A program made the translations under genes and the position numbers. A stretch of 42,851 nucleotides of DNA, taken from an uncultured Opitutia bacterium (lineage in GTDB: Bacteria; Verrucomicrobiota; Verrucomicrobiia; Opitutales; Opitutaceae). Shown here in pieces: positions 1 through 42,851 of the stretch. The notes below the pieces were generated by a model. The model was not told where the DNA came from. It was given only the letters and a program-made list of their open reading frames with translations, and ran no database searches. The first letter of the stretch is position 1. Every line of letters starts with the position of its first letter. Location of the stretch: contig CAITWF010000047.1 of assembly GCA_903896015.1 (NCBI GenBank), forward strand, positions 1-42,851, written 5' to 3'.

Positions 1-146
1 GCTCTCGCTTGCAACCCAATCAGCAGCATGAAGCGTTGCTTCGCGCCCATCTCCTCAACCGTTGGCCTACCCCGGCTACCGTTCTGCTTGCCTCATACGG
101 CGGGCTTTCGGGACGCGTTACGATTTTTGCAACAGCGCCGCCAAAA

Positions 147-159
147 TCTATCAGTTAGA
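147..159. promoter_or_regulatory. candidate LacI-family operator, site A
   Basis: The 13-mer TCTATCAGTTAGA is an imperfect palindrome that differs from sites B and C (TCTAACGCTTAGA) at only three central positions. It lies 47 bases before the ATG of the NagX-like gene and is preceded by AAAA, as is site C. It is the weakest of the three sites, and the assignment to the LacI regulator at 2060-3085 is inference. The rest of bases 1-206 shows no other gene or site I can support. Confidence 0.4.
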
Positions 160-206
160 GTGTGGTCGGCTTGCGCCGGGGCGGGTCCTGTGATCACGCT
201 CGGCAG

Positions 207-1334
207 ATGGATGCCCCCTCAGTCCCGTCATCGTCCGCGCCGCGCTTGGTTGCGCTCGATGTCCTGCGTGGTTTCGCGATGTTTTGGATTGTAGGTGGGG
301 ATGCGTTCGGCGGCGCGTTCTCGAAGCTCAATGGGGGGCCGGTCGCGGCCTTGCTTGCCCGAGAATTTGAGCACAGCGCTTGGGTGGGCTTCACGTTTTA
401 CGATCTGATCTTTCCGCTGTTCGTCTTCGTCCTCGGTGCCGCGATTCCGTTTGCGGTGCCACGCTTGATCGCGGAGCACGGACGCCCGGCGACGCTCAGA
501 CGCGTGTTGCGGCGCGCTGCATTACTCGTCGTTCTCGGCTGGTTTTACTACGGCGGGCTCAGCGGGGGTTTTTCCCAGATTCGTCTGCTCGGCGTGTTGC
601 AGCGGCTGGGGCTCTGCTATCTAGGCGCCAGCGTGCTGTTCGTTTTTTTGCGGCCGCGCATGCTGGTGGTGGCGGCCGCAGCCCTGCTCGTGGGCTACTG
701 GGCGCTGATGACGTTTGTGCCGGTGCCGGACTTTGGCGCGGGTGATTTTTTGGAGGGGCACAATCTTGCCAACTGGTGCGATGCGCAGTGGCTGGGTGGC
801 CGCAAGCACGATGGTGATCATGATGTCGAAGGCCTCCTTAGCACGCTGCCGGCGATCGCTTCCTGTCTGCTGGGGCTGCTGGCGGGAGTGCGGTTGCGGG
901 ATGCGACGCGGTCGGCGCAGCAAAAGGTCGTGGAGTTCTTCGTCGCTGGTGTGCTTCTGCTCGTGGTCGGATTTGCGTGGGGTGGGCAGTTTCCTGTGAT
1001 CAAGAAATTGTGGACGTCGTCCTTCGTGCTCGTTGCGGGTGGCTGGAGTGTACTGTTGCTGGCGCTGTTTCTCTACGTGATCGATGTGCAGTGTTGGCGT
1101 GCGTGGGCGGCGCCGTTCGAGTGGGTCGGGGCCAACTCCCTCGCGATCTATCTGGTCTGCAATCTCGTGGACTTTCGCAAAGCCTCCGCGCGGTTCGCGG
1201 GAGGGGAAGTCGCGGCGTGGTTGGACGCGCGCTGGACCGGGCTTGGGGGGGTGATGCTGGCGTTGGTGGGAGCGGCTTTGTGCGTCGCGCTGTGCCGACT
1301 GCTTTACGCGCGAAAAATTTTCCTGCGATTGTGA
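207..1334 (+). CDS. DUF5009/NagX-type membrane protein (heparan-alpha-glucosaminide N-acetyltransferase-like)
   Basis: This 375-residue polytopic membrane protein carries the family signature near its N-terminus, LDVLRGFAMFWIVGGD, followed by about ten hydrophobic segments and a characteristic PFEWVGANSLAIYL stretch near residue 310. In this family the human member (HGSNAT) acetylates terminal glucosamine across a membrane; bacterial members are often encoded in glycan-use loci, and their substrate is mostly unproven. I start it at the ATG at 207 because residues encoded from the earlier ATG at 162 look non-coding and the conserved part begins shortly after 207. Length is typical of bacterial homologues. 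Candidate LacI operators flank the gene (147-159 and 1341-1357), so it probably belongs to the regulon of the LacI protein at 2060-3085. The family is fairly sure; the acylated substrate is unknown. Confidence 0.8.
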   Translation: MDAPSVPSSSAPRLVALDVLRGFAMFWIVGGDAFGGAFSKLNGGPVAALLAREFEHSAWVGFTFYDLIFPLFVFVLGAAIPFAVPRLIAEHGRPATLRRVLRRAALLVVLGWFYYGGLSGGFSQIRLLGVLQRLGLCYLGASVLFVFLRPRMLVVAAAALLVGYWALMTFVPVPDFGAGDFLEGHNLANWCDAQWLGGRKHDGDHDVEGLLSTLPAIASCLLGLLAGVRLRDATRSAQQKVVEFFVAGVLLLVVGFAWGGQFPVIKKLWTSSFVLVAGGWSVLLLALFLYVIDVQCWRAWAAPFEWVGANSLAIYLVCNLVDFRKASARFAGGEVAAWLDARWTGLGGVMLALVGAALCVALCRLLYARKIFLRL

Positions 1335-1340
1335 CGACGG

Positions 1341-1357
1341 TTTCTAACGCTTAGAAA
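1341..1357. promoter_or_regulatory. candidate LacI-family operator, site B
   Basis: TTTCTAACGCTTAGAAA is a perfect palindrome apart from its central base (7-nt arms TTTCTAA/TTAGAAA around CGC). It lies between the NagX-like gene and the propeller gene, 54 bases before the latter's ATG. Fifteen bases (TCTAACGCTTAGAAA) are identical to site C in front of the lacI gene. Odd-length palindromes with a central CG are usual for LacI-family operators. Confidence 0.6.
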
Positions 1358-1411
1358 GCAGGTTCGTCGCTCCGACGCAGCGAGTGCGCCTCAGTGCGCT
1401 CGCTGTTGCCC

Positions 1412-2050
1412 ATGCCCGATGTCGCCGCAATTCCCCCAGGGCCGCATGCCGGCCGTGTCTGGCATGATCCGGCCATTTCATCTCCAGCGCTTAAGCGCGG
1501 ATGCACCGTCCGACAGTTGACGAACTACCGGGGGCATTCGCATCACCTCGCGGGTCTGATGCCATGTTGGCTCGCGGGCGGCCGGCAACTCGTGCTCGTG
1601 TCCGATCGCGAGGGCTGCGGTAATTTGTTTGTCTACGATTTCTCGGACGCGTCGCTTACCCAGCTCACCGACCTCCGCGGGTCGAAGCGACCGGCAGCGG
1701 TCGTTTTGGTGGCGCCCGATCGGTTGACGTTTCGTTACGGTGCGGAGGCGTATGAGTTGGACTGCGCATCAATGTGGCTTCGTCCGCGGTCGGCGAAGAC
1801 GGTGCGTGGTCGGGCGAAATACACCGTGCGGGCAAAACGTGCCGCCGGCGAAACGATCACGGCGGGGGGGCGCCGCGTGATCTGGGTCGGGCCGGAGCGC
1901 ACGCCGCTGGCCGAGAGCGAAGGAAGCGGGCGGGCGCCGTTTGCGATCACTGCGCCGTGCGTGAGTCCGGACGGGCGGCTCGTGGTCTTTGCTTCCGACG
2001 CGGGCGGGTATGCGCAGGTATATGCGGCGGAGTTGCCGCGCAAGTGAAGA
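1412..2050 (+). CDS. shortened oligogalacturonate-lyase-like beta-propeller protein
   Basis: This protein of about 210 residues has TolB/oligogalacturonate-lyase-type blade motifs: RQLTNYRGHSHH, then a blade with VLVSDREGCGNLFVYD and LTQLTDL, and at the C-terminus VSPDGRLVVFASDAGG followed by QVYAAELP. Oligogalacturonate lyases (Ogl, PL22) act in the cytoplasm on short pectin fragments and are usually near 390 residues with seven blades. Here only the first blades and the last one can be recognised, which suggests an internal deletion of roughly 150-180 residues. No signal peptide is visible, as in Ogl. The ATG at 1412 is preferred to a GTG at 1394. An operator-like palindrome lies just upstream. 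The protein may be non-functional or a divergent small propeller; activity should not be assumed. Confidence 0.55.
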
Positions 2051-2059
2051 CGAGTCCCG

Positions 2060-3085
2060 CTAACTCGCCCGCACGGTCGGGCCCTCGATCCATACGGCCT
2101 CGAGGGTAATCGTCTTGGGAAATTCGGGAACGCCGCGTTCGTGGCGATGCAGCATCGCGACGACGCTCTCAACCGCCGCAGCGCCGAGGCGGCGCGGTCC
2201 GAGATCGAGGCCGGCGCAGGGACCGGTGCTTTCGGTCATGTTGAGATTGAAGAAGCCGACTTGATCGGGCACGCGGACCTTGATGCCCTGCAGCCAATCA
2301 ACCATCGCCTGTTGGTGCCCGACGATGAGATCGGGCCGGTAATGGCGATACCAAGGTAGAAATTGTTCGCGCGTGAGTTCGGGTTCGATGAGGGCGGGAA
2401 TGCCGGTGTCGCGCGCGTAACTGCGAAAAAACGCGAGGAATGCAGCGCTCCATTTGCTTTTTAGTCGCGCATCTTTGCGATGCTCGAGACAAAGTCCGAT
2501 TCGCTGGTAGCCGCGCTGCGTCAGCCGCTCGAGCGCGTGGAGCATCGAAACATAGTGATCCGGCAGCACGGTATGCAGCCGTGGCTCGACGAGCGAGTGG
2601 TCCATCTGCACCGCTGCGATTTGGGAGAAGTCGAAGGCCGAGAGATCTTGCGCTGTATTGAACGGCAGCAGCACGGCCCCCGGAATCCCGCGCGCCTGCA
2701 GCACCCGCGCGAGTCGCGCGACCGGCAGCGCGGGGGCCCGTGTTCCGATCCAGAAAAGTTCGGTGCTGAAGCCGAGCGCCCGCGCCCGCGCTTCGGCACC
2801 CGCCGCAATTTCCCGGTGAAACACGAAGTATTGGGCGCGGTTGTCCTCGTCAGTGTCGACGAGGGCGAGCGTGCCGCGGTATTCCTGATGGCAGGCGCGG
2901 CGCACGGCGGAGAGGGCCGCACTGAGCAAAGGGTTGTGCCAGTAGCCGGCCTTTTCCGCGGCGGCGCGGACGCGCGCTCGGGTGGTCGGCTTCACGCGCG
3001 GGTTGTCGCGCAGTGCCTCCGAGACCGTCGCGACGGACAGGCGAAGTCCACGCGCCAGGCTGCGGATGGTGGGGTTTTTGGCCAT
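2060..3085 (-). CDS. LacI-family transcriptional regulator
   Basis: This 341-residue protein has an N-terminal LacI helix-turn-helix (TIRSLARGLRLSVATVSEAL, residues about 6-25), a hinge region, and a periplasmic-binding-protein-like sensor domain from about residue 70 (GTLALVDTDED onward). The hinge departs from the classical LacI form: it reads GYWHNPLLSAALSAVRR, a variant I associate with Verrucomicrobia regulators. A palindrome starts five bases before the start codon, consistent with autoregulation, and the TonB receptor gene diverges from the same intergenic region. The ligand is probably a sugar imported by the neighbouring ABC transporter, but that is inference. The call to the family is secure. 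Confidence 0.92.
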   Translation of the reverse strand: MAKNPTIRSLARGLRLSVATVSEALRDNPRVKPTTRARVRAAAEKAGYWHNPLLSAALSAVRRACHQEYRGTLALVDTDEDNRAQYFVFHREIAAGAEARARALGFSTELFWIGTRAPALPVARLARVLQARGIPGAVLLPFNTAQDLSAFDFSQIAAVQMDHSLVEPRLHTVLPDHYVSMLHALERLTQRGYQRIGLCLEHRKDARLKSKWSAAFLAFFRSYARDTGIPALIEPELTREQFLPWYRHYRPDLIVGHQQAMVDWLQGIKVRVPDQVGFFNLNMTESTGPCAGLDLGPRRLGAAAVESVVAMLHRHERGVPEFPKTITLEAVWIEGPTVRAS

Positions 3086-3087
3086 AA

Positions 3088-3104
3088 AATCTAACGCTTA
3101 GAAA
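3088..3104. promoter_or_regulatory. candidate LacI-family operator, site C
   Basis: AATCTAACGCTTAGAAA contains the perfect 13-base core TCTAACGCTTAGA (3090-3102) and shares 15 bases with site B. It abuts the lacI start codon (3085), so a repressor bound here would block transcription of its own gene. The TonB receptor starts at 3312 on the other strand. The rest of 3105-3311 shows no convincing -35/-10 pair. Confidence 0.6.
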
Positions 3105-3311
3105 CGGATTCGGTCGCGCGCGGCAATGGTTTTCCCATTGCTCGCGGAGTCCCTCGCCCCCGCCTTCGTATATTGCTTCGCGTTACCACCGCCCAAGATT
3201 TCCCGGTCCGTGCGTTTATCCGCCGCCCGCGACTGTGTCTGAGGCAGGTTTCGCTGGCCCTTCGTTTTCCGACCGTGCCTTTGTCTTGCCACCCGAACCA
3301 CTGCAAAACCC

Positions 3312-5597
3312 ATGATTAAATCACCTCGTTTGTTTCTCTCGGCCACCCTGCTGGTGGCCTCGGCGATCGCGCTTTCGGCGCAATCGTCCGCTCCGGCGAC
3401 CACGGCGGCATCAACGAAATCCGCTGGCCAGGAAGAAGCCATAGTCCTCCCGGACTTTTCCGTTTCATCCGATCGCACGGATGGCTATCGGGCGACCGAC
3501 TCGTTGTCGGGTGCGCGCATCCGCACCGCGCTGATCGACACGCCGGCCACGATTAACGTAATCACGGGGGAATTTCTGCAGGACATCGGCGCCAATGCGA
3601 TGTTCGACGCCACCCAGTATGTCTCTGGCGTCGGCAACGGCCGTCTCGCCGGGGCCAACGGCATCATCGATCGCATGACGATCCGCGGGTTCGAAACGAA
3701 CGGTCGCAACACGGACAATTTCCCCTCGACCTTCCAGGCCAACCTCGATCCGGATCTGATCGAGCGAATCGAAATCGTGAAGGGCCCCAACGCCATCCTG
3801 GCGCCTACCGGCAGTCCCGGCGGCGCGATCAACGCCATCACGAAATCGCCGCTCATGACACCGCAAGGCTACGTTTCGCTCGAAGTTGGCAAGTTCAACG
3901 CGCAGAAGCTGACGGTCGACACGACCGGTCCCCTCTCGCAAGTGAAGGGGTTGGCTTATCGCTTGGTTGCCGCCTATCAGGACACGAAGACGTTCCAGCC
4001 AGGCAGCCTCAAACAATGGGATATCAACCCTGAATTTTCGTATCAGATTTCGGACACCTCGAAGCTCTCTTTCAAATATAGTTTCGTTGACTGGGCTGCG
4101 TTCGGTTCAGCCTCGTCACCCGGTAACACTTGGATTGCTGACAACACCGCGGTCAACGGTGGCTACTTGTCGAAGACGCCCCCATTGGGTTTTACCTACG
4201 CGGATCACGCCGGCATGCCCGACTGGGGTGAGCGCGCCGACAAGGTCAACCGCTTCGCCAGTGAACTGACTACTTCGCTATCGAGCAGCATCAGCATGCG
4301 CCTTGCCGCCTGCTTTTACACGGACCATTTCGACTCCGACTCGGCCACCATGAACATCAACACGGGTAACAACCGCTACAATCCCTACACCGGTATCTAT
4401 ACGCCGGACTACACATGGGCGTTGAGCAACGGCACTTACGTCCCGACGTTTTCGGCCGAGTATACCCCAACCAACGTCAGCCGTACGGCGGCGCTGCAGC
4501 GGACGTGGGCGGAAGATTTTCAGTTGCAAAACGACTTTGCCGGAAACTACCGGCTGAATAGTGTCACCTTGGAGCCGGTCGCAGGTTGGGCATTCGAACG
4601 CAGTATCAATCGCACGTTGGGTAAGAACAGCCCTCTCCCAAACTTTAATCTCTTCGCCCAGGACGACAACCCGCCGAAGCCGAACTACGCTTTGATCCCG
4701 ATCGGATCGGAGTCTGGTGCGTCGACCGTGAAAAAGCAGGTCTATGCCTTTCTCCGTTCGGGCTTTGTCGATAATCGCCTCTTCGTCACGGCGGGTGCCT
4801 CGCGCGTCTGGCTCGACAGCATCAACACCAACGAACTTTCCTGGGCATCGAGTGAACTGAAGGGTTCCAAGGACACCTATCTCGCCGGCGCGCTCTTCAA
4901 GATCGCGAAAAGCCTTTCGGCCTACGCCACCTTTTCCAACAACGCGAATGCGACGACCTATCTCAACCAGCCGTTGTGGCAGTCGGGCAAACAGTATGAG
5001 TTCGGCGTAAAGTCGGAATTTTTCAACCAACGCCTGTCGGTCACGGCGTCGCATTTTCAAGTCTCCCAAACCAATCTGGTGACGCCCAATCCCTTCTATA
5101 TCGCCGGCGGCACCCAGCCGCAGAATTTCCTCTCGGATCAAACCAATCACGGTTTCGAACTCGACGCCGTGGGTGGCATCACGAAGGACCTTTCCCTGAT
5201 CGCCAGCGCCACGACCATGCATCTGCGCGACGCGTTTGGCCGTCGCGTCCGCAACATTCCGGATAAGACGGTCAACGGTCTGCTAAATTATCATTTCCGC
5301 TCCGGTGCTCTCAAGGGGGGCAGCGTGTTTCTCGGAGTCACCTACGTCGGTGACCAAGCGGGCGAAAACCCCAGCAGCTCGGCGACGGTGCTCGGTGTGA
5401 TCGAGCAGGTTAGTTATTACGTTCCCAGCCGCACCATCTTCAACGCTGGTGCGAGCTACACGACGGGGCGCTACCTGTTTAACCTGAATGTCGATAATCT
5501 CCTTAACACGCACACGGTCTGGCAGTCGTCCGGCCGCAACTCAATGAGCGGCTACCCGCTCGTCAATTGCCGGCTTACGTCGACGGTGAAGTTCTGA
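3312..5597 (+). CDS. TonB-dependent outer-membrane receptor
   Basis: This 761-residue receptor starts with a signal peptide (MIKSPRLFLSATLLVASAIA, cleaved near ALSAQ). A TonB-box-like stretch EAIVLPDFSVSSD follows near residue 43. The plug domain comes next, with the hallmark IERIEIVKGPNAILAPTGSP near residues 150-170, then a 22-strand-type barrel ending in a terminal Phe (STVKF). The N-terminal carboxypeptidase-like domain of SusC proteins is absent and no SusD gene is adjacent, which is the usual Opitutaceae arrangement. It probably carries an oligosaccharide across the outer membrane for the ABC transporter encoded downstream. The gene diverges from lacI, and a strong terminator follows it. 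Confidence 0.92.
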   Translation: MIKSPRLFLSATLLVASAIALSAQSSAPATTAASTKSAGQEEAIVLPDFSVSSDRTDGYRATDSLSGARIRTALIDTPATINVITGEFLQDIGANAMFDATQYVSGVGNGRLAGANGIIDRMTIRGFETNGRNTDNFPSTFQANLDPDLIERIEIVKGPNAILAPTGSPGGAINAITKSPLMTPQGYVSLEVGKFNAQKLTVDTTGPLSQVKGLAYRLVAAYQDTKTFQPGSLKQWDINPEFSYQISDTSKLSFKYSFVDWAAFGSASSPGNTWIADNTAVNGGYLSKTPPLGFTYADHAGMPDWGERADKVNRFASELTTSLSSSISMRLAACFYTDHFDSDSATMNINTGNNRYNPYTGIYTPDYTWALSNGTYVPTFSAEYTPTNVSRTAALQRTWAEDFQLQNDFAGNYRLNSVTLEPVAGWAFERSINRTLGKNSPLPNFNLFAQDDNPPKPNYALIPIGSESGASTVKKQVYAFLRSGFVDNRLFVTAGASRVWLDSINTNELSWASSELKGSKDTYLAGALFKIAKSLSAYATFSNNANATTYLNQPLWQSGKQYEFGVKSEFFNQRLSVTASHFQVSQTNLVTPNPFYIAGGTQPQNFLSDQTNHGFELDAVGGITKDLSLIASATTMHLRDAFGRRVRNIPDKTVNGLLNYHFRSGALKGGSVFLGVTYVGDQAGENPSSSATVLGVIEQVSYYVPSRTIFNAGASYTTGRYLFNLNVDNLLNTHTVWQSSGRNSMSGYPLVNCRLTSTVKF

Positions 5598-5650
5598 GGC
5601 ACGATTTCCGACCTGACCAACGTTGGCGGTCAGCTTCCGCAGATTCAATC

Positions 5651-5681
5651 AAGGCAGACCTTTTCGGGTCTGCCTTTTTTT
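5651..5681 (+). terminator. Rho-independent terminator after the TonB receptor gene
   Basis: A perfect 10-bp stem (AAGGCAGACC / GGTCTGCCTT) with the six-base loop TTTTCG is followed by a further run of T residues to 5681. It lies 53 bases after the TonB receptor stop codon and 30 bases before the next gene, so the next gene probably has its own promoter or depends on read-through. Confidence 0.9.
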
Positions 5682-5711
5682 CCCTGTCGATTTGTCGCCT
5701 GCGTTCCAACC

Positions 5712-7247
5712 ATGAGACTGCGGTTCCTTTTCTTTCCCCTTATCACCGTCTGCACGATCGCGAGCGTCCTTTTTGGCCTCGAAGTTCCTCCGGCCAAACC
5801 GCTCGCCAGGCTCGCTCCGCGGTCGCGCGAACTCCTGGTCGCTTCGGCCAAGTTTGGCGATGGCTTCTGGGATGACGGACCGGCACTGCTGTGGTCTCCG
5901 GCGGCGGAGGACATCCCATCCTCTGGCCAGCCGCGTCCGCATCGCGTGCGGGAAACGAGCTGGTATGCGCTTGGTCTTCTGCTCCGCGATGCGCCCGGAG
6001 ATCACGACCGCGCGCTGCGGGCGTTGCGCGCCGTGGTGGCCCAGCAGATGGTCGCGCCGGGCGAGGACTGGGATGGCACCTTCTTTCGGTCGCCCGGCGA
6101 AGCGCCGCCCAAACGCGGCGCCATCGCCTGGCGCGACTATGATCCGAACTGGCGACAGTTCATTGGTACCACCTTTGCGCTCATCCTGCTCGAATTTGAA
6201 TCGCGCCTTCCCGTCGATCTCCGGACCCAACTCGAGATGGCTATCGTACGCGCCGTCGAGGGCGAACTGCATCAGGCGCGCCTGCACGAAAATTACACCA
6301 ACATCGCTCTCATGCACGGCTTCCTGTGGAGTTTTGCCGGAGAGCGTTTCCACCGCCCGGAGTGGGTGAGTCAGGGCGAGGCCTGGACCGAATCCGTTTA
6401 CAAGCTCTACAAGGAGCACGACGCGTTTGAGGAATACAACTCTCCCACCTACTACGGCGTCGATCTCTATGCGCTCGCGCTCTGCCGCGCGCACGGGGTC
6501 ACGCCGCGCATTCGCGCGCTCGGCGCCGAAATGGAAGCGGGCTTGTGGCGCGACATTGCGGCCTTTTATCACGCTGACTTGAAGAATCTCAGCGGTCCCT
6601 TCGATCGCGCCTACGGCATGGATCTGCGCCGCTACGTTTCGCTCGTGGGCATCTGGTTGGGGCTGGTCTTGCCACCGGAATTGACGCCGCTCCCCGATCC
6701 ATCTGGCCCGATGGATCACGCCCATGACTTTGTGGTCGTGCCCACCTATGTGGTGCTTGGCGCGCAGGTGCCGCCCGACGCTCTGGAGCATTTCAAAAAA
6801 TTCCAAGGCGAACGCCAACTCATCCGCCCGATCAGCGGCCCGCGGGTCGCTACCGCCTGGCTGAGCAGAAACCTCATGCTGGGTGGGGAATTCACCGGGC
6901 TGACCCGCTCCGCCGTCCCGCGGGAAACGCAGTTTCATCCTGCGACGATTTATTGGCGCCTGCCTGCTGGAGGCGTCGGCTGGATTTTGTTGCAGCAGTC
7001 ACCGTGCATTAATGCTCGGGCCGAAAAGAATCGGCTCATCATCGATGCGGTCGGCGACTCGACGTTTCGGATCAACGCCCCCGGTATCACGCCGACGCAA
7101 ATCACGCACAATCTGTGGTCTCTGCCGGGCCTCACGGTGGAAGTGCAGACGGACAGTGCGGAATTCACCGCGAGCGCGACCGACGGCGGCCTTGACGCCC
7201 GTTATCGCAACGCGACGAAATTCGTGCTGCACACGCTGCCACCCTGA
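5712..7247 (+). CDS. secreted protein of unknown function, possible alpha/alpha-toroid polysaccharide lyase
   Basis: This 511-residue protein has a signal peptide (MRLRFLFFPLITVCTIASVL). Residues about 50-330 look mostly alpha-helical with repeated aromatic motifs: ETSWYALGLLL, HENYTNIALMHGFL near residue 195, and EYNSPTYYGVDLYALAL near residue 240. The C-terminal 150 residues look beta-rich. That order, a helical toroid followed by a beta-sandwich, is seen in several lyase families (for example heparinase II/III- or PL8-like proteins), and an Asn/Tyr/His-rich motif such as ENYTN or YNSPTYYG could line a catalytic groove. I do not recognise a named family with certainty. It lies between a TonB receptor and a sugar ABC transporter, which fits a role in cutting the imported glycan in the periplasm. 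The enzyme activity is inference only. Confidence 0.6.
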   Translation: MRLRFLFFPLITVCTIASVLFGLEVPPAKPLARLAPRSRELLVASAKFGDGFWDDGPALLWSPAAEDIPSSGQPRPHRVRETSWYALGLLLRDAPGDHDRALRALRAVVAQQMVAPGEDWDGTFFRSPGEAPPKRGAIAWRDYDPNWRQFIGTTFALILLEFESRLPVDLRTQLEMAIVRAVEGELHQARLHENYTNIALMHGFLWSFAGERFHRPEWVSQGEAWTESVYKLYKEHDAFEEYNSPTYYGVDLYALALCRAHGVTPRIRALGAEMEAGLWRDIAAFYHADLKNLSGPFDRAYGMDLRRYVSLVGIWLGLVLPPELTPLPDPSGPMDHAHDFVVVPTYVVLGAQVPPDALEHFKKFQGERQLIRPISGPRVATAWLSRNLMLGGEFTGLTRSAVPRETQFHPATIYWRLPAGGVGWILLQQSPCINARAEKNRLIIDAVGDSTFRINAPGITPTQITHNLWSLPGLTVEVQTDSAEFTASATDGGLDARYRNATKFVLHTLPP

Positions 7248-7395
7248 TTGGCGTCAGCGGTTTGTCCGTCGCCCGAGAATTGCCATGCGATGGCCAAGAA
7301 TATCCATTCTCGTCGGTGCCTCGGGCCGCTAGTATGCTCTGAACGTCGGCTCGACACAGTCGCAAAATCGCGGCTGAGTTTTGAATCCCCATCCC

Positions 7396-8370
7396 ATGAA
7401 ATCCCTTCTTGCCCTACTGGTGCTCGTGGCGGCGCCTCTTGTCACCGCCGCCGAGACCTATAAAATCGCCGTCATTCCAAAAGGCACGACACACGAATTC
7501 TGGAAATCGATTCACGCCGGCGCCGTGAAGGCGCAGCGCGAATTCGAAGCTCAGGGAATCAACGTGAGCATCATCTGGAAAGGCCCGCTCAAGGAGGACG
7601 ATCGCGAGCAGCAGATTCAAGTCGTGGAGAATTTTGTCGGCCAGCGCGTCAGCGGGATCGTGCTTGCGCCGCTCGACAAGAAGGGGCTCGTCGCTCCCGT
7701 CGAGACTGCGGTGCGAGGAAAAATCCCCGTGGTCATCATCGACTCCGCGATTGAATCGAAGGCGCCGGCCAGCTTCGTCGCGACCGACAACCGCGAGGGA
7801 GGACGCATCGCGGGACGCGAGCTCGGCAAGCTGCTCGGCGGCAAAGGCAATGTCATCATGCTCCGCCTCCAAGTCGGATCAGCGAGCACCGAGGAGCGGG
7901 AGGAAGGGTTTCTTGAGGTGATGAAAAAGGATTTCCCGAACATCAAGCTGCTCTCGACCGATCAGCACGCCGGCGCCACGCGCGACACCGCGAAGGCGGT
8001 GAGCGAGACCCTCCTCAACCGTTTTGGCCGAGATCTGAACGGCATCTTTGCCTGCAACGAGTCCTCGGCTGCCGGCATGTTGCTCGCACTGCGCGACGCC
8101 GGGCTTGGCAAGGGCAAGGTGAAGTTCGTCGCCTTCGATTCTGGCGAAACACTCAACGCCGGCCTCATGGCCGGCGATATTCAGGGGATGGTCGTCCAGA
8201 ATCCCATGCGCATGGGCTACCTCGGCGTGAAGACCGTCGTCGCCGCGCTCCGCGGTGAAAAGGTCGCTCCGGTTCAGGACACCGGCGTAGGCTTCGTCAC
8301 GAAGGAGAATTTTGATTCCCCGGACATGGCTGAAATCGTCCATCCCCCGCTCGACAAGTATCTGAAGTGA
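7396..8370 (+). CDS. periplasmic sugar-binding protein of an ABC transporter (RbsB-like)
   Basis: This 324-residue type-I periplasmic binding protein (Peripla_BP_4 class) has a cleavable signal peptide (MKSLLALLVLVAAPLVTAAE). Family motifs are VIPKGTTHEFWKSIHAGA near the mature N-terminus, GIVLAPLDKKGL near residue 90, VIIDSAI near residue 115, and GIFACNESSAAGMLLAL near residue 220. It should deliver a monosaccharide or small sugar to the permease encoded two genes on. The ATG at 7396 is chosen because the signal peptide starts there; a TTG at 7381 adds five poor residues. It is the first gene of a three-gene transporter operon and overlaps the next start codon by one base (TGATG). The sugar cannot be read from sequence. 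Confidence 0.93.
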   Translation: MKSLLALLVLVAAPLVTAAETYKIAVIPKGTTHEFWKSIHAGAVKAQREFEAQGINVSIIWKGPLKEDDREQQIQVVENFVGQRVSGIVLAPLDKKGLVAPVETAVRGKIPVVIIDSAIESKAPASFVATDNREGGRIAGRELGKLLGGKGNVIMLRLQVGSASTEEREEGFLEVMKKDFPNIKLLSTDQHAGATRDTAKAVSETLLNRFGRDLNGIFACNESSAAGMLLALRDAGLGKGKVKFVAFDSGETLNAGLMAGDIQGMVVQNPMRMGYLGVKTVVAALRGEKVAPVQDTGVGFVTKENFDSPDMAEIVHPPLDKYLK

Positions 8371-9866
8371 TGACCACCACCGCCGCCGCTCTCCGGCTGA
8401 CGGGAATCAAGAAGAGCTTCGGGGCGACGCGGGCGTTGCGCGGCGTCTCGCTGGAGATTCTCCCCGGCGAGGTCCATGCGCTCATTGGCGAAAACGGCGC
8501 CGGCAAAAGCACCTTGATGAAAATCCTCAGCGGCGCCCATGCCGCCGACGAAGGCACGATGGAACTCAGCGGCCAGCCCTACGCGCCCGAAGATCCGCAC
8601 GATGCTCGCACCAAGGGCGTCGCGATGATCTATCAGGAACTCAATCTCGCACTCCATCTCACCGCGCAGGAAAATATTCTCCTCGGAGCGGAGTCGGCGC
8701 GGGGTGGCTGGATCGATCCGCGGGTTTCACGCGAGCGCGCGCGGGCTGCGCTGGCCCAGCTCGGGCACGAGGGCCTCGATCTCGATCGGCCGGCCGGGGC
8801 ATTTAGCATCGCGGAGCAGCAAGTGATCGAAATCGCACGCGCGCTGCTGAAAAAACCGCGGGTGCTCATCATGGACGAGCCCACGAGCAGCCTCACGCAG
8901 GCCGACACCGAAAAACTTTTCGCGACGATCGCGCGCCTCAAGATGCAAGGCGTGAGCGTGATCTACATCAGCCATTTTCTCGAGGAGTGCCGCCGGATCG
9001 CGGATCGCTTCACGGTGATCAAGGACGGCGAGACGGTCGGCGCCGGCGAAATGAAGTCGGCCACGGTCGAACAACTCGTGCGGCTCATGACCGGCCGCGA
9101 GGTGAAGGATCTCTATGCGCGCTCGGCGCACCCGGTCGGCAGCGTCGTGCTCGAAGTGAGGGAAACCTCCAGCGCACCGCGATTGAAACGCGCGAGTTTC
9201 GCCCTGCGCGAAGGTGAGATTGTCGGCCTTGCTGGCCTTATCGGTGCCGGTCGCACGGATTTGCTTCGCGCAATTTTCGCCCTCGATGAAATCGACACGG
9301 GTGAGGTCTGCATCGTCAACGCTCCGCCGGGCCCCAGCACACCGCGCGCACGTTGGGCGCAAGGCCTCGGGTTTGTGAGCGAGAACCGCAAGGAGGAGGG
9401 ACTCATGCTCTCACAATCAATCGCAGATAATCTCACGTTGACGAAACAGGAAACCTTCGGCCGCTTTGGCTGGATCAGCCGCCGACTCCAACGCGCCGCC
9501 GCGGATCGGTGGATTCAGGAGCTGGGCGTGAAGTGTCGCGACTCGGCGCAGCCGATCGGCCAGCTTTCGGGCGGCAACCAACAGAAGGTTGCGATCGCGC
9601 GGCTCCTCCAGCATCCGGCGCGGATTTTTCTCTTCGATGAACCGACACGCGGCATCGACGTCGGCAGCAAGGCGCAAATCTATGAGCTGATTGGCCGGCT
9701 CGCAGCGTCGGGCAAGGCGGTGGTCGTGGTCAGCAGTTACCTGCCGGAGTTGCTGGGACTTTGCGATACGATTGGCGTGATGTGCCGGGGCGAGCTGACG
9801 GGTTTCCGGGCGCGCTCGTCGTGGGATGAGGCCGAAATCATGCGCGTCGCGACTGGCGCCAACTGA
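8370..9866 (+). CDS. sugar ABC transporter double ATPase (RbsA/MglA-like)
   Basis: This protein of about 498 residues has two tandem ABC domains, as in ribose and galactose importers. The first has Walker A GENGAGKST near residue 40, Walker B VLIMDEPTSSL near residue 165, and the divergent signature SIAEQQVIEIARAL typical of RbsA domain 1. The second has a degenerate Walker A (GLIGAGRTDLL) but an intact signature LSGGNQQKVAIARLL and Walker B IFLFDEPTRGIDVG. That asymmetry is normal for the family. A GTG at 8367 would add one Met; the ATG at 8370 overlaps the binding-protein stop as TGATG, which implies translational coupling. Confidence 0.94.
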   Translation: MTTTAAALRLTGIKKSFGATRALRGVSLEILPGEVHALIGENGAGKSTLMKILSGAHAADEGTMELSGQPYAPEDPHDARTKGVAMIYQELNLALHLTAQENILLGAESARGGWIDPRVSRERARAALAQLGHEGLDLDRPAGAFSIAEQQVIEIARALLKKPRVLIMDEPTSSLTQADTEKLFATIARLKMQGVSVIYISHFLEECRRIADRFTVIKDGETVGAGEMKSATVEQLVRLMTGREVKDLYARSAHPVGSVVLEVRETSSAPRLKRASFALREGEIVGLAGLIGAGRTDLLRAIFALDEIDTGEVCIVNAPPGPSTPRARWAQGLGFVSENRKEEGLMLSQSIADNLTLTKQETFGRFGWISRRLQRAAADRWIQELGVKCRDSAQPIGQLSGGNQQKVAIARLLQHPARIFLFDEPTRGIDVGSKAQIYELIGRLAASGKAVVVVSSYLPELLGLCDTIGVMCRGELTGFRARSSWDEAEIMRVATGAN

Positions 9867-9875
9867 GACTCTCCG

Positions 9876-10835
9876 ATGAATGAACGACTGCGAAACCTCC
9901 TTGCGAAAGCCGGCCCGTTTATCGGCCTGGTGCTGGTGATTGTGCTGTTCGCGATTCCCGCCGAGTCGCGCGACACCTTTCTCAGCTACTACAATTTCAA
10001 GATCATCTTCACGCAGACGGTCATCGTCGCGATCGGTGCGCTGGGGATGACGATGATTATTGTGAGCGGTGGTATCGACCTGTCGGTGGGATCGGCCATC
10101 GCGCTGACGAGCGTTGTCGGGGCACTCTTGATTCAAAAGGGGTGGGGCGCGGCATCGGTCTGCATCGCGATGATTGCCTCGGGTGGACTCATCGGACTCA
10201 TCAATGGCACCGCTATCGCGGGCATGCGGATGACTCCGTTCATCATCACGCTCGGCACGCTCAGCATTGGGCGCGGTGCGGCGCAGCTGATGGCGGACAA
10301 CCAGACGGTCAATTACGATAGTTCGGCGATCAACAACTGGATGACGACCGCCGATCCTTCGAGCTTCGCGCTGCCGGCGGGCGTGTGGGTGGCATTCGCG
10401 CTCGCGGTGCTTACGTCGCTCCTGCTGAAGAACACCGTTTTCGGCCGGCATATTTTCGCGATCGGCTCCAATGAGCAGACCGCGCGGCTTTGCGGCATTC
10501 CGACGGTGCGGTTGAAGATCGCGATCTACGGGCTGGCGGGATGTTTCTTCGGGCTCGCGGGCTTGTTTCAACTTTCGCGTCTCCGCCAAGGCGACCCTAC
10601 GGTCGCGATCGGTCTCGAGTTGGACATCATCGCCTCGGTGATCATCGGTGGCGCGAGCCTCAACGGCGGCGTCGGCACGATCCTCGGATCGATGATCGGC
10701 GCGTTGATCATGGCGGTGCTCCGCAACGGCTCTCAGCAGATGGGCTGGCCTACGCCGGTGCAGCAAATCATCATCGGCCTCGTGATTGTCGTGGCCGTGT
10801 TTCTCGACCGGTTGCGCCAGGGCAGGCAGAGCTGA
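9876..10835 (+). CDS. sugar ABC transporter permease (RbsC-like)
   Basis: This 319-residue inner-membrane permease of the BPD_transp_2 family has eight to ten hydrophobic segments. Family motifs are TMIIVSGGIDLSVGSAIALT near residue 60, GMRMTPFIITLGTLSIGRG near residue 115, GSNEQTARLCGIP near residue 200, and IIGGASLNGGVGTILGSMIG near residue 260. It starts nine bases after the ATPase stop and completes a binding protein-ATPase-permease set in the standard order. No T-rich hairpin follows; the convergent hybrid kinase gene ends 31 bases away. Confidence 0.94.
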   Translation: MNERLRNLLAKAGPFIGLVLVIVLFAIPAESRDTFLSYYNFKIIFTQTVIVAIGALGMTMIIVSGGIDLSVGSAIALTSVVGALLIQKGWGAASVCIAMIASGGLIGLINGTAIAGMRMTPFIITLGTLSIGRGAAQLMADNQTVNYDSSAINNWMTTADPSSFALPAGVWVAFALAVLTSLLLKNTVFGRHIFAIGSNEQTARLCGIPTVRLKIAIYGLAGCFFGLAGLFQLSRLRQGDPTVAIGLELDIIASVIIGGASLNGGVGTILGSMIGALIMAVLRNGSQQMGWPTPVQQIIIGLVIVVAVFLDRLRQGRQS

Positions 10836-10866
10836 TTTCACCCGCGGGTGCCGATCGCGAGCGCGT

Positions 10867-13800
10867 TCAGGAGCGAGGCGTAGGATCGTTTAGTGCCTGA
10901 GCTACACGGGCGAGGAGTTCTTCCGGCTGAAAGGGTTTCATCAGCGTGTCGTGCACGTTGAGCGCATGGAGTTCGGCGCGCTGGTCGTCCGGCACCATGC
11001 CGCTCATGGCGATCATCTTTAGGTCGGGTTCCAACTCCCAGAGTTTTCGCATGAGTTTGCTGCCGCCCATGACCGGCATCATGAGATCGACGAGCACGAG
11101 GCGCACATCCGCGCGGTGCTGCAAAAACAGCGCGAGACCTTGTTGGCCATCGACGGCGGATTCCACGCGATAATTCCAGTGCCGCAGGGTCGCCTGCGTG
11201 ACCAGACGAATGGAGCTTTCGTCGTCCACCACGAGAATCAGCTGACCCGAGCCGCGCGGCAGCGCGAGTCCGACTTCGGACGAGGTGGCGGTGGTGAAAT
11301 CCTCCAGCGCCGGCAGGTAGATTGAAAAGCTCGCTCCGCGGCCGGGCGCGCTGTCGACGGTGACGAAGCCACCATGGCTTTTGACGATCCCGATCGCGGT
11401 CGAGAGGCCGAGGCCGGTGCCTTTGCCGACGGCTTTCGTCGTGAAAAACGGCTCGAAGATACGGTCGACGAGGCTGGCGGGGATGCCGTGGCCGGTATCG
11501 GCAACGGTGACGCAGGCGTAGCGGCCGGGCTTGGCGTCGGGATGCGCGGGCAGCGTGTCGGAATTCAGTGCGACGTTGCGGCCGGTGAGGATGAGCGTTC
11601 CGCCGTGGGGCATGGCGTCGCGCGCATTGACGCACAAATTCATTAGAACCTGGTGAAGTTGAGTAGCGTCGGCTGAGACGAGACTCAAGTCGCGCGCGAT
11701 GTCCTGCGTGACGGTGATGTTGCGCGGAAATGTCTCGCGCGCGATCGCGACCATGTCGCTCATGATGTGCCGCAGCTGCACGGCGGTGCGATCGCCCTCG
11801 AGCCCGCGGCTGAACGTGAGGAGTTGGCGGATGATATTGGCGCCGCGCTGGGCTCCCGTCTCGATCATTGCGATGAGTTCACGGTTCTGCGGACTGCTGA
11901 GTTCGGTGCGCAGCAGGCTGGTCGCCATGAGCATAGGCGCGAGGATGTTGTTCAGATCATGGGCGATGCCCGCTGAGAGCGTGCCGATCGCCTCGAGGCG
12001 CTGCGTGTGGAGCAACTTCGCATCGAGTTCGCGTTCAGTGGTGACATCCTCCGCCACGCCGACGATGCGGGTGACTTCGGCGTGGGCTCCTTGCACCGGA
12101 AAGGCACGTGCGCGCACCCACCGGATCGTGCCGTCGGGGCGGACGACGCGGTAGGTCTCGTCGTAGGTGCCGAGGTGCTGCTTCGTCTCAGCCGCTTTGC
12201 TCACCCGCGCTCGATCCTCCTCGTGCACAGTATCGGCCCAGCACGGGTTGCTGGCATAGAGACTTTCGGGCGTGCGGCCCCAGATCGCCAGATAGGCAGG
12301 GCTGATGTAGAGGATCTTTCGGGTATCGAGTTCGCTCAACCAAAAGACCTCGCGGATGTTTTCAACGAGGACGCGGAAGCGATCCTCGCTACGCAGCAGC
12401 GCGATCTCGTGCAGTTTGCGCTGGGTGATGTTTTCATGAGCAACGACGACCCGGCACGGGCCAGGGCCGGGAAATCGGGTCACGTGCACCGAGAACCAGA
12501 GCTGTTCCTGCGGCGTGTGGCAGGGATATTCGCACTCGAAACGCACTCGGCGGCCGTCGATCACATCGCGGATGCCTTGGGCAACCTGGCGCGCGATTTC
12601 GGCCTCCGGCCCGGTGGTGGCCTCGCAGACCGCGAGGTAATTTTCGGCTGCGGAAGAATTGGTCGCCGGCGCGCCATTCACGGCCGAAAACGCCCGCCAT
12701 GCTTGGTTGACGGCGAGAATATTGCCGTGGGCGTCGAGCACCGCGATGTGGGCGGTGAGCGAGTCGAGGACAGCGCGAGTGAAACGCTCGCTTTCCCTCA
12801 GCGCCTCCTCCGCCTTGCGACGCGCTTCCTCGCGACCGAAATTGTCGAGAGCGAAGGACACGTCGCCCGCGGCCTCCTCCAGCAGCGCGACTTCCTTGTC
12901 CTGAAAGAAACCGATTTCGTCGGAGTAAACGCACAGCGCCCCGCAGACCGCGCCATCTTCGCTGATGGGAAACGTCGCGGACGAACGGAAGTCGGCCCGC
13001 TTGGCCTCGTCGCGCCAGGGCAGTGTGCGGGGGTCGTTCAGGGAGTCGTTGCAGAGGTAGGTGCGGCCTTCCCGGATTGCCGTGCCCGCGGGCCCTTGGC
13101 CGTGAGGCCGATTCTCGATGGTTATCTCGATCGCGTCGAGGTAGCCGGAATGATCACCCCACTTGCCCACGGGGTTGACCTTAAGCGTCGCGGGATCGAG
13201 CCGGCCAATCCAAGCCATCTTGAAACCGCCAAACGTCACGAGCACCTCGCACACTTTGGTGTAGAGCGCGGCGCGTTCGGGCGTCATCACGATCGCCTGA
13301 TTGATCTGGCTCAGTGCCGCGTAGAGCCGGGTCAGGCGCTGGATTTCGTGTTCCTGCTGTTTGTGCAGTGTGATATCGCGCGCGATTTTCGAGGCGCCAA
13401 TAATGTTGCCCGCAGCATCGTAGATCGGAGAGATGGTGGCGGAGACGTGGATGCGTCGGCCGTCCTTGCGGAGGCGGACGGTTTCGTAGTGGTGCAGCCG
13501 TTCGCCCCGCGCGATGCGCGCAAGGATCTCCGCCTCTTCGTCGACCCGTTCCGGCGGGAAGACGATGAGCATCGGCTGGCCTATCGCCTCGGCCGCGGTG
13601 TAGCCGAAGACCTTTTCCGCGCCGGGATTCCAACTCGTGATGATGCCGGAAAGATTTTTGCCGATGATGGCGTCGTCCGATGAGCGGACGATTTCGCCGA
13701 GATAGGCCGCGCCCAGCTCGGCCCGTTTGCGCGCGCTGATCTCCTGCGTGAGTACGAAAAGGCCTTCCGGCACGGGCTGGATGTTGACGTGATACCAGGC

Positions 13801-14532
13801 CGCCGTGCCGTCCGCATGGAGGAACTCGCTTTCGAGCTCGCGTGCCGTGCGATCGGCCATGCTCGCCGCGTAGGCTTGATAGATCAGCGTCGATTCTATC
13901 CCGGGAAAGCAGTCTGTGAGCCGCTGCCCGATGAGCGCTTCGCGCGGCCGGCGCGCATGTTCGGCGCCGACTTGGTTGACGTAGAGATAGCGCCAGTCGG
14001 GGCTAAAAATCATGCAGCCCCCCTTGAGAAACTCCAGGGTGGTGCGGAAGCGGCTCTCGCTGGCGCCCAGGGCCTCCTGCGCCAGTTTCTGTGCGGTGAT
14101 GTCACGGATCATTCCCTCGAAACACACGTGACCCTGCTCGTCCCGCAGGGTGCGCGCGTCTGCCGAGATCCAGATCACGGTGCCATCGCGGCGGCGCATC
14201 TGCGTCTCGAAATTGCGCACGATGCCGGCGGTTTGCCGCGTGGTCTGGAACCGGACGCGTTCGGCGCTGTTCACGTAGAATTGCGCGGCCAAATCTTTGA
14301 CACTGGCGATCATCTCGCCAGGCGAAGCGTAGCCGGCGAGTAGGGCGAGCGCTTGGTTGGCGAGGAGCAACCGTCCGTCGGGCGAAGTGCGATAGAGGCC
14401 ATCCACGGCATTTTCAAAAAAACGCCGATAGGGTTCGTCGTCTGGAGGAGAGGAATCCCCCGACGCAGCGCCGCTGGATGTGGAGGCCATTTCGACGGGG
14501 TCAGTATCGTCCCATCGGGTTCTTGGGTCCAC
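10867..14532 (-). CDS. soluble multi-PAS/GAF hybrid histidine kinase with receiver domain
   Basis: This 1221-residue protein has no signal peptide or membrane segment and is probably cytoplasmic. Domains in order are three PAS domains (about 35-150, 155-270, 275-390), a GAF domain (about 418-565), two more PAS domains (about 580-705 and 712-832), HisKA with phospho-acceptor His858 in GIAHDLNN, HATPase_c (NARDAM, ADTGHGIP, GTGLGLS, about 960-1075), and a C-terminal receiver with Asp1149 in LVLVDLMMP and Lys in LMKPF. The start is a GTG at 14532 with GGGAA six bases upstream; an ATG at 14490 is the alternative. It follows the last sulfatase by 74 bases on the same strand, so it may be read through from that operon. 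No DNA-binding output domain is attached and no partner regulator is adjacent. Confidence 0.92.
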   Translation of the reverse strand: MDPRTRWDDTDPVEMASTSSGAASGDSSPPDDEPYRRFFENAVDGLYRTSPDGRLLLANQALALLAGYASPGEMIASVKDLAAQFYVNSAERVRFQTTRQTAGIVRNFETQMRRRDGTVIWISADARTLRDEQGHVCFEGMIRDITAQKLAQEALGASESRFRTTLEFLKGGCMIFSPDWRYLYVNQVGAEHARRPREALIGQRLTDCFPGIESTLIYQAYAASMADRTARELESEFLHADGTAAWYHVNIQPVPEGLFVLTQEISARKRAELGAAYLGEIVRSSDDAIIGKNLSGIITSWNPGAEKVFGYTAAEAIGQPMLIVFPPERVDEEAEILARIARGERLHHYETVRLRKDGRRIHVSATISPIYDAAGNIIGASKIARDITLHKQQEHEIQRLTRLYAALSQINQAIVMTPERAALYTKVCEVLVTFGGFKMAWIGRLDPATLKVNPVGKWGDHSGYLDAIEITIENRPHGQGPAGTAIREGRTYLCNDSLNDPRTLPWRDEAKRADFRSSATFPISEDGAVCGALCVYSDEIGFFQDKEVALLEEAAGDVSFALDNFGREEARRKAEEALRESERFTRAVLDSLTAHIAVLDAHGNILAVNQAWRAFSAVNGAPATNSSAAENYLAVCEATTGPEAEIARQVAQGIRDVIDGRRVRFECEYPCHTPQEQLWFSVHVTRFPGPGPCRVVVAHENITQRKLHEIALLRSEDRFRVLVENIREVFWLSELDTRKILYISPAYLAIWGRTPESLYASNPCWADTVHEEDRARVSKAAETKQHLGTYDETYRVVRPDGTIRWVRARAFPVQGAHAEVTRIVGVAEDVTTERELDAKLLHTQRLEAIGTLSAGIAHDLNNILAPMLMATSLLRTELSSPQNRELIAMIETGAQRGANIIRQLLTFSRGLEGDRTAVQLRHIMSDMVAIARETFPRNITVTQDIARDLSLVSADATQLHQVLMNLCVNARDAMPHGGTLILTGRNVALNSDTLPAHPDAKPGRYACVTVADTGHGIPASLVDRIFEPFFTTKAVGKGTGLGLSTAIGIVKSHGGFVTVDSAPGRGASFSIYLPALEDFTTATSSEVGLALPRGSGQLILVVDDESSIRLVTQATLRHWNYRVESAVDGQQGLALFLQHRADVRLVLVDLMMPVMGGSKLMRKLWELEPDLKMIAMSGMVPDDQRAELHALNVHDTLMKPFQPEELLARVAQALNDPTPRS

Positions 14533-14606
14533 CTGAAATTCCCAACTATTTTCCTCAATAAATATCGATGGCGGTCTCAGCGCCTTGGCGCTTCGCGACG
14601 ACCTGA

Positions 14607-16037
14607 TTAATCACCGCCGCGATTCTCGGGTGCGACAAAAGGGAAAGCCGCATCGTGGGCCGAACGGCTCCATTCGAGCAACATCGCGCGGTGATCGTTG
14701 AGAATCGCCGCGGACGCAGAATCCTCGGCGAGATTTACGAGTTCGCCCGGATCTTTTTGTAGGTCGACCAACGATTCGCGGTGTTGGCCCTGATCGTAGA
14801 CGCAATATTTGTAGCGCTCGGTGCGCAGCATCCGGCCGGCGGGCATCATCATTATGCCAAGCAGAGGCACGCCTTGCACGAGATGGTTGGAGGAGACCAC
14901 GAATCGGCGCGGATCGGGGCCCGTGGCGCCCAGCGCGGCGGCGCGCTGACTGAGGCCGGGGAGCGCGGTGGGTGTCGGGATGCCCGCGAAATCGCACAGT
15001 GTGGGAATTAGGTCGAGGCCGGTTTGCACGAAACGGTTGGAGGTCGACGCGCGTTTCCCACCGGGCGGACACACGATGAAGGGCACGCGGATCGACTCCT
15101 CGTAGAGTACGGTTTTCTGGTTCCAGCCGTGGGCGCCCTGGCAGTCGCCGTGGTCGACGCTAAAAACGATCAGTGTGTCGTCGGCGTGGCCCGACGCCGC
15201 GAGGGACGCGAGCACGCGGCCGATCAGTGCGTCGGTGCGCTCGATCATGCGATAATAGGCCCAGCGGTATTGGCGCCACTTGCCTTCGTCGAAATTGCGG
15301 ACCGGAAACATCGGTGCGGCCTGATAGGAGCGGCGCGCAAACACCATCGCCTCGGGTTCGCCGGTGGGTGCGGCGCGGTTCGGCGGCGCTGGCGGACATT
15401 GATCGGGCGGCGGGGGCGCGCCGATTTCGCCGTCGGGCAGTGGCTCACCGCGGGCCCACTCGGCGATGTTGTGCGGGTCGATGAAGGAGGCCACGAGCAG
15501 GAACGGGCGTTCGTGCTTGCGCTGGAGAAACGTGGTGATGGCTGCGGGAGTCGCGGCGTCGGCGCCATTGTTTTTGATGTTGGCCGTGTAGTCGAAACCG
15601 CTCGTCGCCGAATTTTCGATCGGGGTCAGCACGTGCCATTTGCCGACATAGCCGGTGTTGTAGCCGGCGGCGCGGAAGTAGGTGCCCATCGTCGGAAACT
15701 TACCGACGTCGAACGGCACGCGCTCATTGTTCTGAATGCCGGTCTCGTGAGGATAGCGCCCCGTGAACATCGCCGTGCGCGACGGCACGCAGATGGGGTT
15801 AGACGAATAGGCACGCGTGAAAAACGTGCCGCGGGCGGCGAGACTGTCCATGTTGGGCGTCTTGAGGTAGCGGTCGCCCTGCCGGCAACTCAGCGCGTCG
15901 GCGGCCTGCTGATCGGTGAGGATGATCAGGATGTTGGGCCGGGCGGCTTCGGCGGCGACGGCCGCGCTGCGTAGGGCGAAACCGAGCAGCAGAAGGAGCG
16001 CACCGAGACGGCGGGACAAGAAAAAGGCGGAAGACAT
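14607..16037 (-). CDS. secreted sulfatase (S1 family, choline-sulfatase-like branch)
   Basis: This 476-residue protein has a signal peptide (residues about 1-29). The formylglycine motif is ICVPSRTAMFTGRYP, with the converted cysteine at residue 83. The first metal site reads LTDQQ, with Asp42 and Gln replacing the second Asp, as in choline-sulfatase-like members. Other family signs are GKWHVL, FVSVDHGD-type metal ligands (IVFSVDHGDCQGAHG) and RTERYKYCVY near the end. The ATG at 16037 is chosen over one at 16073 because the signal peptide begins there. It should remove sulfate esters from the glycan or its fragments in the periplasm and needs a formylglycine-generating enzyme encoded elsewhere. 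It is the ninth and last gene of the sulfatase operon. Confidence 0.93.
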   Translation of the reverse strand: MSSAFFLSRRLGALLLLLGFALRSAAVAAEAARPNILIILTDQQAADALSCRQGDRYLKTPNMDSLAARGTFFTRAYSSNPICVPSRTAMFTGRYPHETGIQNNERVPFDVGKFPTMGTYFRAAGYNTGYVGKWHVLTPIENSATSGFDYTANIKNNGADAATPAAITTFLQRKHERPFLLVASFIDPHNIAEWARGEPLPDGEIGAPPPPDQCPPAPPNRAAPTGEPEAMVFARRSYQAAPMFPVRNFDEGKWRQYRWAYYRMIERTDALIGRVLASLAASGHADDTLIVFSVDHGDCQGAHGWNQKTVLYEESIRVPFIVCPPGGKRASTSNRFVQTGLDLIPTLCDFAGIPTPTALPGLSQRAAALGATGPDPRRFVVSSNHLVQGVPLLGIMMMPAGRMLRTERYKYCVYDQGQHRESLVDLQKDPGELVNLAEDSASAAILNDHRAMLLEWSRSAHDAAFPFVAPENRGGD

Positions 16038-16063
16038 GGGGTGAAGAGAAAAAAGACCGGGTG

Positions 16064-17029
16064 CTAGTGCCACGACCAGGATTTGGCGAACGAGTCCTCG
16101 CCGTCGGTGAAGGTCGTCCAGACTGCGTGCGTTTTGGGATCAACCGCCACGTTCGTCGCGTTGGTCGCGGTGTAGATTTTTTCCAATGCGACGAAGTTAG
16201 TCCCGGCGCAGTCGACCGGATAAATCCAGTCGCGTCCAGCGCAGTAGAGCCGGCGAACTTCGGCATCGAAGGCGATTTGCCCCACGTGTTCTCCGATTGC
16301 GGCGGTGGCGGTCACGCGGCCCGTCTTGAGATCGAGCGCTACGAGTTGGCCGTTGTCGCCCGCCACGAACAGGCGGCCGCGCGCCGCGTCGAGAGCGAGG
16401 CCGCGCGGATGCAGGGCGGGCGAGGTCGGCCAGTGGGCAACGAGTGCATTGGATTTGGAGTCGATCACTGACACCGCGCTTGTCGCACTGCCGGTCAGAT
16501 AGAGCCGGGAAGCCTGAGGGTCCCAGATCAAGTCCTCGGGGTCCTCGGGGATCGGGATTGTCTGCACGACTTTCCGCGCGTCGGGATCAACGACCCAGAG
16601 CGCGGTCCCCTGGTCGGCCGTCACGTAGAGCCGCGCCTGCAGGGGCTCGAAGAGCAGGGCGCCCGTCTCACCCGGCAGCGGGATCGAACCCGTTTCCTTG
16701 AGCGTGGTGCGATCGATGATCGCGACGCGCCGGTCATCCTGGACGCTTGCAAAATAGCGGCTAGCCTTGGGATCGACGGCGAGCGCGACCACCGGACCGA
16801 CTTCGACTCGGGCGATGAGTTGGCTGGCATCGAGGTCGAAGATTTCGACGATGCCGTCGTTCACGTGTGAGGCGAGCAGTCGGTGGGCGACCGGATCTAG
16901 GGTCAGCAATCCAAATTTGCCGTGGACATCATCGATCGCGATCGCCGGGCCGGGGACAAACACTCCCGGCGCGGCGACGAGTGCCATCGTGCCGAAGAGC
17001 AACCACAGCAATCCGCGCGCAAACCGCAT
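16064..17029 (-). CDS. secreted YncE-like beta-propeller protein
   Basis: This 321-residue protein has a signal peptide (MRFARGLLWLLFGTMALVAA) and then six or seven propeller repeats of the YVTN/YncE type, for example RLYVTADQGTALWVVDPD, RLYLTGSATSAVSVIDSK and RLFVAGDNGQLVALDLK. Such proteins bind ligands or partners and rarely have their own enzyme activity. Its ATG overlaps the stop codon of the preceding sulfatase as TGATG, so the two are translationally coupled, and the next sulfatase begins 26 bases after its stop. That tight link suggests a periplasmic role with the sulfatases, such as glycan binding or scaffolding, but no function is proven. The ATG at 17029 is supported by the overlap and the signal peptide. 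Confidence 0.85.
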   Translation of the reverse strand: MRFARGLLWLLFGTMALVAAPGVFVPGPAIAIDDVHGKFGLLTLDPVAHRLLASHVNDGIVEIFDLDASQLIARVEVGPVVALAVDPKASRYFASVQDDRRVAIIDRTTLKETGSIPLPGETGALLFEPLQARLYVTADQGTALWVVDPDARKVVQTIPIPEDPEDLIWDPQASRLYLTGSATSAVSVIDSKSNALVAHWPTSPALHPRGLALDAARGRLFVAGDNGQLVALDLKTGRVTATAAIGEHVGQIAFDAEVRRLYCAGRDWIYPVDCAGTNFVALEKIYTATNATNVAVDPKTHAVWTTFTDGEDSFAKSWSWH

Positions 17030-18570
17030 CACGAATGCGATGGATTCGCAGCTGGGAGCGCACCCTTCCAACCCGCGCGCCACTGCGCCGTCAATCGCTC
17101 CACCAGTGCGGAATTCTCGGGCTTTGCCGCAATATTCACGTTTTCCTGTGGGTCAGTTTGATGATCGTAAAGTTCGACGGCGTCGATTTGCGAATGATCG
17201 GCGCGACCGACCCAGACGGTGAAACGGTAACGGTCCGTGCGCATCGAGTAGCCCATCAGTCCGCCCTTCTGGCCGCGCGGATACTGGCTGAACGCCGCCT
17301 GCTTCCACGGGCGTGCCGGATTCTCAACCAGCGGTTTAAAGCTGACGCCCTCCAGGCCGTCGGGCTGCGGTACGCCGGCGAGATCGCAGAGTGTCGGATA
17401 AATGTCGACGAACTCCACCAGCGCGTCGCTGTGCGCACCGGTGTTCTTCATGCCGGGAACGGAGAGTATTAGCGGAGCGTTGGTGTCGTTTTCGGTGTTG
17501 GTGTGCTTCCCCCACGCGGCGTGCTCGCCGAGTTTCCAACCGTGGTCGCCCCACAGCACGACGATGGTAGTCTTGCTGAGACCAAGGCGGTCCAGTTCGG
17601 CCAGCACGCGGCCAATTTGGGCGTCGGCGTAGCTCACGCCGGCGAAGTAGGCTTGCTTGAGCTGGCGCGCGAGTTCCGCCGGGATCGGGCCGGTCGCAGG
17701 TACGCCCTTGTAGGCGCGCATCTCGCCGTCGTTCGGGTTGACGGCATAGCTCGGCGCGCCTTCGGGGAGAAACGGATTGGGCGCGAGATCGATTTCCGCG
17801 GGGTTGTAGAGATCCCAGTATTTTTTCGGCGCGACCCACGGCAGATGCGGCTTGCGGAAGCCGACCGCGAGGAAGAAGGGACCGGACCGTTTGCTGATGG
17901 CCCGTAGGTCGGCGATCGCGAGGTCGGTGATCTTGCCGTCTTCATAATAGTTGTCGGGCACGTCGGCATTCTCGAAGACCGGACCGCGCGAATTGGCCAC
18001 GGTGGGCACCTTCTCCTTTTTGCCGTCCGGCCCTTTTTTGTTTTTCTTTCCCTTGGCCGGCGTGTCGGCGGGGTAGATGTCGTCATCGGCCGGCGCATCG
18101 CGATACGCCGCGTTTTCGGGCAAGGCATAAACGGGCGCCTTGGGATCCTCCCACGGCACGGACCACGTGCGAGGATCGTTCAGCCCGGGGTGATAAATCT
18201 TGCCCACGCCCTGAACGAAGTAGCCGCTGCGCTGGAACTGTTCGCCGAGGGTAATCACTTCCGGCAAGGCGACGCGAAACGAGGTCACCAAGTCCCAGAC
18301 TTTCGACGTGTCGGGCCGGGTGCCGGTCATCACGACGGTGCGCGACGGCGAACACACCGCCTGCTGCACGTAGGCGCGATTGAAGACGATGCCGGACTTG
18401 GCGAGCGCGTCGATGTTTGGACTCTTGATATAGTTTTTGCCGTAGCAGCCGAGCTCCGGGCGCAAGTCATCTACGGCGATGAAGAGCACGTTGGGGCGCT
18501 GGGCCGGATCGGCGGCGCGAGCCAGCCCGCAAGCCAGCAAACAGGGAACGAGGCGGAGGAGCAGTTTCAT
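17029..18570 (-). CDS. secreted sulfatase, iduronate-2-sulfatase-like
   Basis: This 513-residue S1 sulfatase has a signal peptide (MKLLLRLVPCLLACGLARAA). It has the metal-binding pair Asp34/Asp35 in FIAVDDLRPELG, the formylglycine motif with Cys73 in AVCSPSRTVVMTG followed by TRPDTSKVWDL, and VVLWGDHGWKLGEH near residue 355. The phrases DDLRPELG and TRPDT..VWDL are hallmarks of iduronate-2-sulfatase-like enzymes, which remove 2-O-sulfate from uronates; in bacteria the branch also serves algal glycans. A Lys-rich insert (PAKGKKNKKGPDGKKEK) sits near residue 190. It is a close paralogue of the sulfatase at 20977-22539. The start at 18570 is set by the signal peptide. Confidence 0.93.
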   Translation of the reverse strand: MKLLLRLVPCLLACGLARAADPAQRPNVLFIAVDDLRPELGCYGKNYIKSPNIDALAKSGIVFNRAYVQQAVCSPSRTVVMTGTRPDTSKVWDLVTSFRVALPEVITLGEQFQRSGYFVQGVGKIYHPGLNDPRTWSVPWEDPKAPVYALPENAAYRDAPADDDIYPADTPAKGKKNKKGPDGKKEKVPTVANSRGPVFENADVPDNYYEDGKITDLAIADLRAISKRSGPFFLAVGFRKPHLPWVAPKKYWDLYNPAEIDLAPNPFLPEGAPSYAVNPNDGEMRAYKGVPATGPIPAELARQLKQAYFAGVSYADAQIGRVLAELDRLGLSKTTIVVLWGDHGWKLGEHAAWGKHTNTENDTNAPLILSVPGMKNTGAHSDALVEFVDIYPTLCDLAGVPQPDGLEGVSFKPLVENPARPWKQAAFSQYPRGQKGGLMGYSMRTDRYRFTVWVGRADHSQIDAVELYDHQTDPQENVNIAAKPENSALVERLTAQWRAGWKGALPAANPSHS

Positions 18571-18640
18571 GGATTTGAACGGAGCGAGGGCGAGTGAAAT
18601 GTGCGCGCGAGATTGCGGCACGAATTTTTCGTCGGCGGAT

Positions 18641-20194
18641 CTAGTTTCCGCGGGCCTTGTGTTTCTTGACCGGGGCCGTCGTGGAGGTCAGCCCGGCGGG
18701 AGCCGGACCTTCGAGCGAGAGGTCGCCCGCCTGGCGACGCGCGATGATCCAAGCCGGGCCGACGTCGTCGGGGGTGAGCGGCTTGAAGCCGGCCGCTTCC
18801 TTGGCCTCGCTCCAGTCGGCCACGATCTCGCGTGTGGCGAATCCTTCCGCAGCCGCTGGCAGGCGGTTCGTGCCGCCCAGGAGCACATTCCCGACAAAAC
18901 GGTTGGGCAGAAATTTAAGTCCATCCAACGGCGCCCTGACGTCCGGAGTGGCGCCCGCGACTGAGACGCCGCCTTGCGGACGCACAAAACGGTTGTTCTC
19001 GAAGAGGCACTCCTCGGGCAGCAAAACCTGCTGTGAAGCCGGCCAGTGCTTCTTGTAGTCCGCTCCAATTTCCAAATCGAGATCGGCGTTACCTACGAGG
19101 ACGTTGTCGGTCAGCGTCAGAAACTTAACCTGCGGGTAAGTGGGGATGAGCACCTCCGCTTTACGTCCCTTCGCCCCGCCGCCCCGCTGAGGTTTCAGGT
19201 CGGCCTTGAAGTCGGCGGTCAGGGCATGGTCGATAAATTCGCCGCAGGATACCCGGATGCCATAGCCGCAGTGGGAGACAAAGTTTCCGCGGACCGTGTT
19301 GTGCTGGCCGGACATCCGCAGACCTTCCGCTCCAGAAACGCCCTGACCGAGAATGATATTCCCGGCGACCGTGTTGTGATTGCCGCGGCGGATATTGAGA
19401 CAACCCCGCGTGGCGAGAATCGTGTTCTGGAGCACCTGGTTGTAGTTGGACTTTAGCGAAATGATTTCGACGCCCTCGCCATCGGCGTGATCGAACAGGT
19501 TGCCCTGGATGAGGAAATAGGCGCCGTCGTCATCCCGATCTTCCATCTTGCCCGTGCCCCACACACGGATGTCCTCGCGCCCATTGCCATCGCGGTAGGG
19601 GATGTTCTTAAAATAGGAGCGCACGACGGCGTTGTGGCGGCTGCTCTCAAGCGCGTTGCCGATGAGCGGCTCCAGATTGGCTTTCCCCTTGAAGTAGCAC
19701 CGGTCGATGACGTTGCTGTCGCCCTGAAAGAAAACCCAATAGTAGTTGGTCTCAAACACCGCCGGGTTGTAGTCCACGATCGCTGTATTCCGAACGAGGC
19801 CATGGTGGGAATTAAACTGGATGACTGCGCCCGACTTGATCGCACCGTTTTGAAACAGCAACCCGTCGACGGTCACGTAGGGCGCGTTAATTTCCAGACG
19901 GGAGGATCCACTCAGCGTGACCTGGCCCGGAATTTCGGCCCGGAGGACCACGGGCTGGCCAAATTCCCCTCCCTTGGTAGGCACGATTTGGACGTCCTTC
20001 CATTCGCCAGCCTTCAGCGTGATGACATCGCCCGGCCTCGCGCTTTTAAGCGCCGATGCAAGCTCGGATGATTTCTGAACCAGCACTTCGCGGGCTTCCA
20101 AGGACGCAGCCGCCGGGCCCGTCGTCGAAAATACGAGTCCAAGAAAAACAAAATTTCCCTGATGCAGGGAGTGAATCAGGCGGCGGAGAATCAT
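18641..20194 (-). CDS. polysaccharide lyase family 6 (chondroitinase-B/alginate-lyase-like)
   Basis: This 517-residue protein has a signal peptide (residues about 1-30) and then a right-handed parallel beta-helix. Family 6 signatures are DVITLKAGEWKDVQI (55-70), PYVTVDGLLFQNGAI (105-119), GREDIRVWG (205-213), the core VEIISLKSNYNQ (242-253) and LNIRRGNHNTV (266-276). The Lys in EIISLKS (248) and the Arg pair in NIRRG (269-270) match the catalytic Lys250 and Arg271 of Pedobacter chondroitinase B almost by number. Family 6 enzymes cleave by beta-elimination next to a uronate, mostly in alginate and in some members dermatan sulfate. Alginate carries no sulfate, so the five sulfatases around this gene favour a sulfated substrate. 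It lies sixth in the operon. Confidence 0.88.
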   Translation of the reverse strand: MILRRLIHSLHQGNFVFLGLVFSTTGPAAASLEAREVLVQKSSELASALKSARPGDVITLKAGEWKDVQIVPTKGGEFGQPVVLRAEIPGQVTLSGSSRLEINAPYVTVDGLLFQNGAIKSGAVIQFNSHHGLVRNTAIVDYNPAVFETNYYWVFFQGDSNVIDRCYFKGKANLEPLIGNALESSRHNAVVRSYFKNIPYRDGNGREDIRVWGTGKMEDRDDDGAYFLIQGNLFDHADGEGVEIISLKSNYNQVLQNTILATRGCLNIRRGNHNTVAGNIILGQGVSGAEGLRMSGQHNTVRGNFVSHCGYGIRVSCGEFIDHALTADFKADLKPQRGGGAKGRKAEVLIPTYPQVKFLTLTDNVLVGNADLDLEIGADYKKHWPASQQVLLPEECLFENNRFVRPQGGVSVAGATPDVRAPLDGLKFLPNRFVGNVLLGGTNRLPAAAEGFATREIVADWSEAKEAAGFKPLTPDDVGPAWIIARRQAGDLSLEGPAPAGLTSTTAPVKKHKARGN

Positions 20195-20207
20195 GGGCGG
20201 CGCAACC

Positions 20208-20975
20208 TCATTGGGACGTGGCCGGCGCGTTCACCTTGAAGTGGCGAATCACGAGGTGGCTGCGGACGGTGCGAAAGGCAAAGTAGCCACCATTCAGCGG
20301 ATGAGGATCCGCATAGGAAAAGATTTTTTCGCCGTCCCGCCAGAATTCCGCGGTACCGTCCCGTACCACAAGTTTGATCTGATAGGCGTGATTGGGTTTC
20401 AGCAAAAATTGAGGGGCGCGCAGATCGTGTTCGGGCAGCAGCGGGCGCTCAGGTGTGCCATCGTATCGGCGGAACCGCGTCGTCGTGTTCTTGTTGCCAC
20501 CGTAACCCACATAATAGGTCAGCAAGCTGTCATAATCGGCAAAACGCCCGGAACGCCCGGCGGGCAACGAGCCATCCGGTCGGGCCGGATCCTGCGCCAT
20601 CCAAAAACAATTCAGATCGGACAGGCGATCGTTTGGGCCGCCGGACGTCACGACCTCGGCCTCATAGGAGATTACCACCGGCGCGGTCAACCGGTGACGA
20701 AACCACAACGTCGTGCCGCCGACGTCCTCGATCACCAGCGCTCCCGCCTTCGCCGCGACGCTGCCGCCGGTGACTTGCTCGGCGGACCATTGGTCGAGGC
20801 CCCGATCAAACTCTTCGCCGAAGAGGAGAGCGCCCGGGCGCTCCGCCGCGGGCAGGTGTCGCGCTGTTCCAAGCAGCAGTGCGACGACCGTGAGCCGTCC
20901 GATCCAGCGGCGGACGACGCGCGTGCGGTTCGACGCGCCGGTCGTCCTGTGCGTGTGTTGGCGGAATACGAGCAT
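20208..20975 (-). CDS. secreted DUF6250-like beta-sandwich protein
   Basis: This 255-residue protein has a long basic N-terminus and a signal segment (LTVVALLLGTARHLPAAE). It is then all-beta with the motifs NDRLSDLNCFWMAQDP, YYVGYGGNKNTTTRFRRYD, LLKPNHAYQIKLVV, DGEKIFSY and GGYFAFRTVRSHLVIRHFKV. The set matches what I recall of DUF6250, a concanavalin-like sandwich found in glycan-use loci of Bacteroidetes and Verrucomicrobia with no settled activity. It starts one base after the upstream sulfatase stop and ends 13 bases before the family 6 lyase, so it belongs to that operon. A lectin, lyase or hydrolase role is possible; I cannot choose. Confidence 0.75.
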   Translation of the reverse strand: MLVFRQHTHRTTGASNRTRVVRRWIGRLTVVALLLGTARHLPAAERPGALLFGEEFDRGLDQWSAEQVTGGSVAAKAGALVIEDVGGTTLWFRHRLTAPVVISYEAEVVTSGGPNDRLSDLNCFWMAQDPARPDGSLPAGRSGRFADYDSLLTYYVGYGGNKNTTTRFRRYDGTPERPLLPEHDLRAPQFLLKPNHAYQIKLVVRDGTAEFWRDGEKIFSYADPHPLNGGYFAFRTVRSHLVIRHFKVNAPATSQ

Positions 20976-20976
20976 C

Positions 20977-22539
20977 TCAGGGCATGCGCGCGAGGGGGAG
21001 GGCGCCCGCGGGACCCTTGCGCCACTGCGTCATCAGCTTCTCGACGAGTTCGCCGTTGGCGGGGTCCTTGGCGATGTTGGTGTTCTCCTGCGGATCGTAG
21101 AGTTCGTCGTAGAGCTCGACGGCATCGATCTTCGAGTGGTCGTCGCGCGCCACCCAGACTGTGAGGCGGTAGCGTTCGGTGCGCATCGAGTAGCCCATGA
21201 GTGGTCCGCGGTGTGTCTGACCGGCGCCGCGCGGATACTGGCTGAACGCCGCCTGCTTCCACGGGCGGTTCGGATCGTCGAGAAGGGGCTTGAAGCTGAG
21301 ACCCTCGAGGTGCTTCGGCAGCGGCAGTCCGGCGAGTTCGGAAAGCGTCGGATAAATGTCCACGAATTCCACGAAGGACTTGGAATGCGCGCCCGCCGAC
21401 TTCATGCCGGGCACCGAGAGGATCAACGCGGTGTTAGTGTCGTTCTCGCAGGTGCTGTGTTTGCACCAAGCATCGTGCTCGCCGAGCTTCCAGCCGTGAT
21501 CGCCCCAGAGAATGATGATGGTGTTCTTGCGCAGGCCGAGCCGGTCGAGCTCGTCCACCACTTTGCCGATTTGAGCGTCGGTGTAGCTGATTGAGGCGTA
21601 GTAGCCGTGCTTGAGGGTGCGCGCGAGATCGTCGGGGATTGAGGTGGTGGGGATGCCGTAGTAGTTTCGCAGTTCGCCGCCGGGAAGAATCGCGTAGTCG
21701 GGCGCGTCTTTCGGTCGAAATTTATTCGGAGCGAGTTCGATCTTCGCCGGATCGTAGAGATCCCAGTATTTCTTCGGCGAGACGAAGGGCAGGTGCGGCT
21801 TGATGAAGCCGACCGCGAGGAAGAAGGGCTCCTTTTTCTTGCTGATTTCCTGGAGCGTCGAGACTGCGAGGTCCGCGACTTTGCCGTCTTGGTAGAAATT
21901 GTCAGGCACGTCGGCGCACTCGTAGGCCGGGCCGCGGGAGTTGATTCCGCCGGCCGTGGTTTCGTCGAACGACGCGGGCGCCTTGGCCTTGCCTTTGGCT
22001 TTGCCTGCGCCCTTTGCAGCTGGAGCTTTGCCATCGTCGTCGGGATCAACCTCGAAGCGGCGCTCGTTGAGCTTCACGTTTTCCGGGAGGGCATAGACCG
22101 GTGACTTGGGCGTGCCCCACGGCACAGACCACGACAATGGATCATCGTAGCCGCCGTGATAAATTTTGCCCATGCCTTGGACGAAATAGCCGTTGTTCTT
22201 GAACAACTGGGGCAGCGTCACGACATCGGGCAGGGCCGCGCGGAAATGCGTCACGAGGTCCCAAACTTTGGTGGTGTCGGGCCGCGTGCCGGTCATGAGA
22301 CTTGAGCGCGTTGGCGAGCAGACGGCCTGCTGGCAATAGGCGTGGTGAAACGTGATGCCTGACTGCGCGAGCCGATCCATGTTCGGGCTGTGGATGTAGG
22401 TCGCGCCGTAGGCGCCAAACTCGGGTCGCATGTCATCGACGGCGATGAAGAGGATGTTGGGTCGCTCTGCCGGAGCGGCGGCGCGGGCAAGCCCGAGCGC
22501 GAAAACGCAACTCGCGGTGAGGGAGAAAAATAATTTCAT
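20977..22539 (-). CDS. secreted sulfatase, iduronate-2-sulfatase-like (paralogue of 17029-18570)
   Basis: This 520-residue S1 sulfatase has a signal peptide (MKLFFSLTASCVFALGLARA). The metal pair is in FIAVDDMRPEFG (Asp35/Asp36) and the formylglycine Cys74 is in AVCSPTRSSLMTG, followed by TRPDTTKVWDL. Other signs are IIILWGDHGWKLGEH near residue 355 and a C-terminal QYPRGAG..MGYSMRTERYRLTVWV block shared with the other copy. It carries its own Lys/Ala/Gly-rich insert (AAKGAGKAKGKAKAP) near residue 190, in the same place as the insert of its paralogue but with different sequence. Two related enzymes in one operon suggest two sulfate positions or two fragment sizes. The start at 22539 is set by the signal peptide; no strong ribosome-binding site is visible. 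Confidence 0.93.
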   Translation of the reverse strand: MKLFFSLTASCVFALGLARAAAPAERPNILFIAVDDMRPEFGAYGATYIHSPNMDRLAQSGITFHHAYCQQAVCSPTRSSLMTGTRPDTTKVWDLVTHFRAALPDVVTLPQLFKNNGYFVQGMGKIYHGGYDDPLSWSVPWGTPKSPVYALPENVKLNERRFEVDPDDDGKAPAAKGAGKAKGKAKAPASFDETTAGGINSRGPAYECADVPDNFYQDGKVADLAVSTLQEISKKKEPFFLAVGFIKPHLPFVSPKKYWDLYDPAKIELAPNKFRPKDAPDYAILPGGELRNYYGIPTTSIPDDLARTLKHGYYASISYTDAQIGKVVDELDRLGLRKNTIIILWGDHGWKLGEHDAWCKHSTCENDTNTALILSVPGMKSAGAHSKSFVEFVDIYPTLSELAGLPLPKHLEGLSFKPLLDDPNRPWKQAAFSQYPRGAGQTHRGPLMGYSMRTERYRLTVWVARDDHSKIDAVELYDELYDPQENTNIAKDPANGELVEKLMTQWRKGPAGALPLARMP

Positions 22540-22574
22540 GGAGGCGGAACGGATTGGGAGGGAAGTCGCGAGGC

Positions 22575-24980
22575 TCAAAACCGGCTGCCCTTGTGATTGA
22601 TAGTGTAGGTGAAGACGAACGAACGTCCATCGCCCAAGAGCCGCGTCGTTGCGCCACTGGTGCCGGCGCGGAGATAGGCCTTATCAAAGGCGTTGTTGAT
22701 GTTGATCGCGAAGGTGTGCGTCAGGTGGCCTTGGGTTTGGAGTCGGTAGCGGACCCCGAGGCTCCAAAGATTGTAGGAGGGGGCCTTGAGCGCCCATTGG
22801 CCGGTGGAAAATGTGACGATCGGCACGCGGTTAACCGTGACGAGATTGTCGCCGGCGGTCGGCGCTTCGGTCGGTGTCGCGCCGACAAATGTGACGCCGA
22901 GATTGGCGGAAAAACCTTTCACGCCGCCGCGGGTCGGCGCGTATTTGAGACTGACGCTGCCGTTATAAGGCGCGACGTATTGAACCTTGCGACCGACGGC
23001 CTCGGGACTGGCACTACCATAATTGGTGTAGATCGAATGCACATTGCCGTAGCTGACGAGAAAGGAGAGTTCGTCCGTCATGACCCAGTTAACGTCGGCC
23101 TCAAAACCGCGGACTAATTGATTGCCGTCCCGGCGATTCACCGAGAGTCCCGTGTTGGGATCGAAATCGCTGACCTGGACGTTCTGACGGGTGACGTAGT
23201 AGCCGCAGAGCGTGTAGTTGAGGTGCTCGTTGAGCAGGGAGCCCTTGAAGCCGTAATCCCAACCTTCCGCGGTTTCAGATTTATAGGTGGGATTGGCGAC
23301 ATCGACGGGGTTGTCACCTTGGGCGATGAAGTAGCTCTGACTCCAGTTGGCGAAGACCCGGAAATTATCCTTCAGTTTGTAGTTTACGCCCATGTTGGGT
23401 TTGAGCGCCGTCAGTGTCTTGTCGATCATGTCGCCGACATGGTAGTTCGGGAGAAAGGGAGTGAACGACGAGGCGGCCGTGAGGAAATCCTGCTCGCGGT
23501 AGCGGATGTTATCGAAGCGGGCGCCGGCAAAGGCCAGCAACTTGCCTGAGAAGAAACTCGATTGTTGACGCAGGAGTCCGCCGGTCACCGTGGTGCGGCG
23601 GTGCATGATGCGTGTGGGAACCAGCCCGGCCGACTGCCAGAAGTATTTGGTGAAATAGTTAATCGTTCCGATCGGATTAAGATTGGTGTCCAATGGTACG
23701 ACGCGCGCCGTGTTCCAGGCGACGATATCGGGATTGGTCGAGGTGCCGTATTGGACCGTCGGGTCCCAGCGGTAGTAGTCATTGACGTCGAACGTCACCA
23801 ACGTGCGGTGTTCGATTTTGTGGTCATTGGTCCAGTAGTGGGCGAGCAGGTCGCCCTGGAAGCCGCCGCCGTCCTCATTGATGATGCCGCGGGTGGGATT
23901 CGCAGTGCGGGTGGTGGAAGGGGCCGCGTTGATCGCAGCAGACGAGGTGTCGACAACGATGGTGCCCCAATTGAGGTTGCTGTTATAGTCCCAGCGCCGG
24001 GCGCGATAGTAATTGCTCGAGACGCGGGCACTGAAGACGGAGTTGAAGCTCTTTTCGTAGATACCCGTCATCGAGGTGTTGCCGCGTTCAAGCCAGCTGA
24101 CCGGACCCATTTCGTTCACGCCGGCAAGATTCAAGGCGTAGCCAACCGCGACGTCGTCGGCATCGGCGGTCGCCGAGGTCCCCGTGCCTTTCTTGTCGAG
24201 AATCATCGGGGCCGTCGCCAGCGGGGAGTTGCGATACTGATCGAAATATTCGAGGGAGAAAAAGGCCTTTGATTTGTCGGGAAACACATGGTCGATCGCC
24301 AGGTAGGCCTCCTTGTTGTGGATGTTGGAGTAAGGCACGTCGTAGCCGCGCTTGTAGTCGCTCACGCTCACAAGGTAGTCGGTCTTGCCGAGTTTTTCCT
24401 GGAAGAGCGGGCCCGTGGTCTCGGCCGTGACCCGCTTGGTGTCGTAGTCGCCGTAGTTGAACGAGAGCTGATTGCTCGCGGTCGACTTGGGCGCCTTGGA
24501 GATCATGTTCATCATGCCGCCAGGAGATGAGCGGCCATAGATGGCGGCGCTCGGGCCCTTGATGATTTCAATGCGATCAATGTTGCTGGAACCGTAACGG
24601 CCGAGACGGAAAAATCCGTCACGCAGCTGGTTCGAGGACGTGAAGCCGCGCAGGACGAAGTTGCCGCCGACGTCGAGTCCGGTGAACCCGCCGATCTGGG
24701 TGACATTGTCGCCCAAATCGAAAATGCCGAAGTCCTCCATGAACTCACTGGTCATCACGTTGACGCTGTAGGGCAGGTCGATGATTTGGGTCTTCACCCG
24801 ACTCCCGGTCATCGTCTCCGACGCGCCGTAACCGCCCACGGTGCTCGCCGTAACCTCGAAGTCGGAGAGTTGGACGGCCTCGGACTTGGCTGGGGCGGGC
24901 GTTGTCTGAGCGCAGAGTTTTCCAAAGGCAAAAAAGGCTGCGAGGAGCGCGATGGGGAAGCGGAGGGGAGGGTAATGCAT
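22575..24980 (-). CDS. TonB-dependent outer-membrane receptor
   Basis: This 801-residue receptor has a signal peptide (ALLAAFFAFGKLCAQT), a TonB-box-like SEAVQLSDFEVTAS near residue 34 and a plug with IDRIEIIKGPSAAIYGRSSP near residue 135. A long beta-barrel follows, ending in an aromatic residue (GSRF). As with the receptor at 3312 it lacks the SusC N-terminal extension and no SusD is present. It is third in the sulfatase operon, so it probably imports the sulfated oligosaccharides or the products of surface cleavage. The two receptors of the window differ throughout, which argues against recent duplication. Confidence 0.93.
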   Translation of the reverse strand: MHYPPLRFPIALLAAFFAFGKLCAQTTPAPAKSEAVQLSDFEVTASTVGGYGASETMTGSRVKTQIIDLPYSVNVMTSEFMEDFGIFDLGDNVTQIGGFTGLDVGGNFVLRGFTSSNQLRDGFFRLGRYGSSNIDRIEIIKGPSAAIYGRSSPGGMMNMISKAPKSTASNQLSFNYGDYDTKRVTAETTGPLFQEKLGKTDYLVSVSDYKRGYDVPYSNIHNKEAYLAIDHVFPDKSKAFFSLEYFDQYRNSPLATAPMILDKKGTGTSATADADDVAVGYALNLAGVNEMGPVSWLERGNTSMTGIYEKSFNSVFSARVSSNYYRARRWDYNSNLNWGTIVVDTSSAAINAAPSTTRTANPTRGIINEDGGGFQGDLLAHYWTNDHKIEHRTLVTFDVNDYYRWDPTVQYGTSTNPDIVAWNTARVVPLDTNLNPIGTINYFTKYFWQSAGLVPTRIMHRRTTVTGGLLRQQSSFFSGKLLAFAGARFDNIRYREQDFLTAASSFTPFLPNYHVGDMIDKTLTALKPNMGVNYKLKDNFRVFANWSQSYFIAQGDNPVDVANPTYKSETAEGWDYGFKGSLLNEHLNYTLCGYYVTRQNVQVSDFDPNTGLSVNRRDGNQLVRGFEADVNWVMTDELSFLVSYGNVHSIYTNYGSASPEAVGRKVQYVAPYNGSVSLKYAPTRGGVKGFSANLGVTFVGATPTEAPTAGDNLVTVNRVPIVTFSTGQWALKAPSYNLWSLGVRYRLQTQGHLTHTFAININNAFDKAYLRAGTSGATTRLLGDGRSFVFTYTINHKGSRF

Positions 24981-25043
24981 AGCGGTTGGGTTGTAGGTTG
25001 GCTTAAAAAAGGGACGGAGAAGCAGAGCGAAGGGCAGGCGGCG

Positions 25044-26798
25044 TTAGAGTTTTTTGATCAGATTGGTGATCGTTTCCCGAGGAGCGGCGGCCTGGACTGC
25101 CGGCCACGGTTGCACGCCGACGCGCTTGGCCCAGGCGTCCCATTGCGCGGCGAGGCGGGTGGCGAGCTCCGGCTGCTGAGCCGAAAGATCGTGCTGCTCG
25201 GTACGGTCTGCCTCCATGTCGAAAAGTTTCCAGCCGCCAGGATACTTCGTCACGAGCTTCCACTTGCCGTCGCGGATGGCGCGGTTGCCCTCGTGCTCCC
25301 AGAAGATCGGCTGAGCGCGCCCAAGCGATTTTCCAGCGAGTGCGGAGCGAAGGCTCACGCCCTCCATCGGCAGGATCGTTTCATCCCTGAACCGCGTCGG
25401 ATAATTTGCCCCGGCCAGATCGACACAGGTCGCCATGAGGTCGATGACGTGGCCGGGCTGCGGCTCGAGCTGGCCGTCGCGTGCGGCGGGAATGCCGGCG
25501 GGCCAATGGACGATGAGTGGCGTTGAGATGCCGCCCTCTTCGTCCCAGTGCTTGTATTCGCGGAAGGGCGTGTTGCTGACGTTGGCCCAGCCGCGGCCGT
25601 AGGCGATAAACGTGTCGGCCGGTCCCGGCATGACGCCGTAGCCCATGCGAATTGGCCAGCCGTCGCGCGTTTGTGAAGGCTCATTGCCGTAAAAGGCGAC
25701 ATCCTTCTCGAGCACCGGCAGGGTCGGATGGTCAGCGCGCGGGGTGAAATCGGTGTCGCGTCCCTTGGGCTCGGCGCAGCCGCCATTGTCCTGAAGAAAA
25801 CAAATGATCGTATTGTCGAGCTGGCCCTGCGCTTTCAGTTCGGCGACGATCCGGCCGACGCCCTGGTCCATCACGTCCACCATGGCGGCGTAAACCTCCA
25901 TGCAGCGCGCCTCGAACGGTCGATTCTTTACTTTGCTCCAATCTTCCGCCGGTGGCGGCAGACCCCACGCGGCGTCGACGACGCCGAGTTTTTTTTGCCG
26001 TTCCCAACGCGCTGCGGCGATCGCGCCATAGCCGGAATCGTAGCGGCTGCGGTATTTCGCGATGTCGCTCTCGCGGGCCTGCATCGGCCAGTGCGCCGCG
26101 GTGTAGGCGACATACATGAAGAACGGCTGCGCGGCATGATCGTGCTGATGTTCGCGGATGAAGCGTGTCGTCTGATCGGTGATCGCGTCCGTGTAATAGT
26201 ATTCCGCCGGGTGGTATTCCGGATCGTTGACCGGCGTGATTTCGCGGTTGTCGCGGATGAGGCCATGCGGATCCCAATAGCTGCCGGAGCCATTGATCGT
26301 GCCGTAGTAGCGGTCAAAGCCGCGCTGCAGCGGCCAATTGTGATTGTCGGTGAGCGCCTCGACCGTCTTGCCGGGCGTGACGTGCCATTTGCCGACCGCG
26401 TAGGTGCGGTAACCGGCGGGCTTGAGCGCCTCGGCGATCGTGACGTTACGCCGATTCAGATCTCCCCGATAGGCGTCGAAGCCGCGATCTTCGACCATGT
26501 GGCCGACTCCGGCCTGATGGGCATAGAGCCCGGTGAGGAGCGACGCGCGCGAAGGACAGCAGCGGGCGTTATTGTAGAACTGCGTGAAGCGCACACCTTG
26601 TGCCGCGAGCGCATCGAGATTCGGCGTGGCGATCTCGCTGCCGAAGCAGCCTAGGTCGGAATAGCCCATGTCGTCCGACAGAATAATGATGATGTTCGGT
26701 CGGGGTGCGGCGGCCCGCAGGCTGCCCCCGAGTATCAGTGCCAGCGCGGCGACGGATAATCCACGCGCGAATCGACTGGCCGGGATGAGTGAGCGCAT
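25044..26798 (-). CDS. secreted arylsulfatase (S1 family, AslA-like)
   Basis: This 584-residue protein has a signal peptide (residues about 1-31), the metal pair in IILSDDMGYSDLGCFG (Asp42/Asp43), and the formylglycine motif RCCPSRASLLTGLYAHQAG with Cys80 as the converted residue. It also has AVGKWHVTPG, FLQDNGGCAEPKGRD, and a C-terminal block FWEHEGNRAIRDGKWKLV typical of arylsulfatase A-like bacterial enzymes. At 584 residues it is in the long branch. It starts nine bases after the stop of the first sulfatase and ends 63 bases before the TonB receptor. The sulfated position it attacks is unknown. Confidence 0.93.
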   Translation of the reverse strand: MRSLIPASRFARGLSVAALALILGGSLRAAAPRPNIIIILSDDMGYSDLGCFGSEIATPNLDALAAQGVRFTQFYNNARCCPSRASLLTGLYAHQAGVGHMVEDRGFDAYRGDLNRRNVTIAEALKPAGYRTYAVGKWHVTPGKTVEALTDNHNWPLQRGFDRYYGTINGSGSYWDPHGLIRDNREITPVNDPEYHPAEYYYTDAITDQTTRFIREHQHDHAAQPFFMYVAYTAAHWPMQARESDIAKYRSRYDSGYGAIAAARWERQKKLGVVDAAWGLPPPAEDWSKVKNRPFEARCMEVYAAMVDVMDQGVGRIVAELKAQGQLDNTIICFLQDNGGCAEPKGRDTDFTPRADHPTLPVLEKDVAFYGNEPSQTRDGWPIRMGYGVMPGPADTFIAYGRGWANVSNTPFREYKHWDEEGGISTPLIVHWPAGIPAARDGQLEPQPGHVIDLMATCVDLAGANYPTRFRDETILPMEGVSLRSALAGKSLGRAQPIFWEHEGNRAIRDGKWKLVTKYPGGWKLFDMEADRTEQHDLSAQQPELATRLAAQWDAWAKRVGVQPWPAVQAAAPRETITNLIKKL

Positions 26799-26807
26799 GG
26801 CGATGAA

Positions 26808-28154
26808 TTACGGGGCACTTGCCTTCTTGCGCTTCGCGCGATTCTCCTCACGGCCAATGTGCCGGCCCGTGCCGTCGCCGTCGTCAAGGTAACCGCCCGC
26901 GGGATTGAGTTGCGTGAGCGCTGCCTGCAGGTGCTGGCGGGCGGCGATCGCCGCAGCGTCCTTCGTGTCGGCGGGCACCAGCCTTTCGGCAAAGGGCGCG
27001 TCGCTCAAATCGAATAGTTCACTTTTCTCGGTGAGTTTCCATTTTTGATCGGCGACATACCAGTTGCGCGCCAGCTCGACGAACACCCAGTCGCGGGGCT
27101 GACCTTTTTCGCCGCGCACCTGCGGCAAGAAACTGCGGCCGTCGATCACGCGGTTGGCCGGAAGCGGCGCGCCGGTCAGTGCCGCGAACGTCGGGAAGAA
27201 GTCCGACGAGTCGATCATATCGTCCAGGACTTTGCCCGCTGGAGTTACGCCGGGCCAGTTGACGCAGAAGGGGACACGGCTGCCGCCCTCGAACATCGAG
27301 CCTTTGGCGCCGAGCAAACGCCGGCCGCCGATCGTGGCGGTGGGCGCCTCGCCGTTGGCGGTGCCGTTGTCGCCAAAATAGATGACGAGCGTGTTTTCGC
27401 GGAGGTGCATGCGCTCGAGCTCCGCGATGAGTTTGCCGACGAGCTTGTCCATGTAGCGGATGTTGTCGGCGTAGAGTTCGTGGATGTCGGTGGTCCCCGG
27501 TTTGCTGTCGGGCGTCGGCAGAATCTCGGTGTGGATGTGCGACATCGAGTAATACACATAGAAAGGATCGTCGCGATGCTGGGTGAGAAACTCGACGAGG
27601 TGCTGGTGCATCACCTCGGGCATGTATTCCTTGTCGCGCAGCGCCACGGTCTTGCCGTTCAACTCATAGTCTTTGCCCTTGTCCTGGGTGTTCCAGTAGA
27701 TGCCGCTGCCCTTGAACTTCAGGTAGTCGTCGAATCCGAAGTCAGCCGGCCCCAGCGGGAGCTGGCCCCATTTACCGATCGAGGCCGTGACGTAGCCGGC
27801 CTTTTTCAGGACGGTCGGCATCATGATTTCCTGAGCAGGCGTAAAGCGGCCCGTGGCGTCCTGGTTGGTCGCGCCGGTGCGAAACACGTAGCGTCCCGTG
27901 AGAATCGTCGCGCGCGATGGGCCGCAGAGCGGCTCGGCGTAGGCGTGAGTAAAGGTGATGCCGCCCTTCGCCAGCGCGTCGATGTTGGGCGTCTTGCAGC
28001 GATCGGCGCCGGAGAAACTGATGTCGCCGATCCCGACGTCATCGCCCAGAATGAAGATGATGTTGGGCTTTGCAGGTTTGGCTGGGGCCGCGAAAGAGTG
28101 AACGGAGAATGCGAGCAGGCCGCTTAGGACGAGGGCGAGGTGGAGAGATTTCAT
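26808..28154 (-). CDS. secreted sulfatase (S1 family), first gene of the operon
   Basis: This 448-residue protein has a signal peptide (MKSLHLALVLSGLLAFSVHSFAA is the region) and a metal pair in FILGDDVGIGDISFSG (Asp38/Asp39). The formylglycine motif is LCGPSRATILTGRYVFRTG, with Cys77. Further signs are ASIGKWGQLP, VIYFGDNGTANGE and a C-terminal LVPADTKDAAAIAARQHLQ tail rich in Ala. The start at 28154 is chosen over an in-frame ATG at 28175 because the signal peptide begins there. About 310 bases without a gene lie upstream, so the operon promoter is expected there. Confidence 0.92.
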   Translation of the reverse strand: MKSLHLALVLSGLLAFSVHSFAAPAKPAKPNIIFILGDDVGIGDISFSGADRCKTPNIDALAKGGITFTHAYAEPLCGPSRATILTGRYVFRTGATNQDATGRFTPAQEIMMPTVLKKAGYVTASIGKWGQLPLGPADFGFDDYLKFKGSGIYWNTQDKGKDYELNGKTVALRDKEYMPEVMHQHLVEFLTQHRDDPFYVYYSMSHIHTEILPTPDSKPGTTDIHELYADNIRYMDKLVGKLIAELERMHLRENTLVIYFGDNGTANGEAPTATIGGRRLLGAKGSMFEGGSRVPFCVNWPGVTPAGKVLDDMIDSSDFFPTFAALTGAPLPANRVIDGRSFLPQVRGEKGQPRDWVFVELARNWYVADQKWKLTEKSELFDLSDAPFAERLVPADTKDAAAIAARQHLQAALTQLNPAGGYLDDGDGTGRHIGREENRAKRKKASAP

Positions 28155-28211
28155 GGGTTGGGAGAACTGAAGCACGAACAGACGATGGAGTTCCTGCCGG
28201 CTGACGAGACG

Positions 28212-28252
28212 GTTGGTTGAAGAGATTTTAGGGGTGAACGAGAGAAACCAAC
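28212..28252. promoter_or_regulatory. candidate regulator site before the sulfatase operon
   Basis: The arms GTTGGTT (28212-28218) and AACCAAC (28246-28252) form a perfect inverted repeat separated by 27 bases. The repeat encloses the minus-strand TAAAAT box and lies about 60-100 bases before the first sulfatase start. It could bind the LuxR-type response regulator encoded just upstream. The evidence is position and symmetry only. Confidence 0.3.
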
Positions 28253-28433
28253 GGAAGCAGGTTGGGGCACAACGAAACGGTCCCGGCCCGTGAGGGTCGA
28301 GGAGCCAGAGTAGCCTAATCCACCGGGCGGGCGGTATCGGTCGTTTGTATGACTGCCGATCTCAATCGGAGTCCAGCGGGAGAAATGAATCGGGCGAGCC
28401 GCACGAGATTTCGTTCGCGATTCCTGACATTTT

Positions 28434-28456
28434 CCGCCGGGCATCAAGCCCGGCGG
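28434..28456 (-). terminator. strong hairpin after the response-regulator gene
   Basis: A perfect 9-bp GC-rich stem (CCGCCGGGC / GCCCGGCGG) with a five-base loop lies nine bases after the regulator's stop codon. No clear T-run follows it on the minus strand, so it may terminate weakly, need Rho, or only stabilise the 3' end of the upstream messenger. Confidence 0.5.
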
Positions 28457-28465
28457 AGAGAAAAC

Positions 28466-29095
28466 CTAACCTCTTTCCAGAAACTTTACGACCGCCTCGG
28501 TTCGCGACTGCACGTGCAATTTCTCGTAGACGGAGTGAATGTGAGTGCGAACCGTGCTCATGCTGATGCCCAGCTGCTCGGCGATTTCCTTGTAGAGAAA
28601 ACCCTTGGCCAGGCAGCCGAGAATTTCGTTTTCGCGTTTGCTGAGCTGGCTCATTTCGCCGGGCGCCTCTTTCAGCCGGTGAAAGTGGGCGACCACTTTG
28701 CGCGCGATCTGCATGGACATCGGTGCTCCTCCCGCATGCACCTGCTCGACCGCCTCCAACAGTTCGCGCGCGGGCATTTTTTTGAGCAGATATCCGTTGG
28801 CCCCGGCTCGGAGTGAATCGAAGATCAAGTCGCTTTCCTCGTAGGTCGTCAGCATTAGCACCTGCAGCTTGGGGCAGCGTAGTTTTAGCTGCCGCACACA
28901 CTCGATACCGCTCATGCCCGGCAGGTTGATATCAACCAGCGCCACTCCCGGTGCATCGCCCGGCATTTCCCTCACCGCTTCCTCTCCGGTGCCGTAGGAA
29001 CGCCGACACGCAAACCGCTCGGCTTGATTGAAGAGTTTCACCAAGCCCTCGCGAGTGCCGGCGTTATCCTCCACGATAGAAACGGTGATGATCAT
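28466..29095 (-). CDS. LuxR/NarL-family response regulator
   Basis: This 209-residue regulator has an N-terminal receiver domain with acidic residues in IVEDN, phospho-acceptor Asp55 in VALVDINLPGMSG, and Lys in YLLKKM. The C-terminal LuxR helix-turn-helix is LSKRENEILGCLAKG then YKEIAEQLGISMSTVRTHI, residues about 145-200. It is the natural partner of the HisKA_3 kinase encoded 82 bases upstream on the same strand, because that kinase class nearly always pairs with NarL-type regulators. It lies directly upstream of the sulfatase operon, which is its most likely target, though this is inference from position. Confidence 0.94.
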   Translation of the reverse strand: MIITVSIVEDNAGTREGLVKLFNQAERFACRRSYGTGEEAVREMPGDAPGVALVDINLPGMSGIECVRQLKLRCPKLQVLMLTTYEESDLIFDSLRAGANGYLLKKMPARELLEAVEQVHAGGAPMSMQIARKVVAHFHRLKEAPGEMSQLSKRENEILGCLAKGFLYKEIAEQLGISMSTVRTHIHSVYEKLHVQSRTEAVVKFLERG

Positions 29096-29165
29096 CTGGC
29101 GTTGGGACCGAGGGAACGCATGGGGTAGTATGGCGCAAGCGCTGGTCGGGCTCTATCGGACAAAG

Positions 29166-29183
29166 GTATGAGGCGGATCATAC
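29166..29183. promoter_or_regulatory. palindrome at the kinase-regulator gene junction
   Basis: On the minus strand GTATGATCCGCCTCATAC has perfect 6-base arms (GTATGA/TCATAC) with a six-base spacer. It overlaps the stop codon of the kinase gene and lies 70 bases before the regulator start, so it may be an autoregulatory site for the response regulator. A half-like GTATGA also occurs at 28347-28352 before the sulfatase operon. Confidence 0.3.
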
Positions 29184-32100
29184 GGGTGGAAGGAGGGTGA
29201 CGCGAAAGCGGAGCCGCGTGCCGGGACCGTCCTTGGGCTTAATTTCAAACGTTCCGCCGACGGCTTCCATGCGCTGCCGCATGTTCCGCAATCCATCGCC
29301 CTCCGAGCGCTCCGGCGTCACCGCGAGCCCGCAACCGTCGTCGTCAATGACGACCTGCAAAGTCCCGTTGGCAAATGTGGCTTGGAGGTTGACGGTGCGG
29401 GCGTGGGCGTGGCGCACGACATTCGTCAACGCTTCCTTGATGCCGAGCATCAGGTGGTGGCGGACGCTGGATGCCACCAGGACCTCCGCGGGATCGTCCG
29501 GCAAGTCGACGACGCAGCGAATTTCGGCCGTGCGCAGAAATTCCACGGCATACTGGCCGAGATAGCTGATGACATGCGGCAGGGTGTCATTGCCGGGGTT
29601 GATGGCCCAGACGATCTCGTCGAGGGAGCGCAGCATCGCCTGCGCCGTGCCGGTGATTTTTTGGAGGTGCTCGTCGCTGGGGTCTGGGGACGTCCGCTCC
29701 TGCAGTGCCAGTTCGCTCCGCAGCTTGATTGTCGCAAGGCTGCCGCCCAGATCATCGTGGATGTCGCGGGCGATTCGCGTCCGCTCTTCGAACAGCGCGG
29801 ACTGCTGCTCCGCTTGCTGGAGTTTCCGGCGCAGGCGCCGGAAGGAAAACCAGCGCACGAGAGCAATCACCGCAGCGGTAAAAACCACCCCGAGCCCCAA
29901 CCGAAACCACCACGTCTGCCAGTAAAACGGCGCCACCACGATGCCGACTGTCGCCCCGATTTCGTTCCACACGCCGGCATCATTGCTGGCGACCGCGCGA
30001 AACGTATAGCTCCCCGCGGGCAGCCGCGAATATTGCGCGAGACGCTCGCGCCCTGGCTCGGTCCAATCATCCTCGAAGCCCTCAAGGCGGTAACGATACC
30101 GGACGTTTTCGGGCTCGGAGTAACTCAATGCGGCAAACTCAAAGGCCAGGTGCCGGTGCTCCGGCGCCACGCTTAGCAACGGATGCACCGCGCCGAGTTC
30201 GATCACGTCGCCTGGTGTCGCGACGCGCAGGGGAAACCGGCTTCCCTCCAACGCCGCCACCCGATCATCTACCATTACGCGCTCGACGACGACGGGCGGC
30301 GGCACCGGGTTGTCGCGCAAGTTGTGCGGGTTGAGGGCGAGCACGCCCAAGGTCGTCGAAAGCAGAATCCTCCCGTCACGGCTTTGGCAGAGCGCCGGCG
30401 AATTATCATAGTGCGGCTGGGCATTCGGCAGTGCTTCGCCGTGGCCGTAGCGCGTCGGGTGCAGTTGGTCTTCGCGCCCTTCCGCCACGGCGATCACATT
30501 GGCCAGACTCAATCGGCTCAGACCGTGGGCGGTGGCCAGCCAAAGCGACCCTTCGCGGTCGGACGCGATCTGGCAGACTGCATTTTCCGCGAGGCCGTTC
30601 GCCACGGTCAGTCGCGCAAAGCGTCCGTCGTTGAGCACTCCCACGCCCCAATCCGCATAGCCGATCCACAGGCGGCCGTCCGGGGTTGCATGAAGGCAGC
30701 GCACCGAATGCGTCCCCGCTTCGGCCAACGCCGGCTCGACGATCAATGCGTCCCCCACGAGTTTCAGCACTTCACCGCCGGAGGTGCCGACCCAAATCGT
30801 GCCCCGGGCATCCTGGACGATCGCGCGAATATTTCGTGTCGCTGCAGCGACTGGCCACGTGCGGATGACTCCATCGCGCAGATGGCCCAACCGCGTCGGC
30901 GCGTTCGTCGTGAACCACAGCGAATCGTCCGCCGCCACCAACAGACAACGGATGGCCTTGCTGCCAATCCCGTCGTCAGCCTGCCACACGCGGACCATTC
31001 CGGTCTTCACGTCGATTTCGCGCAACCCCTGACCTTTTGTGCCGACCCAAAGCCGGCCCCGTCGATCTTCGGCAACGCAGGCTGCGGCGCCTCCGCCCTC
31101 AGGCTCGATTGTCCACGTGCTGCCGTCACCACGGGCCAGCAGGCCGTTGGCGCCGACGACCCAGAATTTTCCGGTCAAATCCTCACTCACCGAAACCACC
31201 GCTTCGAAGGGCAGCCCGGATCGCGGTCCGAACAGCTCGACCGCCCGCGGCCGAATCCGGTTGAGCCCGCCGCCGAAAGTCCCGGCCCAGATATTACCCT
31301 CCCGGTCTTCCACCAAGCCGCTGATCTGTTGATGCGAGGTCTGGATTTTTTGGACCGACTCACCATCGCAGCGAAACAATCCCTGCGATTGCGTCCCCGC
31401 CCAGACCACGCCTGTTCGGTCCTCCAGCAGGGAAATCACGCGCGCGTCCGTCGGGAGTTCGGCCCACGCTGTAGACACGGCACCGTCGCGCAGTCGCAGC
31501 ACCCTCGAGCCAACGCAGGCCCACAGTCCGCCCTTTTTCGCCGCGGTCAAAAAAACGTCGCTCCCCTCAAGGCGATAGTGCGGGGTAAACCGGCCTGCGG
31601 CGAGCACCCCGACGACGCCGTTGTGCGCACACCAGACCACGCCGTCGGAGTCGGTCACGAGCGAAGCCCGGCCTCCTCCGTCCACGCCATCCGGCAGGGC
31701 CAATTCCTCCGCGCGCGCGCCAGCGATCCGGCAAACGTGCCCGCCAAATGCCAGCCAAGTCTCGCCCTTCCCGTCGTCGGCAAAACCGACGAACTGGCCG
31801 GCCGGAATTCCTTCCGCGGTCGTGAAAACCTGGGCCGAGTTCGTGCCGATCCGGATCGCTTCCTCGCGGTAACCGCCGAGCCAGAGCACGCCATGCGAAT
31901 CTGCATACATCGCCCGGGCGCCGTTGCCGTTGACGCCTTTGAGTGTCGAAAGATCGAATTTTTCGAATTCTGATCCGTTGAAGCGGACCAGCCCGCCGCG
32001 GGTCGCAACCCAAAGATATCCATCGGGGGTCTGCGCCAAGCCCGTCACGCGATTGTCAGGCAACCCGTCGTCAACCTGCCACACTCGCGTGGCCCATGAC

Positions 32101-32204
32101 GAGGGCGCAGGCTCCGGCTGAGCGAAGCCGAGTGCGGCACTTGCGAGCAACGCACTCGCGAGTCGGCCCAACCGTGCTGACGTAGTGTTACTCCAAGGAG
32201 TCAT
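29178..32204 (-). CDS. propeller/Y_Y_Y-domain sensor histidine kinase (HisKA_3)
   Basis: This 1008-residue kinase has a signal peptide (residues about 12-28) and a large periplasmic sensor made of about a dozen two-component-propeller repeats. Examples are GLPDNRVTGLAQTPDGYLWV, ISLLEDRTGVVWAGT and GLVEDREGNIWAGT, through about residue 620. A Y_Y_Y domain follows (about 683-757, with YRYRLEGFEDDW), then one membrane helix (about 767-785), a dimerisation helix, HisKA_3 with His816 in IARDIHDDLGG, and HATPase_c (about 900-1005). This is the sensor design of Bacteroides hybrid glycan regulators, but the output is separated into a LuxR regulator encoded next. Such sensors bind oligosaccharides in the periplasm. 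The gene starts nine bases after the cytochrome stop, so the two are probably cotranscribed. Confidence 0.94.
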   Translation of the reverse strand: MTPWSNTTSARLGRLASALLASAALGFAQPEPAPSSWATRVWQVDDGLPDNRVTGLAQTPDGYLWVATRGGLVRFNGSEFEKFDLSTLKGVNGNGARAMYADSHGVLWLGGYREEAIRIGTNSAQVFTTAEGIPAGQFVGFADDGKGETWLAFGGHVCRIAGARAEELALPDGVDGGGRASLVTDSDGVVWCAHNGVVGVLAAGRFTPHYRLEGSDVFLTAAKKGGLWACVGSRVLRLRDGAVSTAWAELPTDARVISLLEDRTGVVWAGTQSQGLFRCDGESVQKIQTSHQQISGLVEDREGNIWAGTFGGGLNRIRPRAVELFGPRSGLPFEAVVSVSEDLTGKFWVVGANGLLARGDGSTWTIEPEGGGAAACVAEDRRGRLWVGTKGQGLREIDVKTGMVRVWQADDGIGSKAIRCLLVAADDSLWFTTNAPTRLGHLRDGVIRTWPVAAATRNIRAIVQDARGTIWVGTSGGEVLKLVGDALIVEPALAEAGTHSVRCLHATPDGRLWIGYADWGVGVLNDGRFARLTVANGLAENAVCQIASDREGSLWLATAHGLSRLSLANVIAVAEGREDQLHPTRYGHGEALPNAQPHYDNSPALCQSRDGRILLSTTLGVLALNPHNLRDNPVPPPVVVERVMVDDRVAALEGSRFPLRVATPGDVIELGAVHPLLSVAPEHRHLAFEFAALSYSEPENVRYRYRLEGFEDDWTEPGRERLAQYSRLPAGSYTFRAVASNDAGVWNEIGATVGIVVAPFYWQTWWFRLGLGVVFTAAVIALVRWFSFRRLRRKLQQAEQQSALFEERTRIARDIHDDLGGSLATIKLRSELALQERTSPDPSDEHLQKITGTAQAMLRSLDEIVWAINPGNDTLPHVISYLGQYAVEFLRTAEIRCVVDLPDDPAEVLVASSVRHHLMLGIKEALTNVVRHAHARTVNLQATFANGTLQVVIDDDGCGLAVTPERSEGDGLRNMRQRMEAVGGTFEIKPKDGPGTRLRFRVTLLPPV

Positions 32205-32213
32205 GCCAAAATC

Positions 32214-34484
32214 CTAGTTGCCGAATCGTCGCAGAAAGTCGCGCGCTGCTGCGTGCTGCGGATTGGCGGCGAGGGCACGCCGCGCAGCGGTGATCGCGCC
32301 GTCGCGATCGCCGCGTTGAATCAACAGCGTCGCCTCGGCATACGGATAGTCGGCGACGGCAGGCGCAATCGCCGCCGCCTTTTTCAAGGCTTCCAGTGCC
32401 GCATCCGCGCGCTGCGTCTGAGCGAGCAGCAGGCCAAGATTATACCAAGCGCGATCCAGCCGGGGATTGCGGCGAACCGTTTCGCGCAACGCTAGCTCCG
32501 CGTCGGAAAGTTTCCCGGCTCCGGCGAACGCGAGGGCGGCGCGGAACGAAGCGTCCGCGTCGGCGGGCTGCAGTTGAGCGGCACGCCACCACTCCGCCGC
32601 CGCCTCAGGGTCGCGATCAAGAGCGTGCAGCACGGTGCCGAGCGTATCGTGAATGCCGGGAGAATTGGGATCCCAAGCGAGCGCCTGCCGCAGAGGCGCC
32701 TCGGCTTCGGCCGGTCGTCCATGGTTGAAAAGATCCTGCCCGATTCTCATTCGCCCCGTGGGCTGGTCCGCGCCAACAGCGAGGTAGGTTTCCAGTTCGC
32801 GGCGCTCGGTTGAGCCATCCGGCAACTCGCTCGACAAAGCCCATTCCGCGTCGAGGCGCACGAGTCGCGATGCATCCTTCAGCATCGGTCGCAAACGGGA
32901 TGTCTCCTCCGGACGCACGCCGAGCACCTGCACTGCGGCCGAGCGCACGAGGGGCTCCGGATCGGTCAATGCGCTTCGGGCCGCGACGGCGACGGCCTCG
33001 TCACCCGCAAAGTTTCGCGTGAGCAGGAGCAGCGTTGCTCTCCAGGCCGGCACGTCCTCGGTGGCCATCAACCCCACCAATTTTATCGCCGCATCGGGCA
33101 CACCCGCCTGCGCCGCAGCCGCCGCCCGGGCTCTCTCGCGCTGACGCGATTCCATTTTCGGGCCATACCATTTTTCCGTCGCGGCGATTGCCCAATCGGT
33201 GGATTGGTCCGCATGACAGCGGCTGCAGGCGTTGGGAATGCCGAGTTCCTTTGTGAGCAGCGGATCAGGTTTTAGAAACCCATGGTCGTGACGCGGGTCA
33301 CGTTGCATGAAGGTTGTCGTGGGCATGTGGCATGAAACGCAGCGATTCCCGGCGCTGTCCGCCTTGTGATGCGAGTGAGCCACAGGATCGATCACCGGCG
33401 GATTCAGCGGGCCGGGCGCTGCGTGACACTGCATGCAGAGTTGGTTGTTATCGGACGGCAGGCGCGTTTTTCCGCTGTGGGGATCGTGGCAATCGAGACA
33501 CGTGACCCCGGCCTTGCCGCCCATCCGGCTGGTGAGAAACGAGGTGTAGTTGAAGTCCTCGTCCCGCATTTGTCCGTCCTGGTAGAACGTTCCCGTCTCG
33601 ACCGGCAGCGTCAGGCGAAAGTGATCGGAGTAAGCCACGCCGGGCTTGATCTCGCCGGTGAGAAACTCATTGCGCGCATGACAGGGCGCGCAGGTTTGCT
33701 GCGCGATTCCCCGCTCGAGCGGCGAGGACGGCAGGCTCCTTTGCGCGGACGCGCGTTCACCCATTCCGTGATCCGCCGAGAGCGCACCATGACACTGCGC
33801 ACAACCGACGCCGTGCTCGCGCCAAGTGGAAGCGTAGGTGTCCGTTGCGGCGTCGTAGTTCTTCCGAAAATCCGTAAGATGGCACGCGGCGCACATCGAG
33901 TTCCAATTCATGCCGCGCCCAAGCCAGTGTCCCCATTCGCCGAGCTCCCGGCGCTCGTCGCCAAAAACATCGAACCATTCCTTCTTCGCCGGATCAAACG
34001 CCAGCTCGGCCGCCTGGTATCGCCCGCCACCCACCGGCACGATGTATTGCCGCAGCGGTTTATAGCCGAGCGCGAACTCCGCCGTGTAGTGCTTTGCAGT
34101 CTGGCCCGCATGTGTCTCTGAGATCGCCGGGCGGTCGCCGTCCCACGCCATGTGGTATTCGACTCCGTGCAGCGAGAATTCCTGGGTCGGGCGAAAAGCG
34201 TCCGCATCGGCGGTGGCGTCGATCGGGCGGTGTGCGCGTGCATGGTCCGATGCCATCCATGCGCGGTAGATTTCCTCGTGGCAGGAGCGGCAGTCAGCCG
34301 AAACTCCCGCGCCATGCAGCGCAGTTCTTGAAGCATCCGCGGTGACCGCGGACTCGGATTCGCGTCGGCATCCCGCCATGAGCAACGCCGCCAACCACAC
34401 CGCTACGACGAGCCCATACGTCATCACCACCGAATTAACGGACCGGCGAAAAAAAACGCAGCGGGAGAAAATCGAGACTGACAT
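32214..34484 (-). CDS. eight-haem cytochrome c lipoprotein with HEAT and TPR repeats
   Basis: This 756-residue protein has a basic N-terminus and a lipoprotein-type signal ending in LLMAGC, with Cys39 as the likely lipidated residue. Eight CxxCH haem-binding motifs follow at residues 65-69, 198-202, 228-232, 265-269, 329-333, 350-354, 382-386 and 420-424. The part from about 450 to 560 resembles HEAT-like repeats (ALTDPEPLVRSAAVQVLG), and about 580-750 contains several TPRs (AEAPLRQALAWDPNSPGIHD, AWYNLGLLLAQTQRADAALE). The cytochrome part resembles c554-type multihaem proteins that are abundant in Verrucomicrobia and Planctomycetes, usually without known partners. It is the first gene of the unit with the kinase and regulator. 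A redox or electron-carrier role is expected; the substrate is unknown. An internal ATG at 34424 would leave an uncharged N-terminus, so the longer start is kept. Confidence 0.88.
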   Translation of the reverse strand: MSVSIFSRCVFFRRSVNSVVMTYGLVVAVWLAALLMAGCRRESESAVTADASRTALHGAGVSADCRSCHEEIYRAWMASDHARAHRPIDATADADAFRPTQEFSLHGVEYHMAWDGDRPAISETHAGQTAKHYTAEFALGYKPLRQYIVPVGGGRYQAAELAFDPAKKEWFDVFGDERRELGEWGHWLGRGMNWNSMCAACHLTDFRKNYDAATDTYASTWREHGVGCAQCHGALSADHGMGERASAQRSLPSSPLERGIAQQTCAPCHARNEFLTGEIKPGVAYSDHFRLTLPVETGTFYQDGQMRDEDFNYTSFLTSRMGGKAGVTCLDCHDPHSGKTRLPSDNNQLCMQCHAAPGPLNPPVIDPVAHSHHKADSAGNRCVSCHMPTTTFMQRDPRHDHGFLKPDPLLTKELGIPNACSRCHADQSTDWAIAATEKWYGPKMESRQRERARAAAAAQAGVPDAAIKLVGLMATEDVPAWRATLLLLTRNFAGDEAVAVAARSALTDPEPLVRSAAVQVLGVRPEETSRLRPMLKDASRLVRLDAEWALSSELPDGSTERRELETYLAVGADQPTGRMRIGQDLFNHGRPAEAEAPLRQALAWDPNSPGIHDTLGTVLHALDRDPEAAAEWWRAAQLQPADADASFRAALAFAGAGKLSDAELALRETVRRNPRLDRAWYNLGLLLAQTQRADAALEALKKAAAIAPAVADYPYAEATLLIQRGDRDGAITAARRALAANPQHAAARDFLRRFGN

Positions 34485-35097
34485 GGAGAGATCGAATCAG
34501 AGGTGCGCGAAGTCGGAAGGCGAGTCCGACCCCATGTCAACGCGCACCCGGCGAAAATCTGTTTGCGCCGGCTCGCTGCAGGTTTGGCCGTGGAGCCTCT
34601 TCACCTATTTTCGGTTCGCACCGGTCGCTTGCACCGTGGCGCCATCGCGAACATTCGCGCCGTGATTCTCGCAAAGCTTTCACCGATGCGAGGGACCATG
34701 CGCTACAGCACGGAGATAGGCTCGCGTTCGCGGCGGCGCAAATCAGTGCACGACGTTACCCAGCGGAATGCGGTTAACGGGCTTGAAATCGGCCTTCGGT
34801 AAAATTTCCACCCATGCAATAATCGCATTTGGCTTGGACTGACATGGCCCTGAAGATAGTGGGCCACCTCGTCGGCGATCATCCGAGCGAGACGCTCGTA
34901 GTCACGATCATGGAGCATAGAGAACGGATTCGCTGGGCAGGTGTCATTTTGGAGTAGGGGATGGAGCGCTGCTTGACGGTGCGATTTGGCCGAGGTTGCC
35001 GCGCGAATTCCGTTGTCCAGATTTTCCTCTCAAGCGGAAACATTCCCGCCGCCGAAACGTTAGGCCAGAAACCATTACCCCGCGTCACCCCACCCCG
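34485..35097. other. 613-base divergent intergenic region
   Basis: This region separates the minus-strand cytochrome gene from the plus-strand GH106 gene. The only coding candidate is a short, possibly frameshifted minus-strand open frame at 34744-34918. A TTGACG at 34973-34978 has no matching -10 at the right distance. No terminator, repeat or RNA gene was recognised. Confidence 0.5.
34744..34918 (-). pseudogene. small open frame, possibly frameshifted
   Basis: An ATG at 34918 opens a helical-looking stretch, DRDYERLARMIADEVAHYLQ, that reads like protein for about 29 residues and then turns into implausible sequence. From about 34830 another frame on the same strand reads PNAIIAWVEILPKADFKPVN and continues RIPLGNVVH to a stop at 34744-34746. 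Joining the two gives a protein of about 58 residues, so a one-base shift near 34830 is suspected. I know no family for either half. It may equally be chance. Confidence 0.25.
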
Positions 35098-37845
35098 ATG
35101 AAAATCCTTTCGCGACTCACGCTTCTGATTTGTCTTTCGTCCGCGCTCCGCGCCGCCCAGCCATGGCGCGAGATCACGGTCCCGACCGTCGCCGAAGCCG
35201 CCGCGGCCTTCCCCCAGCCGCCGCGCGAATACGGCACGATTCACTGGGCGATTTGGGGCGGCGCAGTGACGAAGGAGCGCATCCTCGGCGACATCGAGCA
35301 CATGCACGCCAACGGCGCCTACATCATCATGATTAACAATTCGCGCGGGCTGCAGCCGAAATATTTTTCTCCGGAGTATCTCGAGCTCGTGAAATACACC
35401 GTCGCCGAATGCAAAAAGCGCGGGATGAAAGTCTGGATCGAAAACGACGCCGGCTACCCGGACGGCATGGCGGGCGGCATCATCAGTCGCGACTACCCGC
35501 AACTCGGGATGCAGGCGCTCGTGGCCGATGCGCACTATTCAGTCGCTGCGGGGCAGACGCTGAAAATCCCCGTGCCGCCCGACACGGTCGGCATTCTCGG
35601 CTACACGCGCCAAGCGGGCCTGACCGCCGTGCTGCCGATTCCTGCCAGCGGCCAGTTCGAGTGGACGGCGCCGAATCCGGGCATGTCAGAGGTGGTCTTC
35701 GTGCGCCACGTCTTCCGCAGTTCGCCCACCCGCTACACAAATCGGGAAGACGGCACTGCGAACAAGGACAGCCTTTATTCCCTCATCGACTACCTGAATT
35801 CCGAGGCTACGCGAGTCTACCTGAAGTCGATCCACGAGGTTTATGAGAAAATCGTCGGCGAGGAGTTCGGCAAAACCATTCTCGGCTTTCGCGGCGACGA
35901 GCCCGACTACACCGGCTTCATGCCGTGGACGCCGAAGCTGCTCGAAACGTTTCAACAGGTGAAAGGCTACGATTTGCAGCCCTACCTCGCGCAATTTTTT
36001 GCGCCCGACTTCACGCCCGAGGTCCTGCGCGCCAAGGCCGACTACTGGGACGTGTGGAGCGCGATGTTTCGCGACAACTATTTCAAACCGCAGGAAGAAT
36101 GGTGCCAGGCGCGCGGCATGGATTTCATGGTGCATCTTAACCACGAGGAGCTGATGCTCGACCTCGCGCGCGGCGAGGATCTCGTCCGCAACGAAGGCTC
36201 GTTTTTCCGCGCGATGCGCTTCGTGGGCGTGCCGGGTGTCGACAACCTCAACCAAACCGGCCCCGGGATTACCGCGGATTTTCCGAAGCTCGCGGCCTCG
36301 ACCGCGCACGTTTACGGCCGGCCGCAGGCGTGGACCGAGCAGGGCGGCGCACTGCACCAGGCCGGCAAGTTCGTCGTCGATCACCAGCTCGTGCGCGGGA
36401 TCAATTTTCTCCAAATCCGCGGCATGAACAACCCGATCGCCGACGACCCGCAGTTGCTGCTCAACCCCTCGGCGGCGATGGGCTGGTATGTAAACCGCGC
36501 CGCGTTTCTCCTCGCGAGCGGCCGGCCCGCCGCGCAGGTCGCGCTCTTTCACCCGACCGACAGCCTGTGGCTCGGCGACAAGGAAGCCGACGACGTGACC
36601 GTCAAGCTCGTCACCCAGTTGCTGGAGCACCAAATCGACTTCGATCACATCGACGCGGATTCGCTCGCGACGATCTGCACGCTCGAGGGCGGCGGGCTGA
36701 AAAATCTGAGCGGCCAGATCTACCGCGCCGTGATCGTGCCGACATCGACCGCGATCGATCGGCGCGTGCTGGATCGGCTGCGGGCCTTTGCGGGCGCCGG
36801 CGGGAAGGTCGTGTTTGTCGGCCGCACGCCGACACTTGTCGTCGGCCGCAGCTTTCTCAATGCCGAGAACGGCCCGCCTGATCTGAGCTTCGCCACGCTC
36901 GAGCCCACCGCGGACCTCACTGAGCGTGCGATAGCCGCGCTGCCGCGCCCCGACGTGAAACTCGACGCGCCCTGCCCGCCCCTCAAATACACGCGCCGCA
37001 CGCTGCGTGAAGGGGACGTTTATTTCTTCTTCAACGAATCCAACGAGACTCAGACGCGCACCGCCACGCTCGCCGGTACCGGGCGCGTGCAAGTCTGGGA
37101 TGCCACGCGCGGCACGATCCATCCGCTCGCGGGCGTCGCGGAAGCGTCAGGCAGCGTTGCCGTGCCGCTCACGCTCGCACCGCAGGAGTCGCGCTTCATC
37201 GTGATCGGCGGATTGCCCGCGAGCGCCCGCGAACCCGCGCCGTCGCTCGCAACCGCCCGGACGATCGCGGAGTTGAACGACCATTGGTCGATCGCATTCG
37301 GAGATAAACTAGCCACCTCCGCGCTCAAATCGTGGCAGGACCTCGGCGCGGAATCGTTCACCGGCACCGCCATCTACCGTCGCGAGTTTACCGCGACGGC
37401 GCCCTCCGCCGGCCAGCACGCCTACCTCGATCTCGGCAACGTGCATGAAGACGCGCGCGTGCGCGTGAACGGCACCGAACTCGACGTGCGTTCATGGCCG
37501 CCCTTTGTCTGGGATGTCACGTCGGCACTCAAAAGCGGCGCGAACACGATCGAGGTTCAGGTGCGGATCGCGCCGCCGGCGGCGCAGCGCGGCTTCGGCG
37601 CGGGGGCGCCGGGTGGAGCGCGCGGCGGCGCGGGAGCGGAAACGGTCTCAGCGAATAAGACTCCCGGCTTCGCGCCCACGGGCGTGCCCGGCGGTCTCGG
37701 CGGCGAAACCGGCGGCGGTCGCGGACGCGGCGGCCTTGCGGGCGCCAATGCGGGCGGCGCACCCGGTGGCGGCCGGGGCACGGCGTCCGGTGCCACGCCC
37801 GCCAATGCCGGCTTACTCGGCCCTGTGCGGCTCGTCGTGCAATGA
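35098..37845 (+). CDS. GH106-like alpha-L-rhamnosidase (secreted)
   Basis: This 915-residue protein has a signal peptide (MKILSRLTLLICLSSALRAA). A large catalytic domain follows, with family traits YGTIHWAIWGGAVTKERIL near residue 45, CKKRGMKVWIENDAGYPDGM near residue 105, GFRGDEPDYTGFMPWTPKLL near residue 265 and HVYGRPQAWTEQG near residue 405. A galactose-binding-like sandwich lies near the C-terminus (YRREFTATAPSAGQHAYLDL). The set fits glycoside hydrolase family 106, inverting enzymes that release L-rhamnose from rhamnogalacturonan and related glycans. A Gly/Ala/Arg-rich stretch of about 70 residues interrupts the C-terminal sandwich where other members have an ordinary loop. The start at 35098 is set by the signal peptide. 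It is followed after 49 bases by a deacetylase-type gene. Confidence 0.85.
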   Translation: MKILSRLTLLICLSSALRAAQPWREITVPTVAEAAAAFPQPPREYGTIHWAIWGGAVTKERILGDIEHMHANGAYIIMINNSRGLQPKYFSPEYLELVKYTVAECKKRGMKVWIENDAGYPDGMAGGIISRDYPQLGMQALVADAHYSVAAGQTLKIPVPPDTVGILGYTRQAGLTAVLPIPASGQFEWTAPNPGMSEVVFVRHVFRSSPTRYTNREDGTANKDSLYSLIDYLNSEATRVYLKSIHEVYEKIVGEEFGKTILGFRGDEPDYTGFMPWTPKLLETFQQVKGYDLQPYLAQFFAPDFTPEVLRAKADYWDVWSAMFRDNYFKPQEEWCQARGMDFMVHLNHEELMLDLARGEDLVRNEGSFFRAMRFVGVPGVDNLNQTGPGITADFPKLAASTAHVYGRPQAWTEQGGALHQAGKFVVDHQLVRGINFLQIRGMNNPIADDPQLLLNPSAAMGWYVNRAAFLLASGRPAAQVALFHPTDSLWLGDKEADDVTVKLVTQLLEHQIDFDHIDADSLATICTLEGGGLKNLSGQIYRAVIVPTSTAIDRRVLDRLRAFAGAGGKVVFVGRTPTLVVGRSFLNAENGPPDLSFATLEPTADLTERAIAALPRPDVKLDAPCPPLKYTRRTLREGDVYFFFNESNETQTRTATLAGTGRVQVWDATRGTIHPLAGVAEASGSVAVPLTLAPQESRFIVIGGLPASAREPAPSLATARTIAELNDHWSIAFGDKLATSALKSWQDLGAESFTGTAIYRREFTATAPSAGQHAYLDLGNVHEDARVRVNGTELDVRSWPPFVWDVTSALKSGANTIEVQVRIAPPAAQRGFGAGAPGGARGGAGAETVSANKTPGFAPTGVPGGLGGETGGGRGRGGLAGANAGGAPGGGRGTASGATPANAGLLGPVRLVVQ

Positions 37846-37894
37846 CGCGGACTCACCATCGCTGCGTTTCTTCCCTATCAGAAATTTCCCCACC

Positions 37895-39316
37895 ATGAAT
37901 CGCTCCCTCTGTCTCGCCCCATCTTTCGCGCTGCTGGCCCTTCTCGAGTCAGTGTCGCTCCTCGCCGCCTCACCGTCGTCGTCGTTCAAGTTTCAGTTTG
38001 GCGGCGAAAAAGCCGCCGCCGGTTTCACGCTCGTCGCACCGGCGCAGGCGTATTCCAAAGACACCGGCTTCGGCTTCGAGCCGGGCGCCAACGCCACTGT
38101 TGTCGCACCCGCCGCGGGCGATGCGCAGCACCGCGGTGCGATTACGGCGCCGCAGCCGTTTTTGTTTTCCGTCGCCGTCCCCGAAGGCAACTACCGCGTG
38201 ACCGTCACCCTCGGCGATCCGCAATCGGACGCGATCACGACCGTGAAAGCGGAGACGCGCCGGCTCATGCTCGAACGCATCCGCACCGCGGCGGGGAAGT
38301 TCGCGACGCGCACGTTCACCGTCAACGTCCGCGGCCCGAAGCTCTCCACCGGCGAGGAAGTCGATCTCGACAGCCGCGAGATGAATCTCGAAACGCGTGT
38401 GCCGATCGCGCGCCACTGGGACGACAAGCTCACACTGGCGTTCAGCGATGCGCACCCGGCGGTGGCCGCGATCGAAATTCAAAAAGTGGACGACGCGATC
38501 ACGCTCTTCATCCTCGGCGACTCGACCGTCACGGACCAGGGCGGCTGGCCGGGCAGCAGTTGGGGACAGATGGCGCCGCGGTGGTTTAAGCCGGAGGTCG
38601 CCGTCGCGAACCACGCCGAGTCAGGCGAGACGTTGCGCGGTTTCCTCAAGGAGCGCCGCTGGGCCAAGGTGCTCGATTCGATCCGCCCCGGCGACTACGT
38701 GCTAATCGAGTTTGGCACGAACGATTCCAAGAAGAGCGGCCCGCAAAACATTTATCCTAATCAGGATTTTTCCGAAACCTACGCCCCGGCCGACACGCTC
38801 TACAAGGAGTTGCTCCGGAAGTTTGTCGCGGAGGCGAAAGCAAAGGGCGCCTTCCCGATCATCGCCTCGCCCTCGGCCCGGCGGCAGGACGTGGCGAAGC
38901 CGACCTCTCTCGGCGCCTACGCCGTCGCCGCGATGGAGGTCGCGCATGAGGTCGGCGTGCCCGGTATTGATTTGAATTCGATGGGTGTGGAACTCAACGC
39001 GGCGCTCGGTGCGGACGGTCCCAAGCAGTTCGGCGATCAAACCCACCACGTGGAGTATGGCAGCTATCTCCAGGCGAAGTGCATCGTGCTCGGACTGAAA
39101 CACGCGGGCGTGCCGCTCGCGAAATTCATTTTGGACGATTTTGGCGACTTCGATCCGCAGCACCCGGTCCCCACGCCCGCGCAATTCGATCTGCCCCCTG
39201 ATCCGAATTCCGGCCGGGCGGGGCGCGGTGGGCGGGGAGCGGCCGTCGGAGCAGCGGGCTTATCGGTTCCGGCCAGCTCTACCACCGACCGCCCACCGCC
39301 AAACTCGCCCGAGTGA
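37895..39316 (+). CDS. rhamnogalacturonan-acetylesterase-like SGNH hydrolase (secreted)
   Basis: This 473-residue protein has a signal peptide (MNRSLCLAPSFALLALLESVSLLAA). An N-terminal beta domain (about 30-200) is followed by an SGNH hydrolase domain with Ser210 in LFILGDSTVTD, the GTND block at 274-277, and the Asp381/His384 pair in GDQTHHVEYG. These are the catalytic blocks of rhamnogalacturonan acetylesterases (CE12 type), which remove acetyl groups from pectin backbones. The C-terminal tail is low complexity (SGRAGRGGRGAAVGAAG). The start at 37895 follows the GH106 gene by 49 bases; a much longer open frame upstream overlaps that gene and is not coding. The neighbouring rhamnosidase supports a rhamnogalacturonan substrate. 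Confidence 0.88.
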   Translation: MNRSLCLAPSFALLALLESVSLLAASPSSSFKFQFGGEKAAAGFTLVAPAQAYSKDTGFGFEPGANATVVAPAAGDAQHRGAITAPQPFLFSVAVPEGNYRVTVTLGDPQSDAITTVKAETRRLMLERIRTAAGKFATRTFTVNVRGPKLSTGEEVDLDSREMNLETRVPIARHWDDKLTLAFSDAHPAVAAIEIQKVDDAITLFILGDSTVTDQGGWPGSSWGQMAPRWFKPEVAVANHAESGETLRGFLKERRWAKVLDSIRPGDYVLIEFGTNDSKKSGPQNIYPNQDFSETYAPADTLYKELLRKFVAEAKAKGAFPIIASPSARRQDVAKPTSLGAYAVAAMEVAHEVGVPGIDLNSMGVELNAALGADGPKQFGDQTHHVEYGSYLQAKCIVLGLKHAGVPLAKFILDDFGDFDPQHPVPTPAQFDLPPDPNSGRAGRGGRGAAVGAAGLSVPASSTTDRPPPNSPE

Positions 39317-39465
39317 ACAAAGTTCCCCAGTTAGGCGCGCCGGCGTTGGGGGCCGGACGCGCCGTGGCAAAGCGCCGCAGGGAACGGCGTGCGGAGCACC
39401 GGCGACACCCACCGGGACAAACCGCTTCACCCCTGCGCCCCTTCACCGCCGTTTGAGGGTTGGCG

Positions 39466-39511
39466 TCTTATACTCTGGACAAGGATACCATCGGACGCCC
39501 AAAGTATGAGA
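39466..39511. promoter_or_regulatory. candidate HipB operator and -10 box
   Basis: TCTTATACT (39466-39474) and AGTATGAGA (39503-39511) form an inverted repeat with eight of nine positions matched and 28 bases between the arms. The first arm includes a good -10 box, TATACT; a clear -35 at 16-18 bases is missing. The second arm ends four bases before the hipB start codon. The layout suits binding by two HTH dimers or a looped dimer pair that shuts off hipBA. Confidence 0.45.
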
Positions 39512-39515
39512 CACC

Positions 39516-39893
39516 ATGCCGCGAACCACTCCCACGCTCTTCCCGCCTGCGACCCGCCAACTCGCCTCGCTGGGTGAGCGTCTTCGCGTCGCCCGATTGC
39601 GTCGGCGTTATTCCGCCGAATCCGTGTCCAAACGAGCCGGCGTCGCCCGTGGGACCCTCTACCGCGTCGAAGAAGGCGATCCCGGTGTCAGCCTCGCCAC
39701 CTACGCGAGTGTGCTTCGTGTTCTGGGCCTACAGGGCGATCTCGATCTCGTCGCCCGCGACGACGTGCTCGGCCGTAAACTTCAGGATTTGAAATTGCCT
39801 ACCCGCAAGGTCGCCCCGTGTCGCGCCTCGGTTTCTCAAAAAACATCGGCCGACGCCAACGATCCCGTTCCGCCCGCACCTTCCTCGCCATGA
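39516..39893 (+). CDS. hipB: HipB-like antitoxin, XRE-family DNA-binding protein
   Basis: This 125-residue protein has a Cro/C1-type helix-turn-helix at about residues 12-70 (LGERLRVARLRRRYSAESVS, KRAGVARGTLYRVEEGDPGV), then a flexible Pro/Ser/Ala-rich tail. It is longer than E. coli HipB (88 residues), mainly because of that tail. It should bind and neutralise the HipA kinase and repress its own promoter. The stop overlaps the hipA start as ATGA. Confidence 0.87.
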   Translation: MPRTTPTLFPPATRQLASLGERLRVARLRRRYSAESVSKRAGVARGTLYRVEEGDPGVSLATYASVLRVLGLQGDLDLVARDDVLGRKLQDLKLPTRKVAPCRASVSQKTSADANDPVPPAPSSP

Positions 39894-41185
39894 GTGCCAG
39901 CGCGAAAAAGTCTGCTAGCGGCAATCGGCAACAGATCGATGTCTGCCTCGATGCAGACATCATCGAGTCGCTCTGCCGGGTGGGCACGCTTTTCCACGCA
40001 GCGGGTCACGGTCACTCCGTTTTTTCCTTCGCCTACGATCCCGCATGGTTGCGCCGGCCTAACACCTTCGAAATCGACCCGGACCTGCAACTGCACGATG
40101 CCGAAAGCTATCCCAGCCAGCCAGCGGGCGTGTTTCGGATTTTCACGGACTCCGCGCCCGACCGCTGGGGTCGCTTGCTGCTCGACCGCCGCGAAACCCT
40201 CAAGGCCCGCGAAGAAAAACGACCACCCCGGACGCTCACGGAATGGGATTATCTCCTCGGCGTGCATGACAGCTGCCGGATGGGCGCTCTCCGCTTCCGG
40301 CAGGATGCCGGCTCTCCGTTTTTGGACAACGACCGCCATCTAGCGGCGCCGCCCGTCGCCTCGCTCCGCGAACTCGAAGCTGCATCACTGGCGCTCGAAG
40401 CGCCGGATGCCGACGAGCAACCCGAGTTTCGCCAATGGCTGACCGCCCTGCTGGCCCCCGGCAGTTCGCTCGGCGGCGCCCGGCCCAAAGCCAATTTTAC
40501 CGATCCGGAAGGAGCCTTGTGGATCGCCAAGTTTCCGAGTCGCGAGGACCGCCGCGACATCGGCGCTTGGGAAATGGTGGTGCATCAGCTCGCCCAAGCC
40601 GCCGGCCTGAACGTCCCGGACACCCAACTCCTCAGTCTGGGCAGCCGTCACCGGACCTATGCCAGCCGCCGGTTTGACCGGATCGCGAACGGCCGGCGGC
40701 GTTTCTTCGTGTCGGCGATGACGCTGCTGAACCGACAGGATGGCGAGAACGCCAGTTATCTGGAACTCGCAGAATTTCTCAGCACGCGCGGCAGCCCGGC
40801 GAACAAAGAAACCGACCTGCGCGAACTGTGGACGCGCATCGTATTCAACATCCTCGTCTCCAATCGCGACGATCACCTCCGCAACCACGGCTTCATTTTG
40901 TCCGCAGACGGCTGGCACCTCGCGCCCGCCTACGATCTCAATCCGAACCTCGAACGAACCCACCACCAGTTGGCCATCGACTCCAGCGATCCCACGCCCG
41001 ACGTGGCGCTGGCCATGTCCACCGCCGAGTTCTACGGCCTCACCGATACGCAGGCGGCCAAGATTCTTCAACGCGTGCAGGAAGCCATCGGTCAGTGGCG
41101 GACGGTCGCCACTAACCATCGGCTTCCGCGCGCGGAAATCGAACGGATAGCGCAGGCTTTTTCCCTGCTGCCGGCCGGAAGTTGA
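39890..41185 (+). CDS. hipA: HipA-type serine/threonine kinase toxin
   Basis: This 431-residue protein has the HipA couple domain at its N-terminus and then the kinase core. The phosphate-binding and autophosphorylation loop is SLGGARPK (193-200), Lys214 is in WIAKFPS, the catalytic loop is NILVSNRDDHLRNHGF with Asp327, and the metal-binding Asp349 is in LAPAYDLNP. All residues expected for activity are present. HipA in E. coli phosphorylates glutamyl-tRNA synthetase and causes dormancy; the target here is not known. The start at 39890 overlaps hipB by four bases, which supports translational coupling, over an earlier ATG at 39818 inside hipB. Confidence 0.93.
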   Translation: MSASAKKSASGNRQQIDVCLDADIIESLCRVGTLFHAAGHGHSVFSFAYDPAWLRRPNTFEIDPDLQLHDAESYPSQPAGVFRIFTDSAPDRWGRLLLDRRETLKAREEKRPPRTLTEWDYLLGVHDSCRMGALRFRQDAGSPFLDNDRHLAAPPVASLRELEAASLALEAPDADEQPEFRQWLTALLAPGSSLGGARPKANFTDPEGALWIAKFPSREDRRDIGAWEMVVHQLAQAAGLNVPDTQLLSLGSRHRTYASRRFDRIANGRRRFFVSAMTLLNRQDGENASYLELAEFLSTRGSPANKETDLRELWTRIVFNILVSNRDDHLRNHGFILSADGWHLAPAYDLNPNLERTHHQLAIDSSDPTPDVALAMSTAEFYGLTDTQAAKILQRVQEAIGQWRTVATNHRLPRAEIERIAQAFSLLPAGS

Positions 41186-41244
41186 GTGCTAGTTGAACGG
41201 AGGAAAGGTCTCGGCGTAAAGGTCACGGGTCGCTTGCGTGAGGT

Positions 41245-41280
41245 GACGGTACCTGCAGCTGCTTTTACTGGGTACCCGTC
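41245..41280. terminator. imperfect hairpin between hipA and the convergent nuclease remnant
   Basis: GACGGTACC (41245-41253) pairs with GGTACCCGTC (41271-41280), with one bulged base and a loop of about 17 bases. It lies between two convergent genes but is not followed by a clear T-run on either strand, so it is a weak candidate for a two-way terminator. Confidence 0.3.
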
Positions 41281-41299
41281 GCTTGGGTTCGAGAATCAC

Positions 41300-41635
41300 C
41301 TAAACGTTTTCCACGCGAACAAACATGGATTGCCTGAGCAGGTAGCTCGCGGGCTCCCCGGGCTCGTCGGCATCCTTCCAATCGATCTGCTGCCCCGGCG
41401 CGGGATTCGCTAACGACTCCGCGAACGCCGCGATGACCGCGGCCTCCGAAGCATCGCCGCCGCGCCACCTTGCCAGGTTGAACCTTTGCAGCGCGGCATG
41501 CACTGCGCGACCGAAGTGCAACGCCGGCGAAACCGGCTTCGCAATCGCCAGCACTTTCTCGAAGTGGAAGCGCAGCCGGCAGGAGAGAAAACTCTTCAGC
41601 CGGGACACGCTCACGTATTCCAAGGGGATCGCCAC
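41300..41635 (-). pseudogene. N-terminal remnant of a RecB-like PD-(D/E)XK nuclease
   Basis: The 111 residues begin VSVSRLKSFLSCRLRFHFEK and continue LHFGRAVHAALQRFNLARWR and GGDASEAAVIAAFAESL, the conserved N-terminal third of RecB/Cas4-family nucleases of about 270 residues. The similarity stops after QQIDWKDADEP, and the remaining residues to the stop look unrelated. The Asp, Glu and Lys that hold the metal ions in this family come later and are absent, so the protein cannot be a nuclease. It probably marks a deletion junction near 41340-41370. Confidence 0.75.
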
Positions 41636-41686
41636 CGCGCTTTTCCAACGGCATCGGGTGTGACCCGTTGCGTGTGGGATCGGCGA

Positions 41687-42187
41687 TCATCGTGCGGTCA
41701 TCCCGGTGTAAACGGGACGCGCGCGACCGTTGCCGCGAGTCCCCGGTTTACTGTGCGTTTCGAGCAGCTCGTCGATCAGAGCGGACGATTCAATTTTGTT
41801 CAGATTCCGGACGCCGGCACCGAAACGATCCTGCGCGAGCGCATCCACCGCAGCTTTGTCGAGGTTGTGCTCGGCAACGATCTTCAGGATGAGATAGCGC
41901 TGTTTATCCGAGCATTTCCACTGGTCGTCTTCGCGGGTTTGCATCGGCGCCGGGTTCGTGGTGCGCGGTGCCGGCGCAGACAACTCACCGTTTGCTGTTG
42001 GCACCAGTCCCGGGTTCACGATCTGCGTGTCGACCGCGGCTTGCAGCCGCTGGTAGAGGTCGGCGCAGGTTTTCTCCAACTGGCTGAGGTCGGTGAGTTC
42101 GGTGCGGAGCGTCACCGCGAACTGGTGCGACGAATACGACGGTAATCCGATTTTTTTCGAGTAACTCGAATCCAGGATAATGGGCAT
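41687..42187 (-). CDS. conserved protein of unknown function, mobile-element type
   Basis: This protein of about 166 residues starts MPIILDSSYSKKIGLPSYSS and continues HQFAVTLRTELTDLSQLEKT with a helical segment CADLYQRLQAAVD. Its second half contains KCSDKQRYLILKIVAEHNLD and NLNKIESSALIDELL, a small helical domain. I recall proteins with this kind of start beside RecB-like nuclease genes in Verrucomicrobia and Planctomycetes, and here the remnant of such a nuclease lies 51 bases downstream. A good AAAGGA ribosome-binding site precedes the ATG at 42187, which decides the start over a longer frame to 42292. No enzyme motif or membrane segment is visible. Confidence 0.75.
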   Translation of the reverse strand: MPIILDSSYSKKIGLPSYSSHQFAVTLRTELTDLSQLEKTCADLYQRLQAAVDTQIVNPGLVPTANGELSAPAPRTTNPAPMQTREDDQWKCSDKQRYLILKIVAEHNLDKAAVDALAQDRFGAGVRNLNKIESSALIDELLETHSKPGTRGNGRARPVYTGMTAR

Positions 42188-42224
42188 TGCGGTTTCCTTT
42201 ATGTTCGACCGCTGAAAATGAAAC

Positions 42225-42252
42225 ACCCCGGCTGCGGTCGGCAGGCCGGGGT
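42225..42252 (-). terminator. hairpin between the DUF2835 gene and the 166-residue protein gene
   Basis: ACCCCGGC (42225-42232) and GCCGGGGT (42245-42252) form a perfect 8-bp stem with a 12-base loop. On the minus strand the stem is followed by GTTTCATTTTC, a weakly T-rich tail, so it may end the DUF2835 transcript or act in the leader of the next gene. Confidence 0.4.
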
Positions 42253-42331
42253 CGATGATAGAGCAAGGCGCCCTACCAAGAGTATCTAACACAGGGGACG
42301 GGGCCGTTGCGGCTTGGGCGCCGTCAACCGT

Positions 42332-42553
42332 TCACGGTAATCGCTCCAGCCCGACGCACTTGTTGTTCGCGTCGCAGGTGAGCGCAAAACTCCCGTGAAT
42401 CCCCTCTGGGCTCACGAACCGCTGGACGAGCGAGGCCGGGAACTGGACGTTTTGCCCGGTGGTGCACCTCACGACGATGGACCGCACTTTGCCGCGATAG
42501 TAGTCGAGATACCGCTCCGGGCTCAGGTGGAGCTCAAATTCATAGCGGTTCAT
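42332..42553 (-). CDS. DUF2835 family protein
   Basis: This 73-residue protein matches the whole length of DUF2835 as I recall it: YEFELHLSPERYLDYYRGKV, then VVRCTTGQNVQFPASLVQRF, then a stretch of SPEGIHGSFALTCDANNK. It is predicted to be a small beta-rich soluble protein; its role is unknown. The ATG at 42553 is preferred to an upstream GTG at 42562. It lies in the same direction as the 166-residue gene, about 144 bases away. Confidence 0.82.
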   Translation of the reverse strand: MNRYEFELHLSPERYLDYYRGKVRSIVVRCTTGQNVQFPASLVQRFVSPEGIHGSFALTCDANNKCVGLERLP

Positions 42554-42714
42554 CGGAGCCACGTTTTAGACCGCTGGTGTGCGTGGTCAACGGTTGCGGC
42601 GGCGTTCCACGGTACCGACAAAGAAATCGGGAAAAACGCCAAAAACGGGTGTTTCTAAACCCTCCCCCCGACCGGGATGAAACCCCTACGAGGTTAAGGC
42701 GCGCGGAATTTCAC

Positions 42715-42742
42715 TGTCCCAATATGGGTGGATATTGGCACA
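42715..42742. repeat. 28-bp palindrome with 11-6-11 layout
   Basis: The arms TGTCCCAATAT (42715-42725) and ATATTGGCACA (42732-42742) match at ten of eleven positions around the six-base centre GGGTGG. That geometry is the one used by Xer-type tyrosine recombinases, although the arm sequences do not match the usual dif consensus. A dimeric repressor site is the alternative. The rest of 42554-42851 has no supported gene; its last 60 bases are A- and G-rich. Confidence 0.4.
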
Positions 42743-42851
42743 TGACGAATCAGTTGTGTCCGTCAAGTTCAGCAAAAGTGGATTGGTGGTACGATGGTTT
42801 GGTGAGTTAAAAAGATTTATGGGGAGGGTTTAAGGGAGGGGGCGTAGCCAC

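Follow-up and report, generated by a model that had tools for sequence, protein, structure and literature searches.

The closest described systems to the locus considered here are gene clusters built around a TonB-type receptor. Loci of this kind for carbohydrate utilization (CUT loci) have been on record from freshwater Verrucomicrobia since 2017 (PMC5615132, in the sections available). A 2025 report, in its accessible part, covered five Verrucomicrobiota strains, found SusCD in none, and termed such TonB clusters "PUL-like" (PMC11980603). Freshwater Verrucomicrobiota are rich in sulfatases, though sulfated polysaccharides are regarded as marine. We analyzed a window of 42,851 nucleotides from an uncultured Opitutia bacterium, the window being the whole stretch of DNA under study, and we propose that nine consecutive genes within it probably form a TonB-type carbohydrate-utilization (CUT or "PUL-like") locus for a sulfated, uronic-acid-containing polysaccharide. 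Five of these genes code for S1 sulfatases of the cysteine type; the other four code for a TonB-dependent receptor (TBDT), a lyase of family PL6, a DUF6250 protein, and a YncE-like propeller. An ORF check of the window found all nine minus-strand ORFs open at the coordinates below, which are listed together with the flanking genes.

7381-10835, opposite strand to the run: ABC sugar transporter
10867-14532, minus strand (same strand as the run): PAS/GAF hybrid kinase, 74 bases downstream of the nine genes
14607-16073, minus strand: S1 sulfatase (PF00884, E 1.5e-50; FGly motif CVPSR)
16064-17083, minus strand: YncE-like beta-propeller (TIGR02276 above cut-off)
17029-18621, minus strand: S2 sulfatase (PF00884; FGly motif CSPSR)
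18641-20194, minus strand: PL6-family lyase (PF14592, E 2.4e-49)
20208-20975, minus strand: DUF6250 protein (PF19763, E 5.1e-67)
20977-22578, minus strand: S3 sulfatase (PF00884; FGly motif CSPTR)
22575-24980, minus strand: TBDT (PF00593 and PF07715)
25044-26798, minus strand: S4 sulfatase (PF00884, E 6.3e-63; FGly motif CCPSR)
26808-28175, minus strand: S5 sulfatase (PF00884, E 5.3e-53; FGly motif CGPSR)
28466-29095, minus strand: LuxR-type response regulator, a possible regulator, 290 bases upstream of the run
29178-32204, minus strand: Reg_prop sensor kinase, a possible regulator, upstream and beside the LuxR-type regulator

The original prediction described nine close, partly overlapping minus-strand genes, and this agrees with the junctions, which in transcription order from S5 to S1 measure +9, +63, -4, +1, +13, +19, -55, and -10 bases. 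The end previously given for S5, 28154, corresponds to an in-frame ATG seven codons into the ORF and is followed by a signal-peptide-like stretch. In the stretch scanned, no minus-strand terminator-like site falls inside a junction of the nine genes, and both terminator-like sites (19 observed vs 15.0, sd 4.0, in shuffles) and promoter-like sites (2 observed vs 3.4, sd 1.5) occur at chance level; the nine genes are presumably cotranscribed. The edges of the run are unclean in the source genome, given the same-strand kinase downstream and the regulators upstream. All nine proteins have exported-type N-termini by a crude test, each with a hydrophobic stretch (12-residue mean hydropathy 1.78-2.68, compared with 1.13 for the regulator and 0.31 for the PAS kinase). 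The TonB receptor, the family 6 lyase, and the DUF6250 protein had been correctly identified at the outset, and the claim of five distinct S1 sulfatases stands insofar as five PF00884 genes are present, all with a Cys-type FGly motif (CxPxR), but not fully as to their distinctness, S2 and S3 being paralogs of 63% identity. The genome contains 28 PF00884 matches in 4.96 Mb, one of them a 38-position fragment, a density from which simple arithmetic gives a chance expectation of about 0.08 in 13.6 kb; a second cluster, of six sulfatases and this same fragment, is located elsewhere in the same genome (C114:2756-13245). No inner-membrane sugar transporter is found among the nine genes, an absence that counts against the proposed locus type.

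Both the family profile PF14592 and the catalytic Lys/Arg pair place the lyase in PL6. Its best PDB match is 7o79 (E 6.8e-96, residues 37-438), which is probably Pedsa3628, an alginate lyase of the endo-poly-MG type (PMC4954714 Table 3), judging from an N-terminus that matches a cloning primer in the same paper; in both proteins a single residue is inserted ahead of the catalytic Lys stretch. Residues K248 and R269 match the catalytic pair Lys249/Arg270 of BcelPL6 (PMC6879350, sections available) and are present in 23/23 sequences, as are E240, E243, R206, E207, and R293. At the position of BcelPL6 His271 the lyase has Arg270, which is Arg in 21 of the 23 sequences and Gln in two, whereas Pedsa3628 has Ser. 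The predicted activity is β-elimination of uronan, and specificity within PL6 is not predictable from sequence (PMC4954714; PMC6879350, sections available). The best plasmid-encoded match to the lyase is only 30.6% identical. PF14592 carries the name Chondroitinase B, and if that name applied, and S2 and S3 were iduronate-2-sulfatases, the locus would scavenge a glycosaminoglycan (GAG) of animal or bacterial origin that resembles dermatan or heparan. However, the bit score of the lyase is 325 with 7o79 and 63 with chondroitinase B, and on this basis we rejected an assignment by Pfam name alone; BcelPL6, an alginate lyase, was likewise labeled chondroitinase B in a Pfam search (PMC6879350, sections available). 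The nearest solved relative appears to be an endo-poly-MG alginate lyase and not chondroitinase B.

The sulfatases bear on the same question. Human IDS (5fql) is matched by S2 (E 1.3e-82) and S3 (E 2.5e-74), and S1 matches a 2-O-GAG sulfatase (5g2t, E 3.7e-48) along with the yidJ-type 3b5q (E 8.5e-50), as would suit a GAG. Yet the ulvan xylose-2-sulfatase 6hhm (P18_S1_7) outscores IDS for both S2 (E 1e-94) and S3 (E 3.1e-105), and neither a GH88 nor a hexosaminidase is encoded among the nine genes, so that we consider GAG scavenging unlikely. Compared with 6hhm and 5fql, both S1_7 sulfatases and taken here as the nearest solved chains only, S2 and S3 keep DHGW and the FGly motif; their C-terminal SQYPR is shared with human IDS and differs in 6hhm. 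Among 20 members of the S2/S3 cluster, DHG(W/Y) is kept in all and SQYPR in 18; in the member at locus L109 the pattern used detected no FGly motif. The second IDS-like motif, MGYSMRT, is kept in only 11 of the 20, which counts against the sulfated-uronan reading. The nearest solved chains of S4 are 7all and the arylsulfatase 1hdh. Those of S5 are steryl-sulfatase and carrageenan/GalNAc sulfatases, whose scores are nearly equal, and its substrate is for this reason not readable. Support for sulfatase maturation in the source genome consists of one partial PF03781 match above the cut-off (E 4.7e-8), with no TIGR03942 match; maturation is thus not assured, which counts against the proposed reading.

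Comparison with relatives supports that the nine genes are a unit kept by evolution. A same-genus relative encodes eight of the nine in the same order and on the same strand with 75-90% protein identity, so the synteny check does not refute the unit, and in other Opitutae parts of the run again accompany this lyase. The one gene missing at that place in the same-genus copy is the TBDT; TBDT uptake is therefore not essential to the unit, and the gap counts against the proposed reading. We collected 24 PL6 loci by searching with two peptide patterns derived from three queries; the sample consequently leans toward close relatives, and absences in it are weak because contigs are short. S5-like sulfatases are found in 19 of these loci, S2/S3-like (iduronate-2-sulfatase-like) in 13, S4-like in five, and S1 in one; a TBDT 56-63% identical to that of the run is found in nine, DUF6250 in six, and the YncE-like propeller in one, from the same genus. 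Within the source genome itself, relatives of the TBDT reach at most 47% identity. In 10 of the 24 loci, an S2/S3-like sulfatase is the called gene directly adjoining PL6 on the same strand. At three related loci, L099-L101, the cluster extends into genes for a PF05426-type lyase and a GH3, which also suits the proposed locus. The 11 loci with no S2/S3-like sulfatase, several of them on short contigs, count against the sulfated-uronan reading. Freshwater origins are recorded for L099 (pond), L104 (Lac Pavin), and L109 (Lanier), and the remaining loci are presumably from lakes.

A sulfatase of some kind accompanies the lyase in 20/24 loci (the 19 with an S5-like member plus L098, with S3/S4), and in the Bacteroidetes MAG L115 the two genes abut. 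This pairing is too regular for the sulfatases to be free riders, and it argues against the idea that the locus serves plain alginate or another unsulfated uronan, its sulfatases merely sharing an operon while acting on other substrates. We regard that idea as very unlikely, despite the alginate lyase that is the closest solved relative, the additional PF05426-type lyase at L099-L101, and a separate stretch of the genome that combines an SSF transporter, heparinase II/III, and a PF05426 lyase.

Two products of the run had been described as having no known activity, which is fair. The DUF6250 protein, on which we found no literature, has a signal-like N-terminus followed by a β-sandwich, and it has no PDB sequence match at E ≤ 1. 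Its predicted model (mean pLDDT 72.8) has as its best fold match YesU of Bacillus subtilis (1oq1; Z 20.6, rmsd 2.7, 192 aligned; next entry Z 16.6), although identity is 19%, and the model resembles 3-keto-glycoside eliminase/hydratase chains as well (Z 14.8). YesU is a carbohydrate-binding protein that binds glycans, with GAGs mentioned in the available text (PMC6120924). The model thus has a YesU-like lectin fold, from which glycan binding is predicted. Conservation of at least 95% at 42 positions across 59 DUF6250 proteins hints at a role beyond that of a generic lectin. We rejected DUF6250 as a marker of the locus: it scores above cut-off in 74/150 genomes of the family, mostly elsewhere, and around it in 60 stretches PL6 is found in two, an S2/S3-type sulfatase in three (absent from 57), and any sulfatase match in 13. 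Among 90 neighbor proteins in 51 other DUF6250 stretches are seven sulfatases, six DAGK, five IPP transferases, and four pectate lyases. The propeller has no Pfam match above cut-off; in NCBIfam only the repeat model TIGR02276 passes, supporting a propeller, whereas the YncE model reaches 64 bits vs a cut-off of 400, so "YncE-like" is a loose label. As a guess, it may be a periplasmic scaffold or binding protein.

The best NCBIfam match of the TBDT is the siderophore-type TIGR01783 (128.6 bits vs a cut-off of 223.5), and no SusC model is among the 20 families listed at E ≤ 0.001; by these matches the TBDT would not be of the SusC type. The original prediction noted that the locus lacks SusD, and PF07980 is indeed absent from the entire genome, leaving the run with neither mark of a Bacteroidota-type SusCD locus. 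It further held that a locus without SusD is a different organization. We rejected this: PF07980 is missing from 387/387 genomes of the phylum, the source genome included, with a positive Bacteroides control, so that the absence marks the phylum and not the locus, and TonB loci without SusCD have already been published for Verrucomicrobiota (PMC11980603, accessible part).

We hypothesize that the operon-like cluster most likely enables this lake bacterium to desulfate an acidic, sulfated polysaccharide, cleave it, and take it up. The exported PL6 lyase would cut the uronate backbone by β-elimination, and the five exported sulfatases would take sulfates off different positions, the S2/S3 pair perhaps removing 2-O-sulfates from uronate or pentose; the polymer is possibly 2-O-sulfated. 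The DUF6250 protein may hold the polysaccharide chain, the TBDT would carry oligosaccharides across the outer membrane, and final saccharification and inner-membrane uptake would fall to genes elsewhere in the genome. The locus was said to lack an unsaturated uronyl hydrolase, which holds, and three PF07470 (GH88/GH105) matches are located elsewhere. Against this reading, we found no known sulfated polymer in nature for which cleavage by a Pedsa3628-like PL6 is proven. Five sulfatases vs one lyase, in freshwater with its low sulfate content, could instead point to sulfur scavenging, in which the enzymes mainly release sulfate and carbon use is secondary. Sulfated polysaccharides are mentioned as a sulfur source (PMC5615132, sections available), but no sulfate transporter or assimilation gene is among the nine, and neither lyase nor TBDT is necessary for sulfate release, making this account highly improbable.

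Returning to a locus for a sulfated uronan, the recurrence of the lyase-sulfatase core in lake genomes suggests that specialized genes for a particular polymer of this kind are probably worthwhile there, and PL6 gains a new specificity if the lyase prefers such a substrate. It is conceivable, though doubtful, that the Arg-for-His PL6 clade has turned to an undescribed sulfated lake polyuronide, traveling with the IDS-like pair, the receptor, and DUF6250 as a new lectin or enzyme; if so, the operon points to an unknown freshwater glycan, for example, cyanobacterial or algal mucilage. For one carrier of the cluster, Verrucomicrobia bacterium IMCC26134 (L101), the genome is complete and the name is of strain type, and the substrate may thus be testable by growth.

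No description of this cluster was found in the parts of the literature available on PL6, sulfatases, and Opitut- taxa together. The alginate system of Verruconatronum alginivorum resembles the run in its Verrucomicrobiota host, PL6 and PL38 lyases, TonB uptake, and lack of a canonical PUL, but its lyases are scattered and the text available does not mention sulfatases (PMC13274419). Like CUT loci (PMC5615132) and PUL-like TonB clusters (PMC11980603), in the sections available of both, the run combines a TBDT with exported polysaccharide-degrading enzymes. A response regulator and a Reg_prop kinase lie upstream of the run as possible associated regulators, but no response regulator or histidine kinase lies beside any of the 24 PL6 loci. 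Sulfatases adjoining lyase-like genes are reported from CUT loci as well, which, unlike the run, hold inner-membrane sugar transporters and GHs (PMC5615132, sections available). What sets the nine genes apart from the CUT loci described there is the association of a PL6 lyase with five sulfatases.

All nine genes of the minus-strand cluster were recovered when the open reading frames of the window were read (14607-28175). In transcription order (S5, S4, the TonB-dependent receptor or TBDT, S3, DUF6250, the PL6 lyase, S2, the YncE-like propeller and S1, the S labels being five sulfatases numbered by position), the junctions measure +9, +63, -4, +1, +13, +19, -55 and -10 bases. Family searches returned five S1-family sulfatases, a PL6-type lyase, DUF6250 and a TBDT, which bears out the gene content of the original prediction, with the YncE-like propeller over the cut-off for a repeat model only. 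A Cys-type FGly motif is present in all five sulfatases. S2 and S3, which flank DUF6250 and the lyase, are 63% identical; the remaining pairs are distant (about 25-39% over the aligned part). Given 28 PF00884 matches genome-wide, one a fragment, five within 13.6 kb far exceeds an even spread. Elsewhere in this genome, six sulfatase matches plus the fragment lie on a single strand within 10.5 kb (contig C114, 2756-13245), a higher density than in the window's cluster.

The original prediction named lack of conserved gene order in relatives as evidence against it. In a same-genus genome, eight genes (S5-S4-S3-DUF6250-PL6-S2-YncE-S1) are collinear and on the same strand as in the window, at 75-90% identity. 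There, S4 and S3 are just 23 bases apart at the place of the window's TBDT; the best TBDT of that genome is 46% identical and located elsewhere, and the genes around it are similar to those around a paralogue (47%) in the window genome. The gene downstream of this copy is not the PAS kinase that adjoins the window's cluster, and no regulator match occurs in the 0.96 kb upstream. A short contig from a third genus (L047) carries TBDT-DUF6250-S3.

Scanning named genomes with peptide patterns from lyase sequences yielded 24 PL6 loci, 23 titled verrucomicrobial and one from a Bacteroidetes MAG, a sample that leans to close relatives and in which short contigs weaken absences. S5-like genes are present in 19, S2/S3-like in 13, TBDT in 9, DUF6250 in 6, S4 in 5, and YncE and S1 in 1 each. 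By these counts, PL6 with S5-like and S2/S3-like sulfatases forms the core, TBDT, DUF6250 and S4 can be exchanged, and YncE and S1 are additions of the genus. TBDT and DUF6250 never co-occur in the 24 loci; they do in the window and L047. The window's upstream response regulator and sensor kinase and its PAS kinase match in 0/24. In five loci (L104, L105, L110, L112, L113), PL6 and S5 have DUF6807 and a GDSL hydrolase as neighbors, and most of these loci also carry RND efflux genes upstream. L108, L111 and L114 have no sulfatase match, the stretch of L114 stopping at PL6. In the Bacteroidetes MAG (L115), a sulfatase abuts a PL6 gene split across two called frames, and horizontal spread is possible.

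The lyase's best PDB match is 7o79 (325 bits, residues 37-438; chondroitinase B, 63 bits), which we take to be Pedsa3628 because its N-terminus matches the pedsa3628 primer in PMC4954714; Table 3 of that paper gives endo-poly-MG activity only. Across 23 lyases, the window's plus one from each of 22 loci in which the gene was called (L103 and L107, truncated by contig ends, were excluded), Lys248 and Arg269 never vary; position 270 is Arg in 21 and Gln in two. The window lyase carries Arg270 at the place of His271 in BcelPL6; the abstract of PMC6879350 lists this His among three conserved residues of the catalytic site. Pedsa3628 has Ser at the aligned residue, and therefore loss of the His alone is not new.

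The nearest solved structures to S2 and S3 are the ulvan entry 6hhm, then human iduronate-2-sulfatase (IDS); P18_S1_7 is described as an endo-xylose-2-sulfatase (PMC9096561). SQYPR occurs in 18 of 20 S2/S3-like cluster members and in IDS, and an MGYSMRT-type motif in 11 of the 20. For the S1 gene product, the closest solved chains are yidJ-type 3b5q and a 2-O-GAG sulfatase, and for S4 they are 7all and 1hdh; the PDB search gave no clear nearest chain for S5. A 2-O theme common to S1, S2 and S3 is offered as a suggestion only.

DUF6250 is over the cut-off in 74 of 150 family genomes. An AlphaFold2 model built from seven sequences (mean pLDDT 72.8, pTM 0.71) has as its best predicted fold match YesU (Foldseek E 2.4e-10, Z 20.6), followed by ERGIC-53 (Z 16.6). 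YesU is reported to bind fucosylated glycans, and interaction with GAG is discussed in the same source (PMC6120924). At lower rank, the model also matches 3-keto-glycoside eliminase/hydratase structures; these matches, together with 42 positions at least 95% conserved among 59 DUF6250 proteins, including five Arg at 100%, count against a simple lectin.

The window holds further genes outside the cluster:
2060-3085, LacI regulator, beside the 3312-10835 genes
3312-10835, plus strand, second TBDT-like gene (plug domain), 511-aa protein and ribose-type ABC sugar transporter (family search)
32214-34484, multihaem cytochrome c and TPR protein, immediately upstream of the sensor kinase gene
34996-39316, GH106-type rhamnosidase, then GDSL esterase with a galactose-binding-like domain
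39818-41185, HipA-type kinase gene

The 3312-10835 genes with the LacI regulator look like another carbohydrate locus. In the same-genus relative, the sequence downstream of S1 gives weak matches (31%) to the cytochrome c/TPR genes.

For the rest of the pathway, the genome encodes one PL6, three PF07470 and three PF07940 matches, and PF05426 in four places, two of them strong. One row near a contig end (L129, C51:74000-85105) comprises an SSF transporter, a hydroxyacid dehydrogenase, DUF2264, heparinase II/III and a PF05426 (alginate-lyase-family) gene. In L099-L101, a PF05426 lyase and GH3 lie within the cluster on its strand; the closest solved structures to that lyase are 3nfv and 8bdq, each of which bears the name alginate lyase. 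Sulfated polymers of cyanobacteria are described in PMC8205485; the uronic acid content given there for synechan, only 3.1%, speaks against synechan as the glycan.

The original prediction took the lack of SusD for a different organization, a reading we do not retain. PF07980 (SusD) has zero matches in the window genome and is found in 0/387 genomes of the phylum, this one counted, with a positive Bacteroides control; lack of SusD is therefore a trait of the phylum as a whole. The window's TBDT, judged by sequence, resembles siderophore-type receptors. The SusD-less state of Verrucomicrobiota is already in print: according to PMC11980603, SusCD was not found in five strains, whose TonB clusters were termed PUL-like, and for freshwater Verrucomicrobia PMC5615132 describes TBDR CUT loci as well as sulfatases adjoining putative pectin-lyase genes. 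The nine-gene cluster is real, conserved and sensible, and not a new organization beside these published TonB loci without SusCD.
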